Shown one piece after another: positions 1-64,000 of a DNA stretch of 64,000 bases. The number at the start of each line of letters is the position of its first letter. The first letter of the stretch is position 1. The DNA is taken from assembly GCA_019119895.1 (NCBI GenBank), contig DWWD01000030.1, positions 1-64,000 of the forward strand. The letters run 5' to 3'. Origin of the DNA: Candidatus Anaerostipes avistercoris. Its GTDB lineage: Bacteria; Bacillota; Clostridia; Lachnospirales; Lachnospiraceae. The translations under genes and the position numbers were made by a program. A model generated the notes under the pieces. That model searched no databases and was not told where the DNA came from. It was given only the letters and a program-made list of their open reading frames with translations.

Positions 1-123
1 AACCAAGAATTAAAGTGAGTTTGTTTTACAGATAGAGTATGAAATATAGAGTGAAAAGCCGTATGCGTTAATAGCGCACGTACGGTTTTGTGTAGGGATA
101 TGGGGAGTAATCCCCATATCTAC
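1..123 (+). mobile_element. 3' end of a group II intron (domain V ~55-89, domain VI ~92-123); 5' part lies outside the window
   Basis: AAAGCCGTATGCGttaatagCGCACGTACGGTTTT has the domain V layout (AGC triad, bulge, long hairpin). It is followed by the domain VI hairpin GATATGGGGA-GTAA-TCCCCATATC ending in CTAC. Confidence 0.85.
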
Positions 124-965
124 TAGAGAAAGACGTAGAAAAACGAACAGGTTTAGCTCGTTCTAATATCCGTTTTTATGAAAAAGAAAAACTCATTGAG
201 CCTTTGAGAAATGAAAGTAATGGTTATAGAGATTATTCTGAAAATGATGTGGAAAATATAAAGAAGATTGCATACCTGCGTACATTGGGAATTTCTATTC
301 AGGATATACGAAGTATTATATCCGAAAAAGTAACATTGCAGGAAACGCTTGAGAAGCAAAATGAAGTATTAAAAAATCAGATTATTGATTTGAATAAGGC
401 GAAACTCATATGTGAAAAAATGCTGGATGAAGAAAATATTAGTTATGAAAAATTACAGGTAGAACAATATGTAGCGGATTTGCATGACTATTGGAAAGAT
501 AATCAAACTGTTTTCAAACTGGATTCAGTCAGCTTTTTGTATATATGGGGGAGTATACTTACTTGGACAACGATCACCGTACTATGCTTAATTATTGGGA
601 TTTTGTCTTATTCTAAGCTGCCGACAGAAATTCCGGTACAATGGAGTAAAGGAGTGGCAGCATCCTTGGTTGATAAAAACTGGATTTTTATTTGTCCGGC
701 TATATGCATCATAATCCGTTATTTATTAAAACCTTTTATTTATGCGAAATTGCAAATGAACAATAATTATGGAGAAATTATAACAGAGTATTTGACAAAT
801 TATATGTGTTTTATTGTGTTGTCAGTAGAAATTTTCTCCATACTTTTTACTTTTGGAGTGGTAAAAAGTGTTGTAGCACTGTTGTTTGTGAACACGGCAG
901 TTTTTATTGGATTGTTAATAGTTGGTTTGGTAAAAATGGATTTGAGAGGAAAAGAAATTTTATGA
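124..965 (+). pseudogene. MerR-family regulator with C-terminal membrane domain (DUF1648-like), interrupted near its 5' end by the group II intron
   Basis: In-frame extension upstream of the listed ORF reads LEKDVEKRTGLARSNIRFYEKEKLIEPLRNESNGYRDYSE (MerR HTH). C-terminal part has ~4 TM segments with LPTEIPVQWSKG. Confidence 0.8.
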
Positions 966-1149
966 TTCAGATTTTAAATTTAATTAAATTGAATATACTT
1001 TCGAATTATAACAATAATTATACAGTAGTTAGGTGATCCTTTGTGCCAGGTCAGCGATGTTCTTCTGTATCAATCAGAGGGAAAGCAGGAGTTTCGTCCG
1101 TATGGGGAGCAACCGAAAATCTTCTTTAAACTTGGCTGATATAACTTCC

Positions 1150-1187
1150 CTTTTATACTAATATCATTCATAGTATTAGTATAAAAG
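1150..1187. promoter_or_regulatory. Perfect 14-bp-arm inverted repeat (possible operator)
   Basis: CTTTTATACTAATA tcattcatag TATTAGTATAAAAG, not followed by a T-run; ~50 bp upstream of a short ORF at 1240. Confidence 0.5.
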
Positions 1188-1495
1188 AAAGTTTTGAAGG
1201 ATTTGAAATGTAACACAGATAGAAAGGAGGATATGTCATATGGACTACCAAAGGATCGATGAATTGTTATTAAAGTTAAAAAGTGCATATGAAGGCATCG
1301 AAGCAGAGACAGAATTAGTAGTAGCGAAACCATAGATACATATTTTGAGCAATGATTGAAAGTCGGGGCCTGCGGCAATGAAGACTGGCAGATTCTGCCA
1401 TTTTGTCCGGACGCCCAGTCAGGAATTGTATCGGATTGTGAAAATGCAAAGGAGTACCGAAGGATCATAGGTTTACAGTAAGGAGATAAATTTAT

Positions 1496-1822
1496 ATGGT
1501 TACATTTTTCTTAAATATGAAAACTGCAGAGTTTTTAGAGTACAAATACTATCCGGAAGGTCACGAAGATAAAAAACCTGGAATGATTAAAATCCGAATT
1601 GCAGATAACTTTGTTGATTTAGATCCGGCAGAAGAAGACTTCAAGTGTATAACTACAGCTGAAGAGCTAAATGAAATGCGTGACAGTATTAATAGAATGC
1701 GGCTTGAAGAAGGAGAAAAAGAATTGACAGAAGATGAGCTGCCCAGCGCAACAGAAGATGAAGAGTGGTACTATTATGCGGATCATGTCATCAGGCGAAT
1801 ATTTGAAGACTATAATAAATGA
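1496..1822 (+). CDS. Hypothetical acidic protein
   Basis: 108-aa ORF; no motif recognised. Confidence 0.55.
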   Translation: MVTFFLNMKTAEFLEYKYYPEGHEDKKPGMIKIRIADNFVDLDPAEEDFKCITTAEELNEMRDSINRMRLEEGEKELTEDELPSATEDEEWYYYADHVIRRIFEDYNK

Positions 1823-1885
1823 CACGATGTCAGAAATAACATTCAATGATGAAGCCGGTTTTCAGCCAGAATAGGAGAAGAGAAA

Positions 1886-2170
1886 ATGAAAAGTGTTTTA
1901 GTTCTTTCATCAAGTCCGAGAAAAAATGGAAATTCAGATATTCTCTGTCATCAGTTTATGAAAGGCGCTCAGGACGCAGGACACAAAACGGAGCTGATTT
2001 CTTTATATGATAAAAATACTGAATTTTGCAGAGCGTGTTACACCTGTTTCGAAACAGGGCGGTGTGTCATCAAGGACGATATGGAAAGCATTTTGGATAA
2101 GATGCAGCAGGGCGAAGTGGAAAATACAAAAGCAATGCAGGAAGTATATCAGGCTGGTTATCATGTTTAA
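1886..2170 (+). pseudogene. NAD(P)H-dependent FMN reductase / iron-sulfur flavoprotein, internally deleted
   Basis: N-term MKSVLVLSSSPRKNGNSDIL...CRACYTCFETGRCVIKDDM joined directly to a C-terminal-type tail GEVENTKAMQEVYQAGYHV; only 94 aa. Confidence 0.75.
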
Positions 2171-2212
2171 AAGGACACACTGTTAAAAATGTAAGAAAGC
2201 GAGGAAAATATA

Positions 2213-2545
2213 ATGAGTATCACAATGAATCTGTATTATACGGGAAAAGACGGGAATGCCCGTAAGTTTGCTGAAGAAATGGAGCAAAGCGGAACTGCTG
2301 CGTTAATCCGCGAAGAAGACGGAAATGAAAGATATGAATATTTTATCCCTATGGATGATCCGGAAACAGTTTTGCTGATTGACAGCTGGAAAAATCAGGA
2401 ATCCCTCGATGTTCATCACGCTTCCTCTATGATGAACACGATTGCGGAGCTTCGGGAAAAATACGATCTGCATATGAGAGTGGAACGGTATGTTTCCGAC
2501 GATGAGGGCATTTCTGCCGCAGACGAGAAATTTATCAAAAAATAA
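2213..2545 (+). CDS. Putative quinol monooxygenase (ABM domain)
   Basis: YFIPMDDPETVLLIDSWKNQESLDVHHAS pattern. Confidence 0.75.
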   Translation: MSITMNLYYTGKDGNARKFAEEMEQSGTAALIREEDGNERYEYFIPMDDPETVLLIDSWKNQESLDVHHASSMMNTIAELREKYDLHMRVERYVSDDEGISAADEKFIKK

Positions 2546-2606
2546 AATCAAAAAGTTGTCAAAATAAAAAACTGTCCGGCAGTCACCGGGCAGCTGATAC
2601 AATATC

Positions 2607-3368
2607 TTAAAGATACAATTCACATTCTTTTCTTTCAGAACAGACTTTTTCCAGCTTCGCACTGACGCCGGCAAGCATATCGCTGTTTATTTTTCGAGCA
2701 GAATGAGGACAGACGGAAATGCATCGCATACATGAAATGCAGGCTTCGCTGTCTGTTTTTTTAGGATCTGTTTGATCAATGGCCTGAACCGGGCATTTTT
2801 CAGCACAGATTCCGCATTTGACACAGTCTTTGGAAGGTTTTGGCACTATGCCGGAACCTCCTCTTTTTTTGTACGGGCGGTCTCCGGGAATTGACGGTTC
2901 CTCCATTTTGCCGGAAGAGATTTTTTCACGAATCTGTCTGGCAAATTCTTTCAGCTGTGCTTCATCCTGAGAATCCGGACGGCCTGCGGCAAACTGGCGG
3001 GCAATGGAATGTTCCGCAATGGTTGCAGCAGCAGATATTACACGGAATCCTGCCTGTTTTGCAGTATCCTGCAGTTCAGCAAGCGTATCTTCATACGCAC
3101 GGTTTCCATATACGCAGACGAGAACGGCTTTTGCTCCATTTCCTTTTATGGCAGCAAGCCGGCTGACTGCCGGTTCCGGCACCCGTCCGCCGTAAGAAGG
3201 TACAGCGATGACAGCAGTATCTTCACCAGACAGAGAAATATCAGAAAAATCTTTCTGTCTGTCGGTCAGATCAATTTGCTGTACTTCTGAATTAAGCTCA
3301 TTTGTTAAAATGTCGGCTGCTTTTTTTGTTCCGCCGGTAGGGCTGAAACAGATTTCATAAAATTTCAT
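2607..3368 (-). CDS. EFR1-type ferredoxin (flavodoxin-like domain plus two 4Fe-4S motifs)
   Basis: FSPTGGTKKAADIL flavodoxin start; CVKCGICAEKCP and CISCMRCISVCP motifs. Confidence 0.88.
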   Translation of the reverse strand: MKFYEICFSPTGGTKKAADILTNELNSEVQQIDLTDRQKDFSDISLSGEDTAVIAVPSYGGRVPEPAVSRLAAIKGNGAKAVLVCVYGNRAYEDTLAELQDTAKQAGFRVISAAATIAEHSIARQFAAGRPDSQDEAQLKEFARQIREKISSGKMEEPSIPGDRPYKKRGGSGIVPKPSKDCVKCGICAEKCPVQAIDQTDPKKTDSEACISCMRCISVCPHSARKINSDMLAGVSAKLEKVCSERKECELYL

Positions 3369-3680
3369 TTTGTGTTCCTCCAATCATTTTCATTCTGTTC
3401 TGAGAAAGGACAGAATAGATCGTTTTTACATCTTTCGTCAACATATCACCAAAGAAATATAAAGTCAAGCTTTGCACATAATCGAAGATTTCGCTGCATA
3501 TCAATAAGCATATCCTAATGGGTATTGGGGAAAAATCAAAGTATAAATGAAGTTTGGACAGAGAAAAAATGACATAAAGCGACATATTTTTTGATTTTGT
3601 CTTGTCAGCAGGAGAGAAATACCGCTATACTTAGAAGAGATTCAATACAGGGGACAGGGATATGGAAAAGGAGACTTGTC

Positions 3681-4394
3681 ATGGATAGAAATGATATTTG
3701 GAACAAAAAAAAGATTTGGATCATCCCGGTTTACGGCATTCTGTATATGGCGGCTTTTATTTTCCTGGAGAAAAGCAATACTGAGCCGCATATGATACAT
3801 TCTTTTATTGATGATCAGATACCATTTTGCGAATACTTTATCATCCCCTATCTGCTGTGGTTTGTGTATGTTGCCTGTGTATTGTGGTATTTTACGTTCA
3901 GACAAAAAAGAACCAGAGAGTATTACCAGCTGATTGCTACACTGGGAACAGGCATGACCATATTCATCATCACCTGTTTTGTTTATCCCAGCGGACAGAC
4001 ACTGAGACCGGAACTGACAGGGGACGGGATGTTTCTGCGGATCGTAGGAACATTGTATCGGCTTGACACGCCGACCAATGTTCTTCCAAGTATGCATGTT
4101 TTCTGTTCTTCTGCCTGCTGGCTTGCATTGTATGAACACTGCAGGACCAGAATGAGAAAGCAGAAGTATGCTCGGAAAATCCGGAAACAGAAAAGACTGC
4201 TGGCAGGGGTTGGATTGCTGACAGTGGCAATAATATTATCAACTGTATTCTTAAAGCAGCACAGTGTGATTGATGTGGCAGCAGCGATTCTGTTAAATAT
4301 CATTTGTTATCAGATGTATTATAAGCTGATACCGATGCGTTATAGGAAACGGACTCCTTCGGTAGACGAAGGAGAATCGGTATTTTATTTTTGA
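3681..4394 (+). CDS. PAP2-superfamily membrane phosphatase
   Basis: Multi-TM; NVLPSMHVFCSS and KQHSVIDVAAA motifs. Confidence 0.82.
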   Translation: MDRNDIWNKKKIWIIPVYGILYMAAFIFLEKSNTEPHMIHSFIDDQIPFCEYFIIPYLLWFVYVACVLWYFTFRQKRTREYYQLIATLGTGMTIFIITCFVYPSGQTLRPELTGDGMFLRIVGTLYRLDTPTNVLPSMHVFCSSACWLALYEHCRTRMRKQKYARKIRKQKRLLAGVGLLTVAIILSTVFLKQHSVIDVAAAILLNIICYQMYYKLIPMRYRKRTPSVDEGESVFYF

Positions 4395-4400
4395 TTGATA

Positions 4401-4431
4401 AATCGGGCAGGGGATTTTCCCCTGCCCGATT
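4401..4431. terminator. Bidirectional terminator hairpin
   Basis: AATCGGGCAGGGGA ttt TCCCCTGCCCGATT. Confidence 0.8.
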
Positions 4432-4448
4432 AGTGAAAAGAAGGAGAA

Positions 4449-5735
4449 TTACTGGAATAATTTTCCCCAGTAATCTTTATTTGCTTCGATCAGATCGTCA
4501 AGGACGGCTTTAGCAGTATCGGTATCCACGACGGTCCGGTTCAATACCAGGGCTTCCAGAAGTTTCTGTTTGTCCTGTTCGAATAATCCGTCAACGGTCA
4601 GTTTTTCATAAGCATACTGATTTTCCATCATTCCTTTATAGAAAGTTCCGATTGGTTCCATGGAAAGCGGTTCTGCGCCGTTGATTCCCACACGGCAGGC
4701 AACTTCCACCATCATGTCTGGATCGATATTTGGGATGGTTCCGTTATTTTTTGTAATGATCAGGAAAATATCATTTTTATGATTTGCGATGCAGGCAGCC
4801 AGTTCTACAATATAGCGGGCGTGAACGCCTCTGCCAGGCTTGATTTCGTGTTTTGTGCCTTTTAGCTTTCCGGCCTGGATGACTTCGCGCATCATGTTGT
4901 AGGTGCGTTTTGATTTTCCATCCATAACCTCGTTGGCGCGGGTGTATTCCGGATTGCTGGTATTTACCACATGGTTTGGATACAAATAATATTTCAAATA
5001 CGTATTCGGAAGATATTCCGGGAAATCCCTTAAAATATTGCTCATAAAATTATAGGTTTCAATCCATGATTTATCCCAGAGATGTTCATCTTCTCCACCT
5101 TTTTCAAATACATGGCCGTTTAAGAGCTTTTCTTTTACTTTTGGGACAAGATCTTCGCCGGTTTTTTTGTCATAGAGATGGGTAAACCAGCCAAAATGAT
5201 TCAGTCCGAAGTAGCGCGGCTCAAAATCATAGCGGGTGCAGCCAATGAGTTTTCCAAACTGATCCATAATAGAAATCGGCATATCGCAGATATTCATGAT
5301 CCGGTAATCGTCCGGGAATACCCGCTTGGTAGCTTCCGCCACGATGGCGGCAGGATTGGAATAATTTAAAATCCACGCCTCCGGAGACTGTTTCCGGATT
5401 TTTTTGATAAGATCAATGATTTCAGGGACGCTGCGCAGTCCGTAGGCAAATCCGCCGGTTCCACAGGTTTCCTGTCCCACACAGCCGTGCTTTAACGGAA
5501 TTTTTTCATCTTTTTCTCTCATTTCGATCATGCCGGCCCGGATCTGCATCAGGGCAAAATCCACGTTTTCAAATGCCACGGTTTCATCAGTTGTATAGAT
5601 GAATTCTTCCAGTTCCGGATAATATTCTCTTACAAGGATTTTCCCATATTCGCCTACGATATCCTGATGTTCACTGCGGATGTCGTACAGACAGATTCTT
5701 TTTAACGGAAATAAATCTTTGTTGTCGGCCAGCAT
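4449..5735 (-). pseudogene. GH4 6-phospho-alpha-glucosidase-like, 5'-truncated
   Basis: GH4 motifs (NICDMP, YFGLNHFGWFTHLYD, NTYLKYYLYP) but no N-terminal GGGSTFTP Rossmann segment; starts at MLADNKDLFPLKRI. Confidence 0.8.
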
Positions 5736-6381
5736 CGTAAGATTCGCGAAAAAACTGGGATTTCGCGGGTTTGCGGAAATGAAAGTCTACTTGAAAATGA
5801 CAGTGGAAAGTAATCGGGATGACCTGTCGGAAAACAATGCTGTACAGATTCTTTGTGATAGTTATATCAATGCCATTCATAAAATACGGGATGAGAATTT
5901 TGATGAGATTTTTGAAATGATGTTTCAGGCAAGGAGAATTTACATTTATGGTTCCGGGCAGGTACAAAACAGCATTGCGAAGGAATTATACCGGCTGTTC
6001 AGCAACGAAGGGGTTTATCTGTATCCCCTGGATCACACGGTAAACTATGAAGCGCTCTGTAAAAATATGAAGCAGGAAGATCTGGTCATGATCATCACCT
6101 TAAGCGGGAAATCTCCGGAAACTTTGAAGCTGGCGAAATTCCTGAATATGCAGGGAATTCCGTTTATTTCCATTACAAAGCTGCAGCAGAACCCGGTGGC
6201 GATGCTGAGCAATGCCAGTATTTTTTTCCAGACTTCTCAGTATGAAATCATCTCAAAAGCGATAGATTCCAGCAGTGTCCTGTTCCTTATATGTGAGATT
6301 CTGGCACTGAAATATCAGAATTTTATAAAGAAGAAACAGGAGCAGGCGGTCTCCGCGGGAGAAACAGGGGATCAGGAATAA
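5731..6381 (+). pseudogene. RpiR-family regulator, 5'-truncated (partial HTH plus SIS domain)
   Basis: Begins ASIVRFAKKLGFRGFAEMKVYLKM (second half of the HTH), then an intact SIS domain; first ~50 aa absent. Confidence 0.78.
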
Positions 6382-6403
6382 ACAAAATAAAAAGGAACAC
6401 GAT

Positions 6404-6446
6404 AAGCTCTCAGAAGAGGAATATAAACTTCTGAGAGCTTTTTTGT
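6404..6446 (+). terminator. Rho-independent terminator
   Basis: AAGCTCTCAGAAG...CTTCTGAGAGCTTTTTTG. Confidence 0.85.
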
Positions 6447-6653
6447 GGGCGAAGGAAAGCCTCTGCAGCTATGTATTGATAAAAAAAACACAATATGATA
6501 TTAGTTTCGCAAAATGTGATAAAGTGCAAAATATGCAACAAGAATCTAAGGAGTCCTAATGGATTGAAAAGGCAGATATGCTTGTTTATAATGCATTTTG
6601 TCAATTAACTTCGAAGATTCATTTGGCGAAAAAATTATGGAGGATGAAGCTAT

Positions 6654-7745
<1,092 letters not shown>

Positions 7746-7769
7746 GAACAGGAATAAGAAGGTGAAAAA

Positions 7770-8237
7770 ATGCTGAGAAATGGTTGGAAATCAATATTAT
7801 ATTTAAATGGACTGCAGGTTGCCCAGTATGCGTTTATTGTCATAGCAGCGGTTATAGGAATTGCTGTGTACGGGCTGTATGGGGTAAAATCAGGTGAAAT
7901 ATTTGAAAGTCCTGTACTGACGGTACAGATACTTCTGGTTTTTTCCTATCCTTTCTGCTATTTGCTGTTAAAGAATATACGAAAAAATATGGAAGAAGAT
8001 CCGGATGCTCAGAGAGCACCCCTGTGGTTTCTGCTGATCCTGCAGCTTTCGTCTCTGAATATGGTGATGATTCTACTCTTTGGTTTTGGGATTCTGCAGA
8101 CATATGGGAAATCTTTTTTTACAAAAGAAGCGTTTAAGATATCTCCGCAGAATAGATCACTGATGATCAGTATGATTCCTCTGGCATTTCTCTATGCATT
8201 GATCTTGTTTGTGAGAGTTCGACTGAATATGATATAA
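7770..8237 (+). CDS. Hypothetical membrane protein
   Basis: 155 aa with ~4 hydrophobic segments. Confidence 0.6.
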   Translation: MLRNGWKSILYLNGLQVAQYAFIVIAAVIGIAVYGLYGVKSGEIFESPVLTVQILLVFSYPFCYLLLKNIRKNMEEDPDAQRAPLWFLLILQLSSLNMVMILLFGFGILQTYGKSFFTKEAFKISPQNRSLMISMIPLAFLYALILFVRVRLNMI

Positions 8238-8248
8238 AGAAAAAAGCA

Positions 8249-8287
8249 GAGCCGGCAGGACAGCTTATTTGCTGATCCTGCCGGCTC
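8249..8287. terminator. Terminator hairpin between convergent genes
   Basis: GAGCCGGCAGGA...TCCTGCCGGCTC. Confidence 0.75.
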
Positions 8288-8295
8288 CGTCTTTA

Positions 8296-9057
8296 TTAAG
8301 AATTCTGATTCTGACAATAGAGACAATACTTATAATACAAAAGCTCAATCAGAAATACAAAGGAACTGATTGGAAAGAATTCATAATTGTCTTTCAGATC
8401 CTGTGTCACAAGCGGAGCAAAATTTAAAACCACATGAGCGGATTTTGCCAGAGAAGAATCTGCATTAGCAGTGATCACGATCAGTTTCGGATTTTTCTGA
8501 AGAATTTCTTCCGCATACCGGATGGTCTCCGTATTTTCCCCGCTGACTGAGAAAATAATCATCACATCATCAGGGCGTGCATTGTGTATGAATGTATTCA
8601 TTTCACCGGGTCCGTTCAGCAGATTGATGATCAGGTCCGCTTTAAACATGCCTTCTTTCAATATCTGCATGCCGCTTTTGACAAAAAATCCCTGACCATA
8701 GGCAAAAACACGTTCTGCTTCGAATAAAGTGCGGCATACTTCTGAAAAATCAGTATTCTGCAGAATATGAATGGTGTAAGCATACTGATCGCAGATACTT
8801 CGGACATTCTGCTCGTTTAAAGATGGTTCGGTGTGCAGTTCCTCTTTTAAAAGATATTTCAGATCGCTGTAACCGCTCAGTCCAATTTTCTTGGAAAACC
8901 GAAGGATCGTAGTGCGGGAAACCAGACATTTTTTTGCAAGTGCTTCAATCGAAAGCGTTTCACATTCCTGCTTATGATTTGCAATATAATTCCAGATTAA
9001 AATATCATTTTCATTTAGTTCATCATGGTGCTGAAAAACCAGTTCATTTAATTTCAT
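8296..9057 (-). CDS. RpiR/MurR-family regulator (HTH plus SIS)
   Basis: KKCLVSRTTILRFSKKIGLSGYSDLKYLL HTH and a SIS domain. Confidence 0.87.
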   Translation of the reverse strand: MKLNELVFQHHDELNENDILIWNYIANHKQECETLSIEALAKKCLVSRTTILRFSKKIGLSGYSDLKYLLKEELHTEPSLNEQNVRSICDQYAYTIHILQNTDFSEVCRTLFEAERVFAYGQGFFVKSGMQILKEGMFKADLIINLLNGPGEMNTFIHNARPDDVMIIFSVSGENTETIRYAEEILQKNPKLIVITANADSSLAKSAHVVLNFAPLVTQDLKDNYEFFPISSFVFLIELLYYKYCLYCQNQNS

Positions 9058-9206
9058 TGATGCTCCTCCAATTTATTATGATTATAGCGGATAAGGGGCC
9101 CGATGGCAAATGCTTCAGAGAGTGATGATTTATCTTGACCTGAAGTGAAGTTTAAGTGGTAAAATAAACATATAACAGTTGAGATCATGAAAAGGAGGGA
9201 ATGATC

Positions 9207-10214
9207 ATGTGTGATAAAAAGGCAGTTCCGGGAACCGGAGGAGAACATTATATCCCATATGAAGAACGCACAGGAAACGAATCCATTGTATATTTTACGA
9301 GAGATTTATCTGCTGAGGGATTAAAGAAAATTTATAAAAGAGTCAGTGCGGATCTCTCTGGCAAAGTAGGAATCAAACTTCATACGGGAGAGAAAAACGG
9401 ACCGAACATCATTCCGAGAGAATGGGTGAAAGAACTGGTTCAGGAAGAACTTCCGGATGCTTCTATTATTGAAACGAACACATATTATGAGGGAGACCGT
9501 TATACAACGGAACAGCACAGAGAAACCCTGAAAGTTAACGGATGGGATTTCTGCCCGGTAGATATCATGGATGAAGAAGGCACGGCAATGCTTCCGGTAG
9601 AAGGTGGAAAATGGTTTTCTGAAATGTCTGTTGGAAAGAATCTGCTCAATTACGATTCTATGCTTGCGCTGACCCATTTCAAAGGTCATACACAGGGAGG
9701 TTTCGGCGGATCCAACAAAAATATCGGAATCGGATGTGCCGACGGAAGAATCGGAAAGAAAATAATCCACACGACACCGGGATCCGATGATATGTGGGAT
9801 ATCAAGACAGAAGAATTCATGGAGAGAATGACAGAATCCACGAAAGCATCCATTGATCATTTCGGAAAACAGGTAACCTATATCAATGTGATGCGCAACA
9901 TGTCTGTATCCTGCGACTGTGAAGGATGCGCTGCCATGCCGGTGGTAACGCCGAACATCGGAATCACGGCATCCACAGATATCCTTGCGGTAGACCAGGC
10001 GTCTGTCGATCTTGTATACGCACTGAAAGATGAGGATCACAAAGATCTGGTAGAGCGTATGGAAACCCGTCACGGTCTTCGCCAGCTGACTTATATGAAA
10101 GAGCTGAAGATGGGAAATGACAAATATATCCTGATTGATATTGATAACAATGATGCCCGCATCAGCCTGGAAGACGCGGTAAAAGACGTAAAACCATTTG
10201 TGGATGAAAAATAA
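9207..10214 (+). CDS. DUF362 domain-containing protein
   Basis: GKVGIKLHTGEKNGPNIIPREWVKEL...GFGGSNKNIGIGCADGRIGKK. Confidence 0.8.
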   Translation: MCDKKAVPGTGGEHYIPYEERTGNESIVYFTRDLSAEGLKKIYKRVSADLSGKVGIKLHTGEKNGPNIIPREWVKELVQEELPDASIIETNTYYEGDRYTTEQHRETLKVNGWDFCPVDIMDEEGTAMLPVEGGKWFSEMSVGKNLLNYDSMLALTHFKGHTQGGFGGSNKNIGIGCADGRIGKKIIHTTPGSDDMWDIKTEEFMERMTESTKASIDHFGKQVTYINVMRNMSVSCDCEGCAAMPVVTPNIGITASTDILAVDQASVDLVYALKDEDHKDLVERMETRHGLRQLTYMKELKMGNDKYILIDIDNNDARISLEDAVKDVKPFVDEK

Positions 10215-10232
10215 AAAATTTCATCAGAGAAG

Positions 10233-10276
10233 GAAGAGAAGAGTATCAGACCTGAGTGTCTGATGCTCTTTTTTGG
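10233..10276 (+). terminator. Rho-independent terminator
   Basis: AGAGTATCAGAC ctgagt GTCTGATGCTCTTTTTT. Confidence 0.85.
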
Positions 10277-10464
10277 ACACTTTGTCAGGTAAGAAGATAA
10301 ATTTTTAGAATTTGGGAGTAAAAAGTTTTGACTATTAACGATTGTTTATAACTCTTTTAAATCATTGTTTCTTCTTATTATAAATGGACAGGAGTAAAAT
10401 TATCTTAGAGTGAACACCGTGTGGAAACAGCGTTCTTAAGAAGGAAAGGCAGGAGGAAGAAGAA

Positions 10465-10974
10465 ATGAAGAAAATAGTTGTAATTTATTATTCATGGTCC
10501 AATGGCAATACAAAACGGATCGCAGAGCAGCTGAGCCGGGAGACAGGGGCAGATCTGGTCAGGATTGATACCGTAAAACCATATGAAGGAAGTCATGATG
10601 ATGTGGTGGCTCAGGGACATAGAGAAGTAAATGAAGGATATAAGCCGCAGATAAAACCTGTGGATGTGGATTTGTCACAATACGATATCATTGCGGTAGG
10701 AACGCCGACCTGGTGGTATACCATGGCACCGGCAGTCCATACTTTCCTGGATCAGACGGATTTCACAGGGAAAACGGTGATTCCATTTATGACCAACGGC
10801 GGCTGGCCGGGACATGTGATCAAAGATATGAAAAAAGCCTGCAAAGGAGCCTCTTTTGCGTGTGAAATGGAAATTAAATTTGATTCCTCAGGAGGAGATC
10901 ATCTGGAAACTCCGGAAAAAGACATCGACGCATGGGTCGAGCAGGTAAGAAAAGAAGTGAATCAAAATGCGTAA
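10465..10974 (+). CDS. Flavodoxin
   Basis: VVIYYSWSNGNTKRIAEQL; GTPTWWYTMAPAVHTFLD. Confidence 0.88.
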   Translation: MKKIVVIYYSWSNGNTKRIAEQLSRETGADLVRIDTVKPYEGSHDDVVAQGHREVNEGYKPQIKPVDVDLSQYDIIAVGTPTWWYTMAPAVHTFLDQTDFTGKTVIPFMTNGGWPGHVIKDMKKACKGASFACEMEIKFDSSGGDHLETPEKDIDAWVEQVRKEVNQNA

Positions 10975-11896
10975 AAGCGATAAACAACAGAAAGAAATGG
11001 AAGAAGATTCTGCAGCCAGGGAAGAGGAGATTTTTGCCAATGCGCCTGTTGGAAAGGCTCTCGCGTCTATGATCGTACCAACCATTGTCAGTCAGGTTAT
11101 CATTGTGATTTATAATCTGGCAGATACGTGGTTTGTAGGGCTGACAGAAAATGCAAATGCCGTGGCGGCAGTTTCTCTGTGCCTTCCGGTGTATACGATA
11201 CTTTCAGCCATCAGCAATCTGTTTGGAATCGGAGGCGCAGGATCGCTGCTTTACGATATTGTCAAAGGAGGAATTCCGGGATTCTGTATGGTTGCGCTGG
11301 CGATGTTTTCCAACTGTTTCCTGAATTCTATAATATCCACTTTGGGAAGCGAGGCAGTCGCAGGAATCGGAATTGTCCGCAAGATCGACCAGCTTGCCTA
11401 TGCAGTGAACCAGGGAGTGACGCAGGGAATGCTTCCTCTGGTGGCATACTGCTATTCTTCCGGAAGAAGATCCAGAATGTGGAAGGCAGTAGGAATATCA
11501 GCAGTATTTTCAGAAGGATTTTCGTTGATCTGCATGGCAGTTTCACTGATTTTTTCCAATGAGTTAATTACAATCTTTATCCGGGATCCGAAAACAATTT
11601 ATTTCGGAGCAGAATTTCTGCGGATTTTATGTCTGGCGGTGCCGCTTTATACTCTCACTTTCGTGATCACTGCAGTATTTCAGGCGGTGGGACGAGGTGT
11701 GGAACCGTTTGTTTTGTCCGTTCTTCACAAAGGCTCACTGGATATTGTGCTTTTATTCATTTTGCGCCTGCTGGCAGGCGTGGAAAGAATTTTGTGGGCA
11801 GCGCCGACTGCCGAAATGATCGCACTGATCACGGGAATCATCATGCTTGCGGCATTCTGGAAGAAGTTAAATATGAAGTATGCGCAGGTGCGTTGA
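10967..11896 (+). pseudogene. MATE-family efflux pump with a large internal in-frame deletion
   Basis: VPTIVSQVIIVIYNLADTWFVG...NLFGIGGAGSL joined to YDIVKGGIPGFCMVALAMFSNCFLN; 309 aa versus ~450 typical. Confidence 0.8.
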
Positions 11897-12014
11897 CGGT
11901 GTCTCTGCGGCTGTGATAGACTGAAAATACAAGGGTTTTCCTTATGACAGGATGAGGAAGATCTTTGTATTTTTTGTTATTGGAATAGATTTTACTGAAT
12001 GTAAGAGGAATGTT

Positions 12015-12689
12015 ATGACAGAAATATATTATGTAGAAGATGATGAAGATATTGCAGGGATTGTAAAAGAATATCTTGAATCACGAACTTTCAAAGTGAC
12101 GCTTTACAGGGCTGCAGAGGAAGTAAAAGAATCACTGGGAAAACAGCGTCCGGATCTTATTTTGCTGGACTGGAATCTCCCGGATGAAGAAGGCAGCCGG
12201 CTTTGCCGGTGGATCCGCTCCAGATGGCAGGAGCTGCCGCTGATGTTTCTAACGGTCAGGAATGAAACAAAGGATATTGTAAAAGGGTTTCAGAATGGCG
12301 CAGATGACTATGTGGAAAAGCCATTTGAATTGGAAGTTCTGTATTCGCGCATCTGTGCCCTGCTTCGGAGAGCAGGGAATGTTCCCGGGCAGACGGTGAT
12401 ATCCTGCGGGAATCTGACCATTGATAAAGAAAAAATGATGGTATTCTGCGGCGGACAGGAGGTTTCCGTGAGCCGGTCAGAATATCAGATGCTTCTTATT
12501 TTGATGGAACATAAGGGAATGACAGTGACAAGGCAGAGACTGCTGGAAAAAATATGGGATGAAAATGGAAATTTTGTGAATGACAATACACTGACTGTCG
12601 CCATGAAACGTCTGCGTCAGAAGCTGAACCAGCCGGCATGTATCAAAACCATAAGGAGTTTTGGGTATCGTATGGAGGATGAAATATGA
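12015..12689 (+). CDS. OmpR-family response regulator
   Basis: Receiver (VEDDEDI, LLDWNLPD, VEKPFE) plus winged HTH. Confidence 0.92.
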   Translation: MTEIYYVEDDEDIAGIVKEYLESRTFKVTLYRAAEEVKESLGKQRPDLILLDWNLPDEEGSRLCRWIRSRWQELPLMFLTVRNETKDIVKGFQNGADDYVEKPFELEVLYSRICALLRRAGNVPGQTVISCGNLTIDKEKMMVFCGGQEVSVSRSEYQMLLILMEHKGMTVTRQRLLEKIWDENGNFVNDNTLTVAMKRLRQKLNQPACIKTIRSFGYRMEDEI

Positions 12690-13858
12690 CAGAACGGAAA
12701 ATTAAGATTCTAATGGGGCTTGCCGCTTTTCTTATTGTCTGTTCTGTCTCTGCTTTTGCAATGTATCAGTATCAGGCGAGAGAACAGTACAGACTGCTGG
12801 ACGCTTTTTGTGAAAGACTGCAGGAAGAACGGCCAGATGTGGAACAGACTATGCTGGAAATTATCAAAGAGAAAGATGTTCTGAGAGAATCCGAAACTTC
12901 GGGATATCTGGAAACTTTTGGATATACTCCGTCGGATCTGGGATGGAATCGGGGAATTTTCCTGAAAAGTGCGGGCGCAGGGCTTCTGACAGGAGGAATT
13001 CTGCTTTTCTGCGGATTCATATACTGGAGAAGGAATATATTTCAGAGAATCCGCATCCTGACAGATGATCTTGAAAAAATGAATCAGGGAGATTCTGTTC
13101 TGCTTCGAAAAGAGGCAGAGGGAGAGTTTTCAAAACTGCAGGATGAGATTTATAAAACTGTTACGTCACTGCAGCAGACGCGGGATTATGCGGTCAGAGC
13201 GAAAAATCAGTTTGCGGATCATCTTTCCAATATTGCCCATCAGCTGAAAACGCCGGTAACATCCATTTCTTTGTCTCTTCAGATGCTGCAGAAGACGAAT
13301 TCTTCTAAATATATTCTTCAAATAAAAAGACAGCTGAACCGATTAAAATATCTGGAAGAAGCACTGCTTCTTCTCGCCCGTATTGATGCAGGGACGCTTG
13401 TTCTGAAAAAAGGGAAAACCGATGTTTTTACCCTGCTGATGCTGGCGGCGGATAATTTACAGGAATTGTCCGTACAATATGGCGTTTCTATCGATGTTTT
13501 AAAGACAGAAGAGGCAGATATTTCGGCAGATCCGGAGTGGACCATGGAGGCAGTGATAAATCTGATGAAAGACTGTATGGAACACAGTCCCGAAGGAGGC
13601 AGAGTTTACTGTACTTATGAAAAAAATCCATTGTATATACAGATAAATATATGGGATGAAGGACCGGGTTTTCCGGAAGAAGATATCCCTTATTTATTTG
13701 ACCGGTTTTTCAGGGGCAAAAATGCGAAAAAAGACAGCATAGGAATCGGACTTTCGATTGCAAGGGAAATAATAGAGATGCAGGACGGAGTTGTAAGGGC
13801 GTACAATCGTCCACAGGGAGGTGCCTGTTTTGAGATCAGGATGTATCAGAGGGAATAG
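12686..13858 (+). CDS. Sensor histidine kinase
   Basis: 2 TM, HAMP-like region, SNIAHQLKTPVTSI H-box, HATPase GIGLSIAREI. Confidence 0.92.
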   Translation: MTERKIKILMGLAAFLIVCSVSAFAMYQYQAREQYRLLDAFCERLQEERPDVEQTMLEIIKEKDVLRESETSGYLETFGYTPSDLGWNRGIFLKSAGAGLLTGGILLFCGFIYWRRNIFQRIRILTDDLEKMNQGDSVLLRKEAEGEFSKLQDEIYKTVTSLQQTRDYAVRAKNQFADHLSNIAHQLKTPVTSISLSLQMLQKTNSSKYILQIKRQLNRLKYLEEALLLLARIDAGTLVLKKGKTDVFTLLMLAADNLQELSVQYGVSIDVLKTEEADISADPEWTMEAVINLMKDCMEHSPEGGRVYCTYEKNPLYIQINIWDEGPGFPEEDIPYLFDRFFRGKNAKKDSIGIGLSIAREIIEMQDGVVRAYNRPQGGACFEIRMYQRE

Positions 13859-13930
13859 CCTCTGATATGTCACCGGAATGTCATTTTTCTTTGTTATGAT
13901 AAGAAAAACTAAGGTTGAAGGAGGAAGAAA

Positions 13931-14611
13931 ATGGAGATTCTCAGGTGTGAAGGCGTAACAAAAGAATTTGGAAAGGGAGAAAATCAGGTAACTGCCCTGA
14001 GCGGAGTGAATCTGTCAGTGGAACAGGGAGAATTTGCGGCAGTGGTTGGCAGATCAGGATCAGGAAAATCCACGCTTCTGCATATCCTTGGGAGTGTGGA
14101 CAGACCGACAGAAGGATCTGTCATAGTGGATGGAGTGGATCTGGGAACATTAAATGCCGCTGAATCGGCAGTCTTCCGGAGAAGAAAGATAGGTCTGGTC
14201 TATCAATTTTATAATCTGATCCCTACATTGACCATTGAAAAAAATATTTTGATGCCCCTGCTTTTGGACAAGCGAAAACCGGAACAGGAATATTATGAAC
14301 AAATCATAAGGACGCTGGGGCTGGAGGAAAAGCGAAATATGCTCCCATATCAGCTGTCCGGAGGGCAGCAGCAGAGAGCTGCCATTGCAAGAGCTCTGAT
14401 TTACCGTCCGGCTATTTTGCTGGCCGATGAGCCTACCGGGAATCTGGATCGAAAAAATTCCAGAGAAATCATGGATTTGATAAAAGTATTTCACAGGAAT
14501 CTGAAGCAGACAATCCTGCTGATTACTCATGATGAAACATTTGCTTTGGAAGCGGACCGCATCATTACCATGGAAGATGGACACATCATCGCAGATCAGA
14601 GCAGGAGGTAG
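13931..14611 (+). CDS. ABC transporter ATP-binding protein (MacB/Bce-like)
   Basis: GRSGSGKSTLL, LSGGQQQRAAIARAL, LLADEPTGNLD. Confidence 0.94.
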   Translation: MEILRCEGVTKEFGKGENQVTALSGVNLSVEQGEFAAVVGRSGSGKSTLLHILGSVDRPTEGSVIVDGVDLGTLNAAESAVFRRRKIGLVYQFYNLIPTLTIEKNILMPLLLDKRKPEQEYYEQIIRTLGLEEKRNMLPYQLSGGQQQRAAIARALIYRPAILLADEPTGNLDRKNSREIMDLIKVFHRNLKQTILLITHDETFALEADRIITMEDGHIIADQSRR

Positions 14612-14614
14612 GAT

Positions 14615-16804
14615 ATGTGGAAGAATTATTCAGAAGGTTATCTGAAACATAACCGAAAAACCTGTATTTCTATTATGACGGCAGCATTCGGTGCCATGAT
14701 GTTTTTGTCACTGATCTGTACTATAGCTTTTAATTTATGGAAATACGAGATTGAGCGGATTGAACTGGAAGAGGGAGGCTGGCAGGGACGGATTATTTCT
14801 GAACTCAGTGAAAATGATATAGAGAAAATTCAGCAGTTTAAGGATGTAGAGCGGGCAGAGATAAATAAAGATTTATCGGATGAGAAGACAGTGATAGATA
14901 TTTATTTCAAAAATATGCGGACAATATACAGCGATATGCCCGAAATTGCCGGGTATCTTGGGGTGGAAGAAGAGGAAATCCAATACCATGCACGGCTGCT
15001 GTCCTGTTATTTTATTACAGATCCGCAGGATAAAGAACCGCCTTTGCTTCTGCCGTTTTTTGCAGTCATTCTGTTTTTCATTTGTCTGTCGCTGATTCTT
15101 ATTATCAGGAATTCCTTTGAAATCTCAATGAGATCAAGAATCCGTCAGTTTGGAATTCTCTCAGGCATTGGCGCCACACCCAGACAGATCCGGATCTGTC
15201 TCCTTCAGGAAGCGGCAGTGCTGAGCATTCTGCCGATTCTTCTGGGAACGGCGGCGGGAATCGGAGGCAGTTTTGGCATCATAAAAGCAGTCAATCATTT
15301 TGCTGAAAATGTGGCCGGGAGACATCCGGCTGTATTTCAATATCATCCCCTGATATTACTGATTTCCCTTTTCCTTGCCGCAGTCACCGTATTTTTGTCC
15401 GCATGGATTCCTGCGGGGAAATTAAGCCGGATGACGCCGATGGAAGCTGTGAGAAACGCGGAGGGACTCCATTTGAAAAAAAGAAAGCGTTCTATGATCC
15501 TGTCCGGAATTTTTGGAATCAGAGGAGAATTGGCCGGAAATGCACTGAAGGCGCAGAACAGGGCTTACAGGATTTCCAATGTGTCTCTGGTTTTGTCATT
15601 TTTAAGTTTCACTTTGATGATGTGCTTTTTTACTCTGTCTGATATCAGTACACGTTATACGTATTTTGAGAGATATCAGGATACATGGGATGTTATGGCA
15701 GAAATCAAAGATACAGAGCTTGCTGATTTTGACCGGATGCAGGAAATCAGGGAGCTTCCGGGAATCCGGGACAGTATTTTATATCAGAAAGCGGAAATGC
15801 GCATTTCTCTGCCCCGGGACTGGCAGAGCCGTCAGCTGCTGGCGCTGGGCGGGCTGGAAGCTCTGACAGGAAATGAGGCTGAGAAAGACAGGCAGGGAAA
15901 TGACACCGTGACATCGCCGGTCATTATTATGGATGATGAGAGTTTTCTGAAATACTGCAGACAGATCGGAGCATCTCCGGAACTGGACGGCGTTGTTGTC
16001 CTGAATCGTATCTGGGACAGCAAAAACAGCAATTTCAGGAACAGAAAATACATTCCGTTTGTAAAGGAAAATAAAACGGCAGCGTCTGTTGATGAAGAGG
16101 GCGAAGAATCAAAAGAAATTCCTATCCTGGCGTATACGCAGGATGAGCCGAAGCTGCGGGAAGAATACGCGGATTATGCTCTGGTACAGTTTATGCCCCT
16201 TTCTCTGTGGAAAAACATAGGAGATCATACCGGGGAGACGTCGGCATATGTTCGGATTCTGGGGCGTCAGGGAATTGATCTTAAGGAATGCAGTTCGATA
16301 GAAGCCGGAATAGAAAAAATATTGGACACATCTTACGATTATGAAATAGAAAACCGTATCCAGGAAAGAATATCAAATGAGGAAATGCTTCAGGGAGCAA
16401 AAATGATCATCGGAGGATTCTGCATTCTGATTGCAGTCATCGGAATTGCCAATATATTTTCTGTGACGCTGGGATTTGTACAACAGAGAAAAAGAGAATT
16501 TGCCCAGTATCTGTCAGTTGGAATGACACCAAAGGATATGCGCAGCGTATTTTGTATGGAAGCTTTTGTAACGGCAGGACGTCCGATTCTGATCACGGTT
16601 CCTCTGACTGCGGCAGCGGTCACATTCATGATTGCAGCAAGTCATCTGGATCCTGAGGTATTTGTGCGGGAAGCACCGGTGGTTCCAATGCTGATATTTG
16701 CGGCAGCAATCATAGTTTTTGTGGCTCTGGCATATTATATCGGAGGCAGAAGGGTTTTAAACTGTGATTTGAGTGAAATTTTGAAAGATGATACGCTGAA
16801 TTGA
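14615..16804 (+). CDS. FtsX-like ABC transporter permease
   Basis: 729 aa with repeated FtsX-type TM blocks (RQFGILSGIGATPRQIR; REFAQYLSVGMTPKDMR). Confidence 0.9.
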   Translation: MWKNYSEGYLKHNRKTCISIMTAAFGAMMFLSLICTIAFNLWKYEIERIELEEGGWQGRIISELSENDIEKIQQFKDVERAEINKDLSDEKTVIDIYFKNMRTIYSDMPEIAGYLGVEEEEIQYHARLLSCYFITDPQDKEPPLLLPFFAVILFFICLSLILIIRNSFEISMRSRIRQFGILSGIGATPRQIRICLLQEAAVLSILPILLGTAAGIGGSFGIIKAVNHFAENVAGRHPAVFQYHPLILLISLFLAAVTVFLSAWIPAGKLSRMTPMEAVRNAEGLHLKKRKRSMILSGIFGIRGELAGNALKAQNRAYRISNVSLVLSFLSFTLMMCFFTLSDISTRYTYFERYQDTWDVMAEIKDTELADFDRMQEIRELPGIRDSILYQKAEMRISLPRDWQSRQLLALGGLEALTGNEAEKDRQGNDTVTSPVIIMDDESFLKYCRQIGASPELDGVVVLNRIWDSKNSNFRNRKYIPFVKENKTAASVDEEGEESKEIPILAYTQDEPKLREEYADYALVQFMPLSLWKNIGDHTGETSAYVRILGRQGIDLKECSSIEAGIEKILDTSYDYEIENRIQERISNEEMLQGAKMIIGGFCILIAVIGIANIFSVTLGFVQQRKREFAQYLSVGMTPKDMRSVFCMEAFVTAGRPILITVPLTAAAVTFMIAASHLDPEVFVREAPVVPMLIFAAAIIVFVALAYYIGGRRVLNCDLSEILKDDTLN

Positions 16805-16907
16805 TAAAAGGGAAATTTTCCATTCCTTCTCTTTACATTGCAGTAAATAGATAATATAATGGACAAAAAAGTGTAATATATTATCAAAAAAGAGGAGGGA
16901 AGACATA

Positions 16908-17459
16908 TTGGATACAATGAATCAGATTGTAGCCGGAAATATCAGGCGGCTCAGGAAAGAAAAGAAGCTGACCATGGAAGAACTGGCAAAATTAAGCGGA
17001 GTCAGCAAAAGCATGCTGGCGCAGATTGAGCGGGGAGATGGAAATCCTACGATTTCAACGCTGTGGAAAATATCCAACGGAATGAAAGTGCCGTTTGACG
17101 CGCTGACCGTGCGTCCGGAAGTTACCTATGAGATTGTAAAAAAGGAGGAAATACAGCCGATTCTGGAAGATGATGGAAGAGTCAGAAACTATTCCATTTT
17201 TCCGGATGATGAGAACCGCAGATTTGCCGTCTATTATCTGGAACTGGACCCGGACAGTTACTCGAAGTCGGAGCCTCATCTTCGAGGAACAACGGAGTTT
17301 ATCACGGTGTTTTCAGGAACAATTGAAATAGAAGCCGATGGAAAACAGTTTCAGGTGTCAGAAGGAGAAAATATTCGGTTCAAAGGGGATACAGAACATT
17401 CCTATCGGAATTCAGGAGAAGAAACTGCGGTGCTTCACATGATTTTGTATAATCCGTAA
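16908..17459 (+). CDS. XRE-family regulator with C-terminal cupin domain
   Basis: HTH MEELAKLSGVSKSMLAQIERGDGNPTISTLWKI plus cupin; TTG or internal ATG start. Confidence 0.9.
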   Translation: MDTMNQIVAGNIRRLRKEKKLTMEELAKLSGVSKSMLAQIERGDGNPTISTLWKISNGMKVPFDALTVRPEVTYEIVKKEEIQPILEDDGRVRNYSIFPDDENRRFAVYYLELDPDSYSKSEPHLRGTTEFITVFSGTIEIEADGKQFQVSEGENIRFKGDTEHSYRNSGEETAVLHMILYNP

Positions 17460-17479
17460 GAAGGGAATGGAGAAAAAGA

Positions 17480-17551
17480 ATGAAAAGAAGATCTCATATG
17501 CTGAAAAAAGCGTTTGCCGCGGCATTCCCTTATACGATTCCGATGGAATGA
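17480..17551 (+). pseudogene. 5' remnant of an AzlC-family transporter gene
   Basis: MKRRSHMLKKAFAAAFPYTIPME*: AzlC-like N-terminus, stops after 23 aa, downstream of an XRE-cupin regulator. Confidence 0.65.
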
Positions 17552-18074
17552 AGAAGTCAATGCCCGGAAACTCCATGCGGTGAAAGGGTGTGCAAAGTTA
17601 AATCAGGCAGATCAGACGGACAGCGGGGCGGTAGAAGCTGCTATCAGGGAATTGTTCGGATCTGCGGGAAAAGACCCGTCAATTCTCCCGGGATTTGCCT
17701 GTGATAACGGAAAGAATATCCATGTGGGAGAAGATTTTCTGGTAAATTATAATGTAACCATACTGGACATCGCACCGGTTTCCATCGGCGATTACGTGAT
17801 GATCGGACCTAATACGCTGATTACGACAGTCAATCATCCGATTTCACCGAAGAAGAGACGCAGACATCTGGGACAGGCTAAACCGGTTGTGATAGGAAAC
17901 GATGTATGGATCGGCGGAGGATGTACGATCCTGCCGGGAGTGACCATTGGAAATAACGTGGTTGTGGCAGCAGGAGCGGTTGTAACGAAAGACGTTCCGG
18001 ATAACTGCATCGTCGGCGGAGTGCCGGCAAAAATCATCCGTGAAATAGAAGATGACACAGAACAGGAAGAATAG
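17538..18074 (+). pseudogene. Maltose/galactoside O-acetyltransferase-like (hexapeptide repeat), 5'-truncated
   Basis: NIHVGEDFLVNYNVTILD...VVIGNDVWIGGGCTILPGVTIG; expected N-terminus missing and out of frame with the AzlC remnant. Confidence 0.7.
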
Positions 18075-18082
18075 GGGGAATG

Positions 18083-18126
18083 GAAACCATGAAGTTATGT
18101 GGATGACTTCATGGTTTCTTCTTTTT
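18083..18126 (+). terminator. Rho-independent terminator
   Basis: AAACCATGAAGT...ACTTCATGGTTTCTTCTTTTTT. Confidence 0.85.
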
Positions 18127-18219
18127 TATTTCCTGTTTATTCCGAAGAGAAAGACGCCCGGGGTTGACATAGTATCAGAAATAGCAGAGAATAGAATAAT
18201 AGTAGAGAAGGAGGACATC

Positions 18220-19164
18220 ATGGAGAATTTAATTTTCAGCCTGAATGCGACAGTTCCGATCTTTCTGATGATGATTCTGGGACTGCTGTTTAAAAAAATC
18301 GGATGGATCGATGACGATTTTGCGTCAAAAATGAATAAATTTGTATTTCTTGTGCCGCTGCCGGTCCTGGTATTTGAGGATCTGGCAACGGTTGATTTTT
18401 CTAAAGTGTGGGATTTCAGATTTGTCATTTTCTGTTTTGCCGTTACGTTCATCAGCATAGGAATTTCCGCGGCGGTTTCTTTCCTGTGGAAGGATAAGTC
18501 AATCCAGGGGGAATTTATACAGGCATCTTACCGGAGCAGCGCGGCGCTGCTTGGAATTGCTTTTATTCAGAATATATACGGTGATGCAGGCATGGCTCCG
18601 CTGATGATTATCGGGAGTGTGCCTCTTTATAACATTATGGCGGTTGTGGTATTGTCTTTTTTTCAGCCGCAGCCTCAGAAAATGACCAGGGAAGTATGGC
18701 TCAGAACATTAAAAGGAATCATTACGAATCCGATCATTATCGGGATTGCGGCGGGACTGATCTGGTCTGCGTTTCGGATTCCGATGCCGGAGATTATGGC
18801 GAAAACGGTTTCGAATATCGGTTCCTGCGCTACGCCGCTTGGACTTATGGCGATGGGCGCGACCTTTGAGATCCGCAAGGCGTCTAAGAAAGTAAAACCT
18901 GCGGCGGTGGCGGCTGTGATGAAACTTGTGGGATTTGCGGCGCTGTTCCTCCCGGCGGCAGTTACGCTTGGATTTCGAAGAGAACAGCTGGTGGCGATTT
19001 TAATTATGCTGGGATCAGCAACTACAGTCAGCTGTTATGTTATGGCAAAAAATATGGGACATGAGGGAACACTGACTTCCAGTACGGTCATGCTGACGAC
19101 GCTGTTCAGTGCATTTACTGTTACGGGCTGGCTCTATATTCTGAGAAGTTTGTCATTTATATAA
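18220..19164 (+). CDS. AEC-family transporter
   Basis: Multi-TM; FLMMILGLLFKKIGWIDDDFASKMNKFVFLVPLPVLVFEDLA. Confidence 0.87.
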   Translation: MENLIFSLNATVPIFLMMILGLLFKKIGWIDDDFASKMNKFVFLVPLPVLVFEDLATVDFSKVWDFRFVIFCFAVTFISIGISAAVSFLWKDKSIQGEFIQASYRSSAALLGIAFIQNIYGDAGMAPLMIIGSVPLYNIMAVVVLSFFQPQPQKMTREVWLRTLKGIITNPIIIGIAAGLIWSAFRIPMPEIMAKTVSNIGSCATPLGLMAMGATFEIRKASKKVKPAAVAAVMKLVGFAALFLPAAVTLGFRREQLVAILIMLGSATTVSCYVMAKNMGHEGTLTSSTVMLTTLFSAFTVTGWLYILRSLSFI

Positions 19165-19302
19165 CAAAGTATGCTGCCTATATAAAAAAGTATAAGGGAA
19201 TTGTATTGGATTCAATACATAAATATGATAGAATGTGAGAATAAGATGACAATGTTTTGGAGAATGTCCATGACATTCTTGAAAAAAGGATGGATAAAAT
19301 TT

Positions 19303-21456
19303 ATGAAGCGATATTTTGATAATTATATGATAAAGCATCCGGTATCCGTTCAGCCGATGATGGAAATCGAAGGATTTCTTGTACGTCCGGGTATGTTTGA
19401 CCTGAATGGAGCGACTGAGCTGCCAATCGGAGTAAATTTTACGATTCATACCAGCGGCGGAACAGGATGTGAACTGCTGTTGTTTCATATAGGGGAAGAA
19501 GAACCTTACGCGGTCATTCCATTTCCGGAATCCTATAAGATCGGAGATGTCTATTCCATGATCGTGTTTGAATTAGATATCAATGAATTTGAGTATGCTT
19601 ACCGGATTGACGGGCCGTATGACCCGGAGAAGGGACTGCTGTTTGATAAGAAGAATATTCTGCTGGATCCTTATGCCCGGGCAGTTGCCGGAAGGCGGAC
19701 ATGGGGAAAGAAACGGCAGGCGCCATACCATGCCCGGGTGGTAAAGGATGTGTTTGACTGGGGAGACAGACCTCAGTCTGACCGGGAAATGAGCGATCTG
19801 ATCATATATGAGCTCCATGTGAGAGGATTTACAAAACATCCTTCATCCAATGTGAAGCATGGAGGAACTTTTGAGGGACTGAAGGAAAAAATTCCTTATC
19901 TGAAAGAGCTCGGCATCAACGCGGTGGAACTGATGCCGGTATTTGAATTTGACGAGACGATCAATGCCAGAGAAGTCGACGGGAACACGCTTCTGGAGTA
20001 CTGGGGGTATAATACTGTCAGTTACTTTTCGCCAAATAATAATTATGCGGCACTGGATGATTTTAAGAAAGAAGGATGGGAGCTGAAGGAACTGATCCGG
20101 GAGCTCCACGAAAATGGAATCGAGGTTATTCTGGATGTTGTATTCAATCATACGGCAGAAGGAAATGAAGATGGACCGAATTTCTGTTTCAAGGGACTTG
20201 ATAATAATATTTACTATATCCTTACGCCGGAGGGAAAATATTATAATTTCAGCGGATGCGGCAACACACTGAACTGCAATCATCCGATCGTACAGCAGAT
20301 GATTCTGGAATGTCTCAGATACTGGACCATTAACTACCGTGTGGACGGTTTCCGTTTTGATCTTGCCAGTATCCTTGGAAGAAATGAGGACGGCATGCCG
20401 ATGAACAATCCTCCGCTGCTTAAGAATCTGGCCTATGATCCGATTCTTAAGAATGTAAAACTGATTGCGGAGGCATGGGACGCGGACGGACTTTACCAGG
20501 TGGGAAGCTTCCCGGCCAACCGCCGCTGGGCAGAGTGGAACGGAAGATACCGGGATGCGGTCAGAGGCTTCCTGAAAGGAGATTTCTGGGAATCATGGAA
20601 CGCGGCGTGGAGTATTTCCGGATCCGGAGACCTTTACGGCGATTATTATACTGAATATAACGGACATTATGCAGGATATAATTCCAGCGTCAATTTCCTG
20701 ACCTGCCACGACGGATTTACGATGTATGACCTGTATTCTTATAATGAAAAGCACAATGAAGCCAATGGATGGAATAACACCGACGGATCCGACGACAACC
20801 GCAGCTGGAACTGCGGGGCGGAAGGAGAGACCGATGATCCGGAAGTCCTGAACCTGAGGTTCCGAATGATCCGAAATGCCTGCGCGGTGCTCATGTGCAG
20901 CAGGGGAACGCCGATGTTCCTGGCGGGCGATGAATTCGGCAATACCCAGTTTGGGAATAATAATGCTTACTGCCAGGACAATGAAATTTCCTGGCTGGAC
21001 TGGCGGCTGCTGGATAAAAACAGGAATCTGTTTGAATTCTTTAAGTTTATGATCGCTTATCGAAAGAAACATCCGTCAATCCGCAGGAAACTGCCGGATG
21101 CGGTCTGCGGGATCGAGGGACTTTCCACTTATAATATCCATGCAGAGAAGATGACAGTTTCCAGAGATGACAGGATTTTCTCTAATGTCTTTGCGGGATA
21201 CGATGAAGAACAGGAGCAGGATGATCTTGTCTATATTACCATCAACGCTTATTGGGATAATATTTCCATTCAGCTGCCGGATATCGGAGAGAACATGTCA
21301 TGGCATTTAAGCGTGGATACCTTCGGAGACGAGGAAGGAAATTACTGCTTTCCGGAAGGAGAAGAAAAAAGAATCGACGGCGATTATGTTATGAGACCAA
21401 GAACCGTTGCGGTATTTACCGGACGGCGCAGTCAGAACACGGCAAATGAGGGATAG
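19303..21456 (+). CDS. GH13 glycogen debranching / isoamylase-type enzyme
   Basis: IYELHVRGFTKHPSS, VILDVVFNHTAEG, VDGFRFDLASILGR, NFLTCHDGFTMYDL. Confidence 0.9.
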   Translation: MKRYFDNYMIKHPVSVQPMMEIEGFLVRPGMFDLNGATELPIGVNFTIHTSGGTGCELLLFHIGEEEPYAVIPFPESYKIGDVYSMIVFELDINEFEYAYRIDGPYDPEKGLLFDKKNILLDPYARAVAGRRTWGKKRQAPYHARVVKDVFDWGDRPQSDREMSDLIIYELHVRGFTKHPSSNVKHGGTFEGLKEKIPYLKELGINAVELMPVFEFDETINAREVDGNTLLEYWGYNTVSYFSPNNNYAALDDFKKEGWELKELIRELHENGIEVILDVVFNHTAEGNEDGPNFCFKGLDNNIYYILTPEGKYYNFSGCGNTLNCNHPIVQQMILECLRYWTINYRVDGFRFDLASILGRNEDGMPMNNPPLLKNLAYDPILKNVKLIAEAWDADGLYQVGSFPANRRWAEWNGRYRDAVRGFLKGDFWESWNAAWSISGSGDLYGDYYTEYNGHYAGYNSSVNFLTCHDGFTMYDLYSYNEKHNEANGWNNTDGSDDNRSWNCGAEGETDDPEVLNLRFRMIRNACAVLMCSRGTPMFLAGDEFGNTQFGNNNAYCQDNEISWLDWRLLDKNRNLFEFFKFMIAYRKKHPSIRRKLPDAVCGIEGLSTYNIHAEKMTVSRDDRIFSNVFAGYDEEQEQDDLVYITINAYWDNISIQLPDIGENMSWHLSVDTFGDEEGNYCFPEGEEKRIDGDYVMRPRTVAVFTGRRSQNTANEG

Positions 21457-21533
21457 CTTCTGCCGTCTCAGGCGGAAGCTCCAGATAGAAAATGAACACA
21501 CCCATTGGTACAGGATAAGTACCAGGAAAGGAG

Positions 21534-21806
21534 ATGCCTATGAAGTGCCCAGTATGTAAAAATGTTACTCTGCTCATGTCGGAGAAACACGGTGTAGAAA
21601 TTGATTATTGTCCGGAATGCCGGGGAATCTGGCTGGACCGGGGAGAGCTGGATAAGATCATCGAGAGAGCTTCTGAATATGAGGAAGCCTATGACTATGA
21701 TGAGAAGCCAAAGGAGAAATCCAAAGGTAAAACCAAATATAATCAAAAGCCAAAAAAGAAAAGCGCATTTTTGGGAGATATCCTGGAAATCTTTGGAGGC
21801 GATTGA
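21534..21806 (+). CDS. zf-TFIIB domain protein
   Basis: MKCPVCKNVTL...DYCPECRGIWLDRGELDKI. Confidence 0.88.
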   Translation: MPMKCPVCKNVTLLMSEKHGVEIDYCPECRGIWLDRGELDKIIERASEYEEAYDYDEKPKEKSKGKTKYNQKPKKKSAFLGDILEIFGGD

Positions 21807-21935
21807 CGTATCAGAAAAGAACACGCAGGGCAGCCGCTGTGAATGCAGCAGGCTGCCCTGTGTTATTTCCGGTTGGAAAAAAGAATCGGAACGTTTATAA
21901 TAATGGCGTAAAAGAATAGAACGAGGAGAGAACAT

Positions 21936-22883
21936 ATGAAATTTTATCTTGCGCCTATGGAAGGCATTACCAATTATATTTACCGGAACGCCTATGCCCG
22001 GTTTTTTGGAGAGATGGATAAATATTTTACCCCGTTTATCATGCCTGGTCAAAAGAGAATTTTCAGGACGAGAGAACTTCAGGATGTGCTGCCGGAACAT
22101 AATGAAGGAATAAATATTGTTCCGCAGATTTTAACGAAGAAACCGGAAGAATTTATAAAGACAGCCCGGGAACTTCAGAAGATGGGATATGAAGAGGTGA
22201 ATCTGAACGCCGGATGCCCTTCCAAAACTGTTGTTTCCAAAGGAAAAGGATCCGGGGTTCTGCGGGATCCGGATGAACTGGATCATTTTCTGGAGGAGAT
22301 TTTCACATCGCTTGACATGAAGATTTCTGTTAAGACCAGGATAGGATTGTATGATCCGGAGGAGTTTGAGGAAATCATGGAAGTTTATAACCGATACCCT
22401 CTTTATGAACTGATCATACACCCGAGGGTGCAGCAGGAGTTTTATAACGGTTCCGTTCATATGGATTCTTTCCGTATGGGATTTGAGCGGAGCAGAAATC
22501 CGGTCTGCTACAATGGCGATATCGTCCGGCAGGAAGACTTTAGAAAGCTGACGGAACAATTTCCGGGGCTGGACGCGGTGATGATCGGAAGAGGGGTTTT
22601 GAGAAATCCGGCGCTGGTGCCGATGATCCGCTGCGGGGAAGCATTGGATAAGAGGAGATTCCGGGCCATGCATGACCAGATTTATGAAGCGTATAAGGAA
22701 TATTTATCCGGAGAGAAGAATATTTTATTTAAAATGAAAGATTTCTGGACAAATCCGGTACAGCTGTTTACAGATTATGAAAAATATGCCAAAAAGATAC
22801 GAAAAGTCCAGCGGCTGAGGGATTATAATAAAATCATAGATTCCATGTTTGCGGAGCAGGACATTCGACATGAATTGTGTTAA
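21936..22883 (+). CDS. tRNA-dihydrouridine synthase family protein
   Basis: LAPMEGITNYIYR, NLNAGCPSKTVVSKGKGSGVLRDP, MIGRGVLRNP. Confidence 0.92.
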   Translation: MKFYLAPMEGITNYIYRNAYARFFGEMDKYFTPFIMPGQKRIFRTRELQDVLPEHNEGINIVPQILTKKPEEFIKTARELQKMGYEEVNLNAGCPSKTVVSKGKGSGVLRDPDELDHFLEEIFTSLDMKISVKTRIGLYDPEEFEEIMEVYNRYPLYELIIHPRVQQEFYNGSVHMDSFRMGFERSRNPVCYNGDIVRQEDFRKLTEQFPGLDAVMIGRGVLRNPALVPMIRCGEALDKRRFRAMHDQIYEAYKEYLSGEKNILFKMKDFWTNPVQLFTDYEKYAKKIRKVQRLRDYNKIIDSMFAEQDIRHELC

Positions 22884-22922
22884 CATATTAGATGTAGGAA
22901 AGACAGAAAAGAGGTTGAGCTT

Positions 22923-23813
22923 ATGAGTCAATATGTGATCAGCTGCTGTTCTACAGCAGATCTTACCAAAGAACATTTTGAAAAGAGAGATATTTCTTAT
23001 ATTTGTTTTCATTTTGAGCTGGATGGGACCCAGTATCAGGATGATCTGGGCGAATCCATTCCGTTTGATGAGTTTTATCAGAAAATGACTGATGGGGCGG
23101 AAACCAGGACGTCGCAGGTCAATGCGGAAGAATTTAAGGAGTATTTTGAAAAATTCCTGAAAGAGGGAAAAGACATCCTGCATGTATGCCTGTCTTCCGG
23201 AATTTCCGGCGTTATGAATTCAGCGGTGATCGCCAAAGAAGAGCTGGAAGAAAAATATCCGGACCGGAAGATTTATATTGTGGATTCCCTGGGAGCGTCA
23301 TCCGGATACGGGCTTTTGATGGATCAGCTCGCGGATCTGAGGGATCAGGGCAAAAATATTGAGGAAGTATACCGGTGGGCGGAAGAGCACAGGCTGGAGC
23401 TGCACCACTGGTTTTTTTCCACGGATCTGACTTTCTTTATCAAAGGAGGGAGAATTTCCAAAACGGCAGGTTTTGTAGGAGGCGTTCTGGGAATCTGTCC
23501 TCTGCTGAATATGGGGGAAGACGGAACCTTGGTTCCGCGGCAGAATATCCGGACCAAGAGGAAAGTTATACGGGCGATCGTGGACAAAATGGAAGAAAAT
23601 GCCCGCGGTGGACTGGATTATTCTGGAAAATGCTATATTTCCCAGTCCGCCTGTGAAGAAGATGCAAAAGCGGTAGCCGCTCTGGTGGAAAAACGGTTCC
23701 CGAAATTAAACGGCAGAGTAGAAATCAATCATATCGGAACGACCATCGGAAGCCATACAGGGCCGGGAACGGTGGCCCTGTTTTTCTGGGGAAAAAGCCG
23801 GAAGGGATCCTGA
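22923..23813 (+). CDS. DegV family protein
   Basis: TRTSQVNAEEF, CLSSGISGVMNSA, FFIKGGRISKTAGF, GSHTGPGTVALFF. Confidence 0.92.
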   Translation: MSQYVISCCSTADLTKEHFEKRDISYICFHFELDGTQYQDDLGESIPFDEFYQKMTDGAETRTSQVNAEEFKEYFEKFLKEGKDILHVCLSSGISGVMNSAVIAKEELEEKYPDRKIYIVDSLGASSGYGLLMDQLADLRDQGKNIEEVYRWAEEHRLELHHWFFSTDLTFFIKGGRISKTAGFVGGVLGICPLLNMGEDGTLVPRQNIRTKRKVIRAIVDKMEENARGGLDYSGKCYISQSACEEDAKAVAALVEKRFPKLNGRVEINHIGTTIGSHTGPGTVALFFWGKSRKGS

Positions 23814-23814
23814 T

Positions 23815-25152
23815 TTATTCTGCCCGGAAAGCAGCCATGGTGATATAGTTGTACGGCTGATTAAAGTGAGGCAGGAAAAACAGATCAAGAAGTTTCAGGG
23901 TATCGATGGATACCTGTTCCTGGATGGCCAGGGAAAACATGTGGACAGCCATGGAAATATCATATTCTGAGCACAGCTGGGCCCCGAGAACCCGGCGGCT
24001 GGATTTGTCATATACGATATGGATCAGGACTTTGCTGTTGTCTGTTTCCAGGAATCCGGCTTTCTGATAATCTTCATAATCCACGGAAGCAGCCTCATAT
24101 CCCAGACGGATTGCTTTTTTCAGAGACAGGCCGGTACTGACCATTTTCAAGTTCCAGATGCTGATGCCGTTGGAACCCTGAACGCCCGGGGAGGAAATAT
24201 CGCGGCCGAGAGCATTTTGTGCCGCAATCATGCCGGAGCGGACGGCATTGGAAGCAAGAGCGATATAATCGGTTCTCTGGGATGCATTGTTGTAGACAGC
24301 GGCGCAGTCGCCTGCGGCGTAGACATCGGGAATGCTGGTTTCCTGCCGCCGGCTGACCAGATAGGCGCCGTTTTCGAATGTTTCCAGGATACCGTTTCCA
24401 AGTCTGGTATTTGGGCGGAAGCCGGCACAGAAAATAACCATATCCGTGTCATAGGAACCTTTGTCTGTGACGACTTTCTGCACAGTTTCCTGCCCTTCCA
24501 GTTCTTGTACTGTTTCACGGAACACAAGCCGGATGCCGTGATGTTCCAGATTTTCTTCCATCCGGCGGGAAAAAGGTTCATCATAATAGGAAGAAAGACA
24601 GGTGGAAGCGCTGTCGATCAGAGTAACTTCCCTGCCGCACCGGCAGAAAGCCTCCGCCAGTTCCACGCCGATGTACCCGGCGCCCACGATGGTGACCTTT
24701 TTCAGATGCTGATTCTTTAATTTTTTTATGACATCTTCCGCATTCTGATACAATTTGACATACTGGACATTATGGAGATCCATTCCCCGGACGGGAAGAG
24801 ATACAGGAAGAGATCCGGTGGCCAGGATTAATTTGTCATAGGATTGTTCATAATAATCTCCGGAAACGCACTTTGCCTGCACCGTTTTTCGCTCAAAATC
24901 AATAGAAGATACTTTGGTGTCCATATGAACGCGGGCGCCTTTTTTTTCGAGAATTTCCCGGCTGGAGTAGAAGAGTCCCTCCGGACCGGAAATCTGTCCG
25001 CCGATCCATAACGCTGTGCCGCAGCCGAGAAAGCTGATATTGGAATTGGCGTCGAAGGCAGTGACCTCCACATCTTTTCCGGAATCGAGAATTGTATTTA
25101 ATGCCGCGGTGCCTGCGTGATTGGCGCCGACGACGATAATTTTTTGTGACAT
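23815..25152 (-). CDS. FAD-dependent NADH oxidase / CoA-disulfide reductase family
   Basis: [56 protein letters not shown]. Confidence 0.9.
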
Positions 25153-25286
25153 AAGAAAACCCTCCTTTAAAATATGATTAGAGTATTGCCGGAAAGAGGG
25201 AAAATATACCAGGAGAAGAGAGGAAAGACGGAAATATCAAGAAAATGAATTGACAAATGTTCCCGCCCTCGCTTATAATAACTCAA

Positions 25287-25548
25287 TAGGCGATGAAGGA
25301 GAAAAGTAACATGGATTATCGTTTCCAGTGAGCAGGGGATAGTGAGAACCCGCAAAGTGAATTCATGCGAAGAACACTCTGGAGCATCAATCTGAACACC
25401 GGCGGGACCGCCGGACAAGTAGGTGCGACGTAGGTCTGGCGTTAACAGACAGGCAAGAGAGACTGTATCAGCAGTAAATCAGGTGGTACCGCGGACTGGA
25501 TCATACAAGTTCGTCCTGAAAGACAATTTCAGGACGGGCTTTTTTTAT
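25287..25548 (+). promoter_or_regulatory. T-box leader upstream of aspS
   Basis: AGGTGGTACCGCG T-box sequence (25481-25493), then terminator GTCCTGAAA gacaa TTTCAGGACgggcTTTTTTT, immediately upstream of aspartyl-tRNA synthetase. Confidence 0.92.
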
Positions 25549-25617
25549 TTTATAAGAAATGTCCGCCTGAAGAAGATTGGATATCAGATAGATAAAAGAG
25601 AGAAAAGGAGTATTGAG

Positions 25618-27363
25618 ATGTCAGATTTATATCGTTCCAGAACCATGGATCAGATTTCAGAAGCCGATATCGGAAAAGAATTAAAAATTGCCGGATGGGT
25701 TGAAAACATCCGTGACCACGGCGGCGTGTCATTTATCGATTTGAGAGATATGTACGGCGTGATGCAGGTGGTATTAAGAGATACAAGCCTGCTGAATCAT
25801 GTAAGAAAAGAAGAATGTCTGTCAATCGAAGGTGTTGTCCAGCACAGAGACGAGGAAACATACAATCCGAAAATCCTGACAGGAACCATTGAGCTGGAAG
25901 CCCACAAGATTGATATTTTAGGAAAAGTGTACAGAGATCTTCCGTTTGAGATTGCGACTTCAAAAGAAATCAGGGAAGATGTCCGTCTGAAATACCGTTA
26001 TCTGGATATGAGAAACCGCAAGGTGAAAGATAATATCCTCTTCCGTTCCAAAGTGACACGTTTCTTAAGAGACAAGATGGAAGAACTGGGATTTATCGAT
26101 ATTCAGACCCCGATCCTCTGCGCATCTTCTCCGGAAGGCGCAAGAGATTATGTGGTTCCGTCCAGAAAATACAAAGGAAAGTTTTACGCGCTTCCGCAGG
26201 CGCCGCAGCAGTACAAACAGCTTCTGATGGTGTCCGGAATCGATAAGTATTACCAGATCGCGCCATGTTTCCGTGATGAGGATGCCCGCGCGGACCGCTC
26301 TCCGGGAGAATTCTATCAGCTGGATTTCGAGATGGCGTTTGCCACACAGGAAGACGTTTTCAAAGTAGGTGAGGAAGTCCTCACAGCGGCCTTTAAGGAA
26401 TTTGCTCCGGAAGGTTCTGTGGTAACAGAGGCTCCGTACCCGGTTTACAGCTACAAAGAGGCGATGCTCCAGTTCGGAACCGATAAGCCGGACCTGAGAA
26501 ATCCTCTGCGTATCGTAGATGTAACAGAATTTTTCCAGAGATGTACATTTAAGCCGTTCCACGGACAGACCGTGCGCGCGATCAATGTACATGCCAAATT
26601 GTCCAAGGGACAGCATGAAAAACTGCTGAAATTCGCCCAGTCCATTGGAATGGGAGGTCTTGGATATTTGGAAGTAAAAGAAGAAATGAAGTATAAAGGA
26701 CCGATTGATAAGTTTATCCCGGATGACATGAAGATGGAACTGGCGGAACTGGCAGGATTAGCTGTGGGAGATACTATTTTCTTCATTGCGGCTCCGGAAA
26801 AAGCGGCAAATCTCTTTGCAGGGCAGATTCGCGATGAACTGGCACAGAGACTGGATCTTCTGGAAAAGAACGCATTCCGTTTCTGCTATATTAATGATTT
26901 CCCAATGTATGAAATTGACGAGGAGACAGGAAAACTTGGATTTACCCACAACCCATTCTCCATGCCGCAGGGCGGTCTGGAGGCGTTAAATGAGAAAGAT
27001 CCGCTGGATATTCTTGCTTATCAGTATGATATCGTCTGCAACGGAGTGGAATTATCTTCCGGCGCAGTCAGAAACCACGATATGGAAATCATGGAAAAAG
27101 CATTTGAAATTGCCGGATATGATAAAGAAGTGCTGAAAGAAAAATTCGGAGCTCTTTACAATGCATTCCAGTTTGGAGCGCCGCCTCATGCGGGAATGGC
27201 ACCAGGTCTGGATCGTATGATCATGCTGCTTCGCGGAGAAGAAAACATCAGAGAGGTCATTGCATTCCCGATGAACGGAAATGCACAGGATCTTATGTGC
27301 GGAGCGCCGGGTGAGATTACAGAACAGCAGCTTCGTGAAGTGCATATTAAAGTCAGAGACTAA
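25618..27363 (+). CDS. aspS: Aspartyl-tRNA synthetase
   Basis: 581 aa; DVRLKYRYLDMRN, FRDEDARADRSPGEFYQLDFEM, GAPPHAGMAPGLDRMIMLL. Confidence 0.96.
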   Translation: MSDLYRSRTMDQISEADIGKELKIAGWVENIRDHGGVSFIDLRDMYGVMQVVLRDTSLLNHVRKEECLSIEGVVQHRDEETYNPKILTGTIELEAHKIDILGKVYRDLPFEIATSKEIREDVRLKYRYLDMRNRKVKDNILFRSKVTRFLRDKMEELGFIDIQTPILCASSPEGARDYVVPSRKYKGKFYALPQAPQQYKQLLMVSGIDKYYQIAPCFRDEDARADRSPGEFYQLDFEMAFATQEDVFKVGEEVLTAAFKEFAPEGSVVTEAPYPVYSYKEAMLQFGTDKPDLRNPLRIVDVTEFFQRCTFKPFHGQTVRAINVHAKLSKGQHEKLLKFAQSIGMGGLGYLEVKEEMKYKGPIDKFIPDDMKMELAELAGLAVGDTIFFIAAPEKAANLFAGQIRDELAQRLDLLEKNAFRFCYINDFPMYEIDEETGKLGFTHNPFSMPQGGLEALNEKDPLDILAYQYDIVCNGVELSSGAVRNHDMEIMEKAFEIAGYDKEVLKEKFGALYNAFQFGAPPHAGMAPGLDRMIMLLRGEENIREVIAFPMNGNAQDLMCGAPGEITEQQLREVHIKVRD

Positions 27364-27599
27364 AAAAACATTGATCAGACAGATAAAGAAAGCAGGTACC
27401 CGCGGGAATCTGCTTCTTTTTCTTTTGACAGCAGCATATGATCCTCAGGCAGTCTGCCTGAAAAATCCACAGAATATATTTTGTTTCCTTATCAAAACAT
27501 GTTAAGATAAGAAGTGAGAAGAAATATGATTTGAATATAAGGCCCTCCGCCGGGAAAACGGCGGTATCACAGGACCCGAAGAGGAAGGAGCTGTATGTT

Positions 27600-28988
27600 A
27601 TGGCAGTTATAGGAGCAGTTATGGTCCCGCATCCTCCGCTGATCATTCCGGAAGTGGGGCGGGGAGAAGAGAAAGCAATACAGAAAACGATCAATGCTTA
27701 TCATCAGGCAGCGAAGGAGATAGCAGCTCTTCAGCCGGAAACGATCGTGGTCACAACGCCTCATTCTATTATGTATGGCGATTATTTCCACATTTCACCG
27801 GGGTTTGATGCAGGCGGAGATTTCGGACAGTTCCGGGCGCCGGGGGTAAAGATCCATACCAATTATGATGTGGCGTTTGCGGAGGAATTGTGCGCAGAAG
27901 CAGATGAACATGGTTTTATGGCGGGAACCCTGGGAGAGCGGGACAGCCGTCTGGATCATGGAACTATGATCCCTCTGTATTTTATCGACCAGGAGTATAC
28001 AGATTATCAGACGGTCCGGATCGGATTATCCGGATTATCCTTTGTGGATCATTACACTTTGGGACAATATATACAGGAAACAGCAAGCCGTCTGGGAAGA
28101 AGGACTGTGATCGTTGCCAGCGGCGATCTGTCCCACCGGCTGAAGGAGGATGGACCTTACGGATACCGGGAAGAAGGACCTCGGTATGATAAAAAGATCA
28201 TGGAAATCATGGGAAATGGAGACTTCGGCCGTCTGTTTGAATTCTCAGAGAATTTCTGCCAGAAGGCAGGAGAGTGCGGTCAGCGGTCATTTCTGATCAT
28301 GGCCGGAGCTTTGGATCAGATGAAAGTGGAGGCGAAGGCATTATCTTACGAAGGGCCTTTCGGCGTGGGATACGGTATCTGCACCTTCCGGACAGCCGGA
28401 GTGGATGAGAGCAGAAATTTCAAAGAGAAATATGAAGAACAGCAGAGAGCCAGAATGAGAGAGCGGAAAGAGCGGGAAGATGACTATGTCCGTCTGGCGA
28501 GAAAATCTCTGGAAGGTTATATGATCAAGAGGGTTCCGATTTCTGTTCCGGATGATGTTCCGGAGGAAATGCTGGAGAAACAGGCAGGAGTGTTTGTATC
28601 TCTCAAAAAAGACGGAAGACTCAGAGGCTGCATCGGAACCATCGGACCTACGACAGGATCCGTGGCAGAAGAAATCATTCAGAATGCCGTAAGCGCGGCA
28701 GTCAGCGATAACCGTTTTCCGGAAGTTACGTACGAGGAACTTCCTTATCTGGAGTACAGCGTAGATGTGCTGGAAGCCCCGGAGGAGATTCAGTCAGCAG
28801 ATCAGCTGGATGTAAAAAAATACGGGCTGATCATAACCAAAGGAAGAAAAAGGGGACTGCTTCTGCCGAATCTGGAAGGCGTAGATACAGTGGAAGAGCA
28901 GATCGCCATCACAAAACAGAAAGCCGGGATTGCAGAATACGACGACGATGTCCAGATGCAGCGGTTTGAAGTGGTAAGGCACAGGTAA
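27600..28988 (+). CDS. AmmeMemoRadiSam system fused MEMO1-like plus AMMECR1-like protein
   Basis: N-term MVPHPPLIIPEVG...VVTTPHS (MEMO); C-term FVSLKKDGRLRGCIGTIGPT (AMMECR1). Confidence 0.9.
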   Translation: MAVIGAVMVPHPPLIIPEVGRGEEKAIQKTINAYHQAAKEIAALQPETIVVTTPHSIMYGDYFHISPGFDAGGDFGQFRAPGVKIHTNYDVAFAEELCAEADEHGFMAGTLGERDSRLDHGTMIPLYFIDQEYTDYQTVRIGLSGLSFVDHYTLGQYIQETASRLGRRTVIVASGDLSHRLKEDGPYGYREEGPRYDKKIMEIMGNGDFGRLFEFSENFCQKAGECGQRSFLIMAGALDQMKVEAKALSYEGPFGVGYGICTFRTAGVDESRNFKEKYEEQQRARMRERKEREDDYVRLARKSLEGYMIKRVPISVPDDVPEEMLEKQAGVFVSLKKDGRLRGCIGTIGPTTGSVAEEIIQNAVSAAVSDNRFPEVTYEELPYLEYSVDVLEAPEEIQSADQLDVKKYGLIITKGRKRGLLLPNLEGVDTVEEQIAITKQKAGIAEYDDDVQMQRFEVVRHR

Positions 28989-28993
28989 CGCCT

Positions 28994-29824
28994 ATGAGTG
29001 AGATGATTTGCAGCACCTGTATGTATCACTGCCGGCTGAAGGCCGGTCAGACAGGAAAATGCCGAGTAAGAAAACATGTGAATGGAAGGATTATCTGCGG
29101 CAATTACGGGAAAATCACTTCACTGGCGCTGGATCCTATTGAGAAGAAGCCTCTGAAACGATTTCATCCCGGAAGCCATATTCTTTCGGTGGGAAGTTAT
29201 GGATGTAATTTATCCTGTCCTTTCTGTCAGAATCATGAGATATCCATGAAGACAGAGGAAGAAGTACAGAGTGTGTATGTTTCTCCCCAGTCTTTGTGTG
29301 AAAAAGCCCTGCAGCTGGTGCCTTACGGAAATATCGGAGTGGCCTTTACGTATAATGAACCAATGATCGGATACGAATATGTTAGGGACACGGCACGATG
29401 CTGCAGGGAAGAGGACCTGAAAACAGTTGTGGTGACCAATGGTTCGGTATTTTTGGAAGCGGCGGCAGAGGTGATGCCGCTGATTGATGCGTGGAATATT
29501 GATTTGAAAGGTTTTACCGATGAATATTACCGTAAATTGGGCGGATCTCTGGATATGGTCAAAGAGTTTATCCGGGAAGCTGTCCGCCATGGTCATGTAG
29601 AACTGACGACGCTGATCGTTCCGGGAGAAAATGACAGCGACGGGGAAATGGAAGCCCTGGCTGCCTGGGTATCTTCGGTCAGTCCGGAGATTGTGCTCCA
29701 CGTGACCAGATTCTTTCCAAACTGGAAAATGACGGACCGGGGACCTACAGATGTGAATCAGGTATATCATTTGGCGCAAATCGCCGGGCGCCATTTAAAA
29801 TACGTATATACAGGCAACTGCTGA
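28994..29824 (+). CDS. amrS: AmmeMemoRadiSam system radical SAM enzyme
   Basis: GCNLSCPFCQNHEIS radical SAM motif; adjacent to the MEMO/AMMECR1 gene. Confidence 0.9.
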   Translation: MSEMICSTCMYHCRLKAGQTGKCRVRKHVNGRIICGNYGKITSLALDPIEKKPLKRFHPGSHILSVGSYGCNLSCPFCQNHEISMKTEEEVQSVYVSPQSLCEKALQLVPYGNIGVAFTYNEPMIGYEYVRDTARCCREEDLKTVVVTNGSVFLEAAAEVMPLIDAWNIDLKGFTDEYYRKLGGSLDMVKEFIREAVRHGHVELTTLIVPGENDSDGEMEALAAWVSSVSPEIVLHVTRFFPNWKMTDRGPTDVNQVYHLAQIAGRHLKYVYTGNC

Positions 29825-29859
29825 GACAGCCGGCAGCAGACTGGGGAGGTGACAGACAG

Positions 29860-30321
29860 ATGAATGTATTGGTGAGCGCGTGTCTTCTTGGGACAGAATG
29901 CAAATACAATCAGGGAAGCAACGAATCGGAACAGGTGAAGCAGCTGTTAGAAGAACATCACCTGATTCCGGTCTGTCCGGAAATTATGGGTGGACTTCCC
30001 ACGCCGCGGACGCCGGCGGAAGTCCGGGGAGAGAAAGTCATAACAAAAGACGGGAAAGACGTTACGGCGGAATTTCAGAAAGGAGCCGGAGAAGCTCTCC
30101 GCCTGGCAGAATTATACGGATGCCGCTGTGCGGTGTTAAAAGAAAAAAGTCCCTCCTGCGGGAGTGGAAATATATATGACGGTACATTTACAGGAACATT
30201 GACAAGCAGTGATGGGGTGACCGCAAAACTTCTGAAAAAACACGGAATCCATGTATTCGGGGAGAATATGCCGTGTCTGCGGGAAGTTTTGCATGAGAAA
30301 GGAAATGACAATGAAATTTAA
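29860..30321 (+). CDS. DUF523 family protein
   Basis: VSACLLGTECKYNQGSN, PVCPEIMGGLPTPRTPAE, LKEKSPSCGSG. Confidence 0.92.
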   Translation: MNVLVSACLLGTECKYNQGSNESEQVKQLLEEHHLIPVCPEIMGGLPTPRTPAEVRGEKVITKDGKDVTAEFQKGAGEALRLAELYGCRCAVLKEKSPSCGSGNIYDGTFTGTLTSSDGVTAKLLKKHGIHVFGENMPCLREVLHEKGNDNEI

Positions 30322-31249
30322 AAGGATCAGAGAGATCACAGCAGGTACAGCCGTGCTGTCATGCGCGGCATCTTTTTCTGTTTTCGAATATGCAATCTGC
30401 AGAAAAAAGAAAAATCCGGATGTCAGAAGAAAGAAAAAATGGAAGCCGTATCTTGATTTTGTCCTGGAAGAGCAGAAATGGATGAAACGGCATAACGGAA
30501 GAAAGCAGGAAATCCTGTCTGCAGACGGACTGAAACTCCGTGCCATGTATATTCCGAGGAAAAATGCAAAAGGTATTATTATATGTATGCATGGCTATCA
30601 TTCCGCGGTGGACATTGAATTTGTTCCGGAAATCCGATTTCTTTGGAATCTGGGATATGGTATTTTGCTGCCGTGGCAGAGAAGCCACGGCCAGAGCGAA
30701 GGACGCTATATTACTTACGGCGTAAAAGAAAGGTATGACTGCAGAAGATGGATTCAGTATGCCAATGAGCAGCTGGGTGCGAAACATAAAGATGTATTTC
30801 TGTGCGGCATTTCTATGGGATGTGCGACAGTGCTGATGGCGTCGGGACTCAGGCTCCCGGCCAATGTCAGAGGCATCATTGCGGACTGCGGCTTTACATC
30901 GCCGTGGGAAATCATCCGTCATGTCATAAAAACAAGATATCATCTTCCGCCATATCCGCTGATGTTTTTCCTGGAAGCAGTCTGCAGGATCGTGGCAGGA
31001 TTCAGTTTAAAAGAAGCATCCGCCCAGGAAGCCCTGCGTAAAAATAAGATTCCGGTGCTGTTCATTCACGGAGATGAGGATAAATACGTTCCTGTCTGGA
31101 TGACTTACAGCAATTATGAGGCGTGCGTTGCGCCAAAAGAATTGTACATTGTCCATGGCGCAGCCCACGCTCTGGCATTTTCCTATGACCGGAAAGAAGG
31201 AAAAAGACGGATCAGAAACTTTATACAACGGTATGAAAGCAGGAGGTGA
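30305..31249 (+). CDS. Alpha/beta hydrolase with N-terminal membrane anchor
   Basis: GIIICMHGYHSA, LCGISMGCATVLMAS, LFIHGDEDKYVP, VHGAAHALAF. Confidence 0.88.
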   Translation: MTMKFKRIREITAGTAVLSCAASFSVFEYAICRKKKNPDVRRKKKWKPYLDFVLEEQKWMKRHNGRKQEILSADGLKLRAMYIPRKNAKGIIICMHGYHSAVDIEFVPEIRFLWNLGYGILLPWQRSHGQSEGRYITYGVKERYDCRRWIQYANEQLGAKHKDVFLCGISMGCATVLMASGLRLPANVRGIIADCGFTSPWEIIRHVIKTRYHLPPYPLMFFLEAVCRIVAGFSLKEASAQEALRKNKIPVLFIHGDEDKYVPVWMTYSNYEACVAPKELYIVHGAAHALAFSYDRKEGKRRIRNFIQRYESRR

Positions 31250-31253
31250 CACA

Positions 31254-32654
31254 ATGGAAAATCGTTATGATGTAATTATGATAGGTGCCGGACCATCGGC
31301 AATTTTCTGCGCATATAAGCTGATGAAGGAACGTCCGGACACAAAAATACTGATGATTGAAAAAGGAAGGCGGATTGAGCAGCGCAAATGTCCGAAACGT
31401 GATACAAAAGTCTGTGTCGGATGTCAGCCGTGTTCCATTACCACGGGATTTGCCGGCGCCGGAGCGTTCTCAGACGGGAAATTGTCTCTGTCTCCGGATG
31501 TGGGAGGAAATCTGCCGGACATTCTGGGTTATGACCGGACAACAGAATTGTTAAAGCAGTCCGACCAGATTTATCTGGAATTCGGGGCGGATACCAAAGT
31601 TTACGGGATCAATGAGGAAGACGAGATTGCCAAGATCAGAAAGAAAGCCATCCAGGCGAATCTTAAGCTCATTGAATGTCCGATCCGGCATCTGGGAACC
31701 GAGGAAGGATATAAAATATATGCAAGACTCCAGAAACATCTGCTGGACTGCGGCGTGGATATGCTGTTTCTGACCATGGTAAAGGATATTCTGATCGAAG
31801 ATGGCAGAGTGAAAGGTGTCGTCACCGATCAAGGCGAGACGTATCTGTCCGATGAGATTGTGGCGGCAGTAGGCCGGGAAGGCTCAGAATGGCTCAGCGA
31901 TATCTGCCGGACATATGGAATTGAAACTGAAGTCGGAACCGTTGACGTAGGTGTCCGTGTGGAAGTCAGAGATGAGATCATGGAGGAACTGAATGAGAGT
32001 TTGTATGAGGCGAAACTTGTATATTATACGCCGACATTTGACGATAAAGTAAGAGTCTTCTGCAGCAATCCATCCGGCGAGGTGGCCACAGAATATTATG
32101 AAAATGGCCTCGCGGTTGTTAACGGACATGCTTACAAGGCAAAGGATCATAAAACAAACAATACGAATTTTGCTCTGCTGGTATCCAAAAATTTTACGAA
32201 ACCTTTTAAAGAGCCGATCCAGTACGGCAAACATATCGCCCAGCTGAGCAATATGCTTTGTGACGGTAAAATCCTGGTGCAGCGCTTCGGTGATTTCATC
32301 AGGGGAAGAAGAACGACGGAAGAGCGTCTTATAAGAAATAATATCACGCCGACCTTAAAAGATGCGGTGCCGGGAGATCTGTCCCTTGTATTCCCGTACA
32401 GAATTATGAAAGACATCGAGGAAATGATCTATGCTCTGGACGAGGTAACGCCGGGAATGGCCAGCGATGAAACATTACTGTACGGGGTGGAAGTAAAATT
32501 CTATTCCAATAAAGTCCTGGTGGATAAAGATTTTCAGACCAATATCCATGGACTTCATGCCATCGGCGACGGCGCATCTGTCACAAGAGGGCTTCAGCAG
32601 GCCTCTGCCAACGGACTGAGCGTTGCTGAGAGTCTGTTAAAGAAATGGGAATAA
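31254..32654 (+). CDS. FAD-dependent oxidoreductase
   Basis: VIMIGAGPSAIFCAYKLM; NIHGLHAIGDGASVTRGLQQASANGL. Confidence 0.88.
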   Translation: MENRYDVIMIGAGPSAIFCAYKLMKERPDTKILMIEKGRRIEQRKCPKRDTKVCVGCQPCSITTGFAGAGAFSDGKLSLSPDVGGNLPDILGYDRTTELLKQSDQIYLEFGADTKVYGINEEDEIAKIRKKAIQANLKLIECPIRHLGTEEGYKIYARLQKHLLDCGVDMLFLTMVKDILIEDGRVKGVVTDQGETYLSDEIVAAVGREGSEWLSDICRTYGIETEVGTVDVGVRVEVRDEIMEELNESLYEAKLVYYTPTFDDKVRVFCSNPSGEVATEYYENGLAVVNGHAYKAKDHKTNNTNFALLVSKNFTKPFKEPIQYGKHIAQLSNMLCDGKILVQRFGDFIRGRRTTEERLIRNNITPTLKDAVPGDLSLVFPYRIMKDIEEMIYALDEVTPGMASDETLLYGVEVKFYSNKVLVDKDFQTNIHGLHAIGDGASVTRGLQQASANGLSVAESLLKKWE

Positions 32655-32692
32655 AAATCAGAAAGAAACCAGAAAGATCCGGACAAAGCAGA

Positions 32693-33574
32693 TCAGCTTT
32701 GTTCCGGATCTTTTTCGGATGCTTTTTTCCGGAAAAATGCTTCATTGGCTTTTTTTCCGGCTTCGATCAGCCGCTCCAGACCGTCCTCAGGACACAGGAA
32801 ACTTCCGAGCGGATAAGGGGTTGTGGTGTAAAGACCGTGGAAATCCGTTCCTCCGGTCATAAACAGATCATGTTCCCGGCATAGGACTCGGATCTGTTCC
32901 ATTGTCCTGGAATCATTGCGGGGATGATTTAATTCAATGCCGTCCATCATATGGTCTTCGATCATCATTTCCATCAGCATCGGATTCTTATACTGTCCGG
33001 GATGAGCCAGAACAGGGACTCCGCCGCAGGAGCGGATCAGTTCCACGGCTTCCATGGCGTCCATATAGTTTGTCTGGAATTTATGAGGACTTCCCGGATG
33101 GAAGAGTTCTTTGTGAAGTTCTCCGATCGGCTGTCCGGTGTATCCCATCAGAGCCAGAACCTGCATAATGTGGGTGTAATAGATGCCGGTACTCTGTCTT
33201 GCCGCATCATACAGCTGATCCATGGTGATGGGATACTGGTCCATCAGCGACTGGTAAGAGCGCACGACAGAGTCAGAAAATAATTTCAGATCTTTGTCCA
33301 GGCGTTTCTGAAGACGTTTCGTATCTGCCGGATAATAGCAGAGCAGATGAACATTGATGCCGGTTTCCTTGTGTCGGGCGGCGATTTCCACGGCAGGGAT
33401 CACATGCAGACCAAGTTCCTCTCCCAGCGCCAGGGCGGCAGGGATGGAGTGAGTTGATTCATGATCCGCAATGGCAATATAGTCTAAATGGATCCGGCTG
33501 GCGTAATGCATCAGCTGATCGATATCCATGGCGCCATCGGACAGTACCGTATGGCAGTGTAAATCGGCTTTCAT
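32693..33574 (-). CDS. PHP domain-containing phosphoesterase
   Basis: MKADLHCHTVLSDGAM, IADHESTHSI, LAHPGQY, TGGTDFHG. Confidence 0.92.
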   Translation of the reverse strand: MKADLHCHTVLSDGAMDIDQLMHYASRIHLDYIAIADHESTHSIPAALALGEELGLHVIPAVEIAARHKETGINVHLLCYYPADTKRLQKRLDKDLKLFSDSVVRSYQSLMDQYPITMDQLYDAARQSTGIYYTHIMQVLALMGYTGQPIGELHKELFHPGSPHKFQTNYMDAMEAVELIRSCGGVPVLAHPGQYKNPMLMEMMIEDHMMDGIELNHPRNDSRTMEQIRVLCREHDLFMTGGTDFHGLYTTTPYPLGSFLCPEDGLERLIEAGKKANEAFFRKKASEKDPEQS

Positions 33575-33602
33575 AGTGAAATTCTCCTTTCCATTATCAT
33601 AA

Positions 33603-34025
33603 TCATTCCAGTTTCCTGAGAATCTGCAGGATATCTCCCACTGCCTGGTGAAACGTATCCTGATCCTCCTGGGAAAGCAGATTAAATTTGTTCGAAAGAC
33701 GGTCTTTGACCAGACGCTGTTCTTCTTCGATAAACGATCTGCCCTGTTCCGTCAGACGAATGTAAACTTTCCTGCGGTTATCTCCCATGTGAAAACGGGA
33801 TACATATCCCTGTTTGACCAGCGGCGCTACCGCACGGGTCGTCTGTTCTTTGGAAGACGCAATGTAGGCCGCTATCTGGGACATGTTCAGATGTTCTCTG
33901 CTGTGAAGAGCAAACAGAATCAGCATCTGGGTCCTGGTAAGAGCCACGGAATGCAGATCAATGGTGTTAAAAAGCAGTTTTTGCACCACAGGGAATATTT
34001 CCATAAGAGCAGAGATGTTTTTCAT
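33603..34025 (-). CDS. MarR-family regulator
   Basis: LNMSQIAAYIASSKEQTTRAVAPLVKQGYVSRFHMGDNRRKVYIRLTEQG. Confidence 0.92.
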   Translation of the reverse strand: MKNISALMEIFPVVQKLLFNTIDLHSVALTRTQMLILFALHSREHLNMSQIAAYIASSKEQTTRAVAPLVKQGYVSRFHMGDNRRKVYIRLTEQGRSFIEEEQRLVKDRLSNKFNLLSQEDQDTFHQAVGDILQILRKLE

Positions 34026-34101
34026 AGATTTCTAATCCTCCTTTGTATCATTGAAATCCAGTCATCACTTATTATAGCATTTCAGCTCTGAAGGTCAATG
34101 G

Positions 34102-34148
34102 TTGACAAAAATCAAACAACGCAGTAGAATTATATTGACAAAAATCAA
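34102..34148 (+). promoter_or_regulatory. Promoter with duplicated MarR-like operator upstream of citrate synthase
   Basis: TTGACAAAAATCAA at 34102 and 34135; -35 TTGACA (34102), 17-nt spacer, -10 TAGAAT (34125). Confidence 0.75.
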
Positions 34149-34180
34149 CTTTAAAGTGACGTAAGGAGGAAACTGAAAAG

Positions 34181-35536
34181 ATGAATAAAGAAAACTTAAG
34201 CAGCTATCTGAAGCGTCAGGCAGTCGTTTGTCATGATAATTGCGAAATAGATAAGGAATTGTATGGTGAGTATGGAGTAAAAAGAGGACTTCGAGATAAA
34301 GAAGGGGTTGGCGTCCTGGCAGGGCTGACCAACATTTCCAATATTCAGTCAAGCAGGATAGTAGATGGAAAAAAAGTCCCATGTGAGGGACGGCTTTTCT
34401 ATCGGGGATATAATATACACGATCTGGTAAGAGGATTTCTGTCCGGAAATCGGTACGGATTTGAGGAGATTACCTACCTTCTGCTGTTCGGTGTGCTTCC
34501 GGATCAGAAGGAACTGGCAGAATTCAGAGATATTCTGGTGTCCGGAATGACGCTTCCGAAGAATTTCACAAGAGATGTGATTTTGAAGGCGCCCAGCAGA
34601 GATATCATGAATTCTCTGACAAAAAGTATTCTTACACTGGCGTCATATGATGATAATGCGTCAGATATCACCATTGAAAATGTACTGCGTCAGTGCCTGA
34701 TGCTGATCAGCGTATTTCCGATGCTGGCAGTGTACGGATATCATGCCTACAATCATTACGAAAATGATGACAGCCTGTATATCCATCGTCCGGATCCGGA
34801 CTTTTCCATGGCGGAAAATATCCTGAGAATGCTTCGCCCGGATAAATCCTTCACTCCTCTGGAAGCGAAAGTGCTGGATCTTGCTCTGGTGCTTCATATG
34901 GAACACGGAGGAGGAAACAATTCAACATTTACGACACATGTGGTAACATCCGCCGGATCTGACACATATTCTGTCATATCTGCCGCTTTATCTTCCTTAA
35001 AAGGGCCAAAGCACGGCGGAGCCAATATTAAAGTCGTGGAAATGATGGAGGATCTGAGGGCCAGTGTCAGTGACGTGACAGACCGGGATCAGGTGGAAGA
35101 ATACCTGAAGAAACTGCTTCACAAAGAAGCCTTTGACCGGAAAGGACTGATCTACGGAATGGGGCATGCCGTTTACAGTATTTCAGATCCCCGTGCCCAG
35201 ATTTTCAAGGCATTTGTTGAACAGCTGGCTTCCGCCAAGGGAAGAGAAGAAGATTTTAAATTGTATTCTATGATCGAGACGCTGGCGCCGGAAGTCATTG
35301 CGAAAGAACGTCATATTTATAAAGGAGTCAGCGCCAATGTGGACTTTTACAGCGGCTTTGTTTACAGCATGCTGGATATTCCTCTGGAATTGTTCACTCC
35401 GATTTTTGCCATGGCAAGAATCGTGGGATGGAGCGCCCATCGTCTGGAAGAACTGACCAATGTGGATAAGATCATACGTCCGGCTTATAAGAGCATCGGA
35501 GAAGAAAAGGAATATATTGATCTGGAGAACAGATAA
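34181..35536 (+). CDS. Citrate synthase
   Basis: GRLFYRGYNIHDLV, LHMEHGGGNNSTFTTHVV, GPKHGGANIKVVEMM, YGMGHAVYSISDPRAQI. Confidence 0.94.
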   Translation: MNKENLSSYLKRQAVVCHDNCEIDKELYGEYGVKRGLRDKEGVGVLAGLTNISNIQSSRIVDGKKVPCEGRLFYRGYNIHDLVRGFLSGNRYGFEEITYLLLFGVLPDQKELAEFRDILVSGMTLPKNFTRDVILKAPSRDIMNSLTKSILTLASYDDNASDITIENVLRQCLMLISVFPMLAVYGYHAYNHYENDDSLYIHRPDPDFSMAENILRMLRPDKSFTPLEAKVLDLALVLHMEHGGGNNSTFTTHVVTSAGSDTYSVISAALSSLKGPKHGGANIKVVEMMEDLRASVSDVTDRDQVEEYLKKLLHKEAFDRKGLIYGMGHAVYSISDPRAQIFKAFVEQLASAKGREEDFKLYSMIETLAPEVIAKERHIYKGVSANVDFYSGFVYSMLDIPLELFTPIFAMARIVGWSAHRLEELTNVDKIIRPAYKSIGEEKEYIDLENR

Positions 35537-35552
35537 AGAAAAAATAACAGAG

Positions 35553-35592
35553 AAAAGGAGTGCGGAATTCTTGCCGTACTCCTTTTCTGTTA
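35553..35592 (+). terminator. Rho-independent terminator
   Basis: AGAAAAGGAGTGCGG...CCGTACTCCTTTTCT. Confidence 0.8.
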
Positions 35593-35677
35593 AGTATCAT
35601 GTTTTTATAATTTAAAATTTTACGCTGTTACCGTTCTGTGGAATGCAGAAGAAAGGGATCATCCACAGAAAGCCTGA

Positions 35678-37618
35678 TTAAAGATCTGCTATAACAGTGG
35701 AAGCAGCTTCTACCTGATTTCCTGTATGGAAGGTGATTTCTTTTGCGTCACCCATTTCCGTAATAACCATGATTGTGATAGAAGGATGTCCTGCAGCCTT
35801 GATCTTATCCTGGCTGAAACGGATCAGCGGATCACCGGCTTTTACAACATCGCCGACTGTAACAAGCGGCTCGAAGCCGTCTCCATTCATATCTACGGTA
35901 TCAAGACCGATATGGAGAAGAATTTCAGTACCATTTGCGAAACGAAGTCCGCATGCATGATTGCTGCCTTCCATTACGATCGTAACAGTACCATCAGCAG
36001 GAGCAGTTAATACGTCATTGACAGGATCGATCGCCATGCCATCTCCAAGTGTTTTGCTGGAGAATACAGCATCTGGAACTTCTTCGATCGGAACAGCTTT
36101 TCCTGTCAGGAAAGCTTTTAATTCATGAACTTCACCAGCTGGAAGTTCTGCAGCCGGAGCTTCAGCGGCCGGCTCATCTGTTGTATCTGCAGATGCTTCT
36201 GTACTGCCTGTATATTTTTTCCTTCCGACAGTCAGTGTTAAAACCAGTGGAACTGCGACAGCGATCACAGAGCAGAGTGCAAATAAGAGCATATACTGCG
36301 GCTGGATGGAAAGGATTCCAGGAAGTCCGCCGACACCGATTGCATTTGCGGTAATACCTGTTGTAACACAGATACATCCGGCAATTGCGGAACCGATCAT
36401 TCCACATAAGAATGGGAAGCCGTATTTGATGTTAACACCGAACATAGCAGGTTCTGTTACACCGAGGTAGCAGGAGATGCAGGCCGGGATAGATACTTCT
36501 TTCGCTTTCTCATCATGTTTCTGAAGGAAGATCATTCCAAGTACGGCAGAACCCTGAGCGATATTGGAAAGAGCGATCATCGGCCAGAGGGTTGTTCCGC
36601 CGAAGTCAGCGATCAGCTGAAGGTCAATTGCGTTACTCATATGATGAAGTCCGGTAATTACCAGCGGAGCATATACAAATCCGAAGACTGCACCGAACAG
36701 ACTCTTAATATTAGATGTCAGACCGGCATTTACAACATTAGAGATTGCTGTACCGATAGTCCATCCGATCGGTCCAAGGATGAAATGAGCGATCATAACG
36801 GATAATGTTAATGACAGGAACGGTACAACGATCATGGAAACAACGGAAGGGCATATCTTGCGGAAGAAACGCTCCAGATATACCAGAGTAAATCCGGCAA
36901 GGATCGCAGGAAGTACCTGAGCCTGGTAACCGATCATATCAACCTGTGCAAAACCGAAATCCCAGTATGGAATATCTGCTGCAGCTGTGGAAGCAACGCT
37001 GTAAGCGTTCAAAAGCTGAGGAGATACCAGTGTGATACCGAGTACGATACCAAGGGATTGTGTGGTTCCCATTTTTTTAGTGATAGACCAGACGATAGAT
37101 ACTGGCAGGAAATGGAATACAGCTTCGCCGATCAGCCATAAGAAGTTGTAAACACCGTTCCAGAATACAGATGTCTGAATCAGAGACTGTGTTCCGTCGC
37201 CAAACATGTAAATCTCACCGATAATGTTTCGGAAACCTAAGATCAAACCACCGGTAATGATGGCTGGAATCAATGGTGAGAAGATTTCAGCCAGATCAGA
37301 CATTAACTTCTGCAGCCTTGTCTGATTGGATTTTGCAGCGTCCTTTGCAGCTTCTTTTGAAACGCCTTCGATTCCGGCAACAGCTACAAAGTCGTTGTAG
37401 TATGTGCTGACTTCATTTCCAATGATAACCTGGAACTGTCCTGCCTGTGTAAACGTTCCTTTTGTCGTTGGAAGATCTTCGATTGCTTTGACATCTGCGA
37501 TACTCGGATCTGCCAGAACAAAGCGCATTCTTGTGACACAGTGTGTCACTGCTGAGATGTTTTCTTTACCGCCGACTAATTCAAGCAGCTGACGGCATTC
37601 ATCAGTAAATTTTCCCAT
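35678..37618 (-). CDS. treP: Trehalose/beta-glucoside-type PTS EIIBCA
   Basis: EIIB ISAVTHCVTRMRFVL; EIIC; EIIA LTAPADGTVTIVMEG...EILLHIGLDTVDMNG; adjacent to a TreR-like gene. Confidence 0.85.
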   Translation of the reverse strand: MGKFTDECRQLLELVGGKENISAVTHCVTRMRFVLADPSIADVKAIEDLPTTKGTFTQAGQFQVIIGNEVSTYYNDFVAVAGIEGVSKEAAKDAAKSNQTRLQKLMSDLAEIFSPLIPAIITGGLILGFRNIIGEIYMFGDGTQSLIQTSVFWNGVYNFLWLIGEAVFHFLPVSIVWSITKKMGTTQSLGIVLGITLVSPQLLNAYSVASTAAADIPYWDFGFAQVDMIGYQAQVLPAILAGFTLVYLERFFRKICPSVVSMIVVPFLSLTLSVMIAHFILGPIGWTIGTAISNVVNAGLTSNIKSLFGAVFGFVYAPLVITGLHHMSNAIDLQLIADFGGTTLWPMIALSNIAQGSAVLGMIFLQKHDEKAKEVSIPACISCYLGVTEPAMFGVNIKYGFPFLCGMIGSAIAGCICVTTGITANAIGVGGLPGILSIQPQYMLLFALCSVIAVAVPLVLTLTVGRKKYTGSTEASADTTDEPAAEAPAAELPAGEVHELKAFLTGKAVPIEEVPDAVFSSKTLGDGMAIDPVNDVLTAPADGTVTIVMEGSNHACGLRFANGTEILLHIGLDTVDMNGDGFEPLVTVGDVVKAGDPLIRFSQDKIKAAGHPSITIMVITEMGDAKEITFHTGNQVEAASTVIADL

Positions 37619-37650
37619 ATTTTACCTCCATTTTCTTAATAAGTTCCATC

Positions 37651-37722
37651 CTGTCCGGACAAGTTTCTTTATGCTGTCATTATAGCCTGTCCGGACAAGT
37701 TTGTCAATACTTGTTTAAACAA
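37651..37722. promoter_or_regulatory. Three TreR-like operator palindromes upstream of the PTS gene
   Basis: CTGTCCGGACAA at 37651 and 37687; TTGTTTAAACAA at 37711. Confidence 0.75.
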
Positions 37723-37795
37723 ATTTTAAGAAATACTGTATAGTGTATATAGTATGTGTGATTGGAGTTATGAATATAAAAAGAAGGCATCTTTA

Positions 37796-38551
37796 TCAGA
37801 TACCTTCTTTTAAAAAGGGATAGTGGAGACGCTGAGCCTGTTCGTAAAAAGCGAATTTATCCGGACGGTGCCTGGACTGGGTAAACTCAAACATGATACC
37901 GTCACCGTTATAAGTCCAGCTGCTTACGACTGCCAGGCAGTTATAGTCTTTCATGTCCATATATTTTTCATCAATCTGGTTCATATGTTCCACTGTCATC
38001 CGCCGCTTTGTTGTAACGATCTTCTCGCCCAGCTTATGTTCCATATAATCATAAATGGAACCCTCCGCGATCTCCGGAGTCAGATTCTTAACGACGTCCC
38101 TGAGGAAATAGTTGTGATCGATGATCAGGGCAGTTCCGCCCAGATAACGGATCCGCTGGATATAGTAGATTTCTTTGCCGACAGGGAAGGAAGTGCGCCG
38201 GTGGATATGATCATCCACGGTCAGTTCGGCAAAGCAGAGAATCTTAGTTGTATAATCCTTGCGGTTTCTGGTCGCGGCTTCTTTCAGACTTTCGATCTCG
38301 CCGAAAATGAATTCAGACTGGTCTTTTGGGCTGTAGATGATGGTAACACCTTTGCCCTGGATGCTCTGTACATATCCGTTTTCCGCCAGCATCTGAATGG
38401 CCCGGCGGATGGTATTGCGGGAGCAGTCAAATTCTTCGATCAGAGTGTGTTCAGACGGCAGAGATCCGGCAGGAGGATATTCTTCGTGCTCGATTCTCTC
38501 CCTAAGAATCTCATAGATGCGATGATATTTCGCAGCGGCCATTTTCTTCAC
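37796..38551 (-). CDS. treR: GntR-family trehalose operon repressor-like
   Basis: GntR HTH SLPSEHTLIEEFDCSRNTIRRAIQMLAENGYVQSIQGKGV plus UTRA domain. Confidence 0.87.
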   Translation of the reverse strand: MKKMAAAKYHRIYEILRERIEHEEYPPAGSLPSEHTLIEEFDCSRNTIRRAIQMLAENGYVQSIQGKGVTIIYSPKDQSEFIFGEIESLKEAATRNRKDYTTKILCFAELTVDDHIHRRTSFPVGKEIYYIQRIRYLGGTALIIDHNYFLRDVVKNLTPEIAEGSIYDYMEHKLGEKIVTTKRRMTVEHMNQIDEKYMDMKDYNCLAVVSSWTYNGDGIMFEFTQSRHRPDKFAFYEQAQRLHYPFLKEGI

Positions 38552-38561
38552 CTCGCTTTAC

Positions 38562-38573
38562 TTGTTTATACAA
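38562..38573. promoter_or_regulatory. TreR-like operator upstream of treR
   Basis: TTGTTTATACAA. Confidence 0.65.
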
Positions 38574-38693
38574 CTTTAGGATACCACAGGATGAAAGAAA
38601 CTACAACACTTTCAAGAAAAAGAAAATTTTTACAAATGAAATGAGAAAAAAGATGAGTAAGAGGTAGTTGAAAAAAATTGTCATGTGCGTATA

Positions 38694-38746
38694 TTGTATT
38701 CAATTCGGATTATGTTATACTTTTAACAAGTTAGCAATAACTAACT
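38694..38746 (+). promoter_or_regulatory. Putative pfl promoter with downstream operator dyad
   Basis: -35 TTGTAT, 16-nt spacer, -10 TATACT (38716), then AGTTAG caataa CTAACT (38729-38746). Confidence 0.65.
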
Positions 38747-38785
38747 ACAAAACAGAATCATGTAATGGAAAAAGGAGGCGCAATC

Positions 38786-41038
38786 ATGAAACATTTTGAA
38801 GAGTGGGAAGGTTTTCAGGGAAGACTCTGGAAAGAAGAAATCAATACAAGAGATTTCATCCAGGAAAACTATACGCCGTATGATGGTGATGAAAGTTTCC
38901 TGGCCGGACCGACAGAGGCAACCGATCAGCTGTGGGGAATCTTACAGCAGCTTCAGAAGGAAGAACGGGCAAAAGGCGGAGTTCTGGATATGGATACCGA
39001 TATTGTATCAGGTCTGACATCCCATGGCCCCGGATATATAAGCGAAGAGACCAAAGATCTGGAGAAGATCGTCGGATTACAGACGGACAAACCTTTAAAA
39101 CGTGCGTTTATGCCGTTTGGAGGAATCAAGATGGCAGAGGAATCCTGCCGCAATTATGGATACGAGCCTGCAGAAGAACTTCATAAGATTTTTACCGAAT
39201 ACGCAAGAACACATAATGAGGCAGTATTTGACGCTTATACGCCGGAAATGAAAAGGGCACGTCATAATAAAATCATTACCGGACTTCCGGATACCTACGG
39301 AAGAGGAAGAATTGTAGGCGACTACAGAAGAGTGGCGCTGTACGGTGTGGACTTCCTGCTGGAAGAAAAGGAAAATGACTTCAATAACTGTGGATGCGGC
39401 ACTATGACAGATGATGTGATCCGTTTAAGAGAGGAAATCGCCCTGCAGAAGAAGGCCCTGCGAGGAATGAAAGAAATGGCCCAAATTTATGGATATGATA
39501 TTTCAAGACCGGCAAAGGACGCCAGAGAGGCCATCCAGTGGATGTATTTTGCGTATCTCGCAGCGATCAAGACCCAGAATGGCGCAGCCATGAGCATTGG
39601 ACGAGTGGCTACCTTCCTTGATATTTATATTCAGAGAGACCTGGAGAAAGGAATTCTGACAGAAACAGAGGCTCAGGAATTGATCGATCATTTGACCATG
39701 AAATTCCGCATGGTAAAATTTGCGAGAATTCCTTCCTATAACCAGCTGTTTTCGGGAGATCCGGTCTGGGCGACTCTGGATCTGGCAGGAATCGGCGTGG
39801 ACGGACGCTCCATGGTAACAAAGACAGATTTCCGATTCCTACATACACTGGAAAATATGGGACCTTCACCGGAACCAAACCTGACCGTTTTATATTCTTC
39901 CGCTCTGCCGGAAAATTTTAAGAAATATGCGGCTGACATTTCCATCCGCACAAGTTCCGTGCAGTACGAAAATGACGACGTTATGAAGCCAATCTGGGGC
40001 GACGATTACGCAATCTGCTGCTGTGTATCCGCAACACAGACCGGAAAAGAAATGCAGTTCTTCGGAGCAAGAGCGAACCTGGCAAAATGCCTTTTGTACG
40101 CCATCAACGGCGGAGTCGATGAGAAGACAAAACAACAGGTGGGACCGCAGTATATGCCGGTAACATCTGAGTATCTGAATTATGATGAGGTGCTGGCAAA
40201 ATATGACGTTATGATGGACTGGCTGGCTGATCTTTACGTCAATACGCTGAATCTGATCCAGTACATGCATGATAAATATTATTATGAATCAGCGCTGATG
40301 GCTCTGATTGATACGGAAGTCAGAAGAACATTCGCCACAGGAATCGCAGGATTCTCCCATGCAGTAGATTCACTGAGCGCGATCAAATACGCGAAAGTGA
40401 AAACAGTCAGAGATGAAGATGGAATCGTCACAGAATACGAGACAGAAGGAGACTTCCCGAAATACGGAAATGATGATGACCGCGCCGATGACATTGCGGT
40501 ATGGCTGTTAAGAACATTCTTGGAGAAGATCAAGAAACATCATACTTACAGAGACTCTGAACCGACGACCTCCATCCTTACGATCACATCCAATGTGGTT
40601 TACGGAAAAGCGACAGGATCTATGCCGGATGGAAGAAAAGCGGGAGAGCCGCTGGCACCGGGAGCAAATCCAAGTTACGGAGCAGAACAGAACGGTCTGC
40701 TGGCATCTCTGAACTCTGTGGCAAAACTGCCGTATGAGTGGGCTCTGGACGGAATTTCCAATACCCAGACCATCAATCCGGACGCGCTGGGGCATGAGGC
40801 GCAGGAAAGAATTGACAACCTGGTCCGTGTTATGGACGGATACTTTGATCAGGGAGCCCATCATCTGAATGTCAATGTTTTTGGAAAAGAAAAACTGATT
40901 GACGCCATGGAACATCCGGAGAAAGAAGAATACGCAAATTTCACCATCCGGGTATCCGGTTATGCGGTGAAATTCATCGATCTGACCAGAGAACAGCAGC
41001 TGGATGTTATCTCCAGAACATGCCATAAGACGATGTAG
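38786..41038 (+). CDS. pflB: Formate C-acetyltransferase (pyruvate formate-lyase)
   Basis: ICCCVSAT active-site motif, C-terminal glycyl-radical motif RVSGYAVKF, pflA immediately downstream. Confidence 0.95.
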
Positions 41039-41039
41039 C

Positions 41040-41774
41040 ATGATGGAAACAAAAGGAACCGGACGGATACATTCCCTGGAAACGTTTGGGCTTGTGGATG
41101 GTCCGGGGGTACGGTTTGTCGTATTTATGCAGGGATGCCGGATGCGGTGCAGATACTGCCACAATCCGGAAACCTGGAGTGAAACAGCCGGAGAAGAATG
41201 GACGCCGGAGGCCCTCCTGGAGAGGGCCTGGCGTTATCATAACTACTGGGGAAAGAACGGAGGCATTACCGTCAGCGGAGGCGAACCGCTGCTCCAGATT
41301 GATTTTCTGGCAGAATTTTTCCGGCTGGCGAAAAAAAGAGGAATCCACACCACATTGGATACCTGCGGGCAGCCCTTTACAAGAGAAGAGCCTTTTTATG
41401 GAACATGGAAGAAGTTAATGAAGTACACGGATCTGGTGATGCTGGATCTGAAGGAAATGAATGGACGGCGGCACAAAGATCTGACCGGATGGGATAATGA
41501 AAATATTCTTAAAATGGCAGAAGAAATGTCTGAAATGGGGATTCCAATGTGGATCCGTCATGTCCTGGTTCCCGGGCTGACCGATGACCGGGAAGGGCTG
41601 GCCTGTCTCAGAACATTTATGGATGGATTAAAGACGGTGGAGAAATTTGAGATTCTTCCATATCACACACTGGGGACATTAAAATGGGAAGAAATGGGAC
41701 TGGAGTATTCGCTGGACGGCATTCTGCCGCCGACGGAAGAAGAAATAGAACAAGCAGAGAAATTTTTCCAGTAA
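41040..41774 (+). CDS. pflA: Pyruvate formate-lyase activating enzyme
   Basis: RCRYCHNPETW radical SAM motif; GGITVSGGEPLLQ. Confidence 0.95.
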   Translation: MMETKGTGRIHSLETFGLVDGPGVRFVVFMQGCRMRCRYCHNPETWSETAGEEWTPEALLERAWRYHNYWGKNGGITVSGGEPLLQIDFLAEFFRLAKKRGIHTTLDTCGQPFTREEPFYGTWKKLMKYTDLVMLDLKEMNGRRHKDLTGWDNENILKMAEEMSEMGIPMWIRHVLVPGLTDDREGLACLRTFMDGLKTVEKFEILPYHTLGTLKWEEMGLEYSLDGILPPTEEEIEQAEKFFQ

Positions 41775-41796
41775 TAAAAAATATTTCATAAACAGC

Positions 41797-41849
41797 TGGA
41801 CAAAATGCCGGAAATATCGTATGATGCAGTTAGTTAGAATAAACTAACT
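41797..41849 (+). promoter_or_regulatory. Orphan promoter and 8-bp-arm operator dyad downstream of pflA
   Basis: TGGACA, 17-nt spacer, TATGAT, then AGTTAGTT agaata AACTAACT (41828-41849). Confidence 0.6.
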
Positions 41850-41872
41850 CGAAAAAATAACATAAACAAAGC

Positions 41873-41908
41873 GAAAACGACCGATCTTCCTTCCGGTCGT
41901 TTTCTTGC
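41873..41908. terminator. Terminator
   Basis: GAAAACGACCG atcttcctt CCGGTCGTTTTC. Confidence 0.85.
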
Positions 41909-41922
41909 ATGATGGGGATAAC

Positions 41923-42864
41923 TTATGCGCAGGCGCGGATTTTTTCAGATAATATCAGGATCTCTTTTGTATCACTCAGGCTGTGGATGCTGCTTTCCGT
42001 CTTCCCGGCTTTCACATCCCGGATCAGGGCCTGGATTTCCATGGTCATATCGTCGCCCAGGATAGGATCCTCCCGTTTTATGACGGAGCCGTCCCGGAGT
42101 GTGATCGTGTAGGAAGATATTCGATTGAAAAAGGGAACTTCAATGCTTCCTTTTGTACCCTGGATGAAAGCTGTGCGGTCGGTTTTGCGGTCGATGGCGC
42201 CTTCGGCGAAAGCCGTGTATCCGCCGGCGAACGACAGATCCGCGGAAAAATATTCTTCGATTCCGTCGCGGACTTTAAGGGTGGATTTCACATCTATGAT
42301 TTCATCCCGGCAGAGGCCGAGGATAAATCCCAGTGCGTAGCTTCCGATGTCATTTAAGGCGCCGCCCTGTTCGGGATCAAACAGAAAGCAGGAAGACGGC
42401 ATATTGGAAGCGTCCGAACAAAAAGAAGTTTTTATATGGCGGATCTGGCCGATCAGAGGAAGATCTTCTTTCAGATGCCGGAATCCGTCATTAAATTTTG
42501 TCTTAAAAGCTTCCAGACAGTATGTGCCGGTTTCCTTTCCCTTTGCGCGAATCTCATCGACATCGCCGGAAGACAGGACGAGGGGCTTTTCACAGAGAAC
42601 CGGAATGTGATGATCCATGGCGCGCAGAATCCATTCTTTATGGTACTTGTGGGTCAGCGCAATATAGACCGCGTCCACCTGCGGATCCTGCAGCAGGGCT
42701 TCGTAGTCACGGTAAAGTATTACCTGAGGGTTTGCTGTCAGATAAGGGTCATTTTCAGGGACAGATTTTGAAGCGACGGCAGTGACTCTGCCTTCGTCCG
42801 TTGATGTGATGCTCTGAATAAATTTATGGGCAATATTGCCAAAACCGATGATTCCAAAATTCAT
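41923..42864 (-). CDS. Gfo/Idh/MocA family oxidoreductase
   Basis: MNFGIIGFGNIAHKFIQSI; VLCEKPLVLSS. Confidence 0.92.
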   Translation of the reverse strand: MNFGIIGFGNIAHKFIQSITSTDEGRVTAVASKSVPENDPYLTANPQVILYRDYEALLQDPQVDAVYIALTHKYHKEWILRAMDHHIPVLCEKPLVLSSGDVDEIRAKGKETGTYCLEAFKTKFNDGFRHLKEDLPLIGQIRHIKTSFCSDASNMPSSCFLFDPEQGGALNDIGSYALGFILGLCRDEIIDVKSTLKVRDGIEEYFSADLSFAGGYTAFAEGAIDRKTDRTAFIQGTKGSIEVPFFNRISSYTITLRDGSVIKREDPILGDDMTMEIQALIRDVKAGKTESSIHSLSDTKEILILSEKIRACA

Positions 42865-43137
42865 AAGAAGACTCCTTTCAAATAATAACTGATTCTATCA
42901 TAACATGTTACAGAGATTTTTCCTATGAATAAAAGTCCGGATAAAAAGAGGGGACCGGAGATTCGAAAATCCCCGGCATTATGAAAAAGTATGAAAAAAG
43001 TTCTAGCAAAAGTAACTAATGTCTTAGTTATTTGCTATGATTATAGTATAATAGAAGAATATGAAGAAAATGTGATAAAATCAAAAAAAATAACAATTAA
43101 GGATAAATTAAGAAAAAGGGAAAGGAGAGAGATCTTC

Positions 43138-44178
43138 ATGTTATCACTGGAAAGTGACTATACGAAAGGGGCTCATAAGAAAATACTGGAACGCCTCTGT
43201 GAGATCAATATGGAACCACAGCCGGGATATGGAAGCGATATGTATTGTGAACAGGCAGGCGAGAAGATCAAAGCAGCATGCGGATGCCACGATGCAGATG
43301 TTTTCTTCATGACAGGGGGAACCCAGACTAACGCCCTGATCATTGACAGCATGACGGAGCCGTACGAGGGCGTTGTCGCGGCGGATTCCGGACATGTCAG
43401 TGTGCATGAGGCAGGCGCGGTGGAATTTACCGGTCATAAGGTTCTGACCATACCGGGAAACTGCGGAAAGATTCAGGCAGACCGTCTGAGAAACTGCCTG
43501 GAGGATTTCTGGAAGGATGAAAATCATGAACATATGGTATTTCCGGGCATGGTTTACCTTTCACATCCGACAGAGTTTGGAACGCTGTACAGCCTGAAGG
43601 AGCTGGAAGAGATTTCCGGAATCTGCAGAGAGTATCAGATACCGCTGTATCTGGATGGAGCCCGGCTGGGGTACGGTCTTATGAGTCAGGATACAAATGT
43701 ATCTCTGGAGGATATCGCCCGGCTTTGCGATGTCTTCTACATTGGAGGTACGAAAGTCGGCGCGTTGTTTGGAGAAGCCGCAGTATTCACGAAAAAGAAT
43801 ACGCCGAAACATTTCGTCACGCGGATCAAGCAGCATGGAGCTCTTCTCGCGAAGGGATGGCTGACGGGCGTACAGTTCGATGTTCTTTTTACGGACGGGC
43901 TCTACTTTGAAATCAGCAAAAAGGCTGTCAATCTGGCACAGAAGATAAAAGAAGGATTTGCACAGCGTGGATATGAGTTTTTCATAGATTCGCCGACAAA
44001 TCAGCAGTTTATCGTTCTGGAAAACGGGGAGATGGAACAGTTAAGAAAGAAAGTGAGGTTCAGTTTCTGGGAAAAAATCGACGACTCTCATACAGCAGTC
44101 CGTTTTGCCACGAGCTGGGCTACAAAAGAATCAGAAATCAGGGAATTATTTAAAATTCTGGATGAAGTCAGGAGTTAA
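43138..44178 (+). CDS. Low-specificity threonine aldolase / beta-eliminating lyase family
   Basis: DVFFMTGGTQTNAL, PLYLDGARLGYGL, FYIGGTKVGALFGEA. Confidence 0.92.
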   Translation: MLSLESDYTKGAHKKILERLCEINMEPQPGYGSDMYCEQAGEKIKAACGCHDADVFFMTGGTQTNALIIDSMTEPYEGVVAADSGHVSVHEAGAVEFTGHKVLTIPGNCGKIQADRLRNCLEDFWKDENHEHMVFPGMVYLSHPTEFGTLYSLKELEEISGICREYQIPLYLDGARLGYGLMSQDTNVSLEDIARLCDVFYIGGTKVGALFGEAAVFTKKNTPKHFVTRIKQHGALLAKGWLTGVQFDVLFTDGLYFEISKKAVNLAQKIKEGFAQRGYEFFIDSPTNQQFIVLENGEMEQLRKKVRFSFWEKIDDSHTAVRFATSWATKESEIRELFKILDEVRS

Positions 44179-44215
44179 GCAGCAGGTCAACATGTATTCA
44201 AAAGGTGGGAAAGAG

Positions 44216-45139
44216 ATGAGTTTGGAGAAAATAAGACAGGATTATAAATCTTTCAATGAAGCAGTCAAAGAAATCTTTGGAGAAAACGCAGAGATCACAA
44301 AGCGGGATTATGTCTATGGAGGAAGCATCAATGATTCCCGCAAAATGAGTCTGTCTACGGGTGATATCATCTTTGTGAAGACAAATACGATAGAAAATAA
44401 GAAGTTTTTTGAAACAGAAATCGCAGGCCTTAAAGCCCTTGACTCTGTCGGCAAAATCGGTGTGCCGGAAATTCTGGGAAGCGGAACCGATCAGGATAAG
44501 GGAGTGTCCTTTCTCATTCTGGAATATCTGGAAAGTCCGTCAAAGATAGAAAATTACTGGGAGGAATTTGGGCATCAGCTGGCCGGCCTGCATAAGGCGG
44601 AATGCTCCAGATTTGTACCTTCTGATAACGGAAAGGAGCGGTATGGTTTTCTGGAAGACAATTTCATTGGTGCCGGTCCTCAGATCAATACGCCGAAGGA
44701 AAAATGGGTGGATTTTTACAGGGAGTGCAGACTTCTTCCGCAGATCAAAAGAGCGGAGAATTATTTTGATCCTGACACGATGAGAAAGCTGGACCACCTG
44801 CTGGAGCGTCTGGAATCTTTCCTGGAAGAGCCGGACTTTCCGTCACTTCTTCATGGTGATCTGTGGGGCGGAAATGTCATGTGTGGCAGCGATGGAAAAG
44901 CATGGATCATTGATCCGGCGGCCTATGTGGGGGACTTTGAGGCGGATCTTGCCATGACGCAGCTGTTCGGAGGATTTCCGACAGAATTTTACAGCGCTTA
45001 TAATGAAGTCAATCCGATTTCTGTAGATTATCCGCAGAAAAGGGATTTTTATCAGCTGTACCATCTCCTGAATCATCTGAATTTGTTCGGAAGATCTTAT
45101 TTCGGAAATGTCATACGAATTATAAGAAAATATGTATAA
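44216..45139 (+). CDS. Fructosamine kinase family protein
   Basis: LLHGDLWGGNVMCGSDGKAWIIDPAAYVGDFEADLAMTQLFGGF. Confidence 0.92.
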   Translation: MSLEKIRQDYKSFNEAVKEIFGENAEITKRDYVYGGSINDSRKMSLSTGDIIFVKTNTIENKKFFETEIAGLKALDSVGKIGVPEILGSGTDQDKGVSFLILEYLESPSKIENYWEEFGHQLAGLHKAECSRFVPSDNGKERYGFLEDNFIGAGPQINTPKEKWVDFYRECRLLPQIKRAENYFDPDTMRKLDHLLERLESFLEEPDFPSLLHGDLWGGNVMCGSDGKAWIIDPAAYVGDFEADLAMTQLFGGFPTEFYSAYNEVNPISVDYPQKRDFYQLYHLLNHLNLFGRSYFGNVIRIIRKYV

Positions 45140-45278
45140 CACAAGATTTTTTTTAGATAATTTTATTTTTTGTTTAGAAAATTTTATAGGCAGGAAATTG
45201 AATCCTGCGGGGAATAAGGTATAATGAAGACATAGTTTTTCATATATATTTTAATCCTCTCTTTTCATTAATAAAAGC

Positions 45279-45312
45279 AAAAGTCCCATCGGTTTCGGTG
45301 GGACTTTTCTTT
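45279..45312. terminator. Terminator hairpin
   Basis: AAAAGTCCCA tcggtttcgg TGGGACTTTT. Confidence 0.85.
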
Positions 45313-46112
45313 TACATATGTTTCACTGCGTATTTTTCGGCTGCGTGCAGGAGTCTGTAAAGCAGCATGGCGATCAGACACAGAAGGATGATGGACATCA
45401 TGACCCAGTCCATCTTAAAGACCTGGCTTCCGTAAATGATCAGATATCCAAGCCCCGCTTTTGCGGCCAGAAATTCTCCGATGATAACGCCTACCAGAGA
45501 CAGTCCGATGCTGACTTTCATCAGGCTGATAAAGAGAGGGATACAGCTTGGGATTACCGCAAGGCGGAGACAGTCGGTTCTAGAGCCTCCCAGTGTCCGG
45601 ATCAGGATCAGACGTTCCGGATCAACTTTCATAAATCCGTGATACAGGTTCAGGATGCTTCCGAAAACGGCGATGGATATGGCGGTGATAATGATCGTTT
45701 TCATGTTATTTCCCAGCCAGACGATAAGGATCGGCGCCAGAGCGGATTTCGGGAGACTGTTTAATACGACCAGATAAGGTTCCAGAACATCGGCGGCAGG
45801 GCGGCACCACCACAGGAGAACGGAAACGCCCAGCGTAAGCACCATAACCAGAAGAAAGCTTGCGATGGTCTCAGTCAGCGTAATGCCGATGTGGAAAAAT
45901 AGACTCTGGTCTTTCAGCATCGTGTAAAAACATTGAACAATCCGCTGGGGACTGCTGAAAATAAAGCCGTTTAAATATCCTTTTTCCACGGAAATTTCCC
46001 ATGCGGCCAGGATTGCCAGCAGCAGAAGCACCTGCGCGGCCAGAATCCAGTATTTTCTCCTTTGCAGTGACTGAAGATATTGTTTCTGTGCTTCAGACGG
46101 CTCACGTGTCAT
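45312..46112 (-). CDS. ABC transporter permease (SsuC/TauC/ThiX-like)
   Basis: Six-TM permease with EAA loop GGSRTDCLRLAVIPSCIP. Confidence 0.87.
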   Translation of the reverse strand: MTREPSEAQKQYLQSLQRRKYWILAAQVLLLLAILAAWEISVEKGYLNGFIFSSPQRIVQCFYTMLKDQSLFFHIGITLTETIASFLLVMVLTLGVSVLLWWCRPAADVLEPYLVVLNSLPKSALAPILIVWLGNNMKTIIITAISIAVFGSILNLYHGFMKVDPERLILIRTLGGSRTDCLRLAVIPSCIPLFISLMKVSIGLSLVGVIIGEFLAAKAGLGYLIIYGSQVFKMDWVMMSIILLCLIAMLLYRLLHAAEKYAVKHM

Positions 46113-46866
46113 TGATATCCCTCCACAACTGATTGAAATAATCTTTGAATTCCACAGCATTTCTTGCGTTTTTCGGTGTTCTCTCCGGACAGGACAGATG
46201 GATCGGAATGATCGATTTTACAGTTCCCGGACGTCTGGTCAGGACGATGACCCGGTCCGCCATGCTGACAGCTTCTGACAGATCGTGGGTGACCAGAAGA
46301 GCGGTTTTATGTTCCTTCTTAATGATGGTGCCGATATCATTGGATACATTTAACCGGGTCTGATAATCCAGTGCGGAGAAGGGTTCATCCAGCAGAAGAA
46401 TATCCGGAGAGAGGGCAAGGGTGCGGATCAGGGCTGCCCGCTGCCGCATACCGCCGGACAGCTGATCCGGATAAGAATCGCGGAAATCTTCCAGGCCGTA
46501 AGAGGTCAGAAGGTGCTCTACGCGTTCATAGGCTGCCGGATCCCTGATTTTCTGTATTTTAAGTCCCAGGACAGCATTTTCATATATGGTTTTCCATGGA
46601 AGAAGCTGATCATTTTGCAGCATATAGCCGACTTTTTCTTTGGAAATCACAAGAGGATAACCATTGATCAGAATTTCTCCGCTGTCCAGGGAAAGGAGCC
46701 GCGCGATCAGGTGAAGCAGCGTGGACTTTCCGCAGCCGCTGGGACCAACGACTGCAACGAATTCACCGGATTTTATATGGAAGGAAACATTATGAAGGGC
46801 GGGAGTTTCCTGCTTTAATGAATGATAAGTGTAGCAAACGTGGTCAAGGGACAGGGCATAAGTCAT
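46102..46866 (-). CDS. ABC transporter ATP-binding protein (SsuB/TauB-like)
   Basis: GPSGCGKSTLLHLIARLL, LSGGMRQRAALIRTLA, LLDEPFSALD. Confidence 0.93.
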   Translation of the reverse strand: MTYALSLDHVCYTYHSLKQETPALHNVSFHIKSGEFVAVVGPSGCGKSTLLHLIARLLSLDSGEILINGYPLVISKEKVGYMLQNDQLLPWKTIYENAVLGLKIQKIRDPAAYERVEHLLTSYGLEDFRDSYPDQLSGGMRQRAALIRTLALSPDILLLDEPFSALDYQTRLNVSNDIGTIIKKEHKTALLVTHDLSEAVSMADRVIVLTRRPGTVKSIIPIHLSCPERTPKNARNAVEFKDYFNQLWRDINDT

Positions 46867-46975
46867 AGAAACCTCCGAAATCTTTGTTATAATAGAATAT
46901 GCAGAAAAAGAAAAAATGCTCCCGAACGGCGGCATGGATCTGCGCAGAATATAAGGAAAAGGTGAAACAACAGCA

Positions 46976-47665
46976 ATGAAATATGAACATATGACAGAAG
47001 GAATTTTTTTGAGCCGGCCTAACCGGTTTATTGCCATGGTGGAAGCGGAAGGAAGTCAGGCTAAGGCACATGTGAAAAACACAGGAAGATGCCGGGAGCT
47101 GCTGATTCCCGGAACCAAAGTATTTCTCCAAAAGCACAATAATCCGGATAGAAAGACAAAATATTCCCTGATCGGGGTCATGAAAGGCGATGTTATGGTC
47201 AATATGGATTCTCAGGCGCCGAACCATGTGGTCAGAGAATGGCTGGAGCAGGGAGGTATCTATCAAAAAACGAATTTGATCGCGGCAGAACGAAAATACG
47301 GCGATTCCCGCTTTGATTTTTATATAGAAGGAGACGGAAAAAAAGCTTTCGTTGAGGTAAAAGGGGTCACTCTGGAGGAAGAAGGAACTGCCCGATTTCC
47401 GGACGCACCCACGGAACGAGGGGTAAAACATGTAAAAGAATTGATGAAATGTATAGAAGAAGGATATGAGGCGTATATTATTTTTGTGATTCAAATGAAA
47501 GGAACCCGGAAGTTTGAGCCAAATGACAAGAGGCATCCGGAATTTGGGGCCGTACTTCGGGAAGCCGGACAGGCCGGCGTCCGGATACGGGCTCTGGACT
47601 GCAGAGTCGGCATGGACAGTCTGGTGATCGATGAGCCGGTGCCGGTAGTTCTGGATGAAAGTTAA
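46976..47665 (+). CDS. sfsA: SfsA family protein
   Basis: RPNRFIAMVE, HVKNTGRCRELLIPG, FVEVKGVTLEEEG, FPDAPTERGVKHVKELM. Confidence 0.94.
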   Translation: MKYEHMTEGIFLSRPNRFIAMVEAEGSQAKAHVKNTGRCRELLIPGTKVFLQKHNNPDRKTKYSLIGVMKGDVMVNMDSQAPNHVVREWLEQGGIYQKTNLIAAERKYGDSRFDFYIEGDGKKAFVEVKGVTLEEEGTARFPDAPTERGVKHVKELMKCIEEGYEAYIIFVIQMKGTRKFEPNDKRHPEFGAVLREAGQAGVRIRALDCRVGMDSLVIDEPVPVVLDES

Positions 47666-48339
47666 AGTCCGTCTGCGATATCCTGCAGGGTATCCGGATC
47701 CAGGATTTTAATCTGATTTCTCCCTGTAATTCGGAGAACACCCTGATTCTGCAGACCGGACAAGGTTCGGGACAGAGAAGGACGGGTCGTATTCAGGTAA
47801 GCGGCCAGTTCACTGCGGTTCATGCTCAGGGGAACCGTGTCGGCGCCGGTGCGGTTTTCCAGAAGATATCTGGCGAGTCTCTGTTCCAGCTCTCCGCAGG
47901 TCAGAAGATCCAGACGTTCCTGTTTCTGGTGATTGTCCAGGGCAAAGATGTGGAGCATGTTAAAGATGGCCTGACTGTGATGCTCACAGTTTTTCTCACA
48001 GGTTCGGAAGAAGAAACTCCGGTCTGCCGTGAGAATCCTGCAGGGACTTTCTGTCCGGACAGTGTATCCAAAAGCCTTTTTGTCCAGGAAAACATCGGTT
48101 TCGCCGAACAGACTGCCGGCAGAACGGTATTCGATGTTCATGGGTTTCCCCATATAATTATACTGTTCCAGTATGACGGTGCCTTCCAGAATCAGGTACA
48201 GCACGGCAGGTTTGTCATCCGGGTAAACAATCGTCTGACCCTTTGGAAAGGACAGGGTCTCGGCGTGGGAGCAGTGAAGAATCCGCTGGATTTCCGCATC
48301 ATTTAAATTTTGAAAGAGTAACGTATCTTTAAGTTCCAT
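47662..48339 (-). CDS. Crp/Fnr-family regulator
   Basis: cNMP-binding-like fold and HTH SELAAYLNTTRPSLSRTLSGLQNQGVL. Confidence 0.9.
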   Translation of the reverse strand: MELKDTLLFQNLNDAEIQRILHCSHAETLSFPKGQTIVYPDDKPAVLYLILEGTVILEQYNYMGKPMNIEYRSAGSLFGETDVFLDKKAFGYTVRTESPCRILTADRSFFFRTCEKNCEHHSQAIFNMLHIFALDNHQKQERLDLLTCGELEQRLARYLLENRTGADTVPLSMNRSELAAYLNTTRPSLSRTLSGLQNQGVLRITGRNQIKILDPDTLQDIADGL

Positions 48340-48361
48340 TTTTTCATCCTTTTTTGCACTT

Positions 48362-48377
48362 TGTAACATATGTTACA
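48362..48377. promoter_or_regulatory. Crp/Fnr-type perfect 16-bp palindrome
   Basis: TGTAACATATGTTACA between the divergent Crp/Fnr and superoxide reductase genes. Confidence 0.8.
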
Positions 48378-48440
48378 GAAATAATATCAATTTAAGGTTA
48401 TTATATAGCTACAGTCAGGAACAGTAAAGGAGGAAATGAA

Positions 48441-48797
48441 ATGAGTCGGTTTTATAAAGATGACAAAGCAGTGTTGTTAGATGTATTTGAAAAAAATCCG
48501 GTATCAGGTCTCAATTTGCTGGAGGCGAATGTTACCGACGCAGCTGGCGAGAAACACGTTCCCGTGATCGAGAGAGATGGGAAAGATATTATTGTCAGAG
48601 TCGGCGAGGTTCCTCATCCGATGATGGAGGAGCACTATATTATGGGTGTTTATATTGAAACAAAGCAGGGCGGTCAGCTTTGCCGGTTCCAGCCGGGAGA
48701 TGAGCCAAGAGCGGTGTTTACTCTTGCGCCGGGCGATGAACTGGTGGCAGCTTATGAGTACTGCAACCTGCATGGTCTGTGGAAAGCAGACGCATAG
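48441..48797 (+). CDS. Superoxide reductase / desulfoferrodoxin-like
   Basis: EKHVPVIE, GEVPHPMMEEHYI, YEYCNLHGLWKA ligand pattern. Confidence 0.88.
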   Translation: MSRFYKDDKAVLLDVFEKNPVSGLNLLEANVTDAAGEKHVPVIERDGKDIIVRVGEVPHPMMEEHYIMGVYIETKQGGQLCRFQPGDEPRAVFTLAPGDELVAAYEYCNLHGLWKADA

Positions 48798-48837
48798 CAA
48801 TATATAAAAGGATACAAAATTTCAGGAGGCAAAAAAG

Positions 48838-48999
48838 ATGAAAAAATACGAATGCGAACCATGTGGATACATTTATGACGAGGCAGCAGGCGATCCGGAC
48901 AACGGAATCGCGCCGGGAACAAAATTTGAAGATCTTCCGGATGACTGGGTATGTCCGTTATGCGGAATGGGAAAAGAAGTTTTCTCAGAAGTTGAATAA
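48838..48999 (+). CDS. Rubredoxin (absent from the supplied ORF track)
   Basis: 53 aa: [53 protein letters not shown]. Confidence 0.95.
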
Positions 49000-49157
49000 A
49001 AACAATTCTGTTTATGAATCACAGTGCAGGATTTCTCTGAAATTCAGAGGAATCCTGTTTTTTTGCCGTTCCGCGGGAATCACACTGCAGACAGGATGAA
49101 ATTGACAGAAAACGCAGGAATGATATAAAATAATAAAAAACAAGAAAGGAAATCATT

Positions 49158-50135
49158 ATGGTAAGATTTGCGGTGATTGGAACAAATTTTATCACAGACA
49201 GCTTTCTGGAAGCGGGAGCTGAATGTGAGGGATTCAAGGCACAGGCCGTATACTCAAGAACCATGGAACGGGCAAAAGAATATGCGGAAAAATACGGAAT
49301 TGAAGATTGTTATGATTCATTGGAGGATCTGGCAGAAGCTCCGGATATTGACGCAGTTTATGTAGCGAGTCCCAATGCTCTGCATGCGTCACAGAGTATT
49401 CAGATGATGGAAGCTGGGAAGCATGTATTATGTGAAAAAACCATAGCCTCAAATTCCAAAGAATTAAAGGAAATGCTGGAAACGGCAGAGCGAAATCATG
49501 TGGTGCTGCTGGAAGCCATGCGCCCTGTCTTTGATCCGGGATTTGCGGCGATTCAGGAGAATCTTCCGAGACTGGGAAAGATTCGCCGCGCCACGTTCCA
49601 GTACTGTCAGTATTCCAGACGATATGACCATTTCAAAGAAGGTATCATCGAAAATGCCTTTAAACCAGAGTTATCCAACGGAGCGCTCATGGACATCGGC
49701 GTTTACTGCGTACATCCTCTGGTCAAACTTTTCGGGAAACCGAAAGAAGTGTATGCCCACGGGCTGAAGCTTTCCACCGGCGTGGATGGATCAGCAGTGA
49801 TCGTCGCCATGTATGAGGAAATGCAGGCAGAGCTTCTTTACGCTAAGATTACCCAGTCAGCGCTTCCAAGTCAGATCCAGGGAGAAGAAGCATCCATGAT
49901 CATCCGGGAAATACCGGACACAACTTCGATTGAAATCGTAAAGAGAGACGGAACTTCGGAAAAAATTGATATCCGCAAGAAAGAAAATAACATGTATTAT
50001 GAGGTGGAAGAATTTATCCGCCTGATTGAGGAAAAGAAGAGCGCACGGGAGCATAATCAGTATTCTGTCTGGTCGCTGGAAGTTATGGACGAGGCAAGAC
50101 AGCAGATGGGAATCCATTTCCCGGCGGATGATTAA
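49158..50135 (+). CDS. Gfo/Idh/MocA family oxidoreductase
   Basis: VRFAVIGTNFITDSFLE; VLCEKTIASNSKEL. Confidence 0.92.
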   Translation: MVRFAVIGTNFITDSFLEAGAECEGFKAQAVYSRTMERAKEYAEKYGIEDCYDSLEDLAEAPDIDAVYVASPNALHASQSIQMMEAGKHVLCEKTIASNSKELKEMLETAERNHVVLLEAMRPVFDPGFAAIQENLPRLGKIRRATFQYCQYSRRYDHFKEGIIENAFKPELSNGALMDIGVYCVHPLVKLFGKPKEVYAHGLKLSTGVDGSAVIVAMYEEMQAELLYAKITQSALPSQIQGEEASMIIREIPDTTSIEIVKRDGTSEKIDIRKKENNMYYEVEEFIRLIEEKKSAREHNQYSVWSLEVMDEARQQMGIHFPADD

Positions 50136-50147
50136 GGAGGCAGAAAG

Positions 50148-50915
50148 TTGTTTGTAGAAGAACGGCATCAGGAAATCCTGAGGCTCCTGCAGGAAAATGA
50201 AAAAGTGCGGGTCAAGGATTTAAGCAAACGGTTTCAGGTAACGGAAGACTGTATCCGCAAAGACCTGGCGGCCATGGAAGGACAGAATTTGTTAAAGAGA
50301 ACATATGGAGGAGCGGTGCTGCCGGACAGCCTGCATCCGGGACACAGCAATCTGGTGGCCAGCAGAAAGCATAAAAATGTAGAGCAGAAACAAAAAATTG
50401 CAAAAAAGGCAGTCAAACTGATCAAAAACGGGGATATGGTATTTCTGGATACGTCCACAACGAATATTGAACTGGCAAGGGAAATCATAAAGGCGGGGAT
50501 GGAAATCACCGTTGTAAGCTGTATGATGGACATTGCGGAAATCTTCCAGTCCACGAAAAATGTGAAATTTTTTCTGATCGGAGGAGAATTTAACCGGTCT
50601 CAGAATGGCTTCCTGGGCTCACTGACGCTGCAGATGATGGAAAATTTCAGATTCGATATCAGCTTTATGGGCGTTGTGGGAGCGGATCCGGAGAAAAATA
50701 TCATTACCACTTATGTGCCGGAAGACGGCATGATGAAACGTCATGCTGTGGAGAGAAGCTCCAGAACATATCTGATGATGGAAAGCAAGAAATTCGGATT
50801 CCAGGCCAACTATGTATATGCGGGATTTGAGGATATCAGCGGCGTAATCTGCGAAAAAGAACCGGATGAGGCCATCCGGGAGCAGCTTGAGCTGCGGCAG
50901 ACAGAGATTATTTAA
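50148..50915 (+). CDS. DeoR-family regulator (TTG start)
   Basis: ERHQEILRLLQENEKVRVKDLSKRFQVTEDCIRKDLAAMEGQNLLKRTYGGAV. Confidence 0.92.
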   Translation: MFVEERHQEILRLLQENEKVRVKDLSKRFQVTEDCIRKDLAAMEGQNLLKRTYGGAVLPDSLHPGHSNLVASRKHKNVEQKQKIAKKAVKLIKNGDMVFLDTSTTNIELAREIIKAGMEITVVSCMMDIAEIFQSTKNVKFFLIGGEFNRSQNGFLGSLTLQMMENFRFDISFMGVVGADPEKNIITTYVPEDGMMKRHAVERSSRTYLMMESKKFGFQANYVYAGFEDISGVICEKEPDEAIREQLELRQTEII

Positions 50916-51741
50916 TATGGAGAATGTGCTCGATGCCCCATGCGACGCCATCCAGATCATGGTGACGGGTCACGGCATCTGCGGCAGCCCTGCACTTAGG
51001 AGAGGCGTTCTCCATAGCAATACCGATGCCTGCGGCGTTCAGCAGATCGATATCATTATCTCCGTCGCCGAAAGCGGCAGTCTGTTCCGGAGCCAGGTGC
51101 AGATAATCACGGATAAAACGAAGACCGGAATGTTTGCCCGCATCTCTGTGGGAGATTTCGATCAGCTGGGAAACAGAAGACGTAATATAAATATCTTTGG
51201 AAGTCTGGGCAAGTTTTGCCCAGATTTCTTCTTTTGTGAGGTCATCTCCGACAACCACATCAATACTGTCAATCTGATCCTGATGTCTGCGGAGGAATCC
51301 CGGCATCTGATGGACAGGATTTCTGGTATCCTGAATGTATGGGATGGCCTGAGGCGTGGCGCCGAATCCCACAGGATCTCTGACGTAATCTGCTTCTGCG
51401 TAGGCAGTGCCGTCGATAAAAGCTTCCAGTACCACCGGATAAGAGGAAGAAACTGCGAGAATATCAGAGACAGAGGCTTCTGTCAGTTTATATTCATGCA
51501 GGCATTTTCCCGTCGGAATATAGTAAACGGCCGCTCCATTGGAGGTTATGGCGTACTCAATGCCGGGAACGGACAGGACGTCTTCCGGAAGTGTGTGAAA
51601 GGAACGCCCGCTGGCAATGACAATATGAACTCCTTTTTCAATGGCATGTGACAATGCCTGCCGGTTGCCTTCAGAGAGTTTCCCCTGAGCATTTAATGTT
51701 GTCCGGTCCAGATCTAAAGCAATACATTTAATATCCATCAT
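50908..51741 (-). CDS. Cof-type HAD hydrolase
   Basis: CIALDLDRTTLNAQG, AFGDGDNDIDLLNAAGIGIAMENA. Confidence 0.94.
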   Translation of the reverse strand: MMDIKCIALDLDRTTLNAQGKLSEGNRQALSHAIEKGVHIVIASGRSFHTLPEDVLSVPGIEYAITSNGAAVYYIPTGKCLHEYKLTEASVSDILAVSSSYPVVLEAFIDGTAYAEADYVRDPVGFGATPQAIPYIQDTRNPVHQMPGFLRRHQDQIDSIDVVVGDDLTKEEIWAKLAQTSKDIYITSSVSQLIEISHRDAGKHSGLRFIRDYLHLAPEQTAAFGDGDNDIDLLNAAGIGIAMENASPKCRAAADAVTRHHDLDGVAWGIEHILHIK

Positions 51742-51814
51742 AAGTCCTCCTTTTCTATTTCCTTATTGTAACTTTTCTTATTTCCATTTACAATAGGTTT
51801 GGAGGAAAGAAGAC

Positions 51815-52846
51815 ATGGGATTAACGACGTTATGTTATATAGAAAAAGAAAACAAGTATCTGATGCTTCACAGGATTGTAAAGAAGCACGACATTAACAA
51901 AGATAAATGGATCGGTGTCGGAGGACATTTTGAACACGGTGAAAGTCCGGAAGACTGTATGTTCCGGGAAGTCAGAGAAGAAACCGGGCTGGTTCCGGTG
52001 CAGTACCGGCTGTGCGGAGTCGTCACATTTTTATCGGATATGGGAACCGAAAAAGAAGCATGGGAGTATATGTTTCTTTACCATATCACAGATTATAAAG
52101 GAACGATAAAGGAATGCGATGAGGGAGTGCTGGAATGGGTTCCGAAAAAAGACCTTCTGAACCTGGAACTGTGGGAAGGAGACCGTCTGTTCCTGCGCTA
52201 TATGGATGAGGGAGCGCCATTCTTTTCCCTGAAACTGACTTATGTGGAAGGGAACCTTATGGCGGCGGTCCTGGATGGAAAAGAACTGGAATTCTTTGAT
52301 CTTCTGGATGAAAATGGAGAGAAAACCGGAAAGATCAAGGAGAGATCTCTGGTCCATGAGGACGGTGATCTCCACGGCACCGCCCATATCTGGATCGTGC
52401 GCGAAACAGAAAAGGGGCATGATGTACTGCTTCAGAAACGAAGTGCCAATAAAGACTCTTTTCCGGGGTGCTATGATATTTCATCGGCAGGACATGCAGC
52501 GGCAGGAGATGGATACCTGGAAACCGCAGTCCGGGAAATACAGGAGGAACTGGGGATCCCGGCGGCAGCGGAAGATCTGAAACAGATTGGTGTTCATGAT
52601 GGAATCATCAATGGAAATTTTTACGGAAGAGAGTTCCGAAATCACGAAATCAGTGCTGTTTATGTGTATGATAAACCGGTAGAGATTGAGAATCTTTCTC
52701 TGCAGAAGGAAGAAGTGGAAGAGGTCATATGGATGGACTATAACACGTGCCGGGAAAAGATGGAAAAAGGTGAGATCAAACACTGCATCTTCCAGGATGA
52801 ATTTGAAATGCTGGGAGAATATCTGGGCGAAATAGAATGTAAATAA
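51815..52846 (+). CDS. Double-NUDIX protein (8-oxo-dGTPase-like plus IPP-isomerase-like)
   Basis: Two Nudix boxes: GHFEHGESPEDCMFREVREETGL and GHAAAGDGYLETAVREIQEELGI. Confidence 0.92.
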   Translation: MGLTTLCYIEKENKYLMLHRIVKKHDINKDKWIGVGGHFEHGESPEDCMFREVREETGLVPVQYRLCGVVTFLSDMGTEKEAWEYMFLYHITDYKGTIKECDEGVLEWVPKKDLLNLELWEGDRLFLRYMDEGAPFFSLKLTYVEGNLMAAVLDGKELEFFDLLDENGEKTGKIKERSLVHEDGDLHGTAHIWIVRETEKGHDVLLQKRSANKDSFPGCYDISSAGHAAAGDGYLETAVREIQEELGIPAAAEDLKQIGVHDGIINGNFYGREFRNHEISAVYVYDKPVEIENLSLQKEEVEEVIWMDYNTCREKMEKGEIKHCIFQDEFEMLGEYLGEIECK

Positions 52847-52889
52847 AATTTGAATATAATTTATAAATTTGTTGTCATAAAATAAAGAA

Positions 52890-53001
52890 GGAAACAACCG
52901 CCGTGAGCGGTTTGACCTGTATAAACTGGGAAACCACCCTGTTGGTTAAAGTTTAAGGGATGGAAGAAAGAGTCGATTAATGTCAGACTCTTTCTTTTTT
53001 T
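52890..53001 (+). ncRNA. Candidate structured RNA with Rho-independent terminator (identity unknown)
   Basis: Hairpin AACCGC-cgtga-GCGGTT; hairpin AAACT..AACCA-ccctgt-TGGTT..AGTTT whose loop CCCT can pair with downstream AGGG; terminator AAGAAAGAGTC...GACTCTTTCTTTTTTT. Confidence 0.5.
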
Positions 53002-53136
53002 GGATAGACTGGTCGGGCGTCCGCCGTGCCTGCATAATTGCTGCTTTGAAGCCTGCTCCTAAAATTATTAGGAGCAGGTCTTAAGGGAAATATAGTAAAA
53101 TTTAGATAAGATAATGATTAAAAAGGGAGGGATCAT

Positions 53137-53733
53137 ATGGCAATTGTACAGTGCCCCAGAGGACATAATTATGACAATTCAAAACACGCCCAGTGTCCAT
53201 ACTGCAGCGGAAGCCAGGCAATCGGAATTACAGTACCGCTGATGGAAGCAGAAACAGGCGGAGAGTTTCCAAGAACATCACCGATGAACCAGCAGACAGG
53301 AGGAATGCAGTATTCATATCCGGGAAGAGAAATCGGGAAAACAGAACCTTATCAAAATGTAACGCAGGGGCTGGATATTAATGAAGAAGGCATTTCCGCG
53401 GTTACAGGGTGGCTTGTATGCATTGAAGGTAAAAAGAAGGGAAAAGATTTTCGGCTTCACGGAGAACGCAATTTTGTGGGAAGAGCCGGATCCAATGATG
53501 TTGTGCTGGACTTTGACGATAAAATCTCATCCGTGGCGAATATCATTATTTCCTATGACGATGAGGAAAATGAATTTTATGTCCAGCCTGGAGAAAATCA
53601 GAAGAATAATGTAAAGGTGAACAATAAGCTGCTGCTGATACCACAGATTCTGAATGATAACGACATCATACGTCTTGGAGAAACCAAACTTCTGTTTCGA
53701 AGATTTTGCAATGATGATTTCAGTTGGGAGTGA
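53137..53733 (+). CDS. FHA domain protein with N-terminal zinc-ribbon-like motif
   Basis: CPRGHNYDNSKHAQCPYC; C-terminal FHA-like VGRAGSNDVVLDFDDKISSVANIIISYDD. Confidence 0.8.
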   Translation: MAIVQCPRGHNYDNSKHAQCPYCSGSQAIGITVPLMEAETGGEFPRTSPMNQQTGGMQYSYPGREIGKTEPYQNVTQGLDINEEGISAVTGWLVCIEGKKKGKDFRLHGERNFVGRAGSNDVVLDFDDKISSVANIIISYDDEENEFYVQPGENQKNNVKVNNKLLLIPQILNDNDIIRLGETKLLFRRFCNDDFSWE

Positions 53734-53737
53734 TGAA

Positions 53738-54595
53738 ATGTTTGGAAGGAGACGGCGCAGAAAGAAAAAAATAACAAAAACAGTAGAAATTCCAGCCGCT
53801 TTTGACAATCTGATCACGGTAGATTTTCAGGGAGTCAGAATAGAATATCAGATTGGAAATGCCCAGCATATCGGAAGCAGAAAAAGACAGGAAGATTCAT
53901 TCGGATTTTCGGATCTTTCAGATGATATTCTTTTGAAAGAGAGGGGAATCTGTGCGGTTTTGGCAGATGGCATGGGCGGTCTGGACTTAGGAAGAGAAGT
54001 CAGCGAACAGGTTGTGAGAGAAACACTGGAGTTCTTTCGAAACATGAATTATCAGGTTTCGATCAGTGAGCAAATGATTTTGTTTTTTCAGAAATTCAGT
54101 CAGCAGATATTTTCAAGATACGGGCGCAGTGGAAAAGCAGGAGCCGGCTCAACCGTTCTTATGGTTGTACTGTATGGAGGACGGGTTTACTGGTGCGCCA
54201 TTGGTGACAGCCGGCTGTATCTGTGGCGCAGAAACCGCCTTTATCAGATGAATGAGGATCACAATTATAAAAATGAACTCATGGGGCAGTATATTTCAGG
54301 AGAAGGAACATTAGAGGAAGCAGCACGAAATCCAAAAAAGGATTTTCTGACAAATTATATAGGATGTCCGGAAACCGTACGGGCAGATGTGAGTTATACA
54401 GGATTTGCCCTTCAAAACGGAGATAAGATCCTGATGGCTACGGATGGATTGTACCATGCGCTTTCTCAGGATGAAATTGCAGAAAAAATGAGAAAGAATC
54501 CGCAGGATGCCTGTACGGAAATGATTCAGGAAGCGGTATCAAGGAAAATTTCAGGGCAGGATAATATGACGGCAATGGCGGTGGGTTTTAATTAG
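53738..54595 (+). CDS. PP2C-family Ser/Thr phosphatase
   Basis: QHIGSRKRQEDSF, LADGMGGLDLGREVSE, AIGDSRLYLWR, SGQDNMTAMAV. Confidence 0.9.
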   Translation: MFGRRRRRKKKITKTVEIPAAFDNLITVDFQGVRIEYQIGNAQHIGSRKRQEDSFGFSDLSDDILLKERGICAVLADGMGGLDLGREVSEQVVRETLEFFRNMNYQVSISEQMILFFQKFSQQIFSRYGRSGKAGAGSTVLMVVLYGGRVYWCAIGDSRLYLWRRNRLYQMNEDHNYKNELMGQYISGEGTLEEAARNPKKDFLTNYIGCPETVRADVSYTGFALQNGDKILMATDGLYHALSQDEIAEKMRKNPQDACTEMIQEAVSRKISGQDNMTAMAVGFN

Positions 54596-54608
54596 CAGGA
54601 GGAGATGT

Positions 54609-55820
54609 ATGAAAAAAAGTATAAAGACAGCGGTTATGGTATTGACTGCTGCAGTGATTCTGATTTTGTGGCAGCCTGGACAGGCGCAGGCGGCAACGCC
54701 TTCAGAAGCGAAGGATAGTGTTGTGTGCATTGCGACGGCAGATGAAAACGGACAGCTTCTGGGATGGGGATCCGGATTCGCCATTGGAAAGCCGGGTGAT
54801 GAGGTGCAGTATATTGCGACAAATTATCATGTCGCTCAGCCGACAGACAAATATGGGGAAGAAATATCCTGCAGCCGGACTGTCTATTTTTCAGCGGCGG
54901 CAGGACGGTCTATGACTGCGGAATTATACTGGTCCAGTGAGGAGCATGATCTGGCAGTTTTAAGACTGCCTGAGCCGACCGATGAAAGAGAGGCAATGGT
55001 ACTGTGTCCTATGGATGAAGTAGATCTGGATGATGATTACGCGGCGCTGGGATATCCGGCAGCATCTATGGCGGCGGATATTGTAAAATTTGATCAGAGT
55101 GATATTTCTGTTACCAGAGGAGGAATCTCCAAGCAGGTTCGTGTAAATGGAACAGATTGTTATCTGGTGGACATTGACATCAGTCAGGGAAATTCCGGAG
55201 GTCCGCTGGTGAATTCCAAAGGCCAGGTTGTGGGAATCAATTCCTTTATGATCGGGGACAACGCCAGATATGCCATAGCCATCGATGAACTGATCCGGAA
55301 TCTGGATCCGGACCAGATTCCGTATACTGTGGCAGGAAGTCTGACAACCAGAATTCTGATCGGAGTGGGAATTGCAGCGGTGATCATTGTGATAATTGCA
55401 GCAGTAATTCTTATAAAAAGAAAAAAGAGAAAAGGTGGAAAAAACCGAGCAGCTTCAGCTGGAGAAATGAAAGGAAATGAAAGGAAAATCCGGACGGTTC
55501 CAAAAGGAAATGCAGCAGTGCTGATGGCAGGGCCGGCGAGTCCGCTGGCGAACCGGAAATTCAGGATCGGAGGACCAGTGAAAATCGGACGGGATGGAAC
55601 CAGATGCAAAATTGCTTTTCCGGTTGATACGAAGGGAGTCAGCGCAGTTCACTGTGAAGTGGAAGCCAGTGAAGATGGCATTGTCGTAAGGGACCTTGGA
55701 TCTACGTATGGAACTTTTTTGTTAGACGGAACGAAACTTGAAAAAGGACAGAGCAGAAAACTTCATTCCGGAGATGCGTTCTATCTGGCTGGTGAAGATA
55801 ACTGGTTCGAGGTACGGTGA
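54609..55820 (+). CDS. Secreted trypsin-like serine protease domain, TM, cytoplasmic FHA domain
   Basis: Signal peptide; NYHVAQ, EEHDLAVLRL, QGNSGGPL triad; TM ILIGVGIAAVIIVIIAAVIL; FHA KIGRDGTRCKIAF...VSAVHCEVE...STYGTFLLDG. Confidence 0.9.
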   Translation: MKKSIKTAVMVLTAAVILILWQPGQAQAATPSEAKDSVVCIATADENGQLLGWGSGFAIGKPGDEVQYIATNYHVAQPTDKYGEEISCSRTVYFSAAAGRSMTAELYWSSEEHDLAVLRLPEPTDEREAMVLCPMDEVDLDDDYAALGYPAASMAADIVKFDQSDISVTRGGISKQVRVNGTDCYLVDIDISQGNSGGPLVNSKGQVVGINSFMIGDNARYAIAIDELIRNLDPDQIPYTVAGSLTTRILIGVGIAAVIIVIIAAVILIKRKKRKGGKNRAASAGEMKGNERKIRTVPKGNAAVLMAGPASPLANRKFRIGGPVKIGRDGTRCKIAFPVDTKGVSAVHCEVEASEDGIVVRDLGSTYGTFLLDGTKLEKGQSRKLHSGDAFYLAGEDNWFEVR

Positions 55821-55821
55821 T

Positions 55822-56562
55822 ATGGACAAGATAGAAGTGTTTGCATATACAAATCCCGGTGGAAGAGAAGATAATGAAGATTACTGTAATTTCAATATAC
55901 AGAAGGGGAAAGCATACTTTGTTCTGGCAGATGGTCTGGGCGGACATGAAGATGGAGAAATTGCATCTCAAAGAGCCGGCAGTTATCTGATGGAACGCCT
56001 GGGAGAAGAAGAAACGACAGGGGAAAATTTATCGGAAATATTAAAGGATACCAATCAGTGGGTGATAAAAGGACAGCAGGAGTATCCGCAAATGAGAACT
56101 ACAGCGGCAGTTGCCTATATACAGGGCGGATATTTCCGGGAAACACACGCCGGGGACAGCAGAATTTATCTGTTTAAAAATGGATGTCTTTATTTCCAGT
56201 CCAGAGATCATTCGGTTGTTCAGCTTCTGGCGGAGATGGGGGAGATTGAACCGGAGGAAATTCGTTTCCATCCGGACCGGAGTAAATTATTAAAAGCCCT
56301 GGGAGATGATAAGAAACTTAAAATACCGGAAAATCCAGAGCCAATCCTGCTGGAACCTAATGATGCCTTTTTGCTGTGCAGTGACGGTTTCTGGGAATAT
56401 GTATGGGAAACAGAAATGGAAATAGATCTCACCAAATCCAGATTGCCGCAGGAATGGGTCTCATTTATGCTGAAACGGCTTCTGAACCGTGTTTCAGGAG
56501 ATTATGACAATATTACAGTAATTGCAGGAATGGTCAGGGGAACAGAGATGGGAGGTGACTGA
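55822..56562 (+). CDS. PP2C-family Ser/Thr phosphatase
   Basis: NPGGREDNEDYC, LADGLGGHEDGEIASQ, HAGDSRIYLFKNG, LCSDGFWEYV, DYDNITVI. Confidence 0.93.
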   Translation: MDKIEVFAYTNPGGREDNEDYCNFNIQKGKAYFVLADGLGGHEDGEIASQRAGSYLMERLGEEETTGENLSEILKDTNQWVIKGQQEYPQMRTTAAVAYIQGGYFRETHAGDSRIYLFKNGCLYFQSRDHSVVQLLAEMGEIEPEEIRFHPDRSKLLKALGDDKKLKIPENPEPILLEPNDAFLLCSDGFWEYVWETEMEIDLTKSRLPQEWVSFMLKRLLNRVSGDYDNITVIAGMVRGTEMGGD

Positions 56563-56563
56563 A

Positions 56564-59122
56564 TTGCATCAGATTGATGATTTATATTTATGTGAGAATT
56601 GCTTTTCGATGATGGAGCCAGGAGAGAAGAGATGTTCTGTCTGCGGATTTGAGAAAGAGAACTATCAGCCGGAAACAGAAGAACTTGCTGTGGGAGAAAT
56701 ACTGGCAGGAAAATATCTGATCGGAAAGATGCTGGGACGGGGAGGTTTCGGAATTACATATCTTGGCTATGATATTCAGGGAAAGAAAAAGGTTGCTATT
56801 AAGGAGTATATGCCTTCGGGTCTTGCTTCCCGGCAGCCTGGCCAGACAGGACTTTCGATTTATTCCGGGGAGCGGATGGAATTATTTGAAAAAGGGGCGC
56901 ACCGGTTTTATGATGAAGCAAAAATGGTGTCTCGTTTTAATGGAAATCCCAATATTGTTTCCGTTTACGAATTTTTCTATGAAAACCAGACTGCCTATTT
57001 TGTCATGGAATATCTGGATGGAATGGACCTGAAACATTATACTGTGGAACGGGGAGGAAGAATTCCGGTAAAAGAAGCCCTGGAGATGATGATGCCGGTT
57101 TTGGATGCACTGGCCATCGTGCACAGTGCCGGAGTGCTTCACAGAGATATTTCACCGGACAATATTTTCCTGACAAAAGATCATCAGGTAAAATTGATTG
57201 ATTTTGGAGCAGCAAGGCAGGTCATCGGAGAGGGGAGCAAGAGTATTTCAGTTGTTGTGAAACAGGGATTTGCGCCGATTGAACAGTATCAGAGTCATGG
57301 CAGATTTGGACCATGGTCCGATGTTTATTCTTTTTGCGCTACTTTTTATTTTATGATAACCGGCGAAGTGCCGGAAGCAGCTATGGACCGAATGGATCTG
57401 GATCAGCTGATGGCGCCTTCTGATATGGGAGTGGATATTCCCAAACCTTTGGAAGCTGTACTCATGCATGGCATGGCATACCGGCCGGCGGACAGAATCC
57501 AGAATGTCATAGAATTGAAAGCTGCTTTTCAGCAGGCAGCATCCGGAGAAATACCTCAGGAATTTAAAACGGAAACGGTTTATGTAAATCCATATTCCAA
57601 TAGTGAAGGATATGGGAACAGCAGGAGCCAGAATGGATATTATGGGAATTCAGGGGGACAAAACAGCGATGTCCGGTCTGATATGGAACCAAGTACAGAA
57701 TATGGCATCTTTCAATTTGAGAAGAATGAGGCATATTATCGCAGTGAATTTGCAAAACTGGAGGAAGGAAAACGGGGGAAATTTCATATTCCGGCATGTT
57801 TTCTCTCATTTTACTGGATGTTTTACCGGAAAATGTTTGCAGAAGGCGGAATTCTGATGGCGGTATTTCTGATATTGTCAATTCTGAGCTCCGTGATTGG
57901 AAGAACTACAGGAAATGCAGCTGCCGCAGGCGTGATTTATACGGTAATCGGAATTGGAATTGCGGCTGCATGCGGATTTCTTGGGAATAAAATTTACTAC
58001 AGATATTATCAGAAAATAAACAAAGAAGCACAGGAAAAAGGAAACTGGGTTTATAAAAAGCGAAGCGGGATTCTGAAGGGCGGACCTCTTGCAGGGACGG
58101 TGGCAGGAGCTGCCGTCGTGTGTATTCTGATTTCCGGAGGAACTGCTTTTCTCATGGGAACCGGAGAAGGAGTCCGGCAGGGTACCGGGGATGCTGCATC
58201 CGTGGGAGCTCCTGCTCTGACTGGAGACGAGGAGGATCAAAGACTAATCAAGATAGTAAAAGACCAGACATATCTGGAAGAAGAAAGTAATAAAACGAAT
58301 GATGAAGTCATGGGGCTGTATTTTGATAATCCTGCATGGAGTGTAGAGGAAGATGAGGATACCGGGAAAAAACAGGTCATTTTTGAAGGTGAAGGATTCT
58401 ATGCGCATCAATGGAAAAAATATCAGTTTGTTTATGAATTGGATGGAGATGAAGCCGAAATGGTAAAATTCAGTGTAGATGGGGATGAGTTGAGGGAAAG
58501 CAGCTGGGGAACATTTTTGCGCAGTATTTATTCTCAGTATGAACATATGGATTCCAGATCGCTGAAAGAGGTAAAATATAGATTCTTTGTCAATACAGTG
58601 TCTCACACAACCCTTGATGAAGCTGAATTTTATCTCCGCAAAGCAAAGATTAATTATAAAACTTCAACGAACAAAAGTGGAGAGAAGAAAACAATTTCTA
58701 CAGATGAGAGCGATGAAACGTATGTATTTTATAAAATGAAAAAGGACATAGATCGGTTTATAACGCAGGGAAATTATATTTTGATCGTCAAAGGAGATGA
58801 AGCGGATGCAGGCGCGTTTCTGGAATATTGTATGGGATGGAGCCAGTCTGCGAAAACGAATTTTTATGGAGGAACCAGTGAGAAACGAATTCAGGAATCT
58901 TCTCTGAAAGAAAGAACGGAGACGGAGATGGATATCATAAAAAATGAAATCTATGCAAGACATGGAATGCAGTTTGACGATCCGCTTATGAACGCATTGT
59001 TTTCTACTAAGGATTGGTACAATGGAAGATATGATGAGGACAGCTTCAGGGGAAATTGGAATTCTGCAGAACAGTATAATTTAAATCTGATTGAAAAAGT
59101 AGAAAAAGAGTTAGGGTATTAA
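56564..59122 (+). CDS. Ser/Thr protein kinase with zinc ribbon, DUF2628-like membrane region and C-terminal YARHG domain (TTG start)
   Basis: CENCFSMMEPGEKRCSVCGFE; GRGGFGITYLGYD; HRDISPDNIFL; LIDFGAARQ; TM segments; NEIYARHGMQFDDPLMNALFSTKDWYNGRY. Confidence 0.93.
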   Translation: MHQIDDLYLCENCFSMMEPGEKRCSVCGFEKENYQPETEELAVGEILAGKYLIGKMLGRGGFGITYLGYDIQGKKKVAIKEYMPSGLASRQPGQTGLSIYSGERMELFEKGAHRFYDEAKMVSRFNGNPNIVSVYEFFYENQTAYFVMEYLDGMDLKHYTVERGGRIPVKEALEMMMPVLDALAIVHSAGVLHRDISPDNIFLTKDHQVKLIDFGAARQVIGEGSKSISVVVKQGFAPIEQYQSHGRFGPWSDVYSFCATFYFMITGEVPEAAMDRMDLDQLMAPSDMGVDIPKPLEAVLMHGMAYRPADRIQNVIELKAAFQQAASGEIPQEFKTETVYVNPYSNSEGYGNSRSQNGYYGNSGGQNSDVRSDMEPSTEYGIFQFEKNEAYYRSEFAKLEEGKRGKFHIPACFLSFYWMFYRKMFAEGGILMAVFLILSILSSVIGRTTGNAAAAGVIYTVIGIGIAAACGFLGNKIYYRYYQKINKEAQEKGNWVYKKRSGILKGGPLAGTVAGAAVVCILISGGTAFLMGTGEGVRQGTGDAASVGAPALTGDEEDQRLIKIVKDQTYLEEESNKTNDEVMGLYFDNPAWSVEEDEDTGKKQVIFEGEGFYAHQWKKYQFVYELDGDEAEMVKFSVDGDELRESSWGTFLRSIYSQYEHMDSRSLKEVKYRFFVNTVSHTTLDEAEFYLRKAKINYKTSTNKSGEKKTISTDESDETYVFYKMKKDIDRFITQGNYILIVKGDEADAGAFLEYCMGWSQSAKTNFYGGTSEKRIQESSLKERTETEMDIIKNEIYARHGMQFDDPLMNALFSTKDWYNGRYDEDSFRGNWNSAEQYNLNLIEKVEKELGY

Positions 59123-59132
59123 TGGAATAAGA

Positions 59133-59166
59133 AATGAGCGGGCGATGTCCCGCTCATTCTTTTTCC
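59133..59166. terminator. Terminator hairpin between convergent genes
   Basis: AATGAGCGGG cgatgt CCCGCTCATTCTTTTT. Confidence 0.85.
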
Positions 59167-59735
59167 GAGAAAATATGGATCAGGTCTTTATATTTTTTCA
59201 ATCCCAGTTTTTTAAGAATTGCCGTCTTTTGATTGGCAATGGTTTTTGAAGAAGAATGCAGTGTCACAGACTTTCCGGTCAGCATATCAAACACAGACCG
59301 CTCCGCAGGAGACAGAGGAGCAAGGACAGCGGAACGGATCAGATGCTGCTGCGGCGTGCTGCCATGGGCAGTATTTCGGATAATCTCCTCAAGACCCTTA
59401 AACTGGCTTTTGAAAACATAGGCGGAGGCAAAGCATCCGGTACAGGCTTCCAGAATGATATCAGAATCCTCAAATGCAGTCAGAATCACGATTTTTGCGT
59501 CTGTCTGCAGCCGGATTTCTTTTCCGATTCTGATACCGTCCAGACCGCCGGATGAAAGATTCAGATCCAGAAGGACAATATCCGGCTGATATTTTTTGGC
59601 AAGGGACAGAGCCTGGAACCCATCGGAACACTGCCCTACCACCTGAAAGTCTTTTTGCTTTTCCAGAGTTTTTCGAATCAGATAACAAAAATCTGCATCA
59701 TCTTCTATCATAAGTATTTTAATCATCTTTTTCAT
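59154..59735 (-). CDS. Response regulator with LuxR-like HTH
   Basis: MIEDDADFCYLIRK, VLLDLNLSSGGLDG; LSPAERSVFDMLTGKSVTLHSSSKTIANQKTAILKKLGL. Confidence 0.85.
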   Translation of the reverse strand: MKKMIKILMIEDDADFCYLIRKTLEKQKDFQVVGQCSDGFQALSLAKKYQPDIVLLDLNLSSGGLDGIRIGKEIRLQTDAKIVILTAFEDSDIILEACTGCFASAYVFKSQFKGLEEIIRNTAHGSTPQQHLIRSAVLAPLSPAERSVFDMLTGKSVTLHSSSKTIANQKTAILKKLGLKKYKDLIHIFSEKE

Positions 59736-59754
59736 TGTAGAATCCTCACTTCTG

Positions 59755-61290
59755 CTATTTTTTTAATTTACGCGGCCTGACAGGGAAGTAAAGAGAAAAA
59801 ACAGACCCTTTGCCCGGCGTGCTGTTTACCTTAATCATTCCCCGATGTTCCTTCATAACTTTGTTACAGTAATAGAGGCCAAGACCGAGATGGTGATTGG
59901 AAATTTTTGTCGTATGGTATGGCTCGAACAAATACGGAAGCTCTTCTTTGGTAATGCCGCAGCCGTTATCCTGTAAATGGATGACGATAAATCGATATTT
60001 CCGCCGGCAGGTAATCTTAAGAATGCCATTGGACGAAAATGATTCAAAAGCATTTCCGATCAGATTATTAAAGACTTCCAGGACATGAGTTTTGTCGCAA
60101 AAAAGAATTATATCATCCGGGCATTCAAGGATGATCTCTGCTTTTCCCTTCATATCATCCGGTATTCCGGCCGCCGCTTCACTGAGCAGATCAAGGAGGC
60201 AGACAGCCTGGATATCCAGAGAAATCTGATTGGAATAAAACTTTGTTTTCTGTACAAAATGTGTAAGATGAGAGGCAGAGCGGTCCAGGATTTCCAGCTC
60301 TTCCGGTGATTCCGACGGAAATTTCTCCCTGAGCATAGAAGTACACCACTGAATCTTCAAAAGCTCATTCTTCAGGGCATGACTGATATACTGTGCATTC
60401 TTCTGGACGATACTATCGTCGATCGTCCAGTCATAAGTTTCTCTTCTGAGCCTTGTGCCGAGAATCCCGTCCCGGAACAGATTGATGATACAGAAAATCA
60501 GCAGGAGAAAAACAATAAAAATATTGCCCTGCCATATTTTGAAAAAAGGACGCAGATTCAGAAGATGTACTACAAAAGCGCTGAACAGCCAGTACCAGAG
60601 CGGCGGCAGAGTAACAATACAGACCAGTTTTTTCTGTTTGCGGCTTCTCTGATTTTGTTCATGAGTCAGACTGCTCAGAAGAAAAAAAGTAACGATAATT
60701 CCATAAATCCAGTTATAGCAGGCTGCGATGGAATAATAGGCAGGATCTTCCAGCTGAAAAAATCTTGTATTCGTAATCGGATAGATGACCGACAAAAGTA
60801 CACCCGGGACAAAAATAAGATAACGCAGCCAGGAAAATATGTTCGGATGTCTTAAATGAAAACCGTTGAAATAGAAACTGAACATAATAGAACAAGGCAG
60901 CGCAAAATAATATAAAACTCCCGTCAGTACGGAATACAGCATATAAGAAAGGTCCGCATTGTAAAAAGAAAATCTGGAAATTAAAACAGGATCCAGCGTG
61001 AAGTAAATATATTCTTTTAATACGCCCATGCTGAAGCAGAGTCCTGCGATCGCGCACCATTGATTGGAGCGGTTCTGGCGGTTGGAAAAATAAACCAGAA
61101 GAAACAGGGACCATATGAGCATGGTAAATAACAGCAGTATATTTCCAGGAAATCCCTCCGACACATTTCCATTCATTTCATATAACCTCCGGGATAAAAA
61201 TAACCATAGCTGATTTAATCTTAAAATATTTTCAGCGGATTGTCTATTTGAAACAGAGCAGGAATTCCCAAAAAACATAGGAGCCCTCAA
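59755..61290 (-). CDS. Sensor histidine kinase with multi-TM N-terminus
   Basis: Multiple TM; QYISHALKNELLKIQW H-box-like; HATPase LQDNGCGITKEELPYLFEPYHTTK, HLGLGLYYCNKVMKEHRG. Confidence 0.87.
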   Translation of the reverse strand: MRAPMFFGNSCSVSNRQSAENILRLNQLWLFLSRRLYEMNGNVSEGFPGNILLLFTMLIWSLFLLVYFSNRQNRSNQWCAIAGLCFSMGVLKEYIYFTLDPVLISRFSFYNADLSYMLYSVLTGVLYYFALPCSIMFSFYFNGFHLRHPNIFSWLRYLIFVPGVLLSVIYPITNTRFFQLEDPAYYSIAACYNWIYGIIVTFFLLSSLTHEQNQRSRKQKKLVCIVTLPPLWYWLFSAFVVHLLNLRPFFKIWQGNIFIVFLLLIFCIINLFRDGILGTRLRRETYDWTIDDSIVQKNAQYISHALKNELLKIQWCTSMLREKFPSESPEELEILDRSASHLTHFVQKTKFYSNQISLDIQAVCLLDLLSEAAAGIPDDMKGKAEIILECPDDIILFCDKTHVLEVFNNLIGNAFESFSSNGILKITCRRKYRFIVIHLQDNGCGITKEELPYLFEPYHTTKISNHHLGLGLYYCNKVMKEHRGMIKVNSTPGKGSVFSLYFPVRPRKLKK

Positions 61291-61400
61291 AGATCAAAAC
61301 CGTGAGTCTTTTTTGCTTTACTTGAAGAAAAACAAATCTTATAATGAAAGAAAGAGAACGGAAGCTGACGGAGAAAAGTACCTGGAGAGGGCAGAAATAT

Positions 61401-62378
61401 ATGAATACAAGCAAGATGAGAAAGTGGAAGAAAAGAGCGGGAATTGTTATTGTTGTCATAGTTTTTGGGATGGTCATTGCGGCTTATGCAAGGACATATT
61501 TTTGTTATGCGCAAAAGTATCAGAAGCATAAAAGAGTGTTCGGAGCAACGTATATGACCATGAATAACCAGTTCTACAAGGTCATCAATAATGAGATCAA
61601 GCTGCAGGTAGAAGAAAACGGAGATCATTTGATCGCCCTGGATCCGGCGCTGGATTCAGAAAAGCAGAATGAGCAGATCAAGTATCTGGTAAAAAAGGAA
61701 GTCGATGTGATCTTCCTGAATCCTGTAGACTGGAAAAAGGTAAAGCCAGGTCTTGAGGCAGCGAAAAAAGCCGGAATTCCGGTGATTGTCATTGATACTC
61801 CGGTATATGATGAAGATTTGGTTGATATGACCATTGTGTCAGATAATTATCAGGCTGGTGTACAATGCGCGCAGGATATGATGAAAAAGAGAAAGGGAGC
61901 CAATATTGTTCTGCTGACCCATAAAACTACGAAGTCAGGAGAGGATCGCATTCAGGGATTTTTGGATACGATCGAAGGTTATGACGGATATCGGATCATT
62001 GATTCTGCGGACACCGAGGGGCAGATTGAGCGTTCCCTTCCAAAAGTAGAAGATATTGTAGAAAAACATGATGATATCAATGTCATTATGGCGCTGAATG
62101 ATCCGGCGGCCATGGGGGCTCTTGCGGCGCTGGACAGCAAGAATTATAACAGAGATGTTCTTGTATACGGAGTAGACGGGTCACCGGAAGCAAAAAAATT
62201 AATTGAAGAAGGCCTGATGACAGGAACATCGGCGCAGTTTCCGAAGCAGATGGCGGATACGGCTATTGAGGCAGCATATCAGCTGATGGAAGGAAAGACG
62301 ATTCCAAAAACAAAAGAAATATCAGTAGAGATGATCACAAAGACTAACATTAGTCAGTTTGACATTAACCGCTGGTAG
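61401..62378 (+). CDS. Membrane-anchored periplasmic sugar-binding-like protein (LacI/RbsB fold)
   Basis: N-terminal TM anchor; KKEVDVIFLNPVDWKKVKPGLEAAKKAGIPVIVIDTPV; VIMALNDPAAMGALAAL; VYGVDGSPEAKKLI. Confidence 0.87.
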   Translation: MNTSKMRKWKKRAGIVIVVIVFGMVIAAYARTYFCYAQKYQKHKRVFGATYMTMNNQFYKVINNEIKLQVEENGDHLIALDPALDSEKQNEQIKYLVKKEVDVIFLNPVDWKKVKPGLEAAKKAGIPVIVIDTPVYDEDLVDMTIVSDNYQAGVQCAQDMMKKRKGANIVLLTHKTTKSGEDRIQGFLDTIEGYDGYRIIDSADTEGQIERSLPKVEDIVEKHDDINVIMALNDPAAMGALAALDSKNYNRDVLVYGVDGSPEAKKLIEEGLMTGTSAQFPKQMADTAIEAAYQLMEGKTIPKTKEISVEMITKTNISQFDINRW

Positions 62379-62391
62379 AGGGGAGGGAAAG

Positions 62392-63717
62392 ATGGATTTT
62401 AAAAACAAGAATTTATATTATCTGAAAATTGGCATGAGCGTGATCAATTTCCTGATTCTGGCGTTCTTTTCCATTGTCACAGGATTTACGATCCATTATG
62501 TCAATCAGAATTTCTCTGCCAGGAATTTTCTGGAGAATGTAACTTATCTGCCCATGGAATCGGTCCGGATGACGGTTGTCACATTTGTAGCGTTTTTTCT
62601 TCTGCTCCTGATCATAGAGATGCGCAGCAGGAAAAAAAAGGACGCAATCTTTACTTTTGTAATTTACGGAATGGAACTGCTGCTCTGCCTGATCATTATC
62701 CGATGCCTTTATATCGGGTACAACGGCATTATTCTGCTTGTGGTGGCAGATATTGTGACGTCAATCCGTGACAAGCATAATCGTGCTCTGTTTCTTGTGA
62801 TCATGGGACTGCTTTATATATTTTCGGATTATAATATCATATCGGTCTTTTTTAAGATGATTTCGTTTCAGGAATTTTTAAATGTTTATAATTCGAATAT
62901 CAGCATGATCCTGATGGGAGTCCGGAATATGCTGGTGTCTCTTAATATACTGGTATTCATTGTATACATGATCATTCTGATGAGAAATCAGATGAAAGAA
63001 AATGCAAGAATAGCTCTTTTAAATATTCAGCTGGAGACGGCCAATGCAAAACTGAAAGAAATGAATGCCCAGCTTCAGGACTATGCCCAGATGCAGGAAA
63101 AAATGGGAGAGACCAAGGAACGCAACCGGATTGCCAGGGAAATTCACGATACCCTGGGACATACCATGACAGGATTGTCTGCGGGAATTGACGCCTGTAT
63201 TGCCATGATTGATTTTTCAGTGGATGAGACGAAAAAGCAGCTCAATAAAATTTCCAAAGTGGCAAGGCAGGGAATTCAGGATATCCGCCGTTCAGTAAAT
63301 AAACTGCGCCCGGATGCTCTGGAGCATTTGAATTTGGAGGCGGCGATGGAAAAAATGATGGAAGAAATGATGGAAGTATCGGATGTTGCAATTCGGTATC
63401 AGTGCGAAGTGCCGGTTCTGAAATTTAATCCGGATGAAGAAGATGCCATCTACCGGGTAGTGCAGGAGGGGATTACCAATGCGATTCGACACGGCAAGGC
63501 ATCGAACATTGAGATAAATATAAAAAAGGAAAATAAATGGCTGATTTTATCAATCCAGGACGATGGCGTGGGATGTGACGAAATCAAAAGCGGTTTCGGG
63601 CTGATTCATATCAGGGAGCGTATCCAGATGCTGAATGGAGAGGTAACCTATGATGGCAGCCATGGATTTCATATAGTTGCAAAAATACCAATACGATGGG
63701 GTGAAAATTATGATTAA
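62392..63717 (+). CDS. NarL-type sensor histidine kinase (HisKA_3)
   Basis: ERNRIAREIHDTLGHTMTGLSAGIDACI; HATPase QDDGVGCDEIKSGFGLIHIRERIQMLNG. Confidence 0.93.
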   Translation: MDFKNKNLYYLKIGMSVINFLILAFFSIVTGFTIHYVNQNFSARNFLENVTYLPMESVRMTVVTFVAFFLLLLIIEMRSRKKKDAIFTFVIYGMELLLCLIIIRCLYIGYNGIILLVVADIVTSIRDKHNRALFLVIMGLLYIFSDYNIISVFFKMISFQEFLNVYNSNISMILMGVRNMLVSLNILVFIVYMIILMRNQMKENARIALLNIQLETANAKLKEMNAQLQDYAQMQEKMGETKERNRIAREIHDTLGHTMTGLSAGIDACIAMIDFSVDETKKQLNKISKVARQGIQDIRRSVNKLRPDALEHLNLEAAMEKMMEEMMEVSDVAIRYQCEVPVLKFNPDEEDAIYRVVQEGITNAIRHGKASNIEINIKKENKWLILSIQDDGVGCDEIKSGFGLIHIRERIQMLNGEVTYDGSHGFHIVAKIPIRWGENYD

Positions 63718-64000
63718 AGTATTGATCGCGGACGATCAGGAACTGATTCGTCAGAGTCTTCAGATTGTTCTGGAAACAAAAGAAGGAATTGAAGTTGTAG
63801 GAACCGCTAAGGATGGACGGGAAGTTATCCAGATGGTGCGCAAAGAAAAACCGGATGTTATCCTGATGGATATCCGTATGCCGGAGATGGATGGTGTTCA
63901 GTGTACTAAGATTATCAAAGATGTGTATCCGCAGATGAAGATCATTATTCTGACAACGTTTGATGACGATGAGTTTGTGTTCAGTGCCTTGAAGCATGGA
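63710..64000 (+). CDS. NarL-type response regulator (partial, runs off the window)
   Basis: MIKVLIADDQELIRQSLQIVLETKEGIEVVGTAKDG...DVILMDIRMPEMDGVQCTKII; overlaps the kinase stop by 8 bp. Confidence 0.92.
   Translation, partial: MIKVLIADDQELIRQSLQIVLETKEGIEVVGTAKDGREVIQMVRKEKPDVILMDIRMPEMDGVQCTKIIKDVYPQMKIIILTTFDDDEFVFSALKHG

Follow-up and report, generated by a model that had tools for sequence, protein, structure and literature searches.

A five-gene phospho-signalling island with a transmembrane protease-FHA protein in Candidatus Anaerostipes avistercoris

Gene content and predicted topology of the operon

The window analyzed here is a 64,000-nucleotide stretch of contig DWWD01000030.1 from Candidatus Anaerostipes avistercoris. 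Five same-strand open reading frames lie at 53137–59122, exactly where a preliminary description had placed them, and Pfam searches and the sequence itself agree with the gene order given there: FHA, PP2C, protease-TM-FHA, PP2C, and kinase-DUF2628-TM-YARHG. The full architecture is a zinc-ribbon-FHA protein (FHAzr), a first PP2C phosphatase (PP2Ca), a signal peptide-trypsin-transmembrane (TM)-FHA protein, a second phosphatase (PP2Cb), and a zinc-ribbon-Ser/Thr kinase-DUF2628/3TM-YARHG protein; the N-terminal zinc ribbon of the kinase is an addition to the earlier account. The genes nearly touch in an operon-like manner, as had been noted, with gaps of 4, 13, 1, and 1 bp across the four junctions. 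See Table 1 for all coordinates. A search for known RNA elements upstream of the operon (52.80–53.20 kb) gave no Rfam match even at an E value of 0.1, and a promoter scan found sites no more numerous than in shuffled sequences. The view of the five genes as one phospho-signalling island, with a writer, two erasers, readers, and a TM protease-FHA protein, is supported.

Table 1. Features of the operon and the inserted block in the window
Feature	Coordinates	Strand	Evidence or remarks
Inserted block: five-gene operon and convergent two-component pair	53034..61310		Alignment to G299; boundaries approximate
FHAzr: zinc ribbon (C-H-C-C) at the N-terminus, FHA at the C-terminus with the family F-x-W/Y motif at its end	53137..53733	+	Pfam FHA 1.1e-7
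PP2Ca phosphatase (5' subfamily)	53738..54595	+	PP2C_2 4.5e-10
Signal peptide-trypsin-like (S1C/DegS-like) protease-TM-FHA protein	54609..55820	+	Pfam Trypsin_2 4.6e-23, FHA 5.1e-13
Protease domain, aa 31–239 (predicted extracellular)	54699..55325	+	Triad His74 54828–54830, Asp114 54948–54950, Ser196 55194–55196
TM helix, aa 245–274	55341..55430	+	AlphaFold model, sequence
FHA domain, aa 303–402 (predicted cytosolic)	55515..55814	+	Gly327-Arg328, Ser345, His348
PP2Cb phosphatase (3' subfamily)	55822..56562	+	PP2C_2 9.6e-10
Ser/Thr kinase: zinc ribbon-kinase-DUF2628/3 TM-ectodomain-YARHG; TTG start	56564..59122	+	Pkinase 2.1e-35, DUF2628 2.5e-8, YARHG 6.9e-14
YARHG domain of kinase ectodomain	58877..59107	+	Pfam; 54% identical to G300 copy
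Terminator hairpin closing the operon	59133..59158	+	Lies past the kinase gene
Response regulator travelling with the cluster	59154..59735	-	Response_reg 5.2e-17; adjoins the cluster in G300 too
Membrane histidine kinase travelling with the cluster	59755..61290	-	HATPase_c 1.9e-20

The AlphaFold model of the protease-TM-FHA protein has a pLDDT of 84.6. With its signal peptide and a single TM helix that precedes KRKKRK and a disordered linker (residues 276–299), the protein is predicted to place the protease outside the cell and the FHA domain inside, and the topology in the preliminary description therefore holds as a prediction from sequence and model. The best PDB fold matches of the protease are DegQ, DegS, and Deg5, and Ser196 sits within a GNSGG motif. 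Cysteines in the protease, which are candidates for disulfides, are apparently common only to the same-genus copy. Between the window and the congener G300, conservation is highest in the protease domain, at 79% identity. The catalytic triad is complete in 31 of 36 trypsin-TM-FHA relatives, including the window copy; the five proteases without catalytic residues indicate that catalysis is dispensable in some versions of the system. Ser and/or His are missing from a degenerate tandem copy (L027 7781-9271) and from a divergent clade, both of which keep the FHA residues. Across the same 36 relatives, the phosphate-contact residues of the FHA domain are less variable than the triad: Gly and His are invariant, Ser is present in 35, and the Arg position holds Arg in 30 (the window among them) and Lys in 6. 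The protease protein thus has the conserved residues of a phosphothreonine-binding FHA domain and is a putative binder.

Among 20 relatives of FHAzr, the zinc ligands are conserved in 20, the FHA Arg in 19, Ser in 20, and His in 12. The window copy has Arg and Ser, with Asn at the position of the FHA-motif His, which makes phosphothreonine reading by FHAzr uncertain in this organism. Two readers had been proposed for the locus; the FHA domain of the protease protein is a candidate reader with the motif residues kept, and the one in the first gene is doubtful. Both phosphatases contain the PP2C motifs ADGMGG/ADGLGG, GDSR, and DN, and both score above the PP2C_2 cut-off but below that of the Stp1 equivalog.

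The kinase carries VAIK, HRD (HRDISPDN), and DFG (IDFG) motifs and is therefore of Hanks type. It has the YARHG/DUF2628 receptor-kinase architecture, with an N-terminal kinase, TM segments, DUF2628, and a C-terminal YARHG domain, which three TM helices in the membrane part predict to be outside. PASTA repeats are absent from the kinase, which scores 164 bits against NF033483 (cut-off 450). Identity to the G300 copy falls from 73% in the kinase domain to 54% in YARHG and 36% in the ectodomain before it, the least conserved domain between the two congeners. Folded alone, the ectodomain gave a pLDDT of 42.8, too low to inform, and a search for a solved structural relative of it returned none. The C-terminal parts of the kinases vary among loci and include YARHG, DUF5050, MORN, beta-lactamase-like, and RDD-FHA regions; judging by these sequences, kinase ectodomains are swapped between loci.

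Conservation and mobility of the cluster

The 36 trypsin-TM-FHA genes come from Clostridia and from further classes of the same phylum, and a PP2C gene is nearby in 33. We mapped 23 loci in full. All 23 have a PP2C gene, 19 have two, 22 have a kinase, and 20 have FHAzr; the single kinase-less locus lies on a contig of just 6.5 kb. A vWA-TM-FHA gene is present in some loci only, and the constant partner is trypsin-TM-FHA. Synteny, which the preliminary description had proposed to check in Lachnospiraceae, is conserved. The gene tree across the phylum splits PP2Ca from PP2Cb with support of 100/98, and by this tree the two are anciently separate subfamilies, each holding its own side (5' or 3') of the protease gene. 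One genome (G378) carries the full cluster and also a direct trypsin-TM-(pseudo)kinase fusion (L144). A contig scan with the single protease protein as query found no relatives. In an alignment-based contig scan, the pattern was reduced to GNSGGPLV. Of the 80 loci it gave, most encode ordinary HtrA-type proteins, and the full-length relatives taken from it were L056 and L057 alone.

The operon lies in a mobile block together with a convergent two-component pair. The DNA alignment to the sister genome G299 ends at 53033 and restarts at 61311, and in G301 the flanking genes are about 44 bp apart, which is the empty site. The block is therefore an island in the strict sense. It is absent from 9 of 11 congeners and is found at another genomic site in G300, and gene trees show transfer between families. 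Within the genus, the histidine kinase is found only in the two cluster-bearing genomes. In G300, an amidase gene (Amidase_3 4.9e-42) lies directly 3' of the kinase; of the two cluster copies in the genus, only this one has the amidase, which the window lacks. Just beyond the block lies an L,D-transpeptidase-like gene.

Relation to known systems

Like the PknB-PstP-FhaA module of Mycobacterium, a Hanks-type kinase/PP2C/FHA system, the cluster combines a membrane kinase with an ectodomain, a PP2C eraser, and FHA readers. The PknB axis is reported to act on the cell wall. What sets the cluster apart is a reader joined across the membrane to a protease on the outside, along with two distinct PP2C subfamilies, zinc ribbons, and the lack of PASTA repeats. 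The HtrA/DegP/DegS (S1C) proteases, of which DegS is a membrane-anchored stress-signalling protease, have the protease fold and His-Asp-Ser triad in common with the window protein. However, the latter has no PDZ domain in Pfam, carries an FHA domain across the membrane, and scores far under the NCBIfam cut-offs for these families.

MarP is likewise a trypsin-like protease that is anchored in the cytoplasmic membrane and faces outward, into the periplasm; its substrate there is RipA, a hydrolase of the wall (PMC6628586). It has four TM helices at its N-terminus, whereas the window protein has a signal peptide, one TM helix after the protease, and a cytosolic FHA end, and scores 60.8 bits against the MarP model NF033740 (cut-off 250). 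RsgI9 of Clostridium thermocellum also places an S1C-type ectodomain on a TM signalling protein in a clostridium. It acts as an anti-sigma-I factor; its N-terminus is intracellular, its C-terminal protease-like domain is a sugar sensor that binds polysaccharide (PMC12203970), and, unlike the window protein, it has no FHA domain.

The kinase-TM-DUF2628-YARHG architecture has been known since 2012 from the Firmicute protein B0MGE2 (PMC3355149); the words FHA and phosphatase are absent from that text, which therefore did not report the cluster. GAP1-N2 conflict systems link a zinc-ribbon kinase to PP2C and vWA (PMC7159879), but these systems are GTPase-centred, with that theme confined to actinobacteria, and the cluster here has no GTPase. 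In a search of an open-access literature library, we found no description of the cluster. The component domains are all known, and their combination appears to be undescribed.

A possible phosphothreonine-signalling cassette and its alternatives

Our tentative reading, to which we give a little less than an even chance, is that the five genes form one TM phosphothreonine-signalling cassette that places an envelope protease under the control of the kinase and both phosphatases, via the protease's cytosolic FHA domain. The kinase ectodomain (here YARHG) would sense an envelope or extracellular cue, and the kinase would autophosphorylate and phosphorylate partners on Thr. The cytosolic FHA domain of the protease would dock on phosphothreonine, most simply on the kinase itself, and docking would cluster or position the DegS-like protease, so that phosphorylation in the cytosol would govern proteolysis of an envelope substrate on the outside. 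PP2Ca and PP2Cb would act on the writer and on the docking site to reset both, and FHAzr may be a soluble scaffold. Our favoured guess, by analogy with RipA for MarP, is a cell-wall substrate, e.g., a hydrolase precursor.

The analysis shows the gene content, the predicted topology, the synteny, the distinct PP2C subfamilies, the swappable ectodomains, and the transfer as a unit; the coupling of phosphorylation to the protease, and its direction, we infer. The evidence we draw on comprises the PP2C genes near 33 of 36 trypsin-TM-FHA genes, the gene content of the 23 fully mapped loci, the PP2C subfamilies by position, the near-invariant FHA residues, and the triad kept in 31 of 36. Furthermore, the contrast between a best conserved protease and a least conserved ectodomain, the varied kinase C-termini, and the G378 fusion point the same way, as do the G300 amidase, the L,D-transpeptidase-like gene past the block, and the MarP-RipA precedent. 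The five proteases that have lost catalytic residues, and the lack of the amidase in the window, speak against this reading.

Signalling could also run from outside in, which we consider rather unlikely. Here, the protease-like ectodomain would bind or cut a ligand and change the availability of the FHA domain inside, making the protein a receptor upstream of the kinase/PP2C pathway, perhaps with no need for proteolysis, as in RsgI9. RsgI9, with its polysaccharide-binding ectodomain, is among both the sequence and fold matches, and the degenerate copy and divergent clade described above would suit a receptor. However, the triad of the window protein is intact, its protease domain is more conserved than the rest of the protein, and a single-pass TM helix with a disordered linker is a poor conformational relay. 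Kinase-controlled docking, inside-out, fits as well as outside-in transmission.

More broadly, and somewhat more tentatively than for the cassette itself, the cluster may represent a class of TM signalling proteins widespread in Clostridia, inside-out or outside-in, that joins extracellular proteolysis and intracellular phosphothreonine recognition in one polypeptide, with a dedicated kinase, two PP2Cs, and interchangeable ectodomains. Bacterial kinases, PP2Cs, FHA proteins, and envelope proteases are well known; a conserved device with a surface protease physically tied to phosphothreonine recognition would, if true, open a direct route between cytosolic phosphorylation and cell-envelope proteolysis. 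The cluster occurs in several Clostridia families and is transferred horizontally as one block, and the modularity of its ectodomains suggests one core serving many signals. For the poorly understood kinases with YARHG, DUF5050, MORN, and DUF2628 regions, it provides a specific context in which their roles can be tested.

It is improbable that the block instead serves in conflict or defence, as a mobile kinase/phosphatase/protease module answering phage or rivals. Its mobility, variable site, and transfer between families would fit, Ser/Thr kinases, PP2C, and trypsin modules are known in NTP-dependent conflict systems (PMC7159879), and PADLOC matched the kinase (generic matches to PD-T4-6 and mad6) and the protease (RT-Protease_XI). 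However, these matches are confined to the shared kinase and protease domains with no full-length defence model or set, the block has no NTPase, nuclease, or toxin, and the protease and YARHG are predicted to face outside.

An accessory role in secretion, like that of Fha/PpkA/PppA in T6SS, is very improbable. FHA proteins and kinases control T6SS in Gram-negatives (PMC3953482), but the T6SS sheath protein VipB/TssC (PF05943) has no match in the genome, which refutes a T6SS regulator. The T7SS marker WXG100 has no match above cut-off in this genome or in 17 of 20 cluster-bearing genomes (3/20, versus 4/22 others), and a T7SS regulator is unlikely. The statement that no T6SS or T7SS genes are nearby is supported. 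The cluster had also been called free-standing, which holds only with qualification, as the two-component pair co-travels and the genome has a second, FHA-rich kinase cluster. A loose grouping of unrelated phospho-signalling genes with no joint function could draw on the other kinase clusters in the genome, but it is equally improbable: chance clustering is ruled out by the synteny, different families and classes share the gene order and the two PP2C subfamilies, and the block moves as a unit.

The operon and its distribution

The five genes lie where the preliminary description had placed them, with the domains it named, and are separated by gaps of 4, 13, 1, and 1 bp. The trypsin-TM-FHA protein runs from a signal peptide through a trypsin-like domain, a TM helix (residues 245–274), basic residues, and a disordered linker to an FHA domain; its predicted model has a pLDDT of 84.6. 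Foldseek finds DegQ, DegS, and Deg5 as fold neighbours of the protease domain, which carries the catalytic triad His74-Asp114-Ser196 and, from its sequence, looks active. The kinase N-terminus has a zinc ribbon that is absent from the preliminary description, and its three hydrophobic helices would place YARHG outside.

Coordinates of features (L, loci; G000, the window's genome; G300, a second genome of the genus)
Location	Positions	Feature
Window	53137-53733	FHAzr (zinc-ribbon-FHA protein)
Window	53738-54595	PP2Ca (5' phosphatase)
Window	54609-55820	trypsin-TM-FHA
Window	55822-56562	PP2Cb (3' phosphatase)
Window	56564-59122	kinase
Window	59133-59158	hairpin terminator, 3' of the five-gene operon
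Window	59154-61290	response regulator and histidine kinase
Window	52847-61343	variable insertion site flanked by NUDIX and sugar-binding-protein genes
Window	25284-25521	T-box leader, the window's sole Rfam match
L027	7781-9271	trypsin-FHA copy in tandem with an intact one
L028	11271-18338	cluster relative with extra PrsW-like protease-FHA, and dynamin-FHA protein adjoining bacterial dynamin
L033 (G300 copy)	11809-12570	RDD-FHA membrane protein, before kinase
L033 (G300 copy)	15101-15928	N-acetylmuramoyl-L-alanine amidase, after kinase
L144	9412-11583	one polypeptide: trypsin-TM-kinase-like C-lobe without HRD motif (pseudokinase), second TM, ectodomain
L009 (G000:C23:147000-166000)	6458-15506	second phospho-signalling cluster: vWA-TM-FHA, kinase-FHA, PP2C, FHAzr, TM-FHA, FHA-FHA-ABC transporter, TM-FHA
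L184 (G000:C46:85000-104900)	6984-12922	three membrane kinases in a row, then YARHG protein and vWA-like protein
L010 (G000)	8275-9453	FHA protein inside Tad-pilus-like gene cluster

A small percentage of genomes carry the trypsin-TM-FHA gene, with matches in 10/299 of the same family (at 1e-20), 17/391 of the same class (1e-30), and 5/399 of the same phylum (1e-40), own genome included each time. Locus gene maps were built with home-made domain profiles. All 23 genes mapped first have a PP2C nearby, and most have two PP2Cs (19), a kinase (22), and FHAzr (20). With later loci added, a PP2C is nearby for 33 of 36, the exceptions being L171, which stands alone, and L049 and L050, where only 1.5 kb of flank is visible. 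Genes are usually arranged as FHAzr, PP2Ca, trypsin-TM-FHA, PP2Cb, kinase(s), and the cluster is also visible in loci from classes other than the window's (L168–L170). The gene cluster is not chance.

Conserved and variable parts

All 36 trypsin-TM-FHA proteins keep the FHA Gly, Arg/Lys, and His, and 35 keep Ser, while the complete triad is found in 31. This argues that what stays constant is the reading of pThr and that catalysis is probably dispensable in a minority. The triad is incomplete in L027, a tandem copy, and in members of one divergent clade (L048, L049, L050, L053). L027 has degenerate His and Ser with intact FHA residues and is a putative natural pseudoprotease. By analogy with RsgI9, an anti-sigma factor of Clostridium thermocellum, the ectodomain of triad-less proteins may be a pure sensor. 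FHAzr relatives have invariant zinc ligands; the FHA His is present in 12/20 and is Asn in the window's protein.

A tree of 54 PP2Cs separates 5' from 3' phosphatases at 100/98 with few position exceptions, which makes the two phosphatases separate subunits of ancient origin. Between the window and G300, identity falls from 79% (protease domain) through 73% (kinase domain), 65% (FHA), and 54% (YARHG) to 36% (other kinase ectodomain), which points to a stable core whose sensor varies. Kinase C-terminal parts vary by locus (YARHG, DUF5050, MORN repeats, beta-lactamase-like, RDD), as do accessories (vWA-TM-FHA, PrsW-like metalloprotease-FHA, RDD-FHA, ABC genes). The arrangement in L028 would tie pThr reading to membrane remodelling. 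The genome with the L144 fusion also has a full cluster.

A variable insertion site

The cluster occurs in just two of the 11 genomes of the genus, the window's and G300, and its flanks differ between them; the NUDIX gene is in 11/11 and lies ~1.2 Mb from the cluster in G300. At the window's spot, G301 is an empty site (flanking genes ~44 bp apart), sister genome G299 has an 821-aa secreted coiled-coil protein, and G305 has other genes, one encoding a secreted protein. The window's protease falls among sequences from families f20, f21, and f62, and a tree that holds the main same-family rows in one group is rejected (p-AU 7e-34, for a group named after the PP2C tree was seen and with long branches present). 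Its PP2Cs group with members of foreign families f14, f20, f21, and f62. From this distribution and both trees, the operon appears to move as a unit. The histidine kinase is likewise confined to the window's genome and G300 and adjoins the cluster in both; the two-component pair is transcribed convergently, yet co-travels with the cluster in the genus, and is a possible cross-talk partner.

Proposed mechanism and related systems

We tentatively favour a model in which the kinase would control recruitment or clustering of the envelope protease through FHA, and the two PP2Cs would reset that state. An outside-in receptor is a somewhat less likely alternative, the sequence data being compatible with either direction. 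Four indirect lines of evidence hint that the cluster acts on the cell wall: YARHG, for which peptidoglycan binding has been hypothesised (PMC3355149), the beta-lactamase-like ectodomain of the L141 kinase, the amidase gene within the G300 operon, and the precedent of MarP-RipA (PMC6628586).

None of the cluster's domains is new, and the architecture of the kinase was reported in 2012 (PMC3355149). We found no description of the cluster in the open-access papers searched. Its nearest conceptual kin are mycobacterial FHA/PknB circuits, T6SS Fha switching (PMC3953482), and linked kinase-PP2C-vWA genes of conflict systems (PMC7159879). What is new is the predicted fusion of a surface protease to a cytosolic pThr reader within a dedicated kinase/phosphatase operon.

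The window's own genome also holds L009, which lacks trypsin-FHA, as well as L184 and L010. The FHA-ABC protein of L009 is reminiscent of Rv1747. B0MGE2, from the YARHG paper, we take to be an Anaerostipes protein, which would fit the window's genus.
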